Assembly (NCBI GenBank): GCA_964036045.1
Contig: OZ038379.1
Span: 185,528,495 to 185,592,494, forward strand
Length of the DNA: 64,000 bases
DNA from: Eutreptiella sp. 'Long Island Sound 2002'
Taxonomy: Eukaryota; Euglenozoa; Euglenophyceae; Eutreptiales; Eutreptiaceae
Direction: 5' to 3'
The position numbers and the translations under genes are program-made. Position 1 is the first letter of the stretch, and every line of letters begins with the position of its first letter. The notes under the pieces were generated by a model. It was not told the DNA's origin, searched no databases, and was given only the letters and a program-made list of their open reading frames with translations. Positions 1-64,000 of the stretch are shown piece after piece.

Positions 1-1413
1 AACAGGGCTGCAGTTGCTGCACATCATGCTAAACCCCAGGGAAATCGCGTGCGGGGGGGGGGGGGATCTGGGCTCGGGAGGGTTCGAGGCTCTGAGGATT
101 TGTCCACCGAGATCAGAAAGCCCCCGTTCAGTCGGGGTCAGGGCTTCGTGTGACGTGAAACGAGAGACAACTGAGCCTCCACCTGCATACAGGGCATTGT
201 GATATTGTGATGGTGACGGGACCAGGAAAGCGGGACACGCGTGGGTTGCTCACAGCAGGCTCAGAGCGCCACAGGGTCCCATGAAGAGCAGCATGTTGTG
301 GCAGCGCTCTCAACAGCTGCAAACGACCAACAGCACTACCAACAAGGGAGGCCGTCCTCATTGACAGCAACCAGCAACGCCGTAGCCTGTGATACCCCCA
401 TAACCCTGAAGCTCCACCGAGCGCCGGGGAATCAAGGACTGGAAATGGGGCCAACCGCCGTCGGAAGCGATCAACAGCCGTCGGTTGAGCGCCACGGGCG
501 GTCGGTTGAGCTCCATCCTGCTGGCGAACACTCGAGGCGGTCCTGAGCGCAACGAAAACCTCGCAGCGCTCAAGGACAACCCAGACTGGCCAGAGAGGCG
601 ACAAAGCCTGTCTGCCCAACTGCATTGCCCGCCCCTGAGCCCCGCCCCGCAGGAAACCACAGCAGTCGGGGCAGACCTGCAACTGGTACCCGCCAAGCCA
701 GATACAATCAGGCGGGGCTGGTCCCTACTGAGCCATGCACGGGATGCAGCAGATTCCTACTGAGTTGTGGATTTGAGTGGGGCGGATACTACTCAGTGGT
801 GCATACATAGTACAGGGCTGGTTTTTTGATGGGACCCGCATTCCTTGCCGGGCGCTAGTGGCATGTCTGAGTTGGGGGTTCTGGGAACAAATGAAAACAA
901 ATCAGACAACCTCCTGCTTTGGAGGAGGAAGAGAGTAGAGGCGCAGGGGACGGGAACCCCAGGGAACCAATCGAAGGAGCCTGTCTCCCAAGGAGTTGTA
1001 CGGCGGGTACAGGCAGACATTGTACAAATGCGATTGGCAGCGGTCTGGGGCTGCAGAGACCTGCCGTTTTGGGTGTAGAAAGCGGTGGTGGGGGACAAGC
1101 AGCCTGCAAATGCCCCATGATGAACCAAGGCATAGCAAGGGATGGACACAACATGATGCTTGCACGACCCCTCCTGCGAGGGATTTGCTTGAAGGGGAGG
1201 GGGGCTTTGGGGGCAGTTCCACGGCAGCTGCAGAGCGGTCACAGGGGATGTGCAAGCGGTTGGGGGCGGTTACTGGCGGTTTGAAATGCGGTTGGGGCTG
1301 GAGTTGGGGGATGCGGATGCCTTTGGGGTAGCCTTGAGGCCGGAGTACAGGGAGGGGGGGCGGGGGCACCCTCCCCCCCCCTTCAAGCGATTCCCTGCCT
1401 CCTGCGAGGATCA
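1..1413. other. Left-edge region without recognisable gene
   Basis: No open frame here has recognisable domain content. The overlapping frames at 128-700 and 790-1414 are Pro/Arg-rich translations of GC-rich DNA. The part next to 1414 is the presumed 3' flank of the F-box/TPR gene on the minus strand. A run of G lies at 53-64. Confidence 0.5.
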
Positions 1414-2769
1414 CTACCCTTCCAATTGCTCCACCTTCAGTTCGTCCAGACGCTCGCGGTACGCAGACAGAGCCCGGCGTGCATCGTTGTCCAGGTGGGC
1501 GGCGGGGGTGGTGCGTACAATCTCAATGGCCGTTTCGTAGTCTCGAATGCCCGCGTCCCAGTCACCGGTGATGGCGTGGAGCTCCCCGCGGAAGGCGTAC
1601 TGGCAGGCGCGGTCCTTGTGGGTCTTGTTGCTCTCCATCCATTGGGTGACGTGGCTGATGGCTTCGCGAAGGTTTCCGCTGTTCACCAACGCGGACGCTT
1701 TGTATTGTACAAGTTCCAGATTCGTGGGGTCGATGGCGCGGGCCATCTCAATGTCGTCCTCGTCCATGTCCCCGTAGCAAAAGGCGCGGTTGCATAGGGC
1801 ATCGGATTTGACCTTTGCATCGGTGGCGTGCTCGATGATCGTGGTGTAGTCTTGATAGGCGGCGTGGGAGTTGCCCAAATGCAGGTTCACGAACGCCCGG
1901 GTCCGCAGAGCCAACTCGTAATGGGGGCTGATCGCCAGCGAGTTCTTCAGGTCGTCCAACGCCTCGTCAATCCTCTCATTGCGGAACAGGCAGTTGGCAC
2001 GGTTTGCCAGCACCACGAACGCCCGATGGTAGTTGAGCTCCAGGGCGGTCGTGTAGCACTTGATGGCCTTTGAGAAATGCTGGAGTCCGTGATAGCAGAA
2101 CCCCAGCTCGAAGTGAATGGAGGCGTCGTTGGGCTCCAGCAGCAGGGCGGCCTCGAGCAGCTGGCTGGCGTGCTGGTCGTTGCTGTTGGCGTACAGGATG
2201 CACGCCTGCAGCTTGAGGCTCTCGACGGGGCTCGGCTGCTGGCACAGGGCGCGCTCCAGGGTCTTGACGGCGGTGGGCTCGTCGTTGAGGATGAACAGGG
2301 CCTTCGCCTCCCAGAAGTACGCCTCGATGAGCCGAGGGTAGATGACGATGGCGGACCGGAAGAGCGCGAGGCTGTCCCAGGGGGAGTTGCTGGTCTTCAT
2401 GAGGACCAGCCCCTCCTGCACGTACCCCTCCGCCGTCCGTCTGTTCAGCTGGATGACCGCCCGGACCAGCTGGGCCCAGCTGCTGCAGACGGACGCGACC
2501 GGCGGGAACGACTCGATCGGGAGGATGGACACGATGTACTTCGAGACGTCGGACGGCAGCGCCAGCACGGATCTTCGGGCGGGCCCTGCGTCCCTCGAAG
2601 GTCCCATGCTCGCGGTGGCGTGGGGGAGGGGACCACTTGGCTTGATCATCCTCTTGTCCCGCGCGGTTGTCCGGAAGAAGAAGGCGGACGGCGGCCGGTC
2701 GCGTGCCACTGCACAAGCCGGCCCCACCGCCTTTGCTTGCGCGTTGCCGGGGCTGTTTGTTACGTGCAT
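1414..2769 (-). CDS. F-box / tetratricopeptide-repeat protein
   Basis: This is a complete single-exon gene of 451 residues, opened by the first ATG of the frame at 2769 and closed by TAG at 1414-1416. Residues about 70-108 look like an F-box (LPSDVSKYIVSILPIES... with a conserved WAQLV end), the Skp1-binding module of SCF ubiquitin ligases. From about residue 113 to 435 there are roughly nine helix-turn-helix TPR-like repeats, for example LGFCYHGLQHFSKAIKCY and ANRANCLFRNERIDEAL, and the protein ends in a charged helix. By family knowledge, F-box/TPR proteins recruit substrates for ubiquitylation. That role is inferred here and the substrate is unknown. The first 65 residues are low-complexity, and internal ATGs at residues 41 and 55 are alternative starts. 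Open frames on both strands across it are shadows. Confidence 0.9.
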   Translation of the reverse strand: MHVTNSPGNAQAKAVGPACAVARDRPPSAFFFRTTARDKRMIKPSGPLPHATASMGPSRDAGPARRSVLALPSDVSKYIVSILPIESFPPVASVCSSWAQLVRAVIQLNRRTAEGYVQEGLVLMKTSNSPWDSLALFRSAIVIYPRLIEAYFWEAKALFILNDEPTAVKTLERALCQQPSPVESLKLQACILYANSNDQHASQLLEAALLLEPNDASIHFELGFCYHGLQHFSKAIKCYTTALELNYHRAFVVLANRANCLFRNERIDEALDDLKNSLAISPHYELALRTRAFVNLHLGNSHAAYQDYTTIIEHATDAKVKSDALCNRAFCYGDMDEDDIEMARAIDPTNLELVQYKASALVNSGNLREAISHVTQWMESNKTHKDRACQYAFRGELHAITGDWDAGIRDYETAIEIVRTTPAAHLDNDARRALSAYRERLDELKVEQLEG

Positions 2770-4080
2770 CTTTCAATACGAAAGTAAAGCAAAACACACT
2801 TGCCTGCACAGGCAGGAGGCAGGCAAGAGGCGGACAAAGATGGCGGTCCGGTCCACTAATTCTCAGTGGAACCACCCCGGCAGAAGCCCGTGCTGCCGCC
2901 CACTCTCCGAGAGAAATGGGCCCAACGCTGATGAGCCCTCGATACACTTTGTAGTGAACTTATCCTTGCCTTGCTCTTCCGTTGATAAATGCGGCCCAGT
3001 TCTCCATTCCGCCAAACATAGTGTCATGGAGTACAAACACTCGCCGGGATGTCCTGTCTTTGTTTTTATTTTTTTTGGGGGGGCTGACTCAAAATGTTCA
3101 CGAGTACTCAAGATAGTTCTTGGGAATTGGGCGACTCAAGTGGGCTACTCAAGTCTATGATACACTGGATCCCTGTTAGACAGGGCACAGGGTGCAGACC
3201 CATAGCTCATAGACAAGGAAAGAGGAGGCGCTCTCTAGTGTGGCAGGCAACCGCCACGCCTCAATGGCAAAAGCCTTTACAGAGGTACGACGGCAATCAC
3301 ATGTGGGTACTTGGACCCTTCATTGTTGGCTGGCGCTTTCCCAAAGAAAGTGCACGGGATGTCCTGTCTTTGTTTTTCCTGTCCGGTACCATCGATAACT
3401 CCTGGAGATTGTTCCCGAGCTGTCCACTTGGGCATGTCTATTTGGGTATCTGAACACCAACAGCTCGGCCTTCTCAAGCGCACACGCTCACCAGGTCAGA
3501 TGTGACGCCACAGAAAACAATCGGCTCTTGCTCTCTTGCGCTACTATGAAGAGTGGCTAGGAAATGACCTGGGGCACTGTGCCCTTAAACAAAAATACCC
3601 CGTAGAATTGTTGGCCAGAAGGTTGTGACCTGTGCCCGCCCCCCCATTTTTGTGCTTTTTGGCCACATTTGTGTAAAAAAGAGGGAAGATTTTTTTTGCA
3701 CAAATCCAGTCAAACTTAGTAAAACGTAGTAACACTGAGTAGAAAAAAAGCTTTTTCGGGTTTGGCTGGTTCCCTGGACCTCGCTCCCTCAAGACACGGG
3801 CACAGAATAAGTCGAACAACCATCTGACGGGCGGGCTGCACACTGTGGATAAGAGAGGCAATGACGCCAAACTGGGGTTTCTGGGGAAACCTGGGTTTAG
3901 ATTTTTTAGCAAAATATTCCACTCAGCTTTTCTCATTCTTACTCAGATTTGCTGTAATGCTTCTTCAGTTTTACCAGACACCTGGGAACGTCCAGGAAAA
4001 AACGCAATAAGTGGGGCAGGGTAATTTTTCAATGGGGCCATTTGAGATGTGCCCTAGCACCTGCATTGTACAGCACCACT
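2770..4080. other. Non-coding stretch
   Basis: This stretch holds the presumed 5' flank of the F-box/TPR gene and about 1.2 kb of lower-GC DNA with A and T homopolymers (3068-3077, 3690-3700). I see no domain-bearing frame or named repeat. The sentence-like repeat cgggatgtcctgtctttgtt occurs at 3047 and 3357. Confidence 0.4.
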
Positions 4081-4082
4081 TG

Positions 4083-4388
4083 GAGGGTGCTGAAATGCAC
4101 CGCGCACTGCACCGCGCGCGTCAGAGGATGCAATGCTTTAGTGCAATGTACACCCTTTCGGAAGGTAGGCAGGGACGCGGAGAAAATACATTGAAATGGG
4201 AAACTTTTGTGCATGCATGATCACCAGTTCGCCCCAGATAATGCCCCCAAAGTGTGTTTTACCCATGCACACCCATAGCATCACGCAACGATTGCATACA
4301 GTGCACACTGGCCACGTTTCAGCAACTTTTGGTGTGGGCATATATTGTGCGCGCTGGGCTGATGCCGCACCGCGTGGTCAGCACTCTC
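4083..4388. mobile_element. Small DNA transposon, GAGGGTGCTGA family, copy 1
   Basis: The ends are inverted repeats: GAGGGTGCTGA on the left and, on the complementary strand, GAGAGTGCTGA on the right. Three bases, TTG, are duplicated on each side (4080-4082 and 4389-4391). Clusters of GCGC-rich words sit just inside both ends (4099-4121 and 4347-4376). About 200 bp of the interior is shared with copy 2 at 13051. The 3-bp duplication suggests the PIF/Harbinger or CACTA range of elements. The minus strand carries an open stretch (TPKVAETWPVCTVCN...) conserved in copy 2. Confidence 0.8.
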
Positions 4389-4392
4389 TTGG

Positions 4393-6222
4393 GCCAAACC
4401 ATACCGCACGTGTACGCTTTTACATTTAAACGGCGATTATGAACTCTCCCTTCCCATGTGAGTGTGTCCACTTTTGGGGGGGGGCAAATAGGGACCCCTC
4501 CCCATTTCGAGGGTGGAGAACTGAAAAAAAGTGTTTTGGGAAGTATTTTCTGGGGCTGACTCAAACTTGTTCCAAGCAGAGTACTCAAGACAGCGGGCAT
4601 CAGACTATAAGGGGTATGTAAGGGCCACCTCCCCTATTTTGCAGGTGAGTAGCAAAAAAAAAAACCAGGATTTGGAAGGTATCTAGAGGGGGGCGGCTGG
4701 GTGTTGCCCCCTGAGTTCACCTACCCCAAGTAGCACGTTGGAGTCATGGGGTGACTACGCGGCAGATTGGTGGACCAGGGCCAGTGCTGATGACGTCTAC
4801 GATGCGGCGTGTCTTCACATACCACAATCATTTGGCGACCAATTGCCGCCTGCCTACGGCACCCAGCTCCGGAACGCGTGGCATGGCACCAATGCCATGC
4901 CCTACGGGGAGGTGCACATGTCTACAAGAAATGATGGCGCAAGTAACTATGCATAGTCTCCTCACTAGTCTGGTGCACCTCGTTGTCCACGCCCAAATCA
5001 TCCACCACCTCCATTTGCTAAGCACCATCGGGGTGGGTCCAAGCCATAGCAGTGACACCGCCCAGTCTTCTGGCCCGCCCTCATCATGGGACCAATCCAA
5101 GGCCATATGTTTTCGGATGGGCCACGTATGTATGAAATGGTGTGTCAATGTGGCAAACTTGTTCTTCCAAGCCCTATCCCTGTGTGTTTCCTACCAATCA
5201 CCCCCGTCTTCCGTGGACAGCACAGGGCCTCTGTGGGGATACGACCGGCCTCAATGCCCTTCGTGCCGTTTGCACCACAGTACAACGGTCCACCATCGGC
5301 TCATGTTGTGCCTTCGCTGGAAGGTGGCCTGTCACGATTCGAGGGTATCGGGGTTTAGCCGCAAGGGTTAGGTGCAAGGGTGGCTTCTTTCCTCTACTTC
5401 GGTGCCTGCCATGTCGCCAATCTCTCCCCCCCACCCCCAGCCACATGTCAGCCAAGGCAGCAGCCCCCCCCTCCCCCCCCCTCCAGCTCCACACTCAGGC
5501 CCGACAGTCCGCCCCCCAACGAGTCGGGCAGACATTCATCTCTCACCTTCCACAAGACTGCACAGCCCCCCCCACCACCTCCTCTAACGCTGGCCTCAAC
5601 CAACACAAGCCATACAGACTCTGCACTGGACACCGGCTGTACTGCACAGTCACCTGGGCGGGCATTCATGAAAACACCTCCACCCCGCCTTGTCCCTGGA
5701 AAACACCGTGGTCCACCCTTTGCCGCAGGGAGATGAATGCCAATGACCAGAGCAGTCACAGGGTCGCGCCTTCATTCGTGCTGCAGGGCCCGGGTACGCA
5801 GGAGGGGATGCCACAAAGCTACAATCTACCGGGTCACCGCCGGCGGGATGGGTCAGGGGCAAAGCACTGGAGCAACAGGTGGGCATGCCGCGTGGCAGAC
5901 CGAGTGGTCGCACTTCTGCAGGACCACGCCAGCACTTAGGACGGCGTGTGCCCCGCGCTCGGACCGCCTGGTGACAGGGACCGCGGGTTCACCGACACTT
6001 GACTTCCCTGATGCAAGGCATCCTGTGGGCCCGTAGGAGACAAGGGAAGCACAACCCAAAGCCCAAAGCCCTCCTTGTCCCTGCTCTGGGGGGAAAGCGG
6101 TGGAGGTGATCGTAAGCACCCCCGTTTCTTCATACTGTCGTGGTGTGAGGGGAGCAGGAATCATTCCTTTGACACGACTGTGTTGGTGCAGTCGTCCTGC
6201 ATGTGCACCCCCGGCTCTCCAG
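4393..6222. other. Non-coding stretch, weakly C-rich
   Basis: No recognisable gene. Poly-C/poly-G tracts occur at 4477-4486, 5407-5416 and 5463-5483. Open frames such as 4751-5371 and 5142-5939 have no domain signature and are not conserved between repeats. Confidence 0.4.
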
Positions 6223-6225
6223 TCT

Positions 6226-6867
6226 GGGGGAACGGGTGCGCGGTGCGCGCACGGTGCGCACCGTTTGGGGTAATTACCCAGCTTTCAGCCCCCAATTGGA
6301 CCCTCAGAGAAAGGTAGTGCACAGCAACATTGGCACCCAGAAAACAGCCAATCACAGGAGTTTCTTGCATTCCAAAGTGCATCTGGATTGTACAGAGCAA
6401 AAATGATTGATGTACAACATATCGATATCCATGCATACGCATAGGAAGCTGAGCAACAATGCTCACCATAAAATATTGCCTGCAAAATCGACAGTCACTA
6501 TCACCTTATCAGGAGTGCAACAGCATAATTAATAACCGCCTTCCCATTCACTTCATATTGTATGCGTACGTAATCACCAGGGCGTTGTGAGGGGCCCAGA
6601 ATAGTAGCAGGACCCACTCATTTGCACTGCTGCGGTTGTAGAAGACAGGAGTACCGGCGCGAACCCAAGACAACGACATTGTGTTGCTGAGCTATAGACC
6701 AAGGAATAGCACGTACAATGCAGTCCTGAGGGCATGCAGGGTGAAATGGGGCACAAGCTCAGCAACACGGCACCTCACCGGGCAACAATAAAGTAGGACA
6801 ATGGTGTTTGGTAAATTATCTAAATAAAAAAGATGCACATTGCGCGCACGGTGCGTCCCGCTCCCCC
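6226..6867. mobile_element. Harbinger-like MITE with GCACGGTGCGC subterminal cluster
   Basis: The terminal inverted repeats are GGGGGAACGGGTGCGC on the left and GGGGGAGCGGGACGC on the complement of the right end. The duplication TCT lies at 6223-6225 and 6868-6870. The subterminal word GCGCGCACGGTGCG appears at both ends. The 640-bp interior has no transposase-like frame, so this is a non-autonomous element. Confidence 0.8.
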
Positions 6868-6870
6868 TCT

Positions 6871-8069
6871 GTGCAGTGGCACAGGGTAGCACACCTCACC
6901 AGCAACACCACCAGCAAAATGCCTGGGACCGCAGCGCACCGCTGATGCGCAACACTTGGTGATCCGAACTCACAAACCTCCCCATTCCCAATTGTGGTGG
7001 TTGGCCAGTCAGCAGCTGGCCCGCACCAGAGGGCAGGTGATGCTCAACTGGCGGTTCACACACACGGACAAGCCAGGAGGTAGCTAGTAGTTGCCGGTGG
7101 TTAGAGTGGGTTGCTTTGATTCCGGGCCCCACTCACCCTTCCACAGACAAACCACCCACCATAATGCTCCATCCGGTGCCCCCCCACCCCCCGTTGCGCT
7201 GGACCCACAGCACAGCCCAGGTCAGGGGCCAGTGGGTCAGACAGGGGGCACATGGATCAACAAAGCGGTGCTTGCACATGACAGGCGAGTGTTGGTGCCT
7301 CAGGTCTGCGGCCCAATGCAAACACGGCCGGTCCCATTCCACTGCACTTGCGCAGAAGAGGGGGGCCGCAATGGAGCACAGGGGGGGAGTTCCGTTCAAC
7401 TGCGGCAAGCAGCGGGGGCTGGAGGGAGGCCCTCCAAAGGTCAGGTGTGGAAGGAAATCATTTTAAGGAGCTATAGTCCATGGGGTCAGCACCATATCTG
7501 CACCCTGCCTGACATCAGCGTCAGGCCAGCATGGTGGTTAGACTGGCTCGACCCTGTATGACAAGAGGCTCCTTCCAAAAGGCAAAGGTCCAAAGGTCAG
7601 GTGGGGACCCGCCCACTAAGCCCCAGCTTCGCCTGCCTTCCCACGGCCTTCATCGCCTCGTCAGTGCCGAACGCCTGTTCCGGGCGTTCATTGATGGTTT
7701 GCACTGCGCAATCCCTCCCTGAAAAGGGTAAGAGCGTTGCTTTGTGCATCACCCGGGCGGCTCCTGGATGTTTACGCTCCTGCGTCTGGTCATGGGTTAG
7801 TGGGCGTGGCGTTCATGCGGTGCCTCATGCTGCGTGCCTGTGCTGCCGCCCGGGGGTCATACTTGCTCTGCGGCTGGGCATCAAATGGTCAGTAAGGCTG
7901 AACTGGATGTCCCCGTCGTAGACACTTCCAGTCATTGTGCATCAGCAAGTTCACTGCTTCACAACCGGGTTGTTGCTGGGCGACTGTCCCGGTGCTTCCG
8001 TCTGTGTTCGCTGCTGCCCTCCTCCCTTATGTACAATTGTCTGATCCTTCTTTTGACCTTTCTGCGGCT
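6871..8069. other. Non-coding stretch
   Basis: No recognisable gene. Segments near 7451-7500 and 7551-7600 (aaggaaatcattttaagg, tgacaagaggctcct) recur at 30282-30330 and 30391-30410, so part of this is a dispersed repeat of unknown type. Confidence 0.4.
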
Positions 8070-8077
8070 GGGGGAGG

Positions 8078-8386
8078 CAGGGGGTGCCGTAATGAAGAAA
8101 AAAGAAAAACTCGGAGTGTCCAATACGTCCTACAATGGCGGTTGGTGGGTAACCGATGGCGGTTGGTGGGTAACCGCTGGGGGTAACATGCGGACATAAA
8201 AAAGACCAAAAAAGCGAAGCTAAAATTGTTGCAGGTAGTAGGGTTTGAACTCAGGACCCTTGGAAGGAGAACCTAGTACAACTACCAACTAAGCTGTGTC
8301 AGGATCTGGTGACAGCTGGCCATCAGAGAGTGCATGCATAGTAAAAAAAAAAAAAAAAAGGGTGAGTGTCCTTATGGCACCCCCTG
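8078..8386. mobile_element. hAT-like MITE family A, copy 1
   Basis: The element begins CAGGGGGTGCCGTAA and ends TTATGGCACCCCCTG, a near-perfect 15-bp terminal inverted repeat with the CAGGG start usual for hAT elements. The flanks GGGGGAGG (8070-8077) and GGGGGGGG (8387-8394) are compatible with an 8-bp duplication in a G tract. Inside are two copies of a 21-bp unit containing GGCGGTTGGTGGGTAACC. There is also a tRNA-like segment that is missing from copy 2 at 18565. Confidence 0.8.
8231..8300 (-). repeat. tRNA-like (SINE-type) segment inside the hAT MITE
   Basis: Read on the minus strand it has an A-box-like AGCTTAGTTGGTAG and a B-box-like GAGTTCAAACCC at tRNA spacing, with an imperfect anticodon stem between them. 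No intact acceptor stem was found. It is a tRNA-derived relic rather than a working tRNA. Confidence 0.4.
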
Positions 8387-8429
8387 GGGGGGGGGGGTCA
8401 AAAAAGTTCTCGGGTTTCGGCCTCAATAT

Positions 8430-8540
8430 GGTCAGGTTGCAGTGTCCACATTAGGCTCTGGCCGCGCCTGCCCCGCGGCTGTCATTGCCTTCTGTCCTTC
8501 ATGCCAATGTTCGGCGCTTCTGCTGAGTGTTAGGCGAGCT
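8430..8540. repeat. Dispersed repeat (other copy at 35205-35330)
   Basis: About 110 bp beginning near tggtcaggttgcagtgtcc and including ctgtcattgcc and caatgttcggcg is repeated with few changes at 35205-35330. The element type is unknown. Confidence 0.6.
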
Positions 8541-9577
8541 CATGTTCATCCCACGACCCTGCCTCCGCTAGCTACACTGGCGGTCCGGGCTATACTGGGT
8601 TATGTGTGCATACTGGTCAGGGGTCACTCCCTCCCCGTGCTGCTATGTTGGCTTCTCGAGTTTCGACGCAATCATGATTCCACTGCAACGGTTGGAATGT
8701 CATTGAAATTGCTATGTACAGTCGTTAGTACACTATGGACTTGGGTTTCGGGGGGGGGGGGGGGGGACTTGCCTGAGCTGCGGGGGGAGGGGGGAAGGGG
8801 GTCCAGGGGGGAGGGGTCCCCCCCCGCCGGAATGAAAATTAAAGCAAGTCCCTGGGGGGCGGGGTTGAATTCCCTGTTCCATTCTGAGCAATTTGAATAT
8901 CCACAAGTGAGGGCTCACAATCCCATGTACCATTCACCAGCTGTGCACGCCTCAATCAGTCCGATTGCCCATTCGATGCCGGGCGGGTTCCCGCATCGAC
9001 ATCCTGACTGGCGGTGCACCCCGCCTGGACGCGACAACACCCGTGACTGCGGGACTTGCGAGCAAAGGGACGGTGCAAATGGAGCTTGGGATGCCGAAAC
9101 CAACCACCCGGTAGTTGGCTGCCGGCCAGCGATTTGTCCATTTTTTGGTATGGGAAAAGTGGGGTTTGTTTGTCAACGTGCAGGATGCCATGTGAAAGCG
9201 GAATGGATCGAAGAGTCCATTCTGAGCACAAGGGATGTCTGCGATTTGTCAGAAGTAAAAGGCACCCCCAAAGGTCAATGTTTTCCATTTGCTGCGAAAT
9301 TTCGCCTCAATTTGAAACTCTGCTTATTCTTACCGCCCATTTGCTGCGAAAACGTAAAGGGGACCCCAGACATGCTGCACTCGGGCTATCATTGCGAGTG
9401 GCGGTGGCTCTTCTCGGCTTGCGGCTGCCGCTGCGTTGTCCCACCAGGACTGGGCTGAGCAGTTCTTTCGAAATTGCAGACGAAGTTTCTGAAGCTGTCA
9501 CACCATTCCAACCAGACGTGGCAACTGCGCCACGATTCACTTTTTGCTTGTTTATGCCTTTTGGCGGTCTGGCGCTG
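8541..9577. other. Non-coding stretch downstream of the 830-residue gene
   Basis: Poly-G tracts occur at 8749-8766 and 8780-8815. The long plus-strand frame 8334-9458 starts inside a MITE, crosses poly-G and has no domain signature. The part from about 9300 to 9577 is the presumed 3' flank of the minus-strand gene. Confidence 0.4.
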
Positions 9578-12070
9578 TTACGACGCCCCACTCTTGCTCT
9601 CCCGTGCCGAATCCGCAATGCTCAAGGGGATGGACAAGGGGTCAGGGCCAATGCGATCGAGGCACGGGAACGTCTGCCGAACGGGTGAGGGGGACCGCGA
9701 GGGCCTCGGACGGAGCCCCTCCGAGCGGTCCCCGGGCAGAGGGGAGGGGCTGAGGCCCCGCTTCGGCGCCACAGGCCCACAGGGCGTGTCTGGCTGCGGA
9801 GCGGGCGGTGCGAAGTCTTCCGTTGGCTGCGGGGGTGGACTGCCGCCCCGCTTGAGCAGGGGCGAGACCGGCATCCCGCGCTGGGGGGGGGTCAGGGTGC
9901 GGTGGGGGGGGGTCAGGGTGCGGGTGGCCGGGGCCGGGGCCGCGGCACCGTCGCCCTGGCCGCTCGGGGGGAGGCCGGGGGGGGCCAACGGGGACTCGGG
10001 GCGGCTGCGGCGCAGCCAGGGCTGCGCGTCCAGCGGGGACGTGCTGCGGCCGGCGCCGGCCTTCATGGCGATGACCAGCCCCCCGGCGCTGCCGCGCCGA
10101 CCGGGCGTCGAGCGCCGCGCGGGCTCCGCGCCGGCCTTGGGCTCGCCGCCGGCCCCGGGCCGGGGCAGGCGCAGGGGGGACAGGTACCGCGACGCGGGCG
10201 GCAGCGCCGCGGGGGCGGGGGGGTCCCCCCGGGGCCCGGGGGACCGGCGCGGGGAGCTCCCGGCGGACGCCTTCCCGGTCCGGCTGCTGCTGTGCGCGGA
10301 GCCGTCGAGGGAGACGGCCAGCAGGAGGGGGTGCTCCCCCGGGGGGAAGGGCAGGCCGCGGAGGCCGTCCGGCGGGGGGGGCGCCCCCGCGGCCCAGCGC
10401 GGCGGCGCCGAGGGGTTGCGGCCCGACCGCCGCAGGGTCGACTCCGTCAGCCGCCGCACGGGGGGCAGCTGCGCCGGGGCCGAGCCGTGGCGGGCCGCCT
10501 TGCCGTCGCCCGCGCCCTCCCGCCGGCCGACCCGCGCGGGCGGCGCGCCGTCGGGCACCGCGGTCAGGAACGCGCCGTCCGGCTCGCTGCCCCACGCGCT
10601 GGGGGACTGCGCGCCGGGGCGCGGCCGGTACTTGCGGTTGGTGGGGCTGGTGGTGCGCTCGAGGGGCGGCGGCGTGGGCGACAGGACCGGGGTGACGCAG
10701 GACGGCGACGCGGGGGCCCAGCTGTCCTCCAGCTCGCGGATGAGGGCGGCCAGGGGCAGAGCGTCCGCGGGGGCGGCCGCGAAGGCGGCCGCCTCCCGCT
10801 TGTCTTTGGTGTACATCCGCATGACGCTCTTGACGTACTTCTGGGCGCGGCCCACCTCCTCGACGTCGACGTCCGTCACCGCGATGCCGCGGCTGCCGCA
10901 CAGCCGCAGGAACACCGCGTCCAGCCCCGCGGGCACCAGGAACACCGCCCGCGGGTCCAGGTCGAACTCCGGCTCCGCCCGCGCGTGCGCGACGTACTCG
11001 CAGAACACGTCCCGCAGCCGCTGCACCACGTGCGCCTCCCCGAGCGAGATCCCGTGCCGCTGCAGCAGCCGCGCGTGCATCCGGAGCCACGAGCCCTGGA
11101 GGATGACCTCGGCTTCGCGCGGCGGCGGGGGCTCCTCCTCGGCGCGCGCGTACAGGCACGCCAGCGCGTACAGGTGGTCGAAGTGCTCGTACCGCTTCCG
11201 CTGCGCCTTCACCCACTTCGCGTGCAGGCCCTTCCACTGGCTGAGGCGCAGGCAGTGCAGCCCCCGGAACGCGAAGTACAGCAGCTTCGCGATCCGGCGC
11301 TTGATCTCCCGCGGCGGCAGGCGGTACGGGATGACGTCCCACAGCGGCTGCCGCCGGGGCAGGTCGCTCCACTGCCACCGGTAGCGGGGGTACACTTCCT
11401 CCGCCCGGGCGGCGCCCCGGGCCCCGAACCGATCGACGGCCTGTGCCGCCCCGGACGCGCGCGCTGCGGCGCCGCTCGCGGTGCTGCTCGCGGTGCTGCT
11501 CGCGGAGCTGCTCGCGGACTCGGACATGGACAGCGGCTGCAGCGCCCGGTCCCCTTTGGACACGCGCCGCTGCAGCGGCTTGTGCGCCACGGTGCTCGCC
11601 GCCATCGGCGCGCCGCCGGCCCCGGCCCTGTCCGGGGGGTCCGCGAAGTACCGCTCCGCCTCCCCCTCCCACCAGTCCACCAGCCGCTCGATGGCCGCCT
11701 GCCGCCGCTCCCTCTGCCGGCGCGCCCACGGGAGCATGAACTTGGCGAGGCGCGCCAGCCCCGCCGCCCGGCGGACGATGGTCCCGAACTTGAACATCAT
11801 TTTGATGATCCGCAGGTGCGCCGCGATCAGCGCCGCGGCGTTGACCACGTCGAACTTGGCGTACGGCTGACTCGGGGAGACCGCGGCGGGCGGCGGCTCA
11901 GCGATGACCAAGTGGAAGTGCCCGGAGGCCTCGAACTGATCCGAGGCCTCGTTCTCGACGACCTCCACGCCGCCGAGCCCCTCGGCGCTGTGCGAGAAGG
12001 AGGCCTCGGGGCTGCCGGAGGCCTGGGCCTGCGAACTGTAGGCCAAGTTCGTGAGGTCGCTGAGATCCAT
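9578..12070 (-). CDS. Uncharacterised 830-residue basic, Pro/Ser-rich protein
   Basis: This is a single open exon with ATG at 12068-12070 (MDLSDLTNLAYSS...) and stop TAA at 9578. I do not recognise the family. The N-terminal 60 residues are acidic and Ser-rich. Residues about 72-147 are predicted helical and basic (AALIAAHLRIIKMMFKFG..., ARRQRERRQAAIERLVDWW). A Ser/Ala linker at 183-212 is followed by a folded-looking domain at about 225-425, with YPRYRWQWSDLPRRQPLWD, LLYFAFRGLHCLRLSQWKG and a helical end. Residues 450-830 are low-complexity with many SP/TP dipeptides (TLTPPHRTLTPP, SRSPSPVR), typical of phosphorylated disordered tails. The frame extends 22 codons upstream without an ATG, so an upstream exon is possible. 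The GC content is extreme, and antisense frames of 636 and 765 codons are its shadows. Confidence 0.75.
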   Translation of the reverse strand: MDLSDLTNLAYSSQAQASGSPEASFSHSAEGLGGVEVVENEASDQFEASGHFHLVIAEPPPAAVSPSQPYAKFDVVNAAALIAAHLRIIKMMFKFGTIVRRAAGLARLAKFMLPWARRQRERRQAAIERLVDWWEGEAERYFADPPDRAGAGGAPMAASTVAHKPLQRRVSKGDRALQPLSMSESASSSASSTASSTASGAAARASGAAQAVDRFGARGAARAEEVYPRYRWQWSDLPRRQPLWDVIPYRLPPREIKRRIAKLLYFAFRGLHCLRLSQWKGLHAKWVKAQRKRYEHFDHLYALACLYARAEEEPPPPREAEVILQGSWLRMHARLLQRHGISLGEAHVVQRLRDVFCEYVAHARAEPEFDLDPRAVFLVPAGLDAVFLRLCGSRGIAVTDVDVEEVGRAQKYVKSVMRMYTKDKREAAAFAAAPADALPLAALIRELEDSWAPASPSCVTPVLSPTPPPLERTTSPTNRKYRPRPGAQSPSAWGSEPDGAFLTAVPDGAPPARVGRREGAGDGKAARHGSAPAQLPPVRRLTESTLRRSGRNPSAPPRWAAGAPPPPDGLRGLPFPPGEHPLLLAVSLDGSAHSSSRTGKASAGSSPRRSPGPRGDPPAPAALPPASRYLSPLRLPRPGAGGEPKAGAEPARRSTPGRRGSAGGLVIAMKAGAGRSTSPLDAQPWLRRSRPESPLAPPGLPPSGQGDGAAAPAPATRTLTPPHRTLTPPQRGMPVSPLLKRGGSPPPQPTEDFAPPAPQPDTPCGPVAPKRGLSPSPLPGDRSEGLRPRPSRSPSPVRQTFPCLDRIGPDPLSIPLSIADSARESKSGAS

Positions 12071-12462
12071 CGGGGTAACGCGCCACCAACGGACCACTGG
12101 CGGAGCAGTCGAGCCGAAGGCCCATGGCAGAGTCAAGCCTGCATCCGATGCCCGACGACGGGCAGAACACTCCGACAGAAGGCGGGGGCTAAGTCATGAG
12201 CCACGGAAGCCCCATCACTTGAAGGCACGTTCGCGGGCTGCCATGAAGCTGCCAAGGCAGAGTGGGATGTGCACCGGGCCGCATGGCCACCTGTTGGGGA
12301 AGCACCAGTGCACCAACTCGAGGGCCACAAACCTGGACCAGCGTCGCCGGCTGGCAGAACAAAGGCGCCCACTCGCCTCATCCCAAGTGCAGAAAATGAT
12401 GGCAAGGGACAAGGTTTGAAGACAAGTCCTTATTCTTGAGGTTATTGGACAAACGGCCAAAC
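12071..12462. other. 5' flank of the 830-residue gene
   Basis: There is no TATA box or other promoter motif I would defend, and no gene was seen. The plus-strand frame 12051-12419 has no domain features. Confidence 0.4.
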
Positions 12463-12465
12463 TTT

Positions 12466-12838
12466 GGGGGAATCCTTGCACTGCGCGCGCACTGCGCGCT
12501 ACTTTTAGACTATGTTCCCCCCGAAGAGCCCCCAGGCGCACCCCTTGGAAACGCCCTTAGAATTAGGTGACCCAAACTCACCAATCCAGTAGTCCAACAC
12601 TAGCGACATAACCTCGGTGATATCCAAAATACATCCAGCAGGCATTATAAATCTGGACATAAAAGAGCAAACCTCCACGCAAGCATGTTGTGGAAAAATC
12701 AGAAGTCAAAACCTCCGCTAGGGGTCACCATGATACCCCTCGGTGCCCCTAGTATCTCAAAGTATGGGTCTCTAGTACGGCCAGATGCCCAAATAGTTGC
12801 ACTGCGCGCACTGCGCGCACTGCGCTTAAGGCTCCCCC
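12466..12838. mobile_element. Harbinger-like MITE, ACTGCGCGC family
   Basis: The left end is GGGGGAATCCTTGC followed by a CTGCGCGC cluster; the right end on the complement is GGGGGAGCCTTAAGCGC followed by the same cluster. Both halves match the element at 32774-33748: TACTTTTAGACTATG at the left, and the segment with gcccctagtatctcaaag at the right. The flanking triplets (TTT and TAA) do not match, so the duplication has decayed or the copy is recombinant. Confidence 0.65.
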
Positions 12839-13050
12839 TAAGGCCAGATCCTTTACTCCCTGAATCACAACATTCTGCTTCAAACCCAATGGGTTGAGGT
12901 AACAGTTCCCTCGCCCCCCCCCCCTCTCCCTACTGGATTGTCGATTTGCGAAAACACACACAGCATGGTGCACTGCGTAACAAATCGAAACAAATGATAG
13001 GGAAAAGGTCACTCACCAGAGAGCGTCTCCGGTATACGCATGTGAGCTAT

Positions 13051-13311
13051 GAGGGTGCTGAAACGCACCGGTCACTGCACTGCGCGCATACATTGAAATG
13101 GGAAACTTTTGTGCATGCATGATCACCAGTTCCCCCCAGATAATGCCCCCAAAATGTGTTTCACCCATGCACACCAATAGCATCACCCAACCATTGCATA
13201 CAGTGCACACTGGCCACGTTTCAGCAACTTTTGGTGTGAGCATATATTGTGCGCGCCGGGCTGACGCCGCACCGCGCGCCGCACCGCACGCACCGCGCGG
13301 TCAGCACCCTC
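13051..13311. mobile_element. Small DNA transposon, GAGGGTGCTGA family, copy 2
   Basis: The inverted ends are GAGGGTGCTGA and, on the complement of the right end, GAGGGTGCTGACC. The target duplication TAT is at 13048-13050 and 13312-13314. The right subterminal region carries an expanded GCACCGCGCG cluster (13267-13299). The interior matches copy 1 at 4083-4388 closely, including the minus-strand open stretch TPKVAETWPVCTVCN. Confidence 0.8.
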
Positions 13312-13319
13312 TATGGGTC

Positions 13320-14814
13320 ACTGCCTTGTGCCCTACTTATAGGGATCCACTGTATCATATGCAAGAGTTGCTCACTTTCCAAGAACTGAACTTCTGGAGT
13401 CAGTAGAAAAAGACTATGGGGAAAAGGTCACTCCTTTGGAACCCCTAAAAATAGTGCGTCTTGGAGGCTTTTGGCCAGCACGGTGTTAGCCATGACTGAA
13501 AATGTAAGGGTACACAGTCAGTACTACAACAACAGGAGCTTGACTCCGCGGGAACACCTGACACGGTGGGGAGATTTGGCCGTTTGGCCAACTCCCCAGG
13601 CGCCCTGTGCACACCAATCCCCTTGTACGCCTTGTCGGGACCAAACCCACTCCTTGCCCAAGTCCCCCCTATGCACCAACCCCCTCCCAAGCTGCACCCC
13701 TCCCTGCCCACACATGTAATGTCTCTTTGCATCTACAACATGCAGGCAGTGTCTAACAGTCGCACACTGCATCTGCTGTAGCACTCTCTCTACAGACTGT
13801 TAAACTGCTGGAAAGCCCCCCCTCCCCCAACACCCCAAAGCCTCCATCCGTGCGCCTCGTGCATGCCAACCCCCTCCACCCCAACACACACCTGGCCTGT
13901 GTGCATTCGCTACCAACTGCCCCCTGGTGTCTGCCTTGTGCGTGCAATCACCCCAGCCCTGTGAAACGAGGCACGGAGATCTAGACTGCCGGAACCATGA
14001 AAAGTTGAGCAGGCTCTCCTTGCATGGGAGGGCCAGAGATCTGCTGCGGGCATTCTGCTGGTCAAGTACTCGCCCCCCCCCCAAAAAAATTTAGTAGCCT
14101 TAGGTGGTCCATTCGGGGTGCCCGAGCCCTATTACGGGGCCGGGGGGGGGGGGGGTGGTAAGGCAAAATTCGGTGAGGGGAAATTTGGGTACAAAGTCTT
14201 AGTACCATGGAAAAATGTGGTACAATTTTTCCATAAAGTGGGCACACTGGGAAATGAACCCAGGCCAGAAACCAGGACTTGTAGTTCGACAGTGTAGTAA
14301 TTTAACAACTCATCTAATTGCTTACGTTAGTTGTGAACCATCTGTGAAACGGGGTTCAAGGTAAAATCACTTTTCGCGAAAACAGGTTCCCAGTGCCCTG
14401 GATTGTAATGGAGAGAAAATGTGCATAGATTTGGTAGAAGAACGTGGCTTCAGTTCTTAAATACCACAGCAAAATGTGGTACAATTTTGCTGTGCCACAT
14501 TTCGCCGTTCCGAATTTCGCACCTGCCAAACCCCCCCCCCCCCCCAAGCAATCTGCCAAAATTGGTACCCCCCAAGCATCAGCCCCTGTAACACACACAT
14601 CTTCAAAAGGTTCTGCATCCCGGGTCTACCTCTTGCAGCTCAAAATCAGATTCAGAATCCAAATGTCCCATGCAGTCAATAGAAAGGAAAACTGAGCGAA
14701 ATCTGAAAATCACATGTGGCATGCATGAGCCCACAATTAGTACCCCCCCCCCCCGGCCTTATAGAGCCTTATTGAGCCAAAATTAGTACCCCCCCCCCCT
14801 TGTCTAAGGTACGC
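13320..14814. other. Non-coding stretch
   Basis: No recognisable gene. It holds C-rich simple sequence (13611-13700, 13816-13900), poly-G or poly-C tracts (14141-14156, 14529-14545, 14742-14755) and a tRNA-like segment described separately. Confidence 0.4.
14238..14330 (-). repeat. tRNA-like relic
   Basis: On the minus strand a B-box-like GGGTTCATTTCCC and an A-box-like TTAGATGAGTTGTTAA lie at tRNA-like spacing, with CACTGTCGAACTACAAG between them. The acceptor stem is not convincing. It is probably a degraded tRNA or SINE head. Confidence 0.3.
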
Positions 14815-15530
14815 CAAAGTACCAAATTAATACGGTCCCTACGCCTACTGTAGCTTGGACACGGGCGTAGCTTGCGCGCGACATATACAACTACCGACAC
14901 ACACGTAAATGAGCGCATAGTATGAGTGCACCTCAACCTCCACCCATGTTCCCAAAGGCATGCAAACACAAGAAAGCGATTGAAACATGGAAATTCAGGT
15001 TCACACCCATGTTCTCACAAGCAATGAAGCATGAGAAGCCTACAAATGTTCGGCTTGGAAACCCTTCTTGCAATGATGAGGTTGGTTCCGGGGAAGGGGA
15101 CGGGGACCGAATGAAGAACTCAATCTTTTGAAGGGGGGCACAGGGGTGTGTGACCACCTGCCCAGCCTTCATGTACTCCAACACCGCAAACTGGCCCCCC
15201 TTCTCCGATGGTCCCTTCATTGTGGCATCCACACGCTCACCGGTGGAACGTGTGAAAATAACCGGGCGTCCGGGTTCAAAAAGAGAAGATTGCATGGTGA
15301 GCTAGTGCAAGAAGGGGGAATATAATGCACAAATACCCCCAAAATCAGAGTTATGTGGGTTCAAGTGGGCAAACACTCACAACAAATGTGTACATGACCC
15401 TATGTACCCGGCAAATTCGTCAAACCCATGTCTTATGTGGTTGCACTAAATTTGGTACCGAATTAAAATTAGGTACCAAATTAATACGGTCCCTACGCCT
15501 ACTGTAGCTTGGACAAGGGCGTAGCTTAGA
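14815..15530. repeat. Element with direct terminal repeats, copy 1
   Basis: A segment of about 50 bp, containing ATTAATACGGTCCCTACGCC and TGTAGCTTGGACA, occurs in direct orientation at 14815-14880 and at 15470-15530. The left 260 bp and right 120 bp match another locus (56963-57222 and 57375-57507), but the middle parts differ. The element type is unknown. Confidence 0.55.
14933..15295 (-). CDS. Small open frame of unknown function inside a repeat element
   Basis: The ATG at 15293-15295 starts a frame of 120 codons. Residues 5-60 look like a small beta-barrel: FEPGRPVIFTRSTGERVDAT, then KGPSEKGGQFAVLEYMKAG and a turn with VVTHPCAPLQKIEF. The pattern recalls SH3/Tudor-like chromatin-reading folds, but I cannot assign a family. 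After about residue 75 the frame enters sequence shared with the 57-kb copy, so the true C-terminus may lie in another exon. Confidence 0.4.
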   Translation of the reverse strand: MQSSLFEPGRPVIFTRSTGERVDATMKGPSEKGGQFAVLEYMKAGQVVTHPCAPLQKIEFFIRSPSPSPEPTSSLQEGFPSRTFVGFSCFIACENMGVNLNFHVSIAFLCLHAFGNMGGG

Positions 15531-18500
15531 CAAGGGGGGGGGGGTACCCTAAGGCACTCAATTTGGGGGGGTTTATGACATGGAGGGGGAGTACCCCTCA
15601 ACATAGACCGCCCACCTGTCCACAGCTGCATCTGAGGGGACCCTGCGGTTTCCTGCTGCGAGAGGCTGTCGTGGCACACCGCATCATGCTCAATGCCGCC
15701 AAGCATGGGCAGAAGACTAAGCGCACCCATTAGTCACCAGGAACAGACAGGGCAAGGCAGCAAAAAAAAAAAGCCCTCCGCGACACCACGACTGAAACAC
15801 AATTCCTCAAAAATTCGCCGCCTTAAGCACAGCGCGACCTGCCGTTGCCCAGATAATGTCACAAGGCTCACCAGTGTCGCTATCAGAGTCATCTGATAAG
15901 GCACTATCGGAGGAATCAACTGTGAATGGTCGCTCTCTGTGTAAGACTCAAGGTCAGAATCATGAGTGCAGGTTATGAAGATGAAGGTACCCAATGTCAT
16001 CCAATTGGGAGAGCCTGAAGCCATTTGGAACAGAGGTAGCGCGACAGGCGTCATGGCCGCAAAGGCACATACGACGCAATTAGCCACATCCTTGTTAGAA
16101 AAGGTGAGTCACTGGACCACTTTGCCCCCAAGGCTTATCACATGCCTGGGAATAGGGAGGGCCATTCGGTGGAGAGACGAAAGGGGGAATGCATACCTGA
16201 AATCCTCTAAACAGAGAAACAGTGAAAGCATGCACATGACAAGGGGCACCATCTCCAGCATAAACCCCTTTCTCATTTGGATCAAAAGCACCGGCTCCAA
16301 TCAGATTAATTAACAACATAGAGCCATAACAACTCTTGCATGTTTGGCAACAGCTTGCTCAATACCTGGACAAGCATTGGTACACTTTAAAGCATAAACA
16401 AAAATCCTGTTCGAGTTCTAAACAGCAGCCAATTGCAAACGGCAGCCAACAAAGAATTCATATTGCATATTTATATTGCAAGAGGTGAAGCTCTTTGTGC
16501 ATTACAACCACAACTTAACATTCGCACAATGGTTATTCCAAACATACAGCACATCTTCCTGACCTTCCCCAGGCCAATTGTTATTACCTCAAATTAGGGG
16601 CCAAACTAAACTGGGCCCAAAATTATTATGCTTCGAGCACTCGCTGTTTGTTGGACATGGGGGCGAGGTGCAAAGCCAAAGATCATAAGGCATTCCAATG
16701 CATTGTCGTGTCTGTGGTGAAGGCATCCCCCCTCAAGCTATCCACGGCTCACTTTGGCAATCACGTCGACCTCCTACGTCTGCACCAGATATCCATACCA
16801 AATCAGCCAAGAATGTCCCCTTGGCGGTAACACTCAGCTTCCCCTCCATGTCCGGGGTTTGGCATACATGGACATGGACATGCAGCACATACACATAAAT
16901 ACAGACCCGCAGGCTGCGAATACAAACCAATCACTCAGACAGAAGGGGCTGAGCCTTGCCAAGTTGAACAGAGAGGAAGCATTTCACATCAGTGCGGATG
17001 TGTGCAGCCTGATGTGCGGAAGGAAATTATATCTAGGAGCGCAGCCCCTGGACTGAATGCTTGCTTCCCGTATCTTGTCTCTCCATACGGATCGCTAGGC
17101 GATGAGGGTCACCATCTCACCAGTAGCGCAAGAGGCTCCCCCGGATACCGGTGAGGTTTGCTTACAGGTCACCTGCGAGTGGCCATCCATGACATCTTCC
17201 CCACTCCGGGGTCCGTCCTATGCGATACACCATGGTACAGTGCATCGCGTTGGGGTCCTGACTCTCCTGATTCCTGATGCACCCCGGCAGTACATACCGC
17301 CGGGTCACCGACCTGTGGGGGTCCTACAGCACCCCCACAGGTATCACGCACTGCTCGCGTTCAGCATCAACACCCTGGGGGAGCCTGATGTGCGCCAGCC
17401 TCGGCCACTGTCCTGCCGGCGCTGACAGGCTTCGCACGCCCTCTTTTCCAGGACCGAGAAGGTCAAAGGGTTTGGGGTTTGAAGGCGAGGTGCCGTACGA
17501 GGGAATTGGATCAGCACGGGTCCACAAATAGCAGAGCGAGCCAGACTTGTGAGGCCCTGGATGGCCTTCTGGGATGGGCAGTAGATCCTGTGATGCCACC
17601 CGGTACCTTGAGGGTCACGCAGCTCAGGGCTGGTCTCAGGGTCAGCAGCATCAACGTCAGGGGGACAGAGTCAGGGTCAGGGTCAGGGTCGACTTCAGGC
17701 TCGGATTCGGATTATTCATGCGGTGGATACAAGACGTGTGTGAGCCTCCAGCCTTGTGGACTTCCTGCAACCCGTGAAATGGTTAGGAATGAACCCACTG
17801 GCAGACGGGGAAGCACCGACGTGTGACGTCAGATCTCGCCGCCTCATGCAAGACGGAGCACCACCACCACAGTGCGACCGGAGTTGGCGTCTGGGCCGAG
17901 TAAAGGAGGGTGCATGGAGCAGGCGACAGGGTGCAACACAAGTTCAGAGATGGCCGCCTTCACACGGGGGCCCCAGAGGGCAAACTGGGAAGTTGGCCAG
18001 GGCCCACAATGGTCCGCGGACCTTGTTCCTCACCGCAAAGTTCCCTGGAGAGAGCCCGAGGCGGATATTAAATGCAGAAACTTTGTTTTGCTCTCTCCTG
18101 CACCCAAAATGCCGCAAACTTATGGGGCATCGTAAGGCACCTCCGCGACGTCGAGAGCTCACCTGGGGTCAGGGTGCCCGCTGCCTGGGGCTTTGATTAG
18201 GGTTGGGGGCTGGGGGTTGGGGGCTGGGTGGGGTGGGGGGGGGGGCAAAGACACACAGAAGGAAAGACAGGGCAAAAAAGGAGTGCGGGCCCTGCAGTGT
18301 GCGCAAGGGCAGACTGCAGGCAGACTGCAGAGCGAAGGGCCGCGACGATCTGCCACGCTTTGGATAGCCCTGGGGGCCGTGCAGCCCGGAGGGGAGAGGG
18401 ATGCTGAGGCCCGGTGGAGAGGGTGCAGCGACGCTGGATCCCCATGCATGACCAACGACACATCAGTGCAACGATCTGACCAAAGCCGCCAATGTGTGCC

Positions 18501-18556
18501 ACTGCAGCCTTTTGGGAGGCCACTGAGTGGAAAGGATGGCGTGTTTCAGCGCCTTC
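15531..18556. other. Long stretch without a confident gene
   Basis: Short open patches exist on both strands. One is a minus-strand Asp/Ser-rich stretch at about 15790-15912 preceded by an acceptor-like ttcacag, with DDSDSDTGEP and stop TGA. No domain can be named. A GGGTCA-type simple repeat lies at 17660-17690. This may hold exons of unrecognised genes. Confidence 0.35.
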
Positions 18557-18564
18557 CTCTTGAC

Positions 18565-18792
18565 CAGGGGGTGCCGTAATGAAGGAAAAAAAAACTCGGA
18601 GTGTCCAATACGCCCTATGATGGCGGCCGGTGGGTCACCGATGGCGGTTGGTGGGTAACCGATGGCGGTTGGTGGGTAACCGATGGCGGTTGGTGTGTAA
18701 CCGATGGCGGTTGGTGGGTAGCCACCAAACATCAGAGAGTGGATGCCATGGTTAAAAAAAAAAAAGGGTGAGCGTCCTTATGGCACCCCCTG
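18565..18792. mobile_element. hAT-like MITE family A, copy 2
   Basis: It begins CAGGGGGTGCCGTAA and ends TTATGGCACCCCCTG. A perfect 8-bp target duplication, CTCTTGAC, flanks it (18557-18564 and 18793-18800), the hallmark of hAT elements. The interior holds about five copies of the 21-bp GGCGGTTGGTGGGTAACC-type unit. It is 228 bp long, with no coding capacity. Confidence 0.93.
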
Positions 18793-18800
18793 CTCTTGAC

Positions 18801-20405
18801 AGACTGCAACTTTGTAAATCTGCTGTCATGTGCTCAGGTCAGACGCCCCCCCCCCCCAGTCAGGATTGGAGGCTCTCCCTCATCAGCCTCAGGGTACCTC
18901 TGATTTTGCTTAGCGCAGTTAGCGGGCCATTGAGTGGAGCACTGATGCTGGAAGTGAGGCAGACCGGGCATGTTCCCAACATCACCGGCGCTGGGAGCCG
19001 AGATCGGTGTCGGGCAGCTCTGAGGGGGACTGCACCACTCAACCATCGCTGGCGGGTACCAGCCATTGGCAACCGCCGACCCCCCTTCAAAAGGCATGGG
19101 TTATAGCGCCAGGCATGGGGGCTTGGCATGGCGAGCAGGTAGACAGGGGCTGCAGGCTTCAGGCATATCTTGTGGATATGAGGCGGACATCGCACCTGCG
19201 AAGGGCGCCTGTGCAGACTTCCTGACGGGACCTGGGGCACGCTGCTGCGGGTGCGGCCGGCAGATCACGGCCCGTCTCTGTCCAAGTCCCGGCGGTCCAC
19301 ACGAACATCCCACTCCAGGCGGCCCCCTAGCCCTCAGAGTCGATGTGCTGGGACCGCTGTCTCTCCATCTGCAGCGTCCGGTGACGCTGCGGAGCGTCGG
19401 CGTCTCGATGCAGCGGATGGTAACACCCGCTGTGGCATACGCTGGGGATGCCATCGGCCTCTCTTTAACATTGGGCAGACAGACATGAAAGCTACCGGGA
19501 GGCAACCTGGAGTACGGTGGCGTGATCCCGGCTCACGCCTTCCCAGGTCACAACAACCGGGGGGACGGGTCACCGCCCACCTTTGCAGGCCTTTGCTTCC
19601 CCAAAGAGCGCACACTCAACCTCAGCCAAAACACAGGATAATTGTCCGGTTCCAGGGACGCCGGAGAAGCGGCGTCTCAGCTATTCCGGAGAGGGGGTTG
19701 GGTGGGGGGCGTCTCCGCCGGGCAAAGGGACATGCGCTCCGTGCCTGGGCGACTTTGGACACAATCTACTCCGCGTTCTTCAGGCTTTCAAGGGGGTCTC
19801 ATGTCTTTCGGATCTGTGGTGCAGTCCCTCAAGCGGCATTCCCCAAACGTCTGCATCGGTAATCCCACGGTTCAAGATTTCGGGAGGGTCAGGGTCGTTG
19901 TGGGGTCTGCTGGTGCCGGGGGTGGTCACTCCGGCTCCGAGAAGGCACCACTGCAACGCCAGACAGGGCCCGGTGTGTTGCCAGGGTACTCCTCTGGACT
20001 CTTTTGAGATGCTGCTGGGGGTCTCTCCATGCATGCGGAGAAGGGGGCGGTTTTGCTGTGTTGTCTCCCTGTTCCTGTGTCCCGCCCTGCACCCTGTGCC
20101 CCGGATAAACACAACGCAGGATTCATCGATTTGCGGGGATGGTGCCATGGCTCACTGCCGCCGACGCCTGCACAGACCACAGAATGCAGAAGCAAGCACC
20201 GATGGTACAGGCAGGTGGCAAAACCGTAGCTTTTGGGAAAACTTGGGTTTCTCGGTGAAATGGTCCAAAGGCCGCACGCAGGGCGCGCATGGCGCAGGCA
20301 GCCCCTTGAGCGTGTGGTGCTGCATCCATCCCATCCCACATGCCGACCGGCGGGTGTTTGCCGAGTACACCACCTTGACAGCTCCTGCGTCCTGAACACA
20401 GCGTA
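18801..20405. other. Stretch without a confident gene
   Basis: The overlapping open frames here (for example 19251-19862 and 19583-20395) show no recognisable domain. No repeat family member was identified. Confidence 0.35.
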
Positions 20406-20411
20406 GCGCTG

Positions 20412-20570
20412 TGGTGGAGCGCTGTGGTGGTGGTGGTGGTGGTGGTGGTGGTGGTGGTGGTGGTGGTGGTGGTGGTGGCGGTGGCGGTGGCGGTGGCGGT
20501 GGCGGTGGCGGTGGCGGCGGCAGCGGCGGCGGTGGTGGTGGCGGTGGTGGTGGTGGTGGTGGTGGTGTGC
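20412..20570. repeat. GGT/GGC trinucleotide microsatellite
   Basis: A pure GGT tract runs to about 20477, is followed by GGTGGC hexamers and a short GGC patch, then GGT again. Translations give poly-Gly or poly-Val on the plus strand and poly-His on the minus strand. None is supported as a gene. Confidence 0.95.
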
Positions 20571-21490
20571 CAACAGGGCCTCACGCTGGCCTGGCTGGTC
20601 TCGCACTGGAAGATGGTGGCGACCGCCGTAGTATCGGCCATGCCATGACCGCGCCGTTGGGGCGGGGGTGACCCTGCCGGCCGTGCCCATCCTGAGGGGG
20701 TTCGTCGCTGGAGCGGACCTGACCCCGTGGAGGGCGCTGAATCCGAGGGGCAAGAGGTGACGCGCGCGCGGCCCTTGCCAAATGAAGTGCCAGACACACG
20801 CACGCGCCGGCAGCGGCACCGAATGACGGCGATGGAAGTACAAGAGGGTGCCAACACCGCGGCGACGGGTGTGACGGGGGGATCCGGGCGCTGAGGTGTG
20901 CTTCCCGACCCAACCTCCGCAACCTCCGCGTGTGAGACCGGGGGGGGGGGGGGGGAATCAGCCCAGGGCTACAGGCCGAAGAAGAGGGAGGGAAGTGGGG
21001 GGGGGGGGGTGGCACAAGGCCCCGGTATCTGATTGTTTGCCTTTGGCGGCGCCTATTGGCCTCTCGCCACTGCTCATTCTGACCCTCTGTGGGCCCGAAC
21101 GTGTTTTGGTTGTGTCAACGGAGGGGGGGGGGGGCACTATCGCCAGAATCCTCCTGCTGTTGTCTGCATAGCATCTCTTCCTGCCAAAGCACTGTTCTTC
21201 CCACCACCTGGTTTCCAGTCATTCTACAACGTACCGCTGGCGGGCAGCGTCAGAAGAGCACGGGGCAGGGGGCTCTGTCAGGGCGGTTGATGTGGTCGTA
21301 CACGGCACTGCCGGGAGGGGGGAATGAGGCTACCACGGGGAAGGCGGGGGGGAGGTGCTGCTGGAGGGTTGTGGGCAATGCAACACAGGACCACTGGGTT
21401 CTGGATCGCCAAGGGTTACCCATTGGTGGTGCGCTGCATTGCAGCCCTGTTTCTGGTGGGGCTGTGGTCCGTCCCCTCGGCTCCACTACA
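20571..21490. other. Non-coding stretch with poly-G tracts
   Basis: Poly-G tracts at 20940-20955, 20997-21010 and 21122-21134. No gene recognised. Confidence 0.4.
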
Positions 21491-21498
21491 CCACACCA

Positions 21499-21856
21499 CA
21501 GGGCTGTCCTAAGGGGGGAAAAGGGGGGGGGGGGTTCGTAACACCAACAGGAACAAACCTCCACGGGGATGCTCTCTGCTTCATGGTCAAGACATGGGCA
21601 AGACACAAGACCACAGAAGCATTATTGAACAATGGTTGATGGTTGGCGGTTAGCAGTTAGTGGTTGGTTAGCGGTTGGCGGTTGGTGGCGGTTGGCAGTT
21701 GGCAGTGGGCGGCGGTTGGCGGTTGGCAGTTAGTGGTTGGTTGGCAGTTGGCGGTTGGCAGTTAGTGGTTGGTTGGCGGTTGGCGGTTGGTGGTCCCGAG
21801 GGGCTGTCCTTAAGGGCTGTCCTTAACAAAAAAAAGAGTTCTTAAGGACGGCCCTG
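21499..21856. mobile_element. hAT-like MITE family B, copy 1
   Basis: The left end CAGGGCTGTCCTAAGG and the complement of the right end, CAGGGCCGTCCTTAAG, form a terminal inverted repeat. A perfect 8-bp target duplication, CCACACCA, flanks it (21491-21498 and 21857-21864). The interior from about 21635 to 21790 is an irregular array of GGCGGTT/AGTGGTT heptamers. An A-rich tract lies next to the right end. Confidence 0.92.
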
Positions 21857-21864
21857 CCACACCA

Positions 21865-22668
21865 CAGCCACGCCAGAGGGCCGAGGGCCATGCAGCGCCA
21901 TGCTCCCCGTGCCGTTGGGCGGGCATCCCTCGGGCGGAGGGCCCATGGACATTGCAGACCCAGAGGGGCCGTCGATGGTCAGGGGATGTCGGGTTCCGCA
22001 GAAACACAATGGACTGGCACTACGGGTCCCCCCCCCCCCACCGACGTCTGAGCGGTGGTCCGGAAGGGCGGTCCTTCGTGCCAGAAACAACCAAAAGGAA
22101 AGAGTGCAGCACCGCGGTGGCCGTGGGCACTGGAGGACACCCGCCTGCGTGAGGCCAAGCAGGGCCACGGAGTCAGACGGTTATACTGCTGCGGACGAGC
22201 GGCGAGGACGATGTACTGCTGAGTACAAGCGGTTGGGGCCATGTGCGGTTGAGTACGAGGGGCGGAGTGGTGACAACGTTCCGCAGGTGGCTGGGCGTCC
22301 GCAGAGGCTTCCGCTGGTTCTTGGGCTTCACGGGGGCGCCCGTCAGCTGCGGTAGGGCCTCCACCGCCATCCGCACGAGCCCCTTTGCGACCACCGGGAA
22401 CAGCTCCGCGGACTGCTGCACTCTGCCTTGGTCTCGGGCCGCATTGATTTGGGACCACTGGTTTTTCCGCAGCCGCTGGTGCTCGCTCTCCTGCGCGGCC
22501 CTGGGGCACGAGTTGACAGGACCACACACAAATACGTACACGCGCTGCGCATGCAAATGCACGAGGCACACATGCGTTTGATGCATCTTAAGACCAATAG
22601 GCAACAGAATGCGAACGGATCAGATGCGCCGTACCCTGGGCCCAGGTGCACTGCCCCTGGGTGGCGCA

Positions 22669-22670
<2 letters not shown>
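21865..22670. other. Stretch without a confident gene
   Basis: Minus-strand frames at 21979-22604 contain QPAERC- and KPKNQRKP-type runs but no family signature. An unrecognised exon is possible around 22250-22520. Confidence 0.3.
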
Positions 22671-22671
<1 letters not shown>

Positions 22672-22718
<47 letters not shown>

Positions 22719-22956
22719 CCGTGTGCGTCTCTGTGTGCGTGTGTGTGCCGAAGGCGTTGTTACTAATGTGGCCCTTCACTTCACTGCGGCACTGTAGGGG
22801 GCGTTGGGCAGGGGCCTCCTTCACTATACGGCCGCACTGCAATGTGTGTGCGTGTGTGTGTGCGTGTGCGTGTGCGTGTGCGTGTGCGTATGCGTTTGCG
22901 TGTGCGTGTGTGCGTGTGCGTGTGTGTGTGCGTGTGTGTGTGCGCGCGTGCGTGTG

Positions 22957-22993
<37 letters not shown>

Positions 22994-23012
22994 CGTGTGT
23001 TTTAGTGGCACA
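22672..23012. repeat. GT/GC-alternating microsatellites
   Basis: (GT)n runs lie at 22672-22714 and 22843-23001, the second interspersed with GCGT. Read on the minus strand they are CA tracts. The Cys/Val and His/Thr open frames here are translations of the repeat. Confidence 0.95.
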
Positions 23013-23273
23013 CATACATGCCCCCTCCCCCCCCCCCCACACACAATACACGTAACAAACGGGCAGCAGCCAAGACGCAGGTAGCAGTCAAGAAGGCCTG
23101 TTTGCACAGATTCTCGTCAGGCACAGTCAGACCAAAAGCATTGTCATTGTCTGGCTGCGCTAGGCGCCTTTCTGCAGTACAGGGCACACGGAGATGAGGA
23201 TCAGGACCAGCAAATGTTCAGCACTACTGCCAGCTCCTCTGGTGCAGAGGCCTGCAGGACAAAGCCACAGCCC

Positions 23274-23275
<2 letters not shown>

Positions 23276-23314
<39 letters not shown>
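23276..23314. repeat. CA microsatellite
   Basis: About 19 CA dinucleotides. On the minus strand the GT run lies between two copies of the segment GCAGAAAGGCGCCTAGC (starting near 23474 and 23174), part of a tandemly duplicated unit. Confidence 0.95.
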
Positions 23315-23316
<2 letters not shown>

Positions 23317-23549
23317 CGTGAGGGAAACAATGAGCCAACAACCAATAAACCCCCTGTGGTCGATACAAGACACGGCAGGGCAGAAGTCGCTGAGCCCAAG
23401 TCTCCGGACACCTCGTCAGGCCATTCATTACAAAGAATGTTTGAGGCTAGGCGCCTTTCTGCCAGTAGCATAGGGAAGAGTGTGTGTATCGTCTATTCAA
23501 AGCCCTGAAGCCGCAACCCTGATGTCGACACACACACACACACACACAC

Positions 23550-24118
23550 CTGAGGCAAGAAACAATGTACTTTGTCTCTGAGAGCTCACGCTCTGGGTGC
23601 AAAAGGTGGCGCGGCAAGGCCTGGCGAAACAGGGTGCTGAGAGTGCCTTGCTGTGTTGGGGGTAATTTCCGATGCGGACCTGCTGCAAAGATCTCGGAGG
23701 CCTGGCTCTTGGGCATGGCGTCATCGCTGGAGACACTTCGGCTCACGCCCGACATTTGGTCGAGGGCCAGTGCGGTTTCGGTGCGGGCGAGGGTACCAGT
23801 GCGGGGGCTCGATGCATCCCTTGATGACGTCAGCTGGGCGGTGCGGGCGGGGGTACCCGTGCGGATGCTCGATGCCCCCTGCGATGAGATCAGCTGTGCC
23901 CCGGCCTGGGCGTGGCCTGCCACCTCCCCCGCTGCTGCCACACCAGCATTCGATATCGACATCGACAAGGTTGATTTGACACGCGACAAGCCCCCGAACT
24001 CATTGATCTGGTACGTCTCATACTCATATGCAGCAGAGTCGGAGGTGGTGTCGCTGAATGCTTCGTCAGAGCTTTCGTCATTGATGTGTCTGCCAGCCCC
24101 ACTGGAACCGATGGACGC
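23550..24118 (-). CDS. Probable internal exon of an unrecognised Ser/Thr-rich protein
   Basis: On the minus strand an acceptor (tgctctgtacag) precedes 24118 and a donor (CTCAG followed by a GT microsatellite) follows 23550, giving 189 codons plus two bases. The translation is Ser/Thr/Ala-rich with acidic patches (HINDESSDEAFSDTTSD) and two similar segments: QLISSQGASSIRTGTPART and QLTSSRDASSPRTGTLART. I recognise no family. The intron would start inside a (GT)n tract. The next candidate exons, at 23458 and 23171 downward, begin identically (AAAGGCGCCTAGC) and would each soon reach a stop. Confidence 0.45.
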
Positions 24119-24499
24119 CTGTACAGAGCAGCAAGATGTGGTCGGCTTGGCAAATGACATGCAGCACAGCTGCCTGCGACCCAGCACAGCACATAGCACG
24201 CCACACCACACCACACCTGCCCGAGTCTCCGATGCAGGCTCTTCCCTGCAAGCGGGGGACAGTGAGGGGCAGTCAGCTTCCCCTCCCCCCCCCTGCCTGC
24301 GGGAATGGGGGACGCTGTCCCAACGGGAGGCCCATGGCCCCGACGACAGTGACTGCCACAGTGGGGAAGAACCGCCCCACTATAGGCCCTCATCTGGACA
24401 TCCTCGGGGACGACCCTGCACAAAAATATCCAAAAAATATCCAAACAATTTCCAAAACAAATTTCAAAAAAAATGCAAAAAAAATTCCAAAAAAGATAC

Positions 24500-25120
24500 A
24501 CCCGCCACATGCATGTGGGCATGGGACAAGCGGGCACGGGCATCGATGTCTATGTCCGTGAGAGCATCGCAACTAGGGCCGACCTCCTCTGGGACCGAGG
24601 CGACGAAAATGCCCTGCTCATGGAGGTCCTCATGCCGTGGGGCTGGCATCATGTGTTAGCCGTGCACTCACATGTGGGCCAGGATGTCTACCTCCAGTGG
24701 TGGGCAGATATGGTGGACCCCACGTCCATCCTACTATTGGCGGACACCAATTCAGTGGCACGGCCGGAGGGCCGCAGTAGGCCCCGAGGAGAGGACGTCA
24801 GCTACCGCGCCTTCCTCCGAGCCTTTGACCTCCAATACCTCGTTGACATGCATACCGTCCCCGCAGGCACCAGCACCCTACTCGCCCACCACCATCCCCC
24901 CCTCCTGGTGGTTGTCACCCACCCGTTGGTCCGGGACGAAAAGTTCCACCCGGATGCACTGGCTCGCACCCCTGAGTGCCGTATGTCGGCGACCCTGACC
25001 CCGGAGGATGAGGCAGACTACCGGCGCACGCTGCACGCCTTTAAGCCCACCCACCCGGGGGATCAGCCGATCAAATGGCCGCGGCGCCTACAGGGGAGTG
25101 TTTGCCCTGCGTGCTCCTTA
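24500..25120 (+). mobile_element. LINE-type APE endonuclease remnant
   Basis: An open frame resembles the C-terminal half of an endonuclease/exonuclease/phosphatase domain of non-LTR retrotransposons. It has GTGIDVYVRESI, then HVLAVHSHVG, then SILLLADTNSV at the place of the usual GDFN motif, and YRAFLRAFDLQYLVDMHTV. The final SDH motif would fall at VVVTHPLV and is degraded. No reverse transcriptase follows and no ATG-supported start is convincing. This is a dead fragment. Confidence 0.55.
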
Positions 25121-25321
25121 TATTATGACTTTTCTACTTTTCATCACTATTCCTCACCAAGGTCAAAGGGCATAACAATAGCATCCCTAAGGGACACAGA
25201 AATCGTGAAAAATCCTGAAGCGGTAAAGTCGAAAGCAATACAGGCCGAACCTGAAAATCGCAACAAAAACACGACAGTATGCACGGCACGCTATAAAAAT
25301 CTCAGTGTCCGCAGGGTGTAG

Positions 25322-26250
25322 GAGTAAGATTTGGCCTTGGGCAGACATGCCGGCCCGGGAGTTTGTTGGAGAACATGTAAACATACTACCAGTAAACAAA
25401 ATTCAGAAAGACCCTAAAACAAAATGGTAAAACATTGTTTGTGGTGACAAACACTCGTGGTGACAAGCACTATCAGTTATGTGATCCACGTTTTTCAACA
25501 GGGTGTGATCTCGCTTCTACCATTCCCCTTTTGGAACAACCCCCTTGACCCTTGGGTTTTATTCCCACATGGCATGAAAACATTCAAAAGCACATGTGCC
25601 AAACTGCTTGCTTCCGGTTGATGCATTCAATTTTGCAAGCAAGACACAAGGGTAGAGAAACTGCAAAGAAAAACAATTCACCAACAATTGCCTTCATTCA
25701 TGTACAATTGGTGAAAGCAGTGGTGAAAGTGGTGTCAAAATGTGGTCCCTCCTTGGCATTTGTGGTGTCAAAAGTGGGTCCTAACTTGGTACTTGTGGCT
25801 TTGGATGAGAATGACGGGTGCTACATGTGCGCTGACTACGGGCGGGAAGGGACGAACGAAGAAAGGGAGGTGCACAAAAATGGCAAGAAGCATCGGATTT
25901 TGGCAGGTGCCTTTTGATTGATCTTGTGGACGTTGAAACCGATCACAGTAGTGCACCAGACTAGCCTACGGAGTCAGAGCGTGGACCCAGGCTTCGACTG
26001 ACAGCATAGACAAGCAGCCTTGGTCATGCTTTGATGGTCCCTCTACCATGCCCCGTGTGCAGATGAGCAGGCTTGGGCCTTATTATCTTGCCGTCGTTGG
26101 TGCAAACCACAGAGGAACAGTGAGCTTCGCCCAAGGCACATTGTTGGCAATTGCCAACTCACCAAATCGGCGCTGATGATTGCGGAAGTAATGCCATGGC
26201 CTCCTGACAACTTCATGCACTCTCTTCAACGGTGTGCTTGCTATTGGACT
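25322..26250. other. Non-coding stretch
   Basis: Lower-GC DNA without a recognisable gene. The imperfect repeat gtggtgaaagtggtgtcaaa lies at 25715-25790. Confidence 0.4.
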
Positions 26251-26256
26251 TGTTCT

Positions 26257-27047
26257 GGGGGAATGTTTGCCCGGCGCGCGCCCGGCGCGCTACTTTTAGA
26301 CTATGTTCCCCCCGAAGAGCCCCCAAGCACACCCCTTGGAAACGCCCTTAGAATTAGGTGACCCAAACTGCCCCAGCTCAAGAAAGTTGCAAACTGGGGT
26401 ACACAGTACCACTCTCGCTCCTTTAAGGGCGACCTTGGTCAACACCTTAGCAAGTTGGGAGAATTGGGGGTTAGGATAGCACAACCGCATCGATCTCCAG
26501 TAGAAGCAATAGGCGTTATTGAGGTATCGCGAACAGTAGAGCTGCATCATAACATTGGTCCCACAAGTGTGGGTGTCAATACATTCAGTACAATAGTGCT
26601 CCTTACACTCATCACAAACTGCGACGGTGGAGCGTTCTGGCAACACAACACACACACTTCTGCCTCATCCTCTGCCTCATCTTGCGTGCCACAACCGAGC
26701 AAACAGCTGCTCAATGCGTGCCCTATACCACCCGTGCACGTCATTGTAACATTGTTGGCGGGCTGTCAAAGTGCCATTCTTTCTTCCAATGAATGGCACA
26801 ATGACATGAATCCGCCCCTTATAAGCACCATCATGGCCCCCAACTTCGAAATCAAAGAAATCACCTCGGGTATGAGAAGGTCCATACCCATCCCAAATCA
26901 AAACATCTGCTGATGTCCCGGGGGCCAAGGGGCAAATCCATATAATGTTGCCCAACATATCAACGGCAACAGTCCACCGGTAGGGCACGGGTCACAAAAG
27001 ATGCCCGGCGCGCGCCGGGCGCGCGCCCGGCGCGCTAACGTTCCCCC
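26257..27047 (-). mobile_element. Harbinger-like element with truncated DDE transposase
   Basis: The terminal inverted repeats are GGGGGAATGTTTGC and, on the complement of the right end, GGGGGAACGTTAGC. The target duplication TCT lies at 26254-26256 and 27048-27050. CCGGCGCGCG clusters sit inside both ends (26271-26290 and 27003-27036). At 791 bp it contains only the C-terminal part of a transposase on the minus strand, so it is non-autonomous. Confidence 0.88.
26296..26988 (-). pseudogene. Truncated DDE (PIF/Harbinger-type) transposase with C-terminal Cys-rich finger
   Basis: The frame starting near 26988 reads WTVAVDMLGNIIWICPLAPG, then GGHDGAYKG and RARIEQLFARLW, placing the D, D and E residues of a DDE_Tnp_4 domain. 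After HAR (26677) there are stops. The same frame then continues with CDECKEHYCTECIDTHTCG, a cross-brace-like set of CxxC pairs. The second copy (32.4-32.7 kb) carries the same finger. The N-terminal helix-turn-helix and the first part of the catalytic domain are missing. By family knowledge the intact protein would cut and rejoin element ends; this copy cannot. Confidence 0.75.
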
Positions 27048-27050
27048 TCT

Positions 27051-27350
27051 AGCCTATCGGGGGAAACAGTTTTGGGAGGGCTACATGGGATCATAGAAAG
27101 GGAAATGCTGTTTTCTTTGATGGGCTGGAAGATGAATGTTGCAAGGCATGGAGCATACTACCCATACTTTGTCTGCCGTATGCCAAACGATGTAGGACAA
27201 GTCTTCACACCTTAATGCACAACTAGCCATGTTGGCGATGGGTGTCTTGGTAAATCGTTGTCGTACTACTATGTTCGCATGGGTTTGAAGAATGTGGGTA
27301 ATGACACAATAGCAATCACAAACTTGGCCTTGGCCTTTGGCGTCCATGGG
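27051..27350. other. Non-coding flank of the Harbinger-like element
   Basis: No gene recognised. A minus-strand frame of 88 codons (27081-27347) has several Cys and His residues but no family pattern. Confidence 0.3.
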
Positions 27351-27880
27351 TCCTCAAGTGGGCATGAGCCAAATGGGTTGCACAGTTCCATCCAGCCGTG
27401 TTGCAGTCACCATTAGGAATGGATGAAATGGGCTTCACAACCCCTTGTATCCTTCTACCCAAAACAACCAAAGGAATCGGCACAGGAGACATAGCCCCTG
27501 CGATCTCAAGATCTCTAGGCGGGGAGGAATCAAATGGGCAAGTGCTACCGTATGTGGGTCCCCAAGTGGAGACAAATCAAATGAGCTCCAAAACCCATGC
27601 GATTGTTGGGGTCCCCAAGTGGGGGGGATCCAACGGGCTACACAACGTTTGCTGATTGGGGGTCCCCAAGAGGGGGGACAGCAAAAGGCAACACATCTGA
27701 TGTTTTCTTAGGGACAGTGGGAGGGGAGGGAGGATCAAATGGGCCCCACAACCCTTGCCCTTTGACGTCCCAATGAGCGGGGAGGAATGAAATCAGCTGC
27801 ATAACCCGTGCTATCTTGACGTCCCTGGGTGGGGAGGACTTAAAATGTGGTGCACACACACCCAAATGGGGGCCGTGCAA
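27350..27880. repeat. Degenerate tandem repeat of about 60-80 bp
   Basis: Repeated phrases such as ggtccccaagtggg, gaggaatcaaatgggc and cacaacccttg recur at irregular spacing, giving seven or so decayed units. No coding potential is evident. Confidence 0.5.
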
Positions 27881-29010
27881 CACAACCCCTACTACTCTCG
27901 AACAAGCCTCACCAGTGGTGATGGCTTACGCCGTGTTTGTTCAAAGATAGTGAAGTGGTTGTACACACTGCATTGGTGAAGAAAAGTGGAGAAAGGGGTC
28001 GAGTAGGTACAGTTTTTCAAGGGGTGTGCTAAACGCGCACAAGATCCGTCATCCCGTCTCTTGCATTCGTTGGGGTGGCCCATGGAACCAGCACGTCAGT
28101 GCCCATATGGTGGCACTCTTGTGGGGCCAAAGACCATGAGTCCGATGCTACCCCATGGGTGTTACGCCTCAAGTTCCCCTCGATGGGGAAGGAATGGTAC
28201 CTTAATTTTTCAGTTGTCCAAATTTTGACGAGTCATCTTGGGATAGTTTTGACACTTGCCAAGGGGCGCTAGGCAGCCGCACACCCTGAATCGACGGAAT
28301 TTGCACCAAAACCCCACATTGCCCTACCTGTCACATCACCGCGACCACTGTCTGGCACCGTGTCCCCCGTTGCTTTATGGTGGACCCGCTCACCTCTGAT
28401 TTCAATTACGGACCACAATTCCGCCGTCCTCCCCGGCACTCATCCACCTCTAAGATATCTGCCCCAAGATATCGGCAAAACTTGATGCAGTGTGATGTGA
28501 CTATCACACTCACCCAGCACTTCACAGCCCCAAGAGCGAAACCAGCGATGCAAGACGGCAATACACAGGACCAAAACAAAGGAGTCAACTCCGTTGCTAA
28601 GGCCCATACAACAAAGTCGAGGCTGCATACAGCCATACACAAACAGAAGCAGTGCACACACACCCCTCTCCCCACAGCATGTCCTCCTCCTTCTACTCAT
28701 GTTCCTGTGCCTGGTGGATCCAACTGAACCCACTAGGGCGGCCATGCCCCTGCGGACGGCAGACAGCAACTAGGACCATGCCATGGCAATCCCCATGGCT
28801 GTGAGCCCCGTGTGAGCAATGTGTGTAGCCTAGATCCGGAAGCGGCCCTGGACAGCCTGCATTCGAGGTGGCCCCAGGACTGCCGTTCAAGCACAGAAAA
28901 GGGGTATTCTATTTGCACATTGAAGCGAAACTTGCAAAACTTCCCAGAAAGTGCCAAAACTACCGCGTTGGCACCTTCTGAATGAGGCCAAGAGATATGC
29001 TTGTGCTGGT
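27881..29010. other. Non-coding stretch
   Basis: No recognisable gene on either strand. No repeat family member identified. Confidence 0.35.
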
Positions 29011-29017
29011 TTGGGTT

Positions 29018-29140
29018 ACGTGTGCTGTGCTGTGCTGTGCTGTGCTGTGCTGTGCCGCGGCATGCAGTTCTATGCTGTGCTGTGCCGTGCTGTGCAGTGC
29101 CGTACCGGACCATACCGGACCATACCGGACCGTGCTGCAT
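29018..29140. repeat. TGTGC pentamer microsatellite
   Basis: Tandem TGTGC units (29018-29100, interrupted) are followed by three copies of the decamer ccggaccata at 29103-29132. Confidence 0.9.
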
Positions 29141-29194
29141 TGCACTGTGTTGTAATGTGCCGTGCCTTGTGGTTCTTCGCTGTGATGTGCTGAC

Positions 29195-29345
29195 GAGGCT
29201 CCGTCAAGGGCTTTCTGAATATACCCCTCACACACACCGTCTCGGACACTCAGTGGACACAAATGAAGCAACCATCACACCAAACCCCCAGAACCCTCCT
29301 GTTGGCACCATCAGCAACGATGCTGAGAGATATGGTGCCCTCTTG
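29195..29345. repeat. Dispersed repeat (other copy at 35885-36035)
   Basis: About 150 bp, with aagggctttctgaatatacc, cactcagtggacacaaatga and atcagcaacgatgctgagag, is shared with 35885-36035. It overlaps the last codons of the Pro-Glu repeat gene on the minus strand. Confidence 0.65.
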
Positions 29346-30000
29346 AGCAACATGTGGATGACCACCACTCCTGCACATCATTGTGGCAACAGCACTGCCC
29401 ACCACTAAACACGTGCCCGCAACGTACATACACACCGAAAAGCCCTTCAGCAAAGCCTGGCGCTGCGTCCTGATGCCCCTCTGCTTTGCCCTCCGCTTGC
29501 GTTGCTGCTGCATGGCCAGGAGCCGGTCGTACAGCGCAGTGCCGTCGTCGGGGGGCTGAAAATCAAGCTCTCGGCAAAATGTATTGACGATCTGCCAGGC
29601 CTTCCACAACCGATACAGCCCCGAATCCGGCCGTTGTTTCTCCTGGACGTTTTCTCTGACCTTTTTCAGCACCCTTTTCCAGGGGCTCTCCCGCTTGGGT
29701 TTCTCAACTGGTGGCTCCGGCTCCGGCTCCGGCTCGGGCTCCGGCTCCGGCTCAGGCTCCGGCTCCGGCTCCGGCTCCGGGGGGGGCGGTGGTGGCAGCG
29801 CGACTGGCTTCCGTACGCTCGGTCGCTTCTTTATCTTCGGGCCCAGGGTGGGCGCTTTGCCCGGGGGTCGCTTCTTCGGGGCGGGCTTGGGGGGCAAGGG
29901 GGGCCTCTTCTGTCGGGGGGGCGGGACGCCGATATCCACCCGCGGCACGGCGCTTGGGGGGCGCGGTTCCTCGGGTTCCGGCGGCGGCGGCTCCTCTTCG

Positions 30001-30032
<32 letters not shown>

Positions 30033-31768
30033 AGCCGGGACCGACTTCCCGGAGGAGATGGAGACCCGCGGCGTGGATCGGCTGGTCTGGCGGCTCTCCG
30101 GGGGGGACTCGGTCGGGAGCTCGAGGACCAACTCCTTGGGCTCCTCCTCAGGCTCCTCCTCTGGCGGATCGTCGTCGAGGTCGTAATGGTCGTGCGGCTC
30201 CAGCAACCAGCGCCTGCTCGACCTGGGGACACAGGGGCACGGGGCAGGGTCACAGAGCAGGTGGGCAGGGGCACAGGGCAGGAAGGAAATCATATTAAGG
30301 AGCAATAGTCCATGGGGCTTCTGCCCATTCCATCACCCAGATTCACCCAAGGGGCAAGTCGTGCGGGTATCAGGAGAGCTGCTGCCCTGTATGACAAGAG
30401 GCTCCTCCCACCGTCCTTTACGTTTGCTCACGGGGCACAGGGCAGTGGCGCACGGCAGGGTACATAGGGGGCAGAGGGCAGGGGCGCAGGGCCCGGGATC
30501 CATTGCACGCACATATCCATGTCCCGAACTAGCCCCTTCATCTGCTTTGGGGCACATCAACAGCCACATTCCACCATCATTCTCTGAAAGCAAAGCAAGG
30601 TGCAGATTGGGGCATGAGGGGGACAACAAGCAGTGGGGGAAACTCTCCTGCGATTCTGGCATTCTTGCAAAAATCTGCTCTTGTTGTGTTCTAAACAGAA
30701 AAAAAGCCAACGTCGTACAGCTTGGCCCTTCGAGCCTATTTCCTCCGCCCCCCCCCCCCCCTTATTCGGTCAGGCTTGGAGCCTCCCCCCCCCCCTGGCG
30801 TTGCAATGGAACGCCGGCCCAGAGTCAGGGGTGCAGGGCAGTGGCACCAGGTGGGGACACAGGGGGAGCTTGCGCACAGCGCCCGTTACTGGCGTGGGTT
30901 TCCCAGAGCCAGCCGCCGCACCACCAACCGCCCAAAACACCACGTGGAGGGGCCAAAAGCTGTCAGTAAACGATAGGTGTCCCCTTTCCCACAGCCTGTT
31001 GCAATTTATTAATTTGCTGCCCGTTCAGTGCCAACCTATCCACCTTTGTTTCGTGCACAACGAACATCATCAGCCTTCTTTAAGGGGGTCCAAAACGGCT
31101 GAGTTTGCGCGCAGCGCATGCGACGCCCTCGCAGCAGGGACACGGCGTTGGAGCGCAGCGCCGGGAGACACACGAGGGGCAGAGGCGGGGTTAGCCTTCG
31201 CACGTGGCTGGCTATCCCCCTTACCACAAGTGTGTTGCTGGCGTGATGGTGGAGTTGCGTCGGTGGTGGCTGAAGACCTGCTGAGTATGGCACCGTGCGT
31301 ACGTCGGTCAGGTGCTCACAAACGTTACAAAGATGCGTGCAGAAGGAGGGACACAGCCACAGACCTGTGCCTTGGGAGCTGTGGGTAGGGCTCCTCATAG
31401 GGCTTCTCAATATGCTCGTAGACCCAATCCTCTTCTTCAGGCTCGTCCTCTTCATCAAGCCCAATGGCAAGAACTGGGGGGACATAGTCGTGACGGCCCT
31501 GTTGCTTGTCGCCGCCCCGCTCGCCGTTGTCTTCTTTCTTCCTCCTCCTCTTGTGCTTTCCTTTGTAATCCTCATCGTCACAATACTGGATGTCCCCCAT
31601 GGGCTTATCCCACACATAACTGTCCCTCCAAAGAGGGTGATCGTCATACTCGTAGCGCTGGCGCCCGTCACTCCACTGATCGAACTCCATTCCGATCGGG
31701 TAGCCCCCGTGTGAGTGCGGGGTGCCACCCCTGCCACTGCGGTACCGGGTGGATGTCTTCCTGTCCAT
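29250..31768 (-). CDS. Probable two-exon gene: Pro-Glu repeat protein with C-terminal membrane segment
   Basis: Exon 1 is 31365-31768, ATG at 31768. It gives 134 codons plus two bases ending CACAG before GTCTGT and encodes a charged protein (GKHKRRRKKED, LDEEDEPEEEDWVYEHIEKP). Exon 2 starts at 30222 after ccccag with matching phase. It carries DDDPPEEEPEEEPKELVLELP, two PEPEPEPE tracts, a basic KKRPPGKAPTLGPKIKKRPS segment and a helical domain (WKRVLKKVRENVQEKQRPDSG, LYRLWKAWQIVNTFCRELDF, LYDRLLAMQQQRKRRAKQRG). A hydrophobic segment, VCMYVAGTCLVVGSAVATMM, lies near the end. The family is unknown; a tail-anchored or single-pass membrane protein is inferred. The last ~30 codons lie in a dispersed repeat, so the true 3' end may differ. 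The join is inferred from phase only. Confidence 0.5.
30225..31364. other. Presumed intron of the Pro-Glu repeat gene
   Basis: It contains C-rich tracts (30750-30762, 30787-30797), a repeat shared with 7.45-7.6 kb, and one minus-strand open patch (30480-30710) that could be an extra exon but has no domain signal. Confidence 0.4.
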
Positions 31769-32210
31769 GGGACCTGGTCCTCGTGCTTAGACTGCGTGGC
31801 ACATGCCCTGATGCACAGAGGGCCAGTGCAGCCTTCCACAAGAGTGGAAGTGCAAGATCACGGTCATTCGGCACACATGAGGAAGTTGTGAAGTACGTCG
31901 CAATTGTAGGCAACAGACATGAAGTCGCTGTATGTGGGCACGTTTCGGGAGAGTTGGTGATGGTTGGTGAGGGCTGGCGAAGTTTCACGAAGATTGCAGT
32001 GTATTGGGGAGTGTTGAAGAGGTTAATTGTGAGGGTTGGACAGGGTTGGAGGGGGTCAGAGATGGTGCCTGGGTTCTGGGCATTAGCGCCAGATCAAACC
32101 ACCATTCAGTGCTGAGTTGGGGCGTGGCGCAAATTCGGAGTCTAGGGGGATTGGGGGGGGGGGGGTTGTACCAAAGGTACGTTGTTCGGCGGATCTTGCA
32201 AAAGAAGGAG
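31769..32210. other. 5' flank of the Pro-Glu repeat gene, no gene seen
   Basis: No recognisable coding sequence or promoter motif. The imperfect repeat gttggtgagggttgg-type runs lie at 31950-32070. Confidence 0.4.
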
Positions 32211-32410
32211 CATTGGGGGAATGTTTGCCCGGCGCGCGCCTGGCACGCTACTTTTCTATTAAGTATCCCGACTTCAGCCCCAGATTTACCCTCTCATGGA
32301 GAAGCCCCCCAAGTAGACCACGTTGCATTGCACACCTTCCCTACAAAGCACGTTGCATAATAAAGCAATATCTGTGAATTCAGCAACTCCAACTGTCATC
32401 TGTATTGTAC

Positions 32411-32614
32411 TTAACAAACAACATTGGTCCCACAAGTGTGGGTGTCAATACATTCAGTACAATAGTGCTCCTTACACTCATCACAAACTGCGACGGTGGA
32501 GCGCTTCTGGCAACACAACACACACACTTCTGCCTCATCCTCTGCCTCATCTTGCGTGCCACAACCGAGCAAACAGCTGCTCAATGCGTGCCCTATACCA
32601 CCCGTGCACGTCAT
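32411..32614 (-). pseudogene. Transposase C-terminal Cys-rich finger, second copy
   Basis: An uninterrupted frame encodes AEDEAEVCVLCCQKRSTVAV followed by CDECKEHYCTECIDTHTCG, the same finger as at 26.6 kb but without its frameshift. The DDE part in front of it is broken by the inversion described for the surrounding element. Confidence 0.6.
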
Positions 32615-32773
32615 TGTAACATTGTTGGCGGGCTGTCAAAGTGCCATTCTTTCTTCCAATGAATGGCACAATGACATGAATCCGGCCTTTATAAGCGGCG
32701 CGCGCCGGGCATCTTTTGTGACCCGTGCCCTACCGGTGGACTATTGCCGTTGATATGTTGTGCAACATTATAT

Positions 32774-33748
32774 GGGGGAGTCTTTGCACTGCGCGCTACT
32801 TTTAGACTATGTTCCCCCCGAAGAGCCCCCAAGCACACCCCTTGGAAACGCCCTTAGAATTAGGTGACCCAAACTGCCCCAGCTCAAGAAAGTTGCAAAC
32901 TACCTTCCCTTCACATAACACACATCATGCACAACTGGAAAAGCCATGAACAACGCATTGGTCGCCACCCTCAAGAACACACAATTGTCTCTCTGTTCCA
33001 TTGTCAACTAAGTACACATTGAGAATACGCAACTTGTGTGCACAACATGACACAGTTGCAGAATCAAAGAAAAATCACATGTGTCATCACCCACAACATC
33101 CTCATCATCATTGTCCTCCTGTGTAGGTGCAGTCCATACATGTGCAGGTACGTGTTCCCACGGACCATATGGAGGGTACCGTACCTGTCTTCAAATCAAA
33201 AATTGCTGCAAATGCAAGAGTACACGCACGCACTCATGCAACTCCGTACCGGATCCCCTCCATATGTTCCTTACGATGCCCCAGTGCCACGCTAGGGGTC
33301 ACCATGATGCACCACGCAACAAAGCGTGGATTCAAAGATTGTCCCGGTTTCCTCAATAGCACCGGAAGGTTGGGGCCCAAAAGAGGGCGGAAATGCTACA
33401 TCACCCCTGCATTCTCGGGGGTCCCCAAACAACGGGGGACAAAATCAGAAGTCAAAACGTACGCTAGGGGTCACCATGATGCTCCTAGTATCAAAGCGTG
33501 GATTCAAAGATTGTCCCGGTTTCCTCAATAGCACCGGGAGGTTGGGGCCCAAAAGAGGGCGGAAATGCTACATCACCCCTGCATTCTCGGGGGTCCCCAA
33601 CAAAGGGGGACAAAATCAGAACTCAAAACCTCCGCTACGGGTCACCATGATGCCCCTAGGGGCCCCTAGTATCTCAAAGTATGGGTCTCTAGTACGGCCA
33701 AACGCCCAAATAGTTGCACTGCGCGCGCACTGCGCTTGAGGCGCCCCC
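32774..33748. mobile_element. Nested Harbinger-like MITE, ACTGCGCGC family
   Basis: The left end is GGGGGAGTCTTTGC plus ACTGCGCGC; the complement of the right end is GGGGGCGCCTCAAGCGC with the same cluster. The target duplication TAT is present at 32771-32773 and 33749-33751. The interior contains a tandem duplication of about 175-180 bp (33291-33650). It matches the shorter element at 12466-12838 at both ends. Confidence 0.88.
33291..33650. repeat. Tandem duplication of about 175-180 bp
   Basis: Two units begin ctaggggtcaccatgatg (33291 and 33465) and contain aagcgtggattcaaagattg, cccaaaagagggcgg and attctcgggggtccccaa. A third partial unit starts near 33640. Confidence 0.85.
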
Positions 33749-33875
33749 TATAGATTTGCCCCTTGGCCCCGGGGCATCAGCAGATGTTTTGATTTGGGAT
33801 GGGTATGGACCTTCTCGTACCCGAGGTGATTTCTTTGATTTCGAAGTTGGGGGCCATGATGGTTGACGTTCCCCC

Positions 33876-34400
33876 ATTTGCTAGGCGCACGCCCCGAGCG
33901 CGACTACGTTTTTCCTAGTTTTACCCTCCCCTCGAGAAGCCCTGCAAGCAAATGGACTCAACCCTAAACCCTTCCCTGCGCAGCACACAACATACAACCA
34001 AATCTGTGAATTCAGTTTGCAAAACAAATGTGACATGTGTTGTGCCTACAAAACAGGTTTATCCCCACATATCCCCACAAGTGTGTGGGTCAATAAACTC
34101 TGTACAATAATTCCATTCACCACAAAATGTGGGTGTGCTTCTAGCAGCACAATCCTCAACCTCATCCCCTGTCTTCGTGACACAAGTGTGAATGTGTTCC
34201 CATTGTCCATAATGGGGGTGATAAACCTGGCTCCAAATACAAAATTGTGCAAAGCGCAACAAAATGCGCACTAATGCAACTTATCTGGACCGCCACACCA
34301 GATGCTCCTTACCAAACCCCAATGCCACAAAGCAGAGAGGAATCAAAGTGGCTACATAACCCCTGCCTAGAAATCTTGTATAGCAATTGGATATTCTTGG
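33876..34400 (-). mobile_element. Diverged Harbinger-like relic
   Basis: Just right of the previous element is a region with the same order of parts: a GCGC cluster (33885-33903), a CTACGTTTTTCCTAG segment resembling CTACTTTTAGACTATG, and CTCGAGAAGCCC resembling CCGAAGAGCCC. On the minus strand at 34059-34271 there is a decayed finger (CGEWNYCTEFIDPHTCG). The right end was not found. Confidence 0.5.
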
Positions 34401-34865
34401 ATAGGATAGTGTTGGCCCAGGGTATTACCGCCCAAAAAGATGCCCCATGTGCTAATGTTCCCTCGAAACTCAGGAAAGCCTTGGGTTCAAAACAAGGTTG
34501 GCCTTTGAAAAGCGCCTTACCTTTGGCTGTAGCTTTAAAACAGAAAATCTGGCTTGTGTTTTAGTCAAACCCTCAATTTGAACGGAGGGTGTTTCCAACC
34601 AAGATCCAAGAATTTTTTCTACCTCTTTTCAACGCCATGTTTTGTAGATCCGGCAAAAAATACACTATTTGTGCCCATGTTGCACTGTTTTGGTTGTTGC
34701 GCTTTTCACACACACTTCTTTTACTTCGGCTTTTTCAAGCAAAATATTTTGCCAAATCCCACCAAAATATTGTACTATTTGGACCTTTGTATGCACTTGT
34801 AATTCCTAAAAAGCCCTTCCGTTTGCTGGCTCCTGCGACAGAAATTCAGGGACATGTGCAAATGA
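34400..34865. other. Non-coding, AT-richer stretch
   Basis: No gene or named repeat seen. Confidence 0.4.
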
Positions 34866-34867
34866 TG

Positions 34868-35050
34868 TAGAGCACCCTTGCACGTACAAAAATATCTAGC
34901 ACCCTCCCTCGAACAAACGAAACATAACACCCTCCCGTGTACAAACCATGTCACCTGCACAAACGATATAGAGCACCCTCCTGTGACAAACGACTTTACC
35001 ACCCTCCGGTAGACAAACCATAGAAAACACCCTCCCATGCACAAACCATA
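34868..35050. repeat. 28-bp minisatellite, block 1
   Basis: Six or so decayed units of about 28 bp with the core tagcaccctcccgtgcacaaa. The same unit recurs in blocks 2 (36040-36180) and 3 (36413-37135). Confidence 0.85.
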
Positions 35051-35884
35051 TCTCTCGGCCTCATTCAGAATGTGCCAACTTTGTGTGTTTTGCCAGTTTT
35101 AGGATTTTTTACAAGATTCGCTACAATGTGCAAACATATCATGTGTATACATTTTGAAATCTGTGAGAAAAGACCATTTCAGAAATGTACGGGTTAAGAG
35201 GGGGAGGGGGCCTCAAATGGTCAGGTTGCAGTGTCCGCATTTGGCTCTGGCTGCGCCTGCCCCACAGCTGTCATCGCCATCTGTCCAATCTGCCAATGTT
35301 CGGCGGAGCCTCAGCTCGAGGTCTGTTCAGCAGTTCATCCCTCGTCGAGGGGGAGGGGGGGGGGTAGGTGCTCACATTTTTCAGCACAGAGCTGCACATT
35401 GGATGGTGCACACAAACACGCCCTGCACAATTCCATCACATTTATTCTGAATCGTTGTCGTCATTTGTGTTGCCTTTTTCAGGCAGGGCTGGGACCTCAT
35501 TGGGAGAAGCATTGCCCTGTTTGTGGACGACATATTGCTTCAATTTTTCCCAATCCTGCAGCCTGTGTTCCTGCCCCCCCCCCCCCCCGGTAAGAGGCAT
35601 AGCCCACAGGCCGTCAGTTGTGAGGTCCACGTTTTGTTGTTTGGTCAACCGGACCTTGCGCCATGGAACCTCGACTCACCTGCACCCACTCAGCAACCCC
35701 AGAGCGAGCTTTTGCGCACCAAAAGGCTTTTGTGGTGCATCGGGGGAAGAAACAGCACGGGGCGTGAAGTTGTATGAAGGCATGGTAGCTGCCTGTTGAC
35801 AAAACCAGGCAGCAGGCAACACAGGCGCCATCCAAAATGGATGAAAATGTGAAACATATCGTCAGTACAGCATGCGAACCTGGG
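35051..35884. other. Stretch without a gene, with one dispersed repeat
   Basis: 35205-35330 is the second copy of the dispersed repeat at 8430-8540. The remainder has poly-C or poly-G tracts (35349-35360, 35575-35588) and no recognisable gene. Confidence 0.4.
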
Positions 35885-36039
35885 TGTTCTGAATAGCCCT
35901 TTTCAAGGGCTTTCCGAATATACCCCATATACCCCTACCTCCGGGACACTCAGTGGACACAAATGAGGCAACAAAGGCTTGGACCCCCTAAAACGCACAA
36001 AGTTGGCACAATCAGCAACGATGCCGAGAGATCCCGTGC

Positions 36040-36180
36040 ACAAGCAATATATACCACCCTCCCGTGCACAAGCAATATATACCACCCTCCCGTGCACAAA
36101 CAATATATAGCACCCTCCTGTGTACAAACGATACATAGCGTTGACACCCTGCTGTGTACAAATAAGTAGCACCCTCCCAT
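36040..36180. repeat. 28-bp minisatellite, block 2
   Basis: About five units with the core tataccaccctcccgtgcac. Block 2 is adjacent to the dispersed repeat shared with 29.2 kb. Confidence 0.9.
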
Positions 36181-36412
36181 GGGCACTCCATCAGCTTTAG
36201 AAGTTATTATACTGATTGATTATATTGATATGGTACCTCGCAATGTTGGGGGTAATTTAATTGGCTACCCTGATCCTATTGCTATCAATACTGTGCGCAA
36301 ATCGTCGCCTGAAGGGCCTTCCATCCCGGAGGGTGGGGGGAATTTCGAATATACTATGAACAGGCAAAGCACATGGACTCCTCAACAGGCCACAGACTGA
36401 AAAAGACAGAGG

Positions 36413-37135
36413 CAATGTACCGACAGACAATATATAGCACCCTCCTGTGCATATAAACCATAGATAATACCCTCCCGTGCACAAACCATGTATAGCACCA
36501 TCCTGTGTGCAAACAATATATAGCACCCTCCCGTGTATAAACAATATATAGCACCCTCCCGTGCACAAGCAATACAAACCACCCTCCCGTGCACAAACAA
36601 TATATAGCACCCTCCTGTGTACAAACAATATATAGCACCCTCCCGTGCACAAACCATGTATAGCACCATCCTTTGTACAAACAATATATAGCACCCTCCC
36701 GTGCACAAACAATATATAGCACCATCCTGTGTACAAACAATATATAGCACCCTCCCGTGCACAAACCATGTATAGCACCATCCTGTGTACAAACAATATA
36801 TAGCACCCTCCCGTGCACAAACAATATATAGCACCATCCTGTGTACAAACAATATATAGCACCCTCCCGTGCACAAACAATATATAGCACCATCCTGTGT
36901 ACAAACAATATATAGCACCCTCCTGTGTAGAAACCATATGTAGCACCCTCAGGTGTACAAACAATACACAGCACCCTCCCGTGTACAGAAAATATATAGC
37001 ACCATCCCATGCACAAGCCATATATAGCACCCTGGAATGTACAAACAATGTATAGCACCCTCCCATGTACAAAAAGATACATAGCACCCTCCCGTGCACA
37101 AAACATATATAGTGCCCTCCCGTGTACAAACCAAG
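36413..37135. repeat. 28-bp minisatellite, block 3
   Basis: About 25 units of 28 bp. Two main variants alternate: caccctcccgtgcacaaac and caccatcctgtgtacaaac. As 28 is not a multiple of three, any frame cycles through a 28-residue repeat, and long open frames on the minus strand are a by-product. Confidence 0.95.
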
Positions 37136-37139
37136 CACG

Positions 37140-37367
37140 AAGAAGCATTCCGACAAAACCCCAAGAGGGTTTTTTACCCCCATTCGTACACATGTGCTTT
37201 CGTGGGACCTCGGGTGGTGTCACAGGGCCCCACACAACCTCTTGACAAAGCGATGCCATTTCAAGGCCAGGGCGCTGTGTTGCCCGCTTTCCAGCAGTGG
37301 AGTTCATGGCATAGTAGGAATTGGAGTGCGACAGCTTCCGCTTCCTAGGGACAGTTTTGGGAGGCAT
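37140..37367 (-). CDS. Possible N-terminal exon of an unknown basic protein
   Basis: An ATG at 37365-37367, in a good context (caacaccATG), opens a frame with a basic, nuclear-signal-like start: PPKTVPRKRKLSHSNSYYAM. It continues with GKRATQRPGLEMASLCQEVV and KHMCTNGGKKPSWG for about 75 codons before entering the 28-bp minisatellite. No family is recognised. The part in the satellite is unlikely to be protein. Confidence 0.3.
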
Positions 37368-37803
37368 GGTGTTGAATTGAGGAGATGAAGAGCTGCCCAC
37401 AAGACAGCCAAACAAGCAAAAAACGTACAAACATTCGGGTGGGTAGTGAAAGCCTGCACCAAACAGTGGTGTGGAGGTATCATCCTTGCTCAAAGGATGC
37501 AGTCTGCTGGCTGGAACAAAATGGCAGAAAATTTATGTTTTTGACGATTGTTACGAAACTTCACAATCATTTTACCAGGCCCCTCCCTCGCTAAAGAACC
37601 TGAATGTGAAGTCACCAGGTGCGTGTCATGGCTTGGCGTGCACCCACACAATGTTGGCATACATGCCCACTTCCCCACTACATGTGACATGTAGGCTCCC
37701 CTCCGTGTGGACCATGACGCGCCGTAGCATGCAAACAACACTCGTGTCCAGATATGGCCAATCGGTGTGCACAGTGAATCACAGTTGCATGCGCATGTAC
37801 ATC
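37368..37803. other. Non-coding stretch
   Basis: No recognisable gene or repeat. Confidence 0.35.
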
Positions 37804-37806
37804 ACA

Positions 37807-38100
37807 GGGGGCGTTTTCGCACAGCGTGCGCACAGCGCCAATTATTACGGTGTTTGTCCCGGGAACACCCCCTGAAAACCACCCACCTACAGAAGCATGC
37901 ATGATCCATTCAAAACAGCATCGGGGGTGCAGAATTCAGGACCCTTGGACCCGTGGCAAGCATCAGACTCAAAAAAAAACCCCTGGTGCACCTGCAGGGG
38001 CTGGAGGGTGCAGAATGCAGGACCCTGGGTCCCCTGGCTACCGGTGGTGGAAACCAGCGGACTGTTCGCACAGCACGCGCACATCGCACGGTGCGCCCCC
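37807..38100. mobile_element. Harbinger-like MITE, GCACAGCGTGCGC family
   Basis: The left end is GGGGGCGTTTTCGCACAGCG. The complement of the right end is GGGGGCGCACCGTGCG, followed inward by CGCACAGC words. The duplication ACA is at 37804-37806 and 38101-38103. It is 294 bp with no coding capacity. Confidence 0.8.
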
Positions 38101-38293
38101 ACAAGGCGTGATAGCAGTACAACAGGAGCAGAGCAGCGTGGGCCGTCTTGCAACTCGACTCCAGGGGCACACGGCACAGAATAGCGACGTCTCTCTGTGC
38201 TCAGAAAGAGATACGAAATAATGCACAAAAATTCATCCCGCAAAATTGACGGAAACCAACGTTGCGGGCTGTTCCGACATGAGGTCGTTGGGA
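38101..38293. repeat. 190-bp direct repeat, copy 1
   Basis: Begins acaaggcgtgatagcagtac and ends near gacatgaggtcgt. It is nearly identical to 38970-39155. Its first three bases coincide with the right target duplication of the adjacent MITE. Confidence 0.9.
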
Positions 38294-38969
38294 CCAAGAG
38301 GGAGGGTGACACTGATCACATCCCCACCACTGCCGCCCGCCATGGCGTGCCTCACGGGCACCACCACCCATACCCATGGCCGCGAGGGAAGGGGGTGCTC
38401 GTCGCCAGCAATGTCGGCGGTGTGCAATCCCCTGAGGGCCTGGACGGGAGCGGGGGGGCGGCGGCAGGACGATGTGCAGCGCCAAGAAGAAGGGGGGACT
38501 GCAAGGGATACCACGTCACAGAGTATCGCACAGTTATAATGACACAAGCACCGCTGCAGATCGCAAGAGGAGCTTGCGTGCATCGCGGACGGCGGCTTGA
38601 GGCAGCGCCCGAGCCAGGCTCCACATCTCCCCAACGGCTGCAGTGCACCTCCGCTGGGCTGCATTTGGCGGTCCGGAGCCCATCAGCGGAGGGGTCTGGG
38701 AAACCGGTGCGGCTGTGGAATGGGGTCCGTCATCCGTGGCCCATCCGCTGCATCATACGAACAATCCTTTGAAAGGCGTCAGGCCAAACGGGCAGGCAAA
38801 ACCGGACCCGGAAGTGCGGTCCGAAGGGGGCCCAAAAAGGCATCTTGGGCAGGCCCGTCGGGCCGGGCTGGCAATAGGACAGCGATCGTCACTACCCTAT
38901 CAACGCTGCCATAGTACCGGGTCGGGTTGGAATGGGAGGAAGGGGACAAGAGCAACAATTCCGGGCTCC
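38294..38969. other. Stretch between the 190-bp direct repeats
   Basis: No gene, primer-binding site or polypurine tract that would make the flanking repeats LTRs. Confidence 0.4.
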
Positions 38970-39155
38970 CACAAGGCGTGATAGCAGTACAACAGGAGCA
39001 GAGCAGCGTGGGCCGTCTTGCAACTCGACTCCAGGGGCACACAGCACAGAATAGCGACGTCTCTCTCAGAAAGAGACAAGAAATAATGCACAAAAATTCA
39101 TCCCGCAAAATTGACGGAAACCAACGTTGCGGGCTGTTCGGACATGAGGTCGTAG
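38970..39155. repeat. 190-bp direct repeat, copy 2
   Basis: Second copy of the repeat at 38101-38293. One small deletion near 39065 (gtgctc) and few substitutions. Confidence 0.9.
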
Positions 39156-39853
39156 CAAACTAGAGCCATGGGGGAAGTGGGCTGCCTTGAGGGACAACAG
39201 TCACGGATACCAGAGAACCATTGTCAAACAAGGATACATAACAACAGGAGAAGTGGGGGCGATTCCACGGCAGAAACTTGATGGCAAATGTATACTCACA
39301 CCAGACCACCCAGACGATGCCGTATTCCCGGCATCGTCATCCCGACAGACCCAAACGGGCGGAAGCAATCATGCGCCGCATCACGTCTTGTTGAGTCGGG
39401 CGAACACGCGACGTCCGACGCAGCGTGCGGGACAGTGTGCCGGTCCAGGCGGCGCGGCATCGGGCCGAATCCGTGTTCTGGTGATGTGGCATTTGTCTCA
39501 TGGCAGGCCCCTGAGTGTTCAGCACCCCCTGCCTGTCTCTCACCTCAGAATAGGGGCGAACAAAACCGGAATTCCAACCCGGTCGAATTCGACGAATGCC
39601 CGCGAATTCGCTGAGGTCCATTGAATCCGGCGCATTTCGGGCGAATTCCGACCCCAGTGGGTCGAGGCAACCGCCCACCGGCAGAGGGCTGCAGACGTCC
39701 CAAGGCACGCCTGTGGGGCTGGCCCGGTGGGCCCTGTTGTCGGTTACCGGCCAACCGCAATCCTGCCACCCAAAATTCAGGCTGCCCTGAGTTGAAAACA
39801 AAAGAAAGAGAAGTATCTCGTATCACGGGACCTGTGTACTGTACACGTCTGCT
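39156..39853. other. Stretch without a confident gene
   Basis: No recognisable coding region. An AAATTCGACCG/GAATTCG-rich patch lies at 39570-39650. Confidence 0.35.
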
Positions 39854-40066
39854 ATGCCGGCAACGATCCCCCCAGATGCCTCGAAGCTGGTAGTGATAGA
39901 TGCCGGTGTCCCTATTGTGTTAGACGTGAGTGGCCTGCAATACACAATCACTGCTGCAGAACGCGTTGAGCACTTCAACGGAGTCACGGCGCTCGAAATG
40001 CCCCCCCCACATGCACCCGCGGCTGCGGCCCCATTCCCTGAGGCGACGCCCAGGCCGGCAGACTGA
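39854..40066 (+). CDS. Small hypothetical open frame convergent with the ATPase gene
   Basis: The ATG at 39854 opens 70 codons with a plausible folded start (DASKLVVIDAGVPIVLDVSG) and an Ala/Pro tail. A perfect donor-like GTGAGT occurs at codon 25, so this may be a first exon. No family is recognised and the support is weak. Confidence 0.25.
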   Translation: MPATIPPDASKLVVIDAGVPIVLDVSGLQYTITAAERVEHFNGVTALEMPPPHAPAAAAPFPEATPRPAD

Positions 40067-40419
40067 GGCCATGCTTCACCAATGCCACAACGGCATCATG
40101 CACCCGTTGTTGAGCGGGGCAAGGGGCGGGGGGGGGGGGGGGATCAGATTGGGTCGGTCATGGTTCGCCATACTTGGGCACTTTCCGCAAGGGGTAACAC
40201 TCTCTGGGCAATCCCTGGCCCGCACTGCCATCGGCATCAACCGCCAACTCCCAACCACCAGCCAACCGCCAACCGCCAACCGCCAACCGCCAACCGTTAA
40301 ACCGACAAAACTTAGCCGGTCCAGAGCAACGAAATAAGAGAGTCCATGACAACAGCCGAGGCCCCATTCCATTTGTCGCGGCATTCACGTGCATCCTTCG
40401 CATGCCCCGCCGCGTCCGC
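40067..40419. other. 3' flank of the ATPase gene with AACCGCC array
   Basis: A poly-G run lies at 40128-40142, and an (AACCGCC)n array at 40242-40296 reads as (GGCGGTT)n on the ATPase strand. The array would lie in the 3' untranslated region if transcription continues that far. The motif is the same as in hAT MITE family B. Confidence 0.55.
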
Positions 40420-40742
40420 TCATGACTCTATCAGTTTGTTGTAGTCGTAGTGGCGGTCGATGACGGCCTTCGACGTCTTCAGAGGGGCCAAGAGGGTGAG
40501 GCCGCTGGCAATCACCAGCACCAATGCCACCATGTCCGACACAACGGCTGTCCACAGCGGCAGCAGGATCACGAAGTTGAGGCCCAGCATCACGGCCTTG
40601 AGGGCCACGGCCAGCGCAATGTTCCACTGCACGACGCAGCGGTAGCGCCGCGCCAACCGGAGCAGGACCGGCAGGAGCGAAAGGGAGTCGGACAGAAGCA
40701 GCACATCGGCAGCTTGAGCCGCTAGCGCGGTACCACCGGCAC
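40420..40742 (-). CDS. ATPase exon 10: hinge and last two membrane helices
   Basis: The acceptor is ttctgcag. The first codons complete the Gly of AMG and read AGGTALAAQAADVLLLSD. M5 is NIALAVALKAVMLGLNFVIL with the conserved Lys. M6 is WTAVVSDMVALVLVIASG, where the conserved Asp is followed by Met-Val instead of the common x-Gly. The tail RHYDYNKLIES is short and lacks the Cys/His-rich extension of plant HMA2/4. Confidence 0.95.
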
Positions 40743-43700
40743 CTGCAGAACGGCACAGGGCGATCCTTTAGGGACGGGACCAGACCTTTGCTTAGCGACT
40801 GGGGGGGGGGGGGGTCATTTTGGGGCTGCCTCAGGACTGGCCAAGCCACCCACCCACCCAAGCTGACCCACCCAAGCTGACCCACCCACCCACCCACCCA
40901 CCCAGACCCCCCCCCTGGGGGGGAGTAGGCACGTTGGGCCAAATTGCCCAAAACCAAACTAACCCACCCACCCACAGGCCACGGACCCCCCCCCCCCCAA
41001 GTCCAGTGGGACCACCCTTAAGCAAAGGTCTGGACGGGACAAAAGAAAATTCCGGTTGATGTACGCGTCACCCCACAAATGCCCACGCCGATGGAGAAGG
41101 CAACACGGCATCACTGCACACCGGCGTTTCAAATCCTCATGTCCCTCCTGCTGGCGGTGGTCATCGGTGAAGAGATGACGCAGGGACCGGCAGCCTGCAG
41201 CTTGGTGTACAGAACACGGCCGTTAATCGCCGGCAGTTGCTGGTCAACAACTGGCGGTTGGCGGTCAACGAGTGGTCGACTACCACGGCTCCACCCTCTG
41301 AGGGGCTCACTTGCCCTGGAAACTTGGGGCCCAATTAGTGGGAGAGGCAGGGGGCAGACTTCGTGTGGGGACAATCCCGCGGCAGTACATTTCACGGCGG
41401 GATTCATGGAGGTCACTGAAGAGGCTCGGGGGCATTGCGTGCACCATCTCAAGCGGGAGGGAGACGCTGCCGTGCCTGTGTGGGGGGGGGTGAGTGTGTT
41501 GTGTGTTGTGTGTTGCCTGGTGCTCCAGGCCCCGGCGGGGAGGCTGAGGGGGCCTGCCTCTGAGCCCAGCGGGGGAGTCGCCGGCTTGGACACGCCGCCT
41601 CCACGTCACCCAACGGGCTGCCCCCCGCCCCACGACTGCCATGGCCCATAAGCCCTGCCCTGCACGTGACGGGGGGTGGTCCGCACTCCCTGACTGCTCT
41701 GGGCACCGGTGGTGCTGCTTTGGGCTGGACCTACCACCCACGGCGCTGGGGCGTGGCAGGGGCCCCAGGGCCCTGGGGCTTGCCCGGGCTGTGCGATGCT
41801 ACTGTCCGCGTAAACGGGGGGCCCAGAGGGCACACCACCCGAGTGACCGCTCCTCTCGGGGGAGTACTGGACTCTCTGGTATCCCTCGTACAGTTCTACA
41901 CATAGGTCCAGTTGTTACACGATGGACAACTATTTTGTTTTTCTTGCGCACCCATTCTATTGCATGCCTCGACAATACTCATTCCAACCTCCCCCCCCCC
42001 CCTCTCCTCCCAATTTCACTGTCCTGGGAACGATTTTGTGTGGAGCACGCCGATGGGGGGGGGGGGCTGGGCGAAATGGCCCAAAAGCGGGTCCAACCCC
42101 CCACCAGCAATCCTTCCCTTGGCGTGGTGCTCTGCTGTTGATCCAACGCCCATGGTTCCTTCGTGTTGCACTAGGGTTTGCGCGCCGGTCCGATTGCGCT
42201 GTACGTGTGAACGTGTATTGCGTTACCCGGAACTGGGTCATTCGCAGCAGCGGCAGGTAGCAGTTGGTGCCAGCACTCCTTACCCCCCACCCCCCAATAA
42301 GCAATGGCTTCCCTGGGACGTACGCTCAATTTGGGGGGGGGGGGGGCACGCGACAGATGCCGCTTGGGTGTCGTTTCACATCGGGGCAGTGTGCCCTGCA
42401 GAGCGTCGCATACCCATGGCAATGCCCACGTCGGCGTGCACCAGCGCAGGCCCATCGTTGATGCCGTCGCCCACCATGCCCACCACCCGCCTGGATTTCT
42501 GTTGCTTCTGGATCCACTCAAGCTTCTGCATGGGCTGCATGGCTGCGTGGTACTCCATGATGCCGACCGACTGGGCCAATGCTGATGCGCAGTCCGGAAG
42601 GTCCCCCGTCACAAGGGCCGGCCACACTCCCGCGTCTTGCAGCACTTGAACTGATAGTGGAGGAGGGAGGCATGCGGAGGGTAGGTCGGTAGGTAGGGGT
42701 TGCTCGGGCCTGTACGAGCTAGACGAAGACTGGGCCGGGCACCCGACACCTGGCACGACACGACAGTCAGCAAGAGACAGAAATCAACTGTCGACCAACG
42801 GCGCTATGGAGTAGTGCTGGTCGGACGCCATGATCCACCCTGGGCCCACCAGAATGTCGACCCACTTGGGGGCAGGCGCCCCCGGGCACGAACACAGCAC
42901 TACCGGTCTGTCCACGATGACGTCCTCCTTGAGAAAGCAGATGGACAAGTCACAGACAAGCAAAGTGTACTCAAACGGCCCTCGACCCCTGCAACTCTAA
43001 TGCAGACCGATCACATGAAATACTTCTAGACGTGTCAGCACGAGGCATGCGGAGGGGGCGGGGGGGGTAAAGGGTGAGGGAGTATGCGGGTTGGTGTACG
43101 TACGTCTGCGCCTTTTCGGGAGGGAATCCTCCGCTCGCGGACTGGCGGGTTGGTTGTCCAGCCTTTGGGTTGGGGGTCACGAGGGCGGGTTCAGACCAGC
43201 CGGGGGAAACATTGTGTTCCTTCGCGGGAGTGGGACATTTGTCCCGGTACTCAGAATTGCTGCGTCTGCCCCTGAGCATCCCTGCAATACCGCATCGGCG
43301 TGCTCCACACAAAATCGTTCCCAGGACAGTGAAATTGGGAGGAGAGGGGGGGGGGGAGGTTGGAATGAGTATTGTCGAGGCATGCAATAGAATGGGTGCG
43401 CAAGAAAAACAAAATAGTTGTCCATCGTGTAACAACTGGACCTATGTGTAGAACTGTACGAGGGATACCAGAGAGTCCAGTACTGTGCAATCGGCAAGAG
43501 TCCTGCCTGTGCCATAGACCTCCTGATGCTATGACTGGTGAAGACCTCCTGTTGCTGTGGCTGGTGCAGTAAGCTGCCTGTGTCATACATTTCCTGTTGC
43601 TGTGGCTGGTGCAGTGTGCTGCCTGTGTCATAGACCTCCTGTTGCTGTGGCTGGTGCAGTGTGCTGCCTGTGTCATACATTTCCTGTTGCTGTGGCTGGT

Positions 43701-46700
43701 GCAGTGTGCTGCCTGTGTCATAGACCTCCTGTTGCTGTGGCTGGTGCAGTGTGCTGCCTGTGTCATACATTTCCTGTTGCTGTGGCTGGTGCAGTGTGCT
43801 GCCTGTGTCATAGACCTCCTGTTGCTGTGGCTGGTGCAGTGTGCTGCCTGTGGCATAGACCTCCTGTTGCTGTGGCTGGTGCAGTGTACTGCCTGTGTCA
43901 TAGACCTCCTGTTGCTGTGGCTGGTGCAGTAAGCTGCCTGTGGCATAGACCTCCTGTTGCTGTGGCTGGTGCAGTGTGCTGCCCGTGGCATACATTTCCT
44001 GTTGCTGTGGCTGGTGCAGTGTGCTGCCTGTGTCATACATTTCCTGTTGCTGTGGCTGGTGCAGTGTGCTGCCTGTGGCATAGACCTCCTGTTGCTGTGG
44101 CTGGTGCAGTGTGCTGCCTGTGGCATAGACCTCCTGTTGCTGTGGCTGGTGCAGTGTGCTGCCCGTGGCATACATTTCCTGTTGCTGTGGCTGGTGCAGT
44201 GTGCTGCCTGTGTCATACATTTCCTGTTGCTGTGGCTGGTGCAGTGTGCTGCCTGTGGCATAGACCTCCTGTTGCTGTGGCTGGTGCGGTGTGCTGCCTG
44301 TGGCATAGACCTCCTGTTGCTGTGGCTGGTGCAGTGTGCCATACACGAGGTGCTATGCCTCCACAAACTCTAGACCCCGACTACAGAGCCATGGGAGAGG
44401 CACCCGGCTGACGTTGTCTCCCTCCTTGACTACCCCATGCGTGCACGGCACAGCAGCGGGGCCCCAGAGGCCCTTCCGTTTGCTTCCCTGCCCACCACCC
44501 CGTACCCACCCCCGCAGCACATATCCCCGCCTCGCACTGCACACTTGTCGCTGCGGCGTCTGTCTTGGGGCGGTCGCACAACGCCAACGCGAGTTCCAAG
44601 CGCCCGCCCAGCGCCACGAAGGCGATGGTTTTGGCATCCTTCATCCACTGGTCCCACGGCAACACCCCATCTTTGCGCACACCCTCCGGCAAGGCCACCC
44701 CCAGGCGCTTCATCAGCCCCCAGTTGCCAACCGCAACGGGCGTTTGTTCCACCGTCCCTACGATACCCTGTGACACAAGACAAACGGGGGCCAACGTGTG
44801 GCTGTGTGGATCAGGAACTGGGGCACAGCCGTAGGCTTTGGGCTGAGGCACAAGGGGGCCCGGCAATGGGGTCGCGCGTGGCAGAGGGCAAAGCTGAAGT
44901 ACCTGACGTGGCGGGACTTCCCGGAGCGGAGACCAGCCGTCCAAGTTTCGTGTGTAGAATCGCCAAAACTGCGCGCAGTGCCTTGTCTGACAGGGGCCTC
45001 AACGGTCACCCGTTTTCGTGCGCCTCCTATTGTCCGCCCCCACCTGAGTGTAAGCTCCCCAACCCACTCCTTCGCGAGGGCTGTGCCCTTCTGTTCATGT
45101 CCCGTCAGCACAGTGCAGTGCCATGCATGCGGATGCTGTGGAGGCCAGGGGCGGTGGGAGGGCAGCTTCAGGCCTCCTCCACTTCGTGAACATACATGCC
45201 ATAGGCGCCTTATAGGGACCCAAAATGCAACAGGCAAACAACCGCAGAACACTCAATGCAGTACAGACCTACGAGCTCTTCCAGGCCGCTCTTCTCATGC
45301 TCTGCTCCCATTTCGTGATTGTTGTTTGTTGTTTGTCAACGATGCCAGAACTTCTCCCGGGGCTGACTCCATGACAACTCCGCAGGCTGAGTGGGCCACT
45401 GTCCAACATTTTTGCTGTTTTCTGCGCCCAAGGTACCTTCCCACACGGGGGGCCCCACCCTCAGCTCAGGTTTGTCTTTGGCGGGGACATTCAGTCTATC
45501 AGAACCGACCATTGTTCCCCCCCTCGCTCAGGCAAAGCCCAACAGGCCCCAATGATTGTGGGGGGCACATCAATGGTTCCTTTCCCTGTCCAATGCATAA
45601 CGCCGCCTTACACTTGTGAGTGCGTCTTGTGTGCGGGAACACAAGAATGCAGTGCACTGTTGGACTGAGGCGGTTGGACTGAGGAGCTGAAATCACAGTG
45701 AAGGGGCACACGGTCCCACAGAGTTGCGACCTACGCAAACCTTTTGTGGCTCGAAATCCGAAAATTGCAGTAAAATTCCTTTTCCCAGGTCAAAATGGCG
45801 GTCCCTTTTTCAGCCCCCCCCCCACCCCCCCGCCTCCTAGCCACGGTTGGGAGCTCGGGCCTACCGCCAGGACTTTGGTCCAAATCCCCTATTTTGAAGC
45901 TGCCAGTCAAAAACAAATCCCCCCCACAATGCCCGAGGTGCTTTCTGACAGTCGGGTTGATGTAACAGCATGGCTGGTGATGTGATTTTCTGAAGCTTCT
46001 TTTCTGGTTGTAGGGAATTCATTATGGCAGCGGCAGTGCTGCCCCATTAGGATAGCACCTTCCGTGGGAGGCGCAGCAAATGTCGCAGTGGTGGAGGCCC
46101 ACTTTAATCCACCCGATTTGGAGTCGAGGGGTGAGTACCGTAAAGGCTCATTAGGGGTGTGCTACCGTTGGGCTTTCAGGAGGAAATGGTCAACATTGTC
46201 TGTCCCCAGATCGCAGGGGGGGGGGGGACGTGTCTCTGGTACGTGAGAGTGCGATGGTTGTCCCTCTGCCCACAGGTGCCGCCCCTTCATTGCGCCCTTG
46301 GTGTCCGTGCCTGTGTGGGCATACTTTACCAAAACCATGAAGTTTGGAGGGTGCTCCCCACCGCTGCTATGCTGAATGCAACTCCGCGCCAGGCAGTTCC
46401 GGGTCACCAAATATTACATATCAGCGGTGCACAGCATTCCAGACAGTCCGCCCGTGGAAAAGCAGGGGTGCCTTGGCACTGTGGTCCACCGCCAGGTCCC
46501 TCGTGCGTTTCGGCCCTCGGCCTCTTCCTCCTCCCAAACGTCGTCACCTTCTCCCCACCTTCCCCCAATCCCCTCCCCAACCCCTTCCGTTTCAGCATAC
46601 CTGTCCCACGCACACCTTAATGCCCAGCGCCGGGGGCAAACCATAGCCAGATCCCAGCGCGATCGACTGGTCCGAGAGGTGGCCCTTTTCACTGTGGGCG

Positions 46701-49700
46701 CCAAGGGCATAGGGCACGAGGGCCATCCCGACGGGGTGGCTGGATGTGGCCTCAAGGGCTGCGGCGTAGTGCAGGATGAGGTTGTGGCGCTGCATGGAAG
46801 TGAGAGTCACATGGGCCCCAGGGAACACACTTCAGAACCCGGCGCACAGAAGAGGAGCAGCGAGTGGGGCAGAAGGAGCAGGAGGGGGAGGTGAGACCTA
46901 ATTAAGGTGGGCTAAGCGAAGGTGTAGGTGGTGTCTTTGGTAGACTGATGTTGTTCAACACAGCCACCCACCAAGAGCCACTGGATTGCACCCACTCAAA
47001 CGCACATAACTTTAAAAGGGCGCGGGAACGAAAACGATGCAAATTGGTGTGAGAAACGAAACGCACTGTCGGAGCAAGAAACTACTGCATCGATGCTTTT
47101 CAGTGTGTTGTCTGCACACAGCACGGCATCAAGAAAGTGTTGCTGGTGACCAAGCCAAGGAGCAGGAGCGGGGGGGCATAAAGGTGGAGGAGGTCTGTGG
47201 TTCCACACACAGGGTTGTGTTGTGTGGAGGTGTGCCTGCAGGCGGTATGTGGATGGGTTGGGGTCCCACTACTCACAAGACATTTCACATGCAGTCAGTC
47301 CCAGACCGGGTGCAGTGGGATGTAGACCTCCCACCACAAACACCCAATGCAGGAGCCGTGCAGGTCTGAGGCAGTCTCGAGGCATTCCTTATGGGACCCG
47401 AGTCAACAAATGCCCGTGCCATCCCACAGCCACTGGCCATGTCGCAGCAACGCCAGACCGGACAGCGCCTCTGAGGATCACATGGAAGCGGCTGGTCAGG
47501 GGATCAGGGGGGTTGCCAGCCCCAAGACGTGTTCGGAATGAACATTGGAGAGCGACATCAGAGACAGTTCTGCAACCCGTGCACAGGGTGCGGAAGGTCT
47601 GCCCCCAGCAGACGACACCCGGGTTGGGGTGTGGGTTGTACGTTGTTGGCACTGCTCACTGTGTTGCGGCGCCGCTCCATTGTCGGACCCAGGGGGGCGC
47701 CCCTGCAACCGGCCAAGCGCATGGCTCTCAATCCACCACCTGACAGTCCCCTACCTTTTGCCCTCCTCCGAATCGTGGGTCTCAGACGAGAAGACTTCCA
47801 AAAGCTCTCCGCCACTGGACTGCTCAGAGGGGGGGGGGGCGGCTGGAACTGGTGCGGTGTGCTCCACCCACCATTCCGATCCAAACGACACTGCAAGCTT
47901 CCCGTATGAAGCACACAGACATGCTTGCATCAGCCAAAGGCGGCACCCCCAACGAGGTGGAAACATCCGCCCGCTCTGACCGCACTTTCGCCACCCACTC
48001 CACCGCGTTTGTGCATGCCACCATCGCTTGGGGGATTGCGGGTCTTGCTTGGCTGCGGGTGACCATGGCCCTGTTGCCATTTTGGCGGTACCCCTGTGGG
48101 TTCTCTGCCGCGGCATGGGCAGCATGGCCATCCATCAGGAGGTCAGCTGCGTGCAATGGACTCGGGCGTATGGAGAGGACGATGATGCAGATGACCCAGA
48201 TGGGCGAAATTGAGGAGGAGCAGAAGGAGGAGGGGAGGGGGTGAAGGGTTGGGGTCCGGTCCGACACTTAAGCCACCCCCCGTGTCTGGTGGTGGGGGGG
48301 GGACGACAGGGGGTTGGTATGACACCTGGTTGTGTTGCTGTCTGCAGCTGGCGGTGTCTACTGCCCTCTTGCCACTTACCGCTGCCCTTCCCTTGAACCC
48401 TTTCCCTCCATAGGCTCCCTCCCATAGGCAGCGGTACCCATCAGCCTCTCACCACCTTGTGTCCTCCCTCTCCCTACCCAGCCTATCTATCTATCTATCT
48501 ACCGGCCTATCTATCTACCCGGCTTACCTCCCAACTCACCCTTCCTTTCCCCCTGGTAGATTGTGCCAACGAAGCCCGGACTGTCCCTTTTTCACTGCTC
48601 TGTGTCGGGTCCACACAGAGGAGGGGAACCACCCTCGCCGTTGGCCAGGTGCATCCAAGTGGACACCCCAGACTGGTGGTGGGGGATCCCTCCCCAACGG
48701 CTACTTCTGGACCCCAGGATGTCCACTTGCGGGGCCACGTCTCTGACCGGGGCACATAACAACCTTCCGCCTGTCCGTTCCCGTGTGCAGTCCTCCTTGT
48801 GGCAAGCCCATCATGCCGAGGGCTGCCATCGATGGTTGGAACCTCATGCCCTGCAGTCCACCCGGGTCCACCGCCAATGACCTGTGGCCCGGCCCCCAAT
48901 GACCATTGACAGCGGCGGCATTTCAAAATGATGCCCCCCCGCCCCCCAGTGCCTGGACGAATCCCTGCCCCATCAGCCCCCCCCCCCCCGCCAGCAGGAT
49001 TCACATGCGGATGCCATGGGTGCCCAGGGTGATAAAGAAACAGAATGTGGAGGGGAAGCATCAAGGCCGCGGACCTGGTGTGACCCCACCTCAAAGCAAC
49101 AGGCAAGTTCAACAACATCCCTGCGGGGAGGCCGTGGTTAAGTATTCCCCTAGGTTTCTTCCCCCGAAATCAGAACCTGGCCAAGCACAGCTTTGCTTGG
49201 GAGGCCGAAGGCTCAAACACCTTCGGACACCTTGTGGAAGCCCAGCAAGCCAACCAAATGGGTGAGGCTGCAAGAGCAAGGAATATCTCACCCGCAGACG
49301 CGCTCCGTTGTTTCCCAGCGCACGTCGGAGGAGATAGGCCACAATATGCCAGTGGCCCAACCCGCAAATCCCACCGCAACACCATCTCCGCCCACCACCC
49401 TACGACCGCACCATCCCACCCACCCAACACATCCCCACCCATCACTCTGCAACAGCCCCCAACCTACCAGCCCGGGTGGTGCTCATGCCACATGAGCTGT
49501 CACTCAGTTTCCCTATGATATTCCGAGGCATGGACCCCATGGGCATTCTGCGCATGTTGACCCGTGAGGATCATGGGGGCTCAGGTGTTTGCCAGCTCTG
49601 GAATGGCTGGCGGCAGGTTCCCCACCCAACCTTGGAAGTCCGCACGCTTACTGCGCCTGTGTCACATATGCAACGGGATCCCGATTTGCACCGTACCCGC

Positions 49701-52700
49701 ACCCGCACTCGTCTTACGCAGGGATGTTGTATCTGTCTCACAGGCGGCCCCAGCGTGAGGATTTGAGGAGTGAACGGAGGGTTTTGGCACTGGGAGCAGG
49801 CACACCTGCATCGAATCCAGTGCCTTCCATGCCCCAAAGTCGCTAAGGGGGTGTGGCAACGACTGGGCCCAGTGCCAAGATGACCCGAGATGCGGTGATC
49901 CAGGAGAGCACTCATGCCCATGGCCGTGTCCATGCTCATGCCCACACCCATGTCCATGTCCATGGCCATGCCCATGGCCGTGTCCATGCTCATGCCCATG
50001 GCCGTGTCCATGCCCACACCCATGTCCATTCTCATGCCCATGGCTGTGTCCATGCCCATGTCCATGGCCGTGTCCATTCTCATGCCCATGGTCGTGTCCA
50101 TGCCCACACCCATGTCCATTCTCATGCCCATGGCTGTGTCCATGCCCATGTCCATGACTGTGTCCATTCTCATGCCCATGGTCGTGTCCATGCCCACACC
50201 CATGTCCATTCTCATGTCCATGACTGTGTCCATTCTCATGCCCATGGCCGTGTCCATGCCCACACCCATGTCCATTCCCATGCCCATGGCTGTGTCCATT
50301 CTCATGCCCACACCCATGTCCATTCCCATGTCCATGACTGTGTCCATTCTCATGCCCATGGCCGTGTCCATTCTCATGCCCATGGCTGTGTCCATGCCCA
50401 CACCCATGTCCATGGCCATGCCCATGGCTGTGTCCATTCTCATGCCCATGGCCGTGTCCATTCTCATGCCCACACCCATGTCCATTCCCATGTCCATGAC
50501 TGTGTCCATTCTCATGCCCATGGCCGTGTCCATTCTCATGCCCATGGCTGTGTCCATGCCCACACCCATGTCCATGGCCATGCCCATGGCTGTGTCCATT
50601 CTCATGCCCATGGCCGTGTCCATTCTCATGCCCACACCCATGTCCATTCCCATGCCCAAGGCTGTGTCCATTCTCATGCCCATGGCCATGTCCATGCCCA
50701 CACCCATGTCCATTCTCATGCCCATGGCCATGTCCATGCCCATGGCTGTGCCCATGCTCAGGCTCATGCCCATGGCCGTGTCCATGCCCATGCCCACACC
50801 CATGTCCATTCTCATGTCCATGGCTGTGTCCATTCTCATGCCCATGGCCGTGTCCATTCTCATGCCCATGGCTGTGTCCATGCCCACACCCATGTCCATG
50901 TCCATGCCCGTGCCCACGGCTGTGCCCATGCTCAGGCTCATGCCCATGGTCGTGTCCATGCTCAGGCTCATGCCCATGGTCGTGTCCATGCCCATGGCTG
51001 TGTCCATTCTCATGCCCATGGCTGTGTCCATTCTCATGCCCATGGCTCTGTCCGTTCTCATGCCCATGGCCGTGTCCATGCTCATGCCCACACCCATGTC
51101 CATGGCCATACCCATGGCTGTGCCCATGCTCAGGCTTATGCCCATCACCATGTCCATGATGATGATGATGATGATGATGGCCATGCCCACACGCATGCCC
51201 GTGCTCATGGCTATGGCCGTGGCAGCAGCCTCCCCCTTCGCTGTGATCATCGGCTACATGTGATGACTCGTCAACGTTGGGCCAATTGCTGCCAGGCACC
51301 TGAACGGCACAGAGGTGGTGCTTGGGTCCGGGCTGACATGCTGCTCGTGTCAGGCGCCAGCCCTGTACAAAGAGCTATGCACTCATACCCAGCCCACTGC
51401 ACACCCAGAAGCCCCTCCACACGGTGCTGTGGATCCACTGCCTTGTAGTGCTGCATTGGAACTCCCTTCGTGGACGTAGCGTCTGTCCACGCGTACGTTG
51501 CCCATGCCTGTTACACTGCAGACAGGATCCTGCCCGGAGTAGTAACAATACCCAAACCTGGAGCCAAATACTACCAACGGAGATTATCCAATCCACAACA
51601 CCGCTTCTTGAATGTGTGGGGTGCACCAACGGCGTAGAATGGCAAAGTTTGACAAAAAAAAAAGAGGCTATTGTTAGTGCTCCTATGAGGATGTACTGAA
51701 CAGTGATGCCATTCCCCATTTGTAGCCCTTTTGAGTCCGGATACACCACCAAAACCACCCAATCACCTTTTGAACTCAAAATCGGGGGAGGTGTCCCTAT
51801 TTGCCTGCACCAATCAAATGCATGAAACTGAGAGCACCAACCGGCGACCCAACCCCACCTCTGTGCCCCCCTGCACAGCAACAAAACGTTGCACACACGA
51901 CTGGCCATTTCTTCCCCCCCCCCATCCTGCTCCCATGCTCGTTTTGGATCACTATCCCTCACTTTCCCGGAATTGAGAGGTTGCGTGAATGCCCCCCCTC
52001 CTCCCTCTTGTGCTTGTGGGGGTCGTACCATTGCCCCCCCCCCAGACCCCCCACCCCCCAAACCCTCCTTCCCCTCCTCCCCCTCCAACGCCGCGTGCTG
52101 GCGTACACAGGCCCATCCAGAGGCTCAGCAGCAGCGCAAAGCCACCGTACCTCCTGCAATCTCTCCCCCGGGACCATGTACACATCCGTGACCCGGAAGG
52201 ACCCTTCCGTGAGGGTGCCCGTCTTGTCCAACCCGAGCGTGTTGAGCGCCGCCAGCCGATCCAGGGCTACCCCACCGGATTTGATCAGCACCTGAGCCCT
52301 TGCGGCAGCGGCGATGGCACACGCCGTGGCGACGGGGGTGGCCATGACGATCGAACACGGGCACGCCAGCACCTGAGCATTCGCGGGGCACGCGGGGCAT
52401 GGGACGCCAGCCCTGCGTCACCCACCGTCCGCGACGGCGGGGGGAACCGGCACAGGCCCCGACCAACCGATGACGTCCGGTGCGTGGGGACGTTGTGGAC
52501 ACGGGCACCGCAGGTCGAGACACGGAGGCACGGGCCATTCGGCAGCCGGACTACGGGTGAGCCGTTGGATGGCGTTGAGCGCGGCGCCGCTCTGCCCCCG
52601 TCAACGCCATCCACTGCCTCAGCGGTATTCCGCCTGCCGATGGACTGGACGAGGCTCTCTCTTGGTCTCGACCGCGGAGGAGGCGTTTGGGGGGGCCACA

Positions 52701-55700
52701 CACCACAACCGCCGCGTGCACACCCCCACAACCGGGAACAGACCCTCCACATCGAGAGGGAATGCGTCCCCGGGGCACATGTCTTCGCGTGGCCCCGCCC
52801 CAACTGCACGAGGCACGGCCCCTTTGTCCGGTGCCGAGTTTGACCACAAAACCGCTCCCCTACCCCCGCCCGCCAGCGCCGGAGGCACGCCCCCACAAAC
52901 AAAACACACAGCGCTCGCAAATGCCTCACATTCAGTCATTCCCATGGCGTTGGGGGCGGCGGAGGCGGGGAAGTGGGGGGGGAGAAGGGGCGATGCGATC
53001 CGCAATTGGTTTCGCATGTTGTCGCACTGTTGTCCCCTGATTTTCATTGGGTGTGCCTTTTGGTGAGTACCGTGCGCCAAAAAGGGGGGGGGGGAAGGGG
53101 GTCAAGAGCATTGGGGGCGTGAGGGCAGGGCACGTTGGTCTGCAGAGCCCACAAAGACCGGGACCGTTGCAGGGGAAGTCACGTGGTCTTTGGGCACATT
53201 CGCGCGGGACCGGGTCCGGTACATCGCCCAGGCACACAGGCCAACACCACGGCCGACACGAGGCAACGCCCGGGGCCGGGCACATGAAGCGGGGCATCAT
53301 ACGAGAATCAGCAACGCCGTGTGCAGCGACGCCCCAAACGGTTGGCTCGTCAGTAGCGGCGGGATGAAGAGCACCGCCACCGCGAACACGAGCAGCGCCG
53401 GGGTGTAGAACCGGGCGAACCGGTCCACAAACACGCCGATGGACGACGGCTTGGCCTGTGCCTCCTCCACGATGGCCTACGCAGCGTGGCGGTCGATGGG
53501 TGGGCAGCGCCCGAGGGGCGGAGGAGTGGCAAGGTACGGGGGAGGGGGGTCTGCCACACAGGATCCGTAACAAGGAGGTAAGAGGGGGGGGGTTTTGGCA
53601 AGAAGCCATGGTCTTGTGTTCTCGTCTGCAGCTGGCGGCGCCCACTGGCAGATCGCCATTCGCTGCCCTTCCCTTCCCTTTCCTTCAGTGAAGGTCCACC
53701 AAGCCGCTGTTTTGGTCCGCCGTTTCTGTTTCTCCATGGTGGCGGGTTGCGTCGACCAAAACAAGAGGGGGGGGGGGGGGGCAGTGTGTCAGGCCTCTGT
53801 ACCCCTGCCCCCCCTCAGGGGCTGCAGTCGCCCCCGGCCGCGCCCAAGTGCCCTCGAACCGTTCTGGAATCGCCGGGAGTTGCCGCCCCTCCCCCACAGC
53901 CCCCCCCCCCAAACAACCGCCAGTAACCGCTTTGAATTAGGTCCTGAGGCCTCCTACACGAGCCTCCGTCCCATCCAAGCGCACGCCGCGGGGCGCAGAG
54001 CGAGAGGGAGACCCCCCCCCAGGGCTGGGTCACCCTCTTCCCCCTCTTTCCGGGACTCCAGCCCCCACCACCCACGGGAATTCGGGGGGGGGGGGGTGGG
54101 ATAGGGGGATGGGTCGGTTATAGTCCCAGCCACGGGCGAACAGCCTCAGTGGCTCCGGCCTCATGTCCCCTGGGGGGGCAGTGGCTGCGGGCACCCCCGC
54201 TGGCTGTACAGCTGGCCGCAGCATCACCGCCCCCCCCCCCCACCCATGGGCACTTCCCGCGGTTGGGGCAGGGAGCAGGGAAGGGGGCGCGCGAGCCTGG
54301 TGGATGTTTTTGGCTCCATCTCGGCCACGCTCACTGCAGCGGCGCAAGCAGACGGCACACCGGGTGTACCCCCTCCTCCCCGGGACCGCAAGCTGCAGGG
54401 GGCTGCAGGGCGGCTTCGAGCTGGGAAGGATCCAGGTGCCTCCACACCCCTCCGCGAACAGGGGCAGCAGGGTATTGCAGGCAGGATCTGGAGCAGCAGG
54501 GTGCTGCAGGGCGTGCTGTGCTGCAGGCAGAGGCTGCTGCTCTGGATCAAGGGTGTCAGGGACAGGGTGGTCCACCTCTCCCCCCGGTGCGGCGAAGCCC
54601 CTCCCCTCCCTCCCTCCGTGGGCGGGCAGGGCAGGCTCAGGTACGCAGCAATGCGGCAAGGGGTGGCAGGGCAGCACGTGGGGCACACCGTCAGCGGCGC
54701 CCCTCGCAGCACAGGGGTGCAGCAGCCCGCATGCCGGCCCGGGGGGAGGGGGGGGGCTCTTGAGCCTAGGCTTCACTCGGCAGGTGCAGCCATCGGGAGG
54801 GGGGGACACCCAACCCCCCACAGCCGGACGGGAGCGCACAGCCCGAGCTCTCTCCTCGGAAGATCCCACGTAGGATGGAGGCTCAGGTCCTTCCTCCTAC
54901 GGTGTACGGCCATTCTAATACATCCCTGGGTCAAGGTCGGGGTTACCTGGCCTAGACCCTCCTGAACAAACATGAGGTTCATATGAGGCTATTGCTGAGT
55001 GACCCCCAGAGGGGGGGGGGGGGGGCTGGCCAGCCCCGGCCAACCCACCCACCACCCACCCACATCCGAAAAGTCTTCCTCAGGGGGGGGGGATGAAAAT
55101 CATTAAAGAGGCCGGAAACATGACGCCGATTGTAGGTGCACAACCTCTTTTTTGGCCTCTGACCCCCCCCCCCTTCCCTGCTGTGGGATGCGAATGTCAA
55201 GTGCGAACCTGCAAACCCCACAAGGCAAAAGGCCGCAGAGCAACACAGCCTGAACACGAAGCTCTTCGGTGACATGGTCATAGAAGCCTCAACAGAGGTA
55301 CCCAGAAGAGGCAGTACTGTGGGCTGGTTCGGATGGCTCTAACTAAACTTGCCTAAACAATGTGTGATACATCGACCGAGACATTCGTTCATCTCTCTTT
55401 CTTTTTTTTTGCTCAACTTTCGAAGTGTGCGACTGCTGCCGACTGGCTAGGAGTGCCCCCCCCTTTGCAATGTCCCCCCTTTTGTCAGGCCGGTTTTTAC
55501 GGACGGCTCGTCCAAGAAGTTTGATGGGGTTGGCAAACTCGGGGGATATGGAGTATATAGTCAAGATGGGCAGTCCATTGCACAACATATGCCTATTGGG
55601 ATGAAACAAACCAACAACGCAGCAGAACTTATGGCGGCGCTTCGCGCTCTGCGATTGCACACACATGGAAAGGTCACCATATGTTCTGACTCTGAGTACG

Positions 55701-58700
55701 TCCTGCTTGGAGTCCGTGGGGCAGCCAAGCGCTGGAAAGTCAAAAGGTGGGTGGGCTCATGCAGACCAGTCAGCAAAGTTCCCATTTGGGAAGAAGTGCT
55801 GCTGGAACTGGACCGAAATGAACGTGAGCTTGTTTGGATCAAAGTCCCCTCACACGTCAGAGTGGAGGGCAACAATGAGGCTGACCGCCTAGCATCTGTC
55901 GGACTCCATTGACATGCACTATACCCCTTCAATCCCACGCCACACAAAAAAGAAGCCACACAATTTTGCACTCCCCCACCGCCACTCAAATGTTCCAAGT
56001 TTGAAGTCAACACTCCCCCCGCTCCTGATGTTTCCAAAACAATTGATTTTCCTGTGGCCTCGCTGCCAGCCATTCCACTGCACTCAGCGAGAGCCGAGTC
56101 TATCCTGCAGTCAGTCCAGCTCGAGGTTCTTTCGGATCCTGACACGGATAACACAGATGCGAGTTGCACCGATTCCGGGCTCGACTCAGGCGCTTCAGAC
56201 ACGGCGTCAACCGTTTCATGGGCCTGCAGCTCCAACGGTTTCAGCACGGATGTGAGCGACTCTCGTTTGCGCTAGGCACCTTCCCATTTGCATCTTCCAT
56301 GATTGTATGTTAGACTACCATTTACTATTGGTTTTCCTCCTGATATATTTTACACACAGACACACCAAAGGGCACAGGTGACGCCGCCCACACCAAGCAC
56401 ACAAAGCACAACGCAGGGGAACAGAAGGTCAACCTCAAAGGCCAAAGGAGTGCCGAGGGGGACAATCTATGCCGCCTCTCGTAAGGTTTCACATGACCGT
56501 TGTCCGGCTCTAAAGCATGGATGGCCTTAGGTCTTATAATATGATGTGTACATAAACAAGGAAGCACAACAACATTGTACTTAGTGGATGACAGCTTCGC
56601 TGTGGCGCACACAAACTATTGGACTAAAGGCTGAAAGTGCCTATGGCGGGGGCATTCAGTCAATTGAAGCCGACCAATGCTCTCCCCCACGGGGGGGGGG
56701 GGGTCACGAAGTGACATTTCCCTCTCCTGGGGGTGGATTGCACCACAAATCTGTACCATAGTATCACAGTGTAAATCAGCTTCGGCGCCTGGTAAAAATT
56801 CTATTGCCTTTGGCAGTGCACCTCGAAGAGAGGCTGATAGTCAGCCAATCAGTCCCTTAGCCAGGCCAGCAGTCAGTTAGACAGAAACACACAGTTTGGG
56901 TTTTTTGTCAGTGGCAGCCACGGCCCCAAGTACCCCCCCCCCCCCGCTTGTAATAGCTGCGCAAAAGTACCAAATTAATACGGTCCCTACGCCGACTGTA
57001 GCTTAGACAAGGGCGTGGCTTGTGCACAACACATACAACTACCGACACACACGTGGGTGAGTGCATGGTATGAGTGCACCTTAACCTCCGCCCATGTTCC
57101 CAAAGGCATGTAAACACAAGAAAGGGTTTGAAACATGAAACTTCAGGTTCACATTCATGTTCCTACAAGCAATGAGGCAAGAGAAGCCTGCAAATGTTCG
57201 GCTTGGAAACCCTTCTTGCGATCATACACCATGTGGAACAACTCCACATGCTCACTACTTGAAGATGCCTTTGAAGATGCCTTTGCCCGAGGTTTAGGGG
57301 CTGGTTTGGGCTCACGCAAATTCAAGTTCTTGGGAATGAAATTGCCTTGCATGTGGTCTCTTGTACAGTACACTCACAACCCTATGTAACTAGCAAATTC
57401 GTCACCAAACCCATGTCGTGGGTGGCTGCACTACATTTGGTACCAAATTAAAATTAGGTCCCAAATTAACACGGTCCCTACGCCTACTGTAGCTTGGACA
57501 AGGGAGTGGATCGCGATCCATCGCAGCAATCCACCTTCCGTCAAGGGATCCGGTCCTCCTTTGTGTGGCAAGTGCACCGGGTGTTCTGGCGACAACGGGG
57601 GTTGTCACGGCAACACCGTATGCCCCCGAAGGCGGAGAATCACGGCGGCGGCGCGGTACGCCCTCCGGCCAATGCCACGGCCGTGGCCGATACTTCCCGC
57701 CCTCGAAATGGGCAGAGGGCCAAACCACGCGGAACAGATGGCGTGCGTTGGCGGTGCCAAAGCGACGCGGTTCACCTGCACTATGCCCCAGTAGTGCCCG
57801 CGAAAAAGGGACCCAGAATTCGGTGGACTACAGGGACAGAGGCTCCGAGGCAGTGGCACAGCAGCCGTGGGAGGGTGGGCCATCCACTGTTTGGAGGGCC
57901 TCCGCGGTTTGGGTCGTTTGGGGGCTGTGTACACACCCGCAGCGTACCCGGGGGGGGGGGGGGGGCAGCACCGTCGTCCGGTGCAGCGACAAGCACAAAG
58001 TGGGGCCTGTCCGGCTGGCGGACAAACCGTGTGGACGGAGCTTGTGGAGGACGGACCTTCTCTGGCACATCCATTCCCTCCTAAAGAAGAGTGGCGGCGA
58101 GGGGGGGGGGGGTGTCTACAAAAACCGGTTGGTCACCGTGTCGTACACCCGGTGTCCAGCGCCGTGTCTCTTTGGGTGACCTGTGTGTTGGTTGAGGTCT
58201 TTGGGGTGGGAGACGATGGGGAAGGCGTACCCTTTTGTGGGTGATGGGGTGGACGGTTTGCCCCACGGGTCACGATGGCAGCCCCAACGTCCGTGACTGT
58301 GAAGTTTGGAGGGGGCTCTCCAGGGGCCACACATGATTGGTCTGCTGCAGCTCCAAGCATTTGGCCCGTGGTGTCCTCGTGAAATGTGCGAGACCAGGCT
58401 GGTCCCCTACCAAATCTGTGCCTGGGCTGAGGTCTGTGGACCCCGGAGCCCGGACCCGGAGGGGGAGGAGGGCGAGACCTAATGAAGGTGAGCAGGGGGG
58501 GGGGGGGAGGGGGGGGTCCTGGAATCAACCCTTCAAACCGAATGAAGGAGGTGTGCCACTGAATAACGGGCTCCAGTGGCCGACCAAAACCAAAAGGCAA
58601 GTGCAGCCTGTCGCCACAATGCGCCAAAGACTCCGTTACCGCCAGGTCAGGCACAGGCAGATTGTCGACATATCTGTTGATACACAATACACACACTCAC

Positions 58701-61700
58701 AGCGAGCAGCGCATCACGCCGATCACCTCCCGGTGTATAGGTTGAGGGCATCAGGTGCCCAGCTCTGGAGGGAAGGTTGCTCCGACAGGGGGCCTCCAAG
58801 CCCCCCGGTGCCCTATCCTCCCTGACTTCCGGGAGCAGTGGCCCATGGCGATCTCTGTACGGGTGCTGGGGCAAGATGAAGACCGGGTGACCGGTGCGCG
58901 GGACATTCCGCCACCCCCTCAGACCCTCAGCCGTCAGGTGGAGCGGTGGCGCTGCTTACCTCGCACTCCCCGCAGATACGGGGGCGCTGTGGTGCACCGA
59001 TACGGCGTCCCTGATAGACCTCCCTCGTGTACTGAGTGGGCCTGGGCATGGGCAGTGGCTGCCCTGTGGCCGGGCGTGGCTCCGGGTCCACGAGGTGGCC
59101 GCGGTTGTGCTCGTGGTCGTGTGCGACACCGGCGGTGATGTGGTGGCCGCGCCAGCGCCCTGTGGCTTGCCTTTCCTCAACGCAATTGGAAATGGAAGCA
59201 AACAACAAACCGCAAATGTGCGAACGGCAGCTCGATCCCCCACCCCCCACCCACCCACCCACCCCCCGGACCCCCTGCTGTACATCTGAATGCAGGTCCC
59301 TCGCAAACCGGTCGAGCACAATCGGCCCCGTCCTGTCCCCCTTTGTCATCCGAGTGCACCTCTCCACAACCATGTTAGCACATGGTGCTGGGGTGTACGT
59401 GAGAAGGCTGTCGTAAATAATGGTGCGGCACGGGGTGTCGCGCGCCCAGCCAAGGCCGCGTGGTCGTATTTCATCTCACGTCTCGCGCCTGCTCTCGTCG
59501 GGTTGTCCAGGCGAAGGTGCCCCAGCCCTGATCCGAACCGACATCCTCCACCTTTCCTCGTATACTCCCCTCAGTGCCTCCCCTCAGTGCCTCCCCTCAG
59601 TGCCTCCTATCATAGCCTCCCCTTGTAGCTTGCCCCTCATAACCTGCCCTGGTTGCCTGCCCTATTACCCCCCCGTACAGCCTCGTCTACGGGCCTCGCA
59701 TCAGAGCCTCCACTTGCATCTTCCCCCTAATGACCTCCCCTCATCGCCTCCTCTAACACAACACAACACACCACAACACACCACAACACAACGCAACACA
59801 GCGATTTACAGCATCACACAGCACAGCACAACACGATACACCACACCACACCATAACACAACACAGCACAACAGCCCACACCACAACGCTGCAACACGAC
59901 ACAGCACCAGATGACACGACACACCATCGCAATGCGTCATAGAGTCATGAGGCGCGGAATAGTTCCACACCTGAATGCTGGCAACTGTGGATTCACTGGC
60001 CGTGCCCGTCGTCCTCACTTCCATGAACCCGTTTTGAACGATTGTACCGGCAGTCACCGAGTCCCCTGGGCCCTTACTCAAAGGAGCAGCCTCGCCAGTC
60101 ACTGCGCTCTCATCCACCGCTGCCGAGCCACTGACTACTTCGGCGTCCAATGGTATTTGATCCCCAGCACGGACTCCCAGCAGCGTGCCAACAGCCACAT
60201 CCTATTGAGAGGGGCACGGGGTCTGGCGGATCCAACACCCAACCCACACCCACATACAGCCCCCCCAACCCCTGCTACAAAGCCTTGTCTTGAACGTAAA
60301 GATCGATGACTACCATGAGAACTAAGGGCGGTGTGGTATGGTGCGTGCGGTGTGGTGTCATTGCTGTTCGGCTGTTCAGGCGTTGAGTTGTGTTCTGATG
60401 CGATGCTGCACTTTCACGTAATCTCGAATAAGTCATGACCAGGACCATGACAATCATGAACACATCAATACCTCCACATTGACCACCTCCCCCTTCCTTC
60501 CAGGCTCCGCCAGAATCGCCACTTGCACGTGGCTGACATCGATTCCTCGGATCTCCCTTCGGACCTTCTCAAAGCAGACCTTCTCCAATATGCCTGAAAG
60601 TAAAGGAGCATGCAGTGCTGTGTCCTGTGCTGCTGGTGTGTGCTGAGGTGCTGGGTGGCCTGTTCGGAGAAGGAGGGGGTTAATGTGGAAGAAGGGGGCA
60701 TGATGCCGGGAGGAAAAGAGGCGTGCCCACACAAAGAGACAGAACGTGGAGAAGTGGAGAAGTGGAGGGAGTGGGACAGGCAGGCACAACAGGCAGGCAA
60801 CGAGGGAGGGAGACAGGGGCAGCGAGGGGGGGAGGGACGGTGCGAGGGAGAAAGGACAAAGAGGGAGGCGCAGCAAGGGAGAGGGGAGAGAGGAGGCAGG
60901 AAGGAGGGAGGGGGATAGTGATGGGAAAGAGGGCTAGGAAGAGACGAGGGAGGGAGGGAGGGAGGGGCAGTGAGGGAGTTGCAATTGGAGCAGAGCATGA
61001 TCTACGGTGCCCAAACCGCCTGCCCAGGGCCCGTTTATGTGGCTGCGAGTTAGGCTCTGTCCCTTACCAACGGCTCCTGTTGCCACTCCTCATATCGCAG
61101 ACCGGGATTTCCCACTGTTTTCTGCGGTGCGATCAATCGAAGATGCGAAATGGGAGGGGACCCAAGGACCCCAATGCTGCCTGGAGGTGGGGCCGAAGGA
61201 CCTTACACAGGGATGCCGGTGTCGCGCAAGAAACAGGAGGGGACCCAAGGACCCCTGAGGATGATATGCATAGCCTGCAGGCACAGAGTGTCCCATGCTG
61301 CATACTGGTCCTTCGGTCCCGTCCCCTTTCACATCTTGTGCAGCACCCTGCACTGCACTGCACCGGGGCGGTCCTTAACAAGGAGAAAAAAAAGAAGTGT
61401 TCCTGTACCCTGGTTTCCCAAAAGTGCCGACGGGCACACCATGTGTTGGCGGTTGGCGGTTGGCGGTTGGCGGTTGGCGGTTGGCGGTTCATGGCAGTTG
61501 GTGGCGGTTGATGGTGGTTGGCGGCAGTTGGTGGTTGGGGATTGGCGGTTGATGGCGGTTAACAGTGGTTGGCGGTTGGCGGTTGATGGTCCCTTGGGGC
61601 GGTCCTTAAGGGCGGTCCTTAACAAAAAAAAAAAATCTCGGTCCCAAAGGACCGCCCTGCACTGCACTGCCCTGCCCTTTGGTGACCTGCCACAAGTATA

Positions 61701-62911
61701 AAAACCCTCAGGGTGCCTCTCTCATGCATTTGTGTGGGTTGCAGCAGGGTACCGACGTGGGCCCAGCTCCCCTCTGCACAAGGCAAAACTCCAGGGTAGT
61801 AGCTGAGCGCCACCGTGGCCTTGGCTCCCCTGTCCTGCAGTCACGTTCTCTTTTGGTGCGGGAGCACCGTGCTCCCGGGCCGAGTCCTCAACGGGTGTCA
61901 GCAGGGTATCATAACGTCCCAGCTCCCTGTTTGGCCCCAACATCGAGTCTCCGCCGGGTGGCAGGATGGCACCGAGCACAGGCCCCCCTCGCTGGTCCTG
62001 TGACGTGCCGGCAGGGCGTGCCCCAGGGCAACCCCCCTGGAATGGAAACCGCCATGCCTGAAGTCTCTTTGGACGGACGGGTCTCACCCATGAGCCAGAG
62101 AATGGACCCGCTGCAGGATCAACGTATAGCGTTTGCGGTGCCCTTGGACCTGGACAGCGTGCCAGGAGGGGCATTCTCAGGCGCGCCCCCAGATTTTCTC
62201 ACTTTGGGTGGAGTTAAAACAGGACTCCCTCCTTGTGTCCACGTGGGTGTTGGCCCATCGTACATGGGCTTGTGGTGGCGCTCCTCCTCCTCCTCATGTG
62301 CTGCTGTGCCCTGCAATGCCCTGCTCTGAGTTGCCCTGCAATGCACTGCAATGCAATGCCCTGCCCTGCCCTGCAATGCCCAGCCCTGCCCCACTGCACT
62401 GCAATGCCCGGCCCTGCCCTGCCCTGTACTGCCCTGCCCTGCTCTGCCCTGTACTGGACTGCCGTGCCCGTGCCCTGCAATGCAGGTCCTTGGGTCCCCT
62501 TGGGCCCCCTCCCATTTCGCATCTTGCACACTGTATTACCTTGGCACCTACTTAGATACCGGCCAAACAATGAAGGAGGCAGGCGGGGAGGGAGGGCACC
62601 TGCTACCCCAAACAGAAGCACCACCAGTGTGGCATCGAACATGTCTCCCAAACCGACAGCGCTGCAAACCGCCACCACTACCAAGAAGTTAATGTCAAGG
62701 CGTAGCCTGCGGCTCCGAACGGCCTTAAGGACGATGGGCGGTAGGCCATACAGGAGGAACGCCGCCATGGCAGACCACGCCACTTGATAATGTGAATCCC
62801 GGAAGGCAAACCACGTGTAAACGGCGGCCACGAAAAAGACCACCTGGACACCCATGTAGATCACGAAGCCCGGGGGCAGAAGGAGACCGAAATCCTCTTT
62901 TTCAGCATTGT
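40420..62911 (-). CDS. P1B-type heavy-metal ATPase (Zn/Cd/Pb-like) with giant His-rich insert; 5' end missing
   Basis: Ten exons (minus strand): 62911-62600, 60593-60472, 60201-59971, 53476-53303, 52372-52151, 51299-49806, 46789-46616, 44767-44545, 42650-42414, 40742-40420. All introns are GT-AG and all phases agree, giving 1169 complete codons and a TGA stop at 40420-40422. In order come membrane helices MA, MB, M1 and M2; actuator domain with TGE; M3; M4 with CPCSIVMATP; DKTGT; a His-rich insert; the HP motif; GxGxxG-type loop; TGD; GDGIND; and M5/M6. By family knowledge such pumps export divalent metals across a membrane using ATP. LDRLAALN after LIKSGG and the M5 Lys (LKAV) and M6 Asp (SDM) favour the Zn/Cd/Pb subgroup. 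The first visible exon starts with two bases completing a codon, so at least one upstream exon, perhaps with a metal-binding HMA domain, is not seen. Confidence 0.95.
40743..42413. other. ATPase intron 9
   Basis: Contents: a CCCA-rich tract (40850-40990), a GGCGGTT-like patch at 41222-41290, and the left arm of a large inverted repeat at 41863-42055. No gene. Confidence 0.7.
41863..42055 (+). repeat. Inverted-repeat arm, left of ATPase exon 9
   Basis: This 193-bp arm (begins agtactggactctctgg) is the reverse complement of 43293-43484 with essentially no differences except the length of a C run. The spacer is about 1.24 kb and contains exon 9. Confidence 0.95.
42414..42650 (-). CDS. ATPase exon 9: TGD and GDGxND motifs
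   Basis: The acceptor is ccactatcag, the donor ATGG before GTATGC. It encodes VLQDAGVWPALVTGDLPDCA, then the helix to GMVGDGINDGPALVHADVG. The usual NDAPAL is NDGPAL here. The 237-nt exon has phase 1 at both ends. Confidence 0.95.
43293..43484 (-). repeat. Inverted-repeat arm, right of ATPase exon 9
   Basis: Reverse complement of 41863-42055. No target-site duplication is seen at the outer ends of the pair. Confidence 0.95.
43540..44340. repeat. 45-bp minisatellite in ATPase intron 8
   Basis: About 18 units of 45 bp built on gctgtggctggtgcagtg. Two sub-types differ at catacatttcc or catagacctcc. From about 43930 a four-unit, 180-bp higher-order period is visible; the marker gctgcccgtggcatacat is at 43978 and 44158. 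All frames are open because 45 is divisible by three, so the repetitive proteins predicted here are not evidence of a gene. Confidence 0.95.
44545..44767 (-). CDS. ATPase exon 8: rest of the nucleotide-binding domain
   Basis: The acceptor is cttgtgtcacag, the donor GACAA before GTGTGC (phase 1). It encodes GIVGTVEQTPVAVGNWGLMK, the typical end of the ATP-binding Gly-rich loop. AKTIAFVALGGRLELALALC then leads back into the P domain. Confidence 0.94.
44768..46615. other. ATPase intron 7
   Basis: No named repeat. The plus-strand frame 44798-45619 has no domain signature. Confidence 0.6.
46616..46789 (-). CDS. ATPase exon 7: HP motif of the nucleotide-binding domain
   Basis: The acceptor is cttccatgcag, the donor ATTAAG before GTGTGC; the exon is 58 codons, phase 0 at both ends. 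HYAAALEATSSHPVGMAL carries the His-Pro pair that contacts ATP in P1B pumps, followed by ALGSGYGLPPALGIK. Confidence 0.95.
46790..49805. other. ATPase intron 6
   Basis: A 3-kb intron with a CTAT tetranucleotide run (48481-48520), poly-G/C tracts and no recognisable gene. Confidence 0.6.
49806..51299 (-). CDS. ATPase exon 6: 498-codon His-rich insert
   Basis: The acceptor is gtgccgttcag, the donor GATGCAG before GTGTGC; 1494 nt, phase 0 at both ends. It starts VPGSNWPNVDESSHVADDHS, then GGGCCHGHSHEHGH and a run of eight His. About 420 residues of HGHGHENGHSHG-type repeats follow, with regular GCGHG, EPEHG and HDHG variants. It ends with non-repetitive SDFGAWKALDSMQ. Roughly four residues in ten are His, and Cys recurs about every 25-30 residues. 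Such sequences bind Zn, Cd, Ni or Cu and occur in metal transporters, usually at termini; here the position is between DKTGT and the HP motif. A buffering or sensing role is inferred. Confidence 0.85.
51300..52150. other. ATPase intron 5
   Basis: No named repeat; C-rich near the exon 5 side (52036-52090). Confidence 0.6.
52151..52372 (-). CDS. ATPase exon 5: CPC metal-site helix and phosphorylation site
   Basis: The acceptor is gaatgctcag, the donor GCAGGAG before GTACGG; 74 codons, phase 0. VLACPCSIVMATPVA is the M4 transport-site helix. LIKSGGVALDRLAAL leads to LDKTGTLTEGSF, whose Asp is phosphorylated in the cycle. Confidence 0.97.
52373..53302. other. ATPase intron 4
   Basis: 930 bp, no repeat or gene recognised. 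Confidence 0.6.
53303..53476 (-). CDS. ATPase exon 4: actuator-to-M3 segment
   Basis: The acceptor is ctgcgtag, the donor GATTCTC before GTATGA; 58 codons, phase 0. AIVEEAQAKPSSIGVFVDRF and ARFYTPALLVFAVAVLFIPP are the standard P1B linker and M3, and LHTALLIL begins M4. Confidence 0.96.
55451..55912 (+). CDS. RNase H (type 1-like) domain, antisense in ATPase intron 3
   Basis: From an acceptor-like tttgtcag at 55488 the frame reads VFTDGSSKKFDGVGKLGGYG, then QTNNAAELMAALRAL, TICSDSEYVLLGV, and SHVRVEGNNEADRLASVG before TGA. These supply the Asp, Glu, Asp and His/Asp positions of an RNase H1 active site, an enzyme that cuts RNA in RNA-DNA hybrids. The frame is open from 55451, and the first ATG (55589) lies after the first catalytic Asp, so a start in this exon would give a dead protein. 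It is either an exon of an interleaved gene or a retroelement fragment; the K-rich VKRWVGSCRPVSKVPIWEE spacer favours a cellular-type enzyme. Confidence 0.75.
   Translation, partial: ECPPLCNVPPFVRPVFTDGSSKKFDGVGKLGGYGVYSQDGQSIAQHMPIGMKQTNNAAELMAALRALRLHTHGKVTICSDSEYVLLGVRGAAKRWKVKRWVGSCRPVSKVPIWEEVLLELDRNERELVWIKVPSHVRVEGNNEADRLASVGLH
55913..56275 (+). pseudogene. In-frame continuation after the RNase H stop
   Basis: After the TGA at 55910-55912 the same frame stays open for 120 codons to a TAG at 56275. The sequence looks coding: FNPTPHKKEATQFCTPPPPL, then an acidic Ser/Thr-rich tail with DPDTDNTDASCTDSGLDSG. A single stop separates the two parts. That may mean a disabling mutation, stop-codon readthrough or unrelated sequence. 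Confidence 0.4.
56276..56962. other. Non-coding part of ATPase intron 3
   Basis: No gene recognised; poly-G at 56691-56703 and poly-C at 56933-56945. Confidence 0.4.
56963..57507. repeat. Element with direct terminal repeats, copy 2
   Basis: The left 260 bp match 14815-15074 and the right 120 bp match 15400-15530, including the shared ATTAATACGGTCCCTACGCC-type ends. The middle part is different from copy 1. On the minus strand it has an open patch rich in Lys/Pro/Ser (NLREPKPAPKPRAKASSKAS). Confidence 0.6.
59755..59890. repeat. ACAAC/ACACC pentamer microsatellite
   Basis: Irregular acaac, acacc and acagc pentamers near the 5' end of ATPase intron 3. Confidence 0.85.
59971..60201 (-). CDS. 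ATPase exon 3: actuator domain with TGE
   Basis: The acceptor is cctctcaatag, the donor AGCATTCAG before GTGTGG; 77 codons, phase 0. DVAVGTLLGVRAGDQIPLDA, SAAVDESAVTGEAAPLSKGP and GTIVQNGFMEVRTTGTA match the A domain; TGE drives dephosphorylation. Confidence 0.97.
60472..60593 (-). CDS. ATPase exon 2: link from M2 to the actuator domain
   Basis: The acceptor is ttactttcag and the donor GTGGAG is followed by GTATTG. The two leading bases complete a Gly codon with exon 1. ILEKVCFEKVRREIRGIDVS and VQVAILAEP correspond to the usual post-M2 helix and first A-domain strand. Confidence 0.92.
61364..61659. mobile_element. hAT-like MITE family B, copy 2
   Basis: The left end is CGGGGCGGTCCTTAAC (one change from the expected CAGGG) and the complement of the right end is CAGGGCGGTCCTTTGG. 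The 8-bp duplication CACTGCAC lies at 61356-61363 and 61660-61667, within a CACTG-rich setting. The interior array of GGCGGTT units (61445-61590) and the GGGCGGTCCTTAACAAAAAA end match copy 1 at 21.5 kb. Confidence 0.85.
62295..62480. repeat. CCCTG/CAATGC short tandem array
   Basis: Irregular units of ccctg, gccctgcaat and tgcaatgc. Simple sequence without coding content. Confidence 0.8.
62600..62911 (-). CDS. ATPase exon 1 of those visible: helices MA, MB, M1, M2
   Basis: The acceptor is cccgttcttttcag, the donor GTAGCAG before GTGCCC. It begins with two bases of a codon, then NAEKEDFGLLLPPG. The helices are FVIYMGVQVVFFVAAVYTWF, AWSAMAAFLLYGLPPIVLKA, INFLVVVAVCSAVGLGD and TLVVLLFGVAG. MRSRRLRLDIN-like basic residues precede M1, as in the family. 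Confidence 0.96.
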
Positions 62912-63817
62912 CTGAAAAGAACGGGAGACATGTCTTCACTGTCTTGGGAAAGACGCTGCACCAACCAACGTCAGCAATTTATTCCTAAAAAGGCAAACCA
63001 TTGCGCACCCTACCACTGGTGTGGAAAATGTAACACAGGTTCCCTCAGCCCCGCGGTGCGCCGATACCTGGTTGGGGGTACGCCAAGCGGGGGAGGGGCG
63101 TCTTTCATTGCTATTTCCTCATTGTGAAATTGGGGAGTTGGGGGGCGCGGGGGCCAAGTTCACACGTCTAGTTCTGGGTGTGGTCCGGGAGGCACGGGTC
63201 GCATCAGTGACTCACACGTGTGCGTTACACGCAGGGCAGCCCACAGGAACCCCCCGGCCTGCACAACCTTGTTGCCTGAAGGGCAAAAAGCTTCCCTCGG
63301 ACAACGTCAGTCGGCACCCCGTGTCTACAGAACGACCCACCCACCTGGGGCTGAACATGAGAGGGTGGGATCAGAGATTCTTAGCTCGCTGAGGCACGCC
63401 CCCTCCCTCACGCTTGTAAACGATGCCTATTCAAATGCCGCGCAATGAAACCGGTCCAACAAAAACAAAGTGTCCTTGATGTACTCGCAATTAGCTAGTG
63501 ATGGCTTGCCGAAAGAATGCAAGCGAAAACATGGAGTTCAACACTGGAAGCTATGGCTTGGAGCAGACCTGGCACAAGTATCCGGCGTGCCACATGTCGG
63601 CACATGCGAGCGCACGTCATTGCCGGATGCTGCCGGATGCAAGCCCCACCCCCTGCCAGACACCGCCAGAAGCTGCCGGATGCTTTTTTGGGCCAACACG
63701 TGCAATGCTTTGGTTGAGTCGGGCACCTCGGATGGTCATGCCACATTTGCAGGATACATTCACAATGAGTTGTATGGAAAAGGAGAAAATAACAAAGACC
63801 ACAAACAGAGAAAAAGT
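62912..63817. other. Presumed intron upstream of the first visible ATPase exon
   Basis: No GMxCxxC-type metal-binding domain or signal sequence was found on the minus strand here, so the N-terminal exon(s) probably lie beyond the right edge. Confidence 0.5.
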
Positions 63818-63880
63818 TGTGCACACTGGATATTGATCCACCAGTAGGCATTCAACCAACTAAGCTATTGTTGAGATCTA
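63818..63880 (-). repeat. tRNA-like relic
   Basis: On the minus strand, A-box-like TAGCTTAGTTGGTTGAATG and B-box-like GGATCAATATCC surround CCTACTGGTGG. It resembles the relic at 8231-8300 in the A box. No complete cloverleaf was found. Confidence 0.35.
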
Positions 63881-64000
63881 CCATCCCCGTGTAACATCAT
63901 CCAAAGCGTGCACGTTATGTGCGGAGAAAGTGCCAACCACGGTTTTGCCATCACTTTTGGATTGTCCGTAAAATTCTGTGCATTTTGGGTTTACACACAT

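Follow-up and report, generated by a model that had tools for sequence, protein, structure and literature searches.

A P1B-type ATPase gene occupies the minus strand of the window, the 64,000-nucleotide stretch of the Eutreptiella sp. genome (2.28 Gb) analysed here, which is located on a 193.5-Mb contig (C2). The gene extends from beyond the right edge of the window down to position 40420, and nine ATPase exons were located inside the window (Table 1). Approximately 0.4 kb outside the right end, an N-terminal HMA-type exon is found, which is 49–53% identical to the N-terminal regions of the related proteins C10, P0002 and P0007; the matching region of C10 corresponds to PF00403. The joined core of the gene, taken without the His-rich block that separates exons 5 and 7, scores 375.9 bits with the Cd-family model TIGR01512 (cut-off 313.5), and the position originally given for the block, between the DKTGT and HP motifs of a P1B ATPase, was confirmed. 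A copper-type P1B pump was ruled out, since the joined core remains below the cut-off of the Cu-family model TIGR01511 (299.6 vs 397). Judged by its sequence, the gene is a P1B-2 (Cd/Zn-type) ATPase, and export of zinc and cadmium is the predicted substrate assignment. P0002, whose C-terminus is missing, reaches 235.6 on TIGR01512, which is below the cut-off. A long Cys/His-rich C-terminal tail is not present in the gene of the window, the protein ending with ..LLAPLKTSKAVIDRHYDYNKLIES directly before the stop codon.

Table 1. Exons (exon 6 proposed) and repeat features of the P1B ATPase gene (positions are those of the window).
Feature	Position	Strand	Remarks
ATPase exon, first membrane helices	62600..62911	-	..LDINFLVVV..; borders approximate
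ATPase exon, start of actuator domain	60472..60593	-	borders approximate
ATPase exon, actuator domain with TGE	59971..60201	-	PF00122
ATPase exon, membrane helix preceding CPC	53303..53476	-	
ATPase exon 5, CPC motif and DKTGT	52151..52372	-	CPC motif VLACPCS; phosphorylation motif DKTGTLT
Proposed exon 6, His-rich block	49806..51299	-	498 codons; phase 0/0; 176 His, 160 Gly and 18 Cys in 498 residues
Non-repeat N flank of block	51222..51299	-	VPGSNWPNVDESSHVADDHSEGGGCC
Repeat array of block	49914..51221	-	HG/HE/HN/HS/CG units in 6-base steps; Tandem Repeats Finder
Non-repeat C flank of block	49806..49913	-	ECSPGSPHLGSSWHWAQSLPHPLSDFGAWKALDSMQ
ATPase exon 7, HP motif	46601..46789	-	ALEATSSHP, with HP motif SSHP
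ATPase exon N2, remainder of nucleotide-binding domain	44545..44767	-	
Control, open 45-bp minisatellite in a different intron of the pump gene	43542..44339	-	17.7 copies
ATPase exon, TGD and GDGIND	42414..42650	-	PF00702
Last ATPase exon, C-terminal membrane helices	40420..40742	-	short tail, stop

For the block, an uninterrupted 1494-nt exon with in-phase joins had been predicted, and its coordinates proved to be exact, giving 498 codons without any stop. Read on the minus strand, the block runs from V-P-G-S to D-S-M-Q and is part of a longer open frame covering 51374–49665. Exon 5 ends with CAGGAG/GTACGG (52151), the block has an acceptor ..GTTCAG/ (51299) and a donor ATGCAG/GTGTGC (49806), and the next exon begins after ..ATGCAG/CGC (46789); all four joins around the block are in phase 0 and the splice sites conform to the consensus. 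The donor GTGTGC is identical to that of exon N2 of the same gene. The pattern GTRYG occurs at 0.5% of positions in the sampled introns of the gene, and among the four phase-0 GT sites downstream of the array in the gene of the window it is fitted by the block donor only. The distance between DKTGT and the HP motif, counted by hand, is 41 residues without the block and 539 residues with it. There is no in-frame ATG ahead of the array, the first Met being codon 522 of 570, so that the block, if translated from an AUG, must be spliced in; for the same reason a stand-alone protein nested in the intron was ruled out. No transcript of the gene was found among the 120 matches listed in the protein search, where the sole near-identical match, P0066 (92% over 16% of the query), was derived from a contig as a reading frame and spans the first exons only.

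A second, inverted and complete-looking pump gene (copy B) is positioned to the right of the window on the same contig (L009–L012), head to head with the copy in the window (copy A). The first exon found of copy B lies at about C2:185602026 (+), and this copy contains all nine exon pieces. Its block is likewise open, with 2,172 nt, 724 codons, 260 His, 22 Cys and the same splice sites, and the array thus differs in length by 678 nt between the two copies with the frame kept. The four exons adjoining the block have no differences in 807 nt, whereas 106 of 4,305 aligned positions (2.5%; gaps set aside) differ in eight sampled intron stretches. Since these exons are identical while the introns have diverged, the pump seems to be under selection, and a dead gene was ruled out on the same grounds. 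Taken together, the nine exon pieces span 2,025 nt with 23 mismatches and a single gapped place, 13 of the affected codons being synonymous and 8 nonsynonymous; the hinge exon differs at 11 of 237 nt (6 synonymous and 3 nonsynonymous codons), and the first membrane exon has 8 mismatches together with small frame-keeping gaps. In the latter (62600–62911), copy A reads RSRRLRLDINF and copy B RSLRRYAFDINF, the small gaps jointly preserving the frame.

An RNase H domain (PF00075, 84.2 bits) is present at 55451–55912 on the plus strand, within a long intron of the pump gene and opposite to it. The stretch 54012–57509, which contains this domain, is absent from the corresponding place of copy B, and this suggests that a retroelement was inserted after the duplication.

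The block itself did not follow the neighbouring exons. When its ends were compared between the copies (96 nt on the C side and, on the N side, 120 nt whose final 42 nt are His-rich; a 6-nt length difference at the array end was left out of the count), 5 of 216 nt were found to differ, with 3 synonymous and 2 nonsynonymous changes, which corresponds to the intron rate of 2.5% and is unlike the adjoining exons. Codon-position tests within the arrays were contradictory. Among the one-step variants of copy A, synonymous changes were in excess for the 18-base (24 of 60; 28% expected), 12-base (26 of 50; 26%) and 24-base words (22 of 70; 28%), whereas copy B showed no such excess (8 of 45, 10 of 41 and 9 of 53 for the 18-, 12- and 24-base words, with about 25% expected for each). 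Nine aligned 126-nt units of copy B contain one synonymous and two nonsynonymous variable sites. These comparisons argue against a strong constraint on the block sequence and would fit either an unconstrained exon or an intron.

The length of the open frame was discarded as evidence for an exon, because a second frame through the block and the array of another intron are open too. This second frame, on the same strand, is interrupted by a single stop in copy A and is free of stops in copy B, and since the array moves in six-base steps, long open frames come cheap. The control minisatellite at 43542–44339, which sits in an open frame of 391 codons, is a caution against taking open arrays for exons. 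This array has fewer copies in copy B, with several frames open, and its translation gives weak Pfam matches (for example PF09764 with 28.0 bits at a cut-off of 27), which are probably due to chance.

The original prediction had proposed a search for the same insertion point in other proteins, and ligand-rich inserts were indeed found at this junction in C10 and P0002. C10, an intronless paralog from the same genome, was detected by searching the genome with P0002, an apparent Euglena transcript; it forms one uninterrupted frame of 1,101 residues (L044 118–3423, minus strand) with HMA, E1-E2 ATPase and hydrolase domains. Between its DKTNT and STHP motifs, C10 carries an insert of the form ..DKTNTLTEGHFRVTDVYIVG-[139 aa: 64 H, 29 D, 5 C]-..YAAALEYKSTHP. 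At this point P0002 (eukprot EG_transcript_2232, in which EG presumably stands for Euglena gracilis) has an insert of 319 residues that includes 48 Cys and 23 CC pairs. A third protein, P0001, which by eye corresponds to locus C7 of this genome wherever the latter can be read, has GCACC and 22 extra residues at the junction. In the intron-bearing paralogs C4 and C24 the interruption at this place contains no His exon; after the intron, a few codons before the HP region, short stretches were recognised by eye (HSHGACDC in C4 and HCGEGQCDC in C24, whose exon start is approximate). In both the C10 and the C7 (P0001) paralogs the phosphorylation motif is DKTNT and not DKTGT.

Alignment to the gene of the window gave +141 extra residues for C10, +22 for P0001 and +315 for P0002 at the His junction, with no value above 0 for these proteins at the other compared junctions, including the one occupied by the minisatellite 43542–44339; of the eight junctions, C10 covers all, P0002 seven (not the last) and P0001 six (not the first two). 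In the 37 other alignment rows there are at most +10 residues at any junction. The spacing between DKTGT and HP was obtained for 240 proteins (239 database matches listed and C10), of which 30 were not measurable by the pattern used; among the matches listed, 203 of 210 measurable proteins have a spacing of 34–41 residues and 7 a longer one. Three of the latter are euglenid-type proteins (63, 182 and 356), the other four being P0051, which is Cys-rich, and P0083, P0087 and P0202, whose longer spacers are without four or more Cys and His. It is mainly because the extra residues of three relatives fall at the His junction only, among those compared, that the block is believed to be an exon, and it is credible as such since the relatives' inserts at this junction are ligand-rich. 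The feature of the block that is not due to chance is, on this comparison, its position and not its openness. We infer that the block is most likely spliced into the mature mRNA.

It is unlikely, although to be taken seriously, that the block is instead an intronic minisatellite that is never spliced in, kept open by its six-base step, with exon 5 joined directly to exon 7. Skipping the block would yield the canonical spacing of 41 residues, and the divergence of the block ends at the intron rate, the second open minisatellite in another intron of the gene and the intron without a His exon in C4 and C24 would all agree with such an arrangement. However, a mere minisatellite would leave aside that the in-frame inserts of the relatives occur at this junction and at no other comparable one, that consensus phase-0 splice sites were retained in copy B, and that the array is enriched in the same ligands, His and Cys, as the inserts of the relatives.

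In the evolutionary tree (44 rows), a clade supported at 100/99 unites seven rows: the gene of the window, C4, C24, C10, C7/P0001 and two Euglena-type proteins. Within it, the grouping of C4 and C24 with the gene of the window is weakly supported (86/42), and P0007, the other Euglena-type protein, extends only as far as DKTGTLT and is uninformative with respect to the insert. Three different ligand-rich repeats (HG/C, HD and DCC) are found in the clade at a single site, and close kin have just a short motif there, namely C7 beside C10, and C4 and C24 near the gene of the window. The simplest reading of this distribution would be that a short ancestral Cys/His stretch was expanded separately in different lineages.

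A structure was predicted with AlphaFold2 (77 sequences) for the relative P0002, and not for the gene of the window. The model has a mean pLDDT of 67.4 and a pTM of 0.60, with 575 of 961 residues at 70 or above, and the pLDDT is below 50 for residues 475–771. The insert leaves the fold after the strand 452–463 and re-enters it at the helix 776–799, just ahead of the HP motif (804–805). Comparison of the model with the PDB returned P1B ATPases as the first 17 matches (ATP7B, CopA, ZntA, a Cd pump and HMA4), ZntA being represented by 4umw at rank 7 and 4umv at rank 9, with modest TM-scores of 0.26–0.43 when normalised by query length. The disorder between the strand and the helix preceding HP suggests that the insert is, as predicted by this model, a flexible loop hanging from the nucleotide-binding domain. 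The closeness to the ATP site that was proposed originally does not follow from this model.

Most likely, the block would be a translated exon forming a disordered His/Cys tether on the nucleotide-binding domain and acting as a metal buffer and donor for the Zn/Cd pump, a reading that we hold with slightly better than even confidence. The His and Cys residues of the tether would bind zinc or cadmium, and the tether would keep ions in reserve beside the pump and pass them to the cytosolic membrane entry, thereby raising the local supply. As the protein ends in a short C-terminal tail, the reservoir would have been relocated to the catalytic loop, and since this loop belongs to the domain moving during ATP use, the metal load on the tether may also change the turnover of the pump. 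The buffer and donor role was proposed on the model of the C-terminal di-Cys extension of plant HMA4, which is described as a zinc chelator and donor binding several zinc ions (PMC6255694). According to the same study, the di-Cys motifs of HMA4 matter in vivo, while its His-stretch contributes little by comparison (PMC6255694), and by analogy this would be a warning against a His-based role of the block. In a broader and more tentative proposal, which we rate somewhat below even, the loop from the phosphorylated Asp to HP would have become, in euglenid-type Zn/Cd pumps, a dedicated and rapidly rebuilt metal store. Three chemistries (His-Gly/Cys, His-Asp and di-Cys) would have arisen at a single insertion site, with up to 724 residues, and each pump would bear its own reservoir on the moving nucleotide-binding domain, with the metal load coupled to catalysis.

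A passenger role, in which the loop tolerates low-complexity expansion and the insert is produced without serving any specific function, appears improbable. It would readily account for arrays 678 nt apart in length between recent copies, for block ends and copy B units in which no clear constraint at the protein level is seen, and for the disorder predicted in the relative's model, but it would not account for three different repeats that are all rich in metal ligands and stand in a metal pump, nor for the lack of inserts at the remaining junctions compared in these proteins. Slighter still is the probability of a metal sensor or autoinhibitor, in which metal would fold the tether onto the nucleotide-binding domain and gate ATP use with no storage; a tether placed after the phosphorylation site and before the HP motif could affect catalysis from there, but no conserved structured motif was seen in it, and the length and order of the ligands vary between copies and relatives, a variability more in keeping with a buffer than with a switch.

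In the usual textbook picture, P1B pumps bear their metal-binding regions at the termini. The original interpretation is supported in part, and its statement that no family is known with such a domain in the catalytic loop has to be restricted with regard to short inserts. In literature listings on this type of pump, its insert and metals in Euglena, covered as titles and abstract openings and mainly outside subscription journals, no paper on a His- or Cys-rich insert in this loop was found. A short Cys/His insert is nevertheless present at the same junction in Lachnospiraceae-type Cd ATPases, which account for 20 of 120 listed proteins, P0051 included, with four of the 20 named Lachnospiraceae; their spacing is 51, in comparison with 36 in the other 100 listed proteins. 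The site itself therefore has a precedent. The insert of this group (CSCDKCGEFCGCEH in P0051 and its kin) resembles the block in being Cys/His-rich; unlike the block, it comprises about 15 extra residues, is non-repetitive and belongs to proteins placed far off on the tree.

With the P1B-2 Zn/Cd ATPases (TIGR01512; ZntA, PDB 4umv/4umw) the gene of the window shares CPC, DKTGT, HP, TGD and GDGIND, but their spacer between DKTGT and HP is usually short, while that of the gene of the window reaches up to 539 residues. Plant HMA2 and HMA4 likewise have a long Cys/His-rich region on a P1B-2 pump; there it is a C-terminal extension, whereas here it would lie inside the catalytic loop of a pump with a short C-terminal tail. 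The coral-type P1B-2 proteins (P0165 from Oculina patagonica, P0133 and P0149), which are among the nearest non-euglenid rows, have Cys-rich extensions as judged by eye, but these are N-terminal and the DKTGT–HP spacer is normal. HGH-type repeats are also found in the His-rich loops between membrane helices of ZIP and CDF zinc transporters, which are unrelated families and whose loops are not part of an ATPase engine. What seems to be new here is a P1B-2 pump with a metal-ligand domain inside the catalytic loop, the block of the gene of the window being its proposed exon. The clade seems to have metal ligands of three chemistries at a single point within its ATP-using engine. Since such an insert can be deleted while the termini are left intact, a direct test of whether it stores, delivers or regulates is possible, and the insert would show that a long disordered chain can occupy the catalytic loop of a P-type ATPase without breaking the enzyme. 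Euglena gracilis is studied for its heavy-metal tolerance, and a proteomic study of this species lists, among the proteins increased by Cd and Pb, a cadmium/zinc-transporting ATPase (PMC7023027).

A simple satellite was rejected as an explanation of the block. Of 18 other loci in the genome matching it, the one that was read (L015) is a large 12-bp satellite of the TCCCCATGGATG type, and matches similar to it occur on C5, C8–C13, C15, C19, C21, C22, C26 and small contigs. The 12-bp satellite arrays contain very long open frames and match in searches with His-Gly queries.
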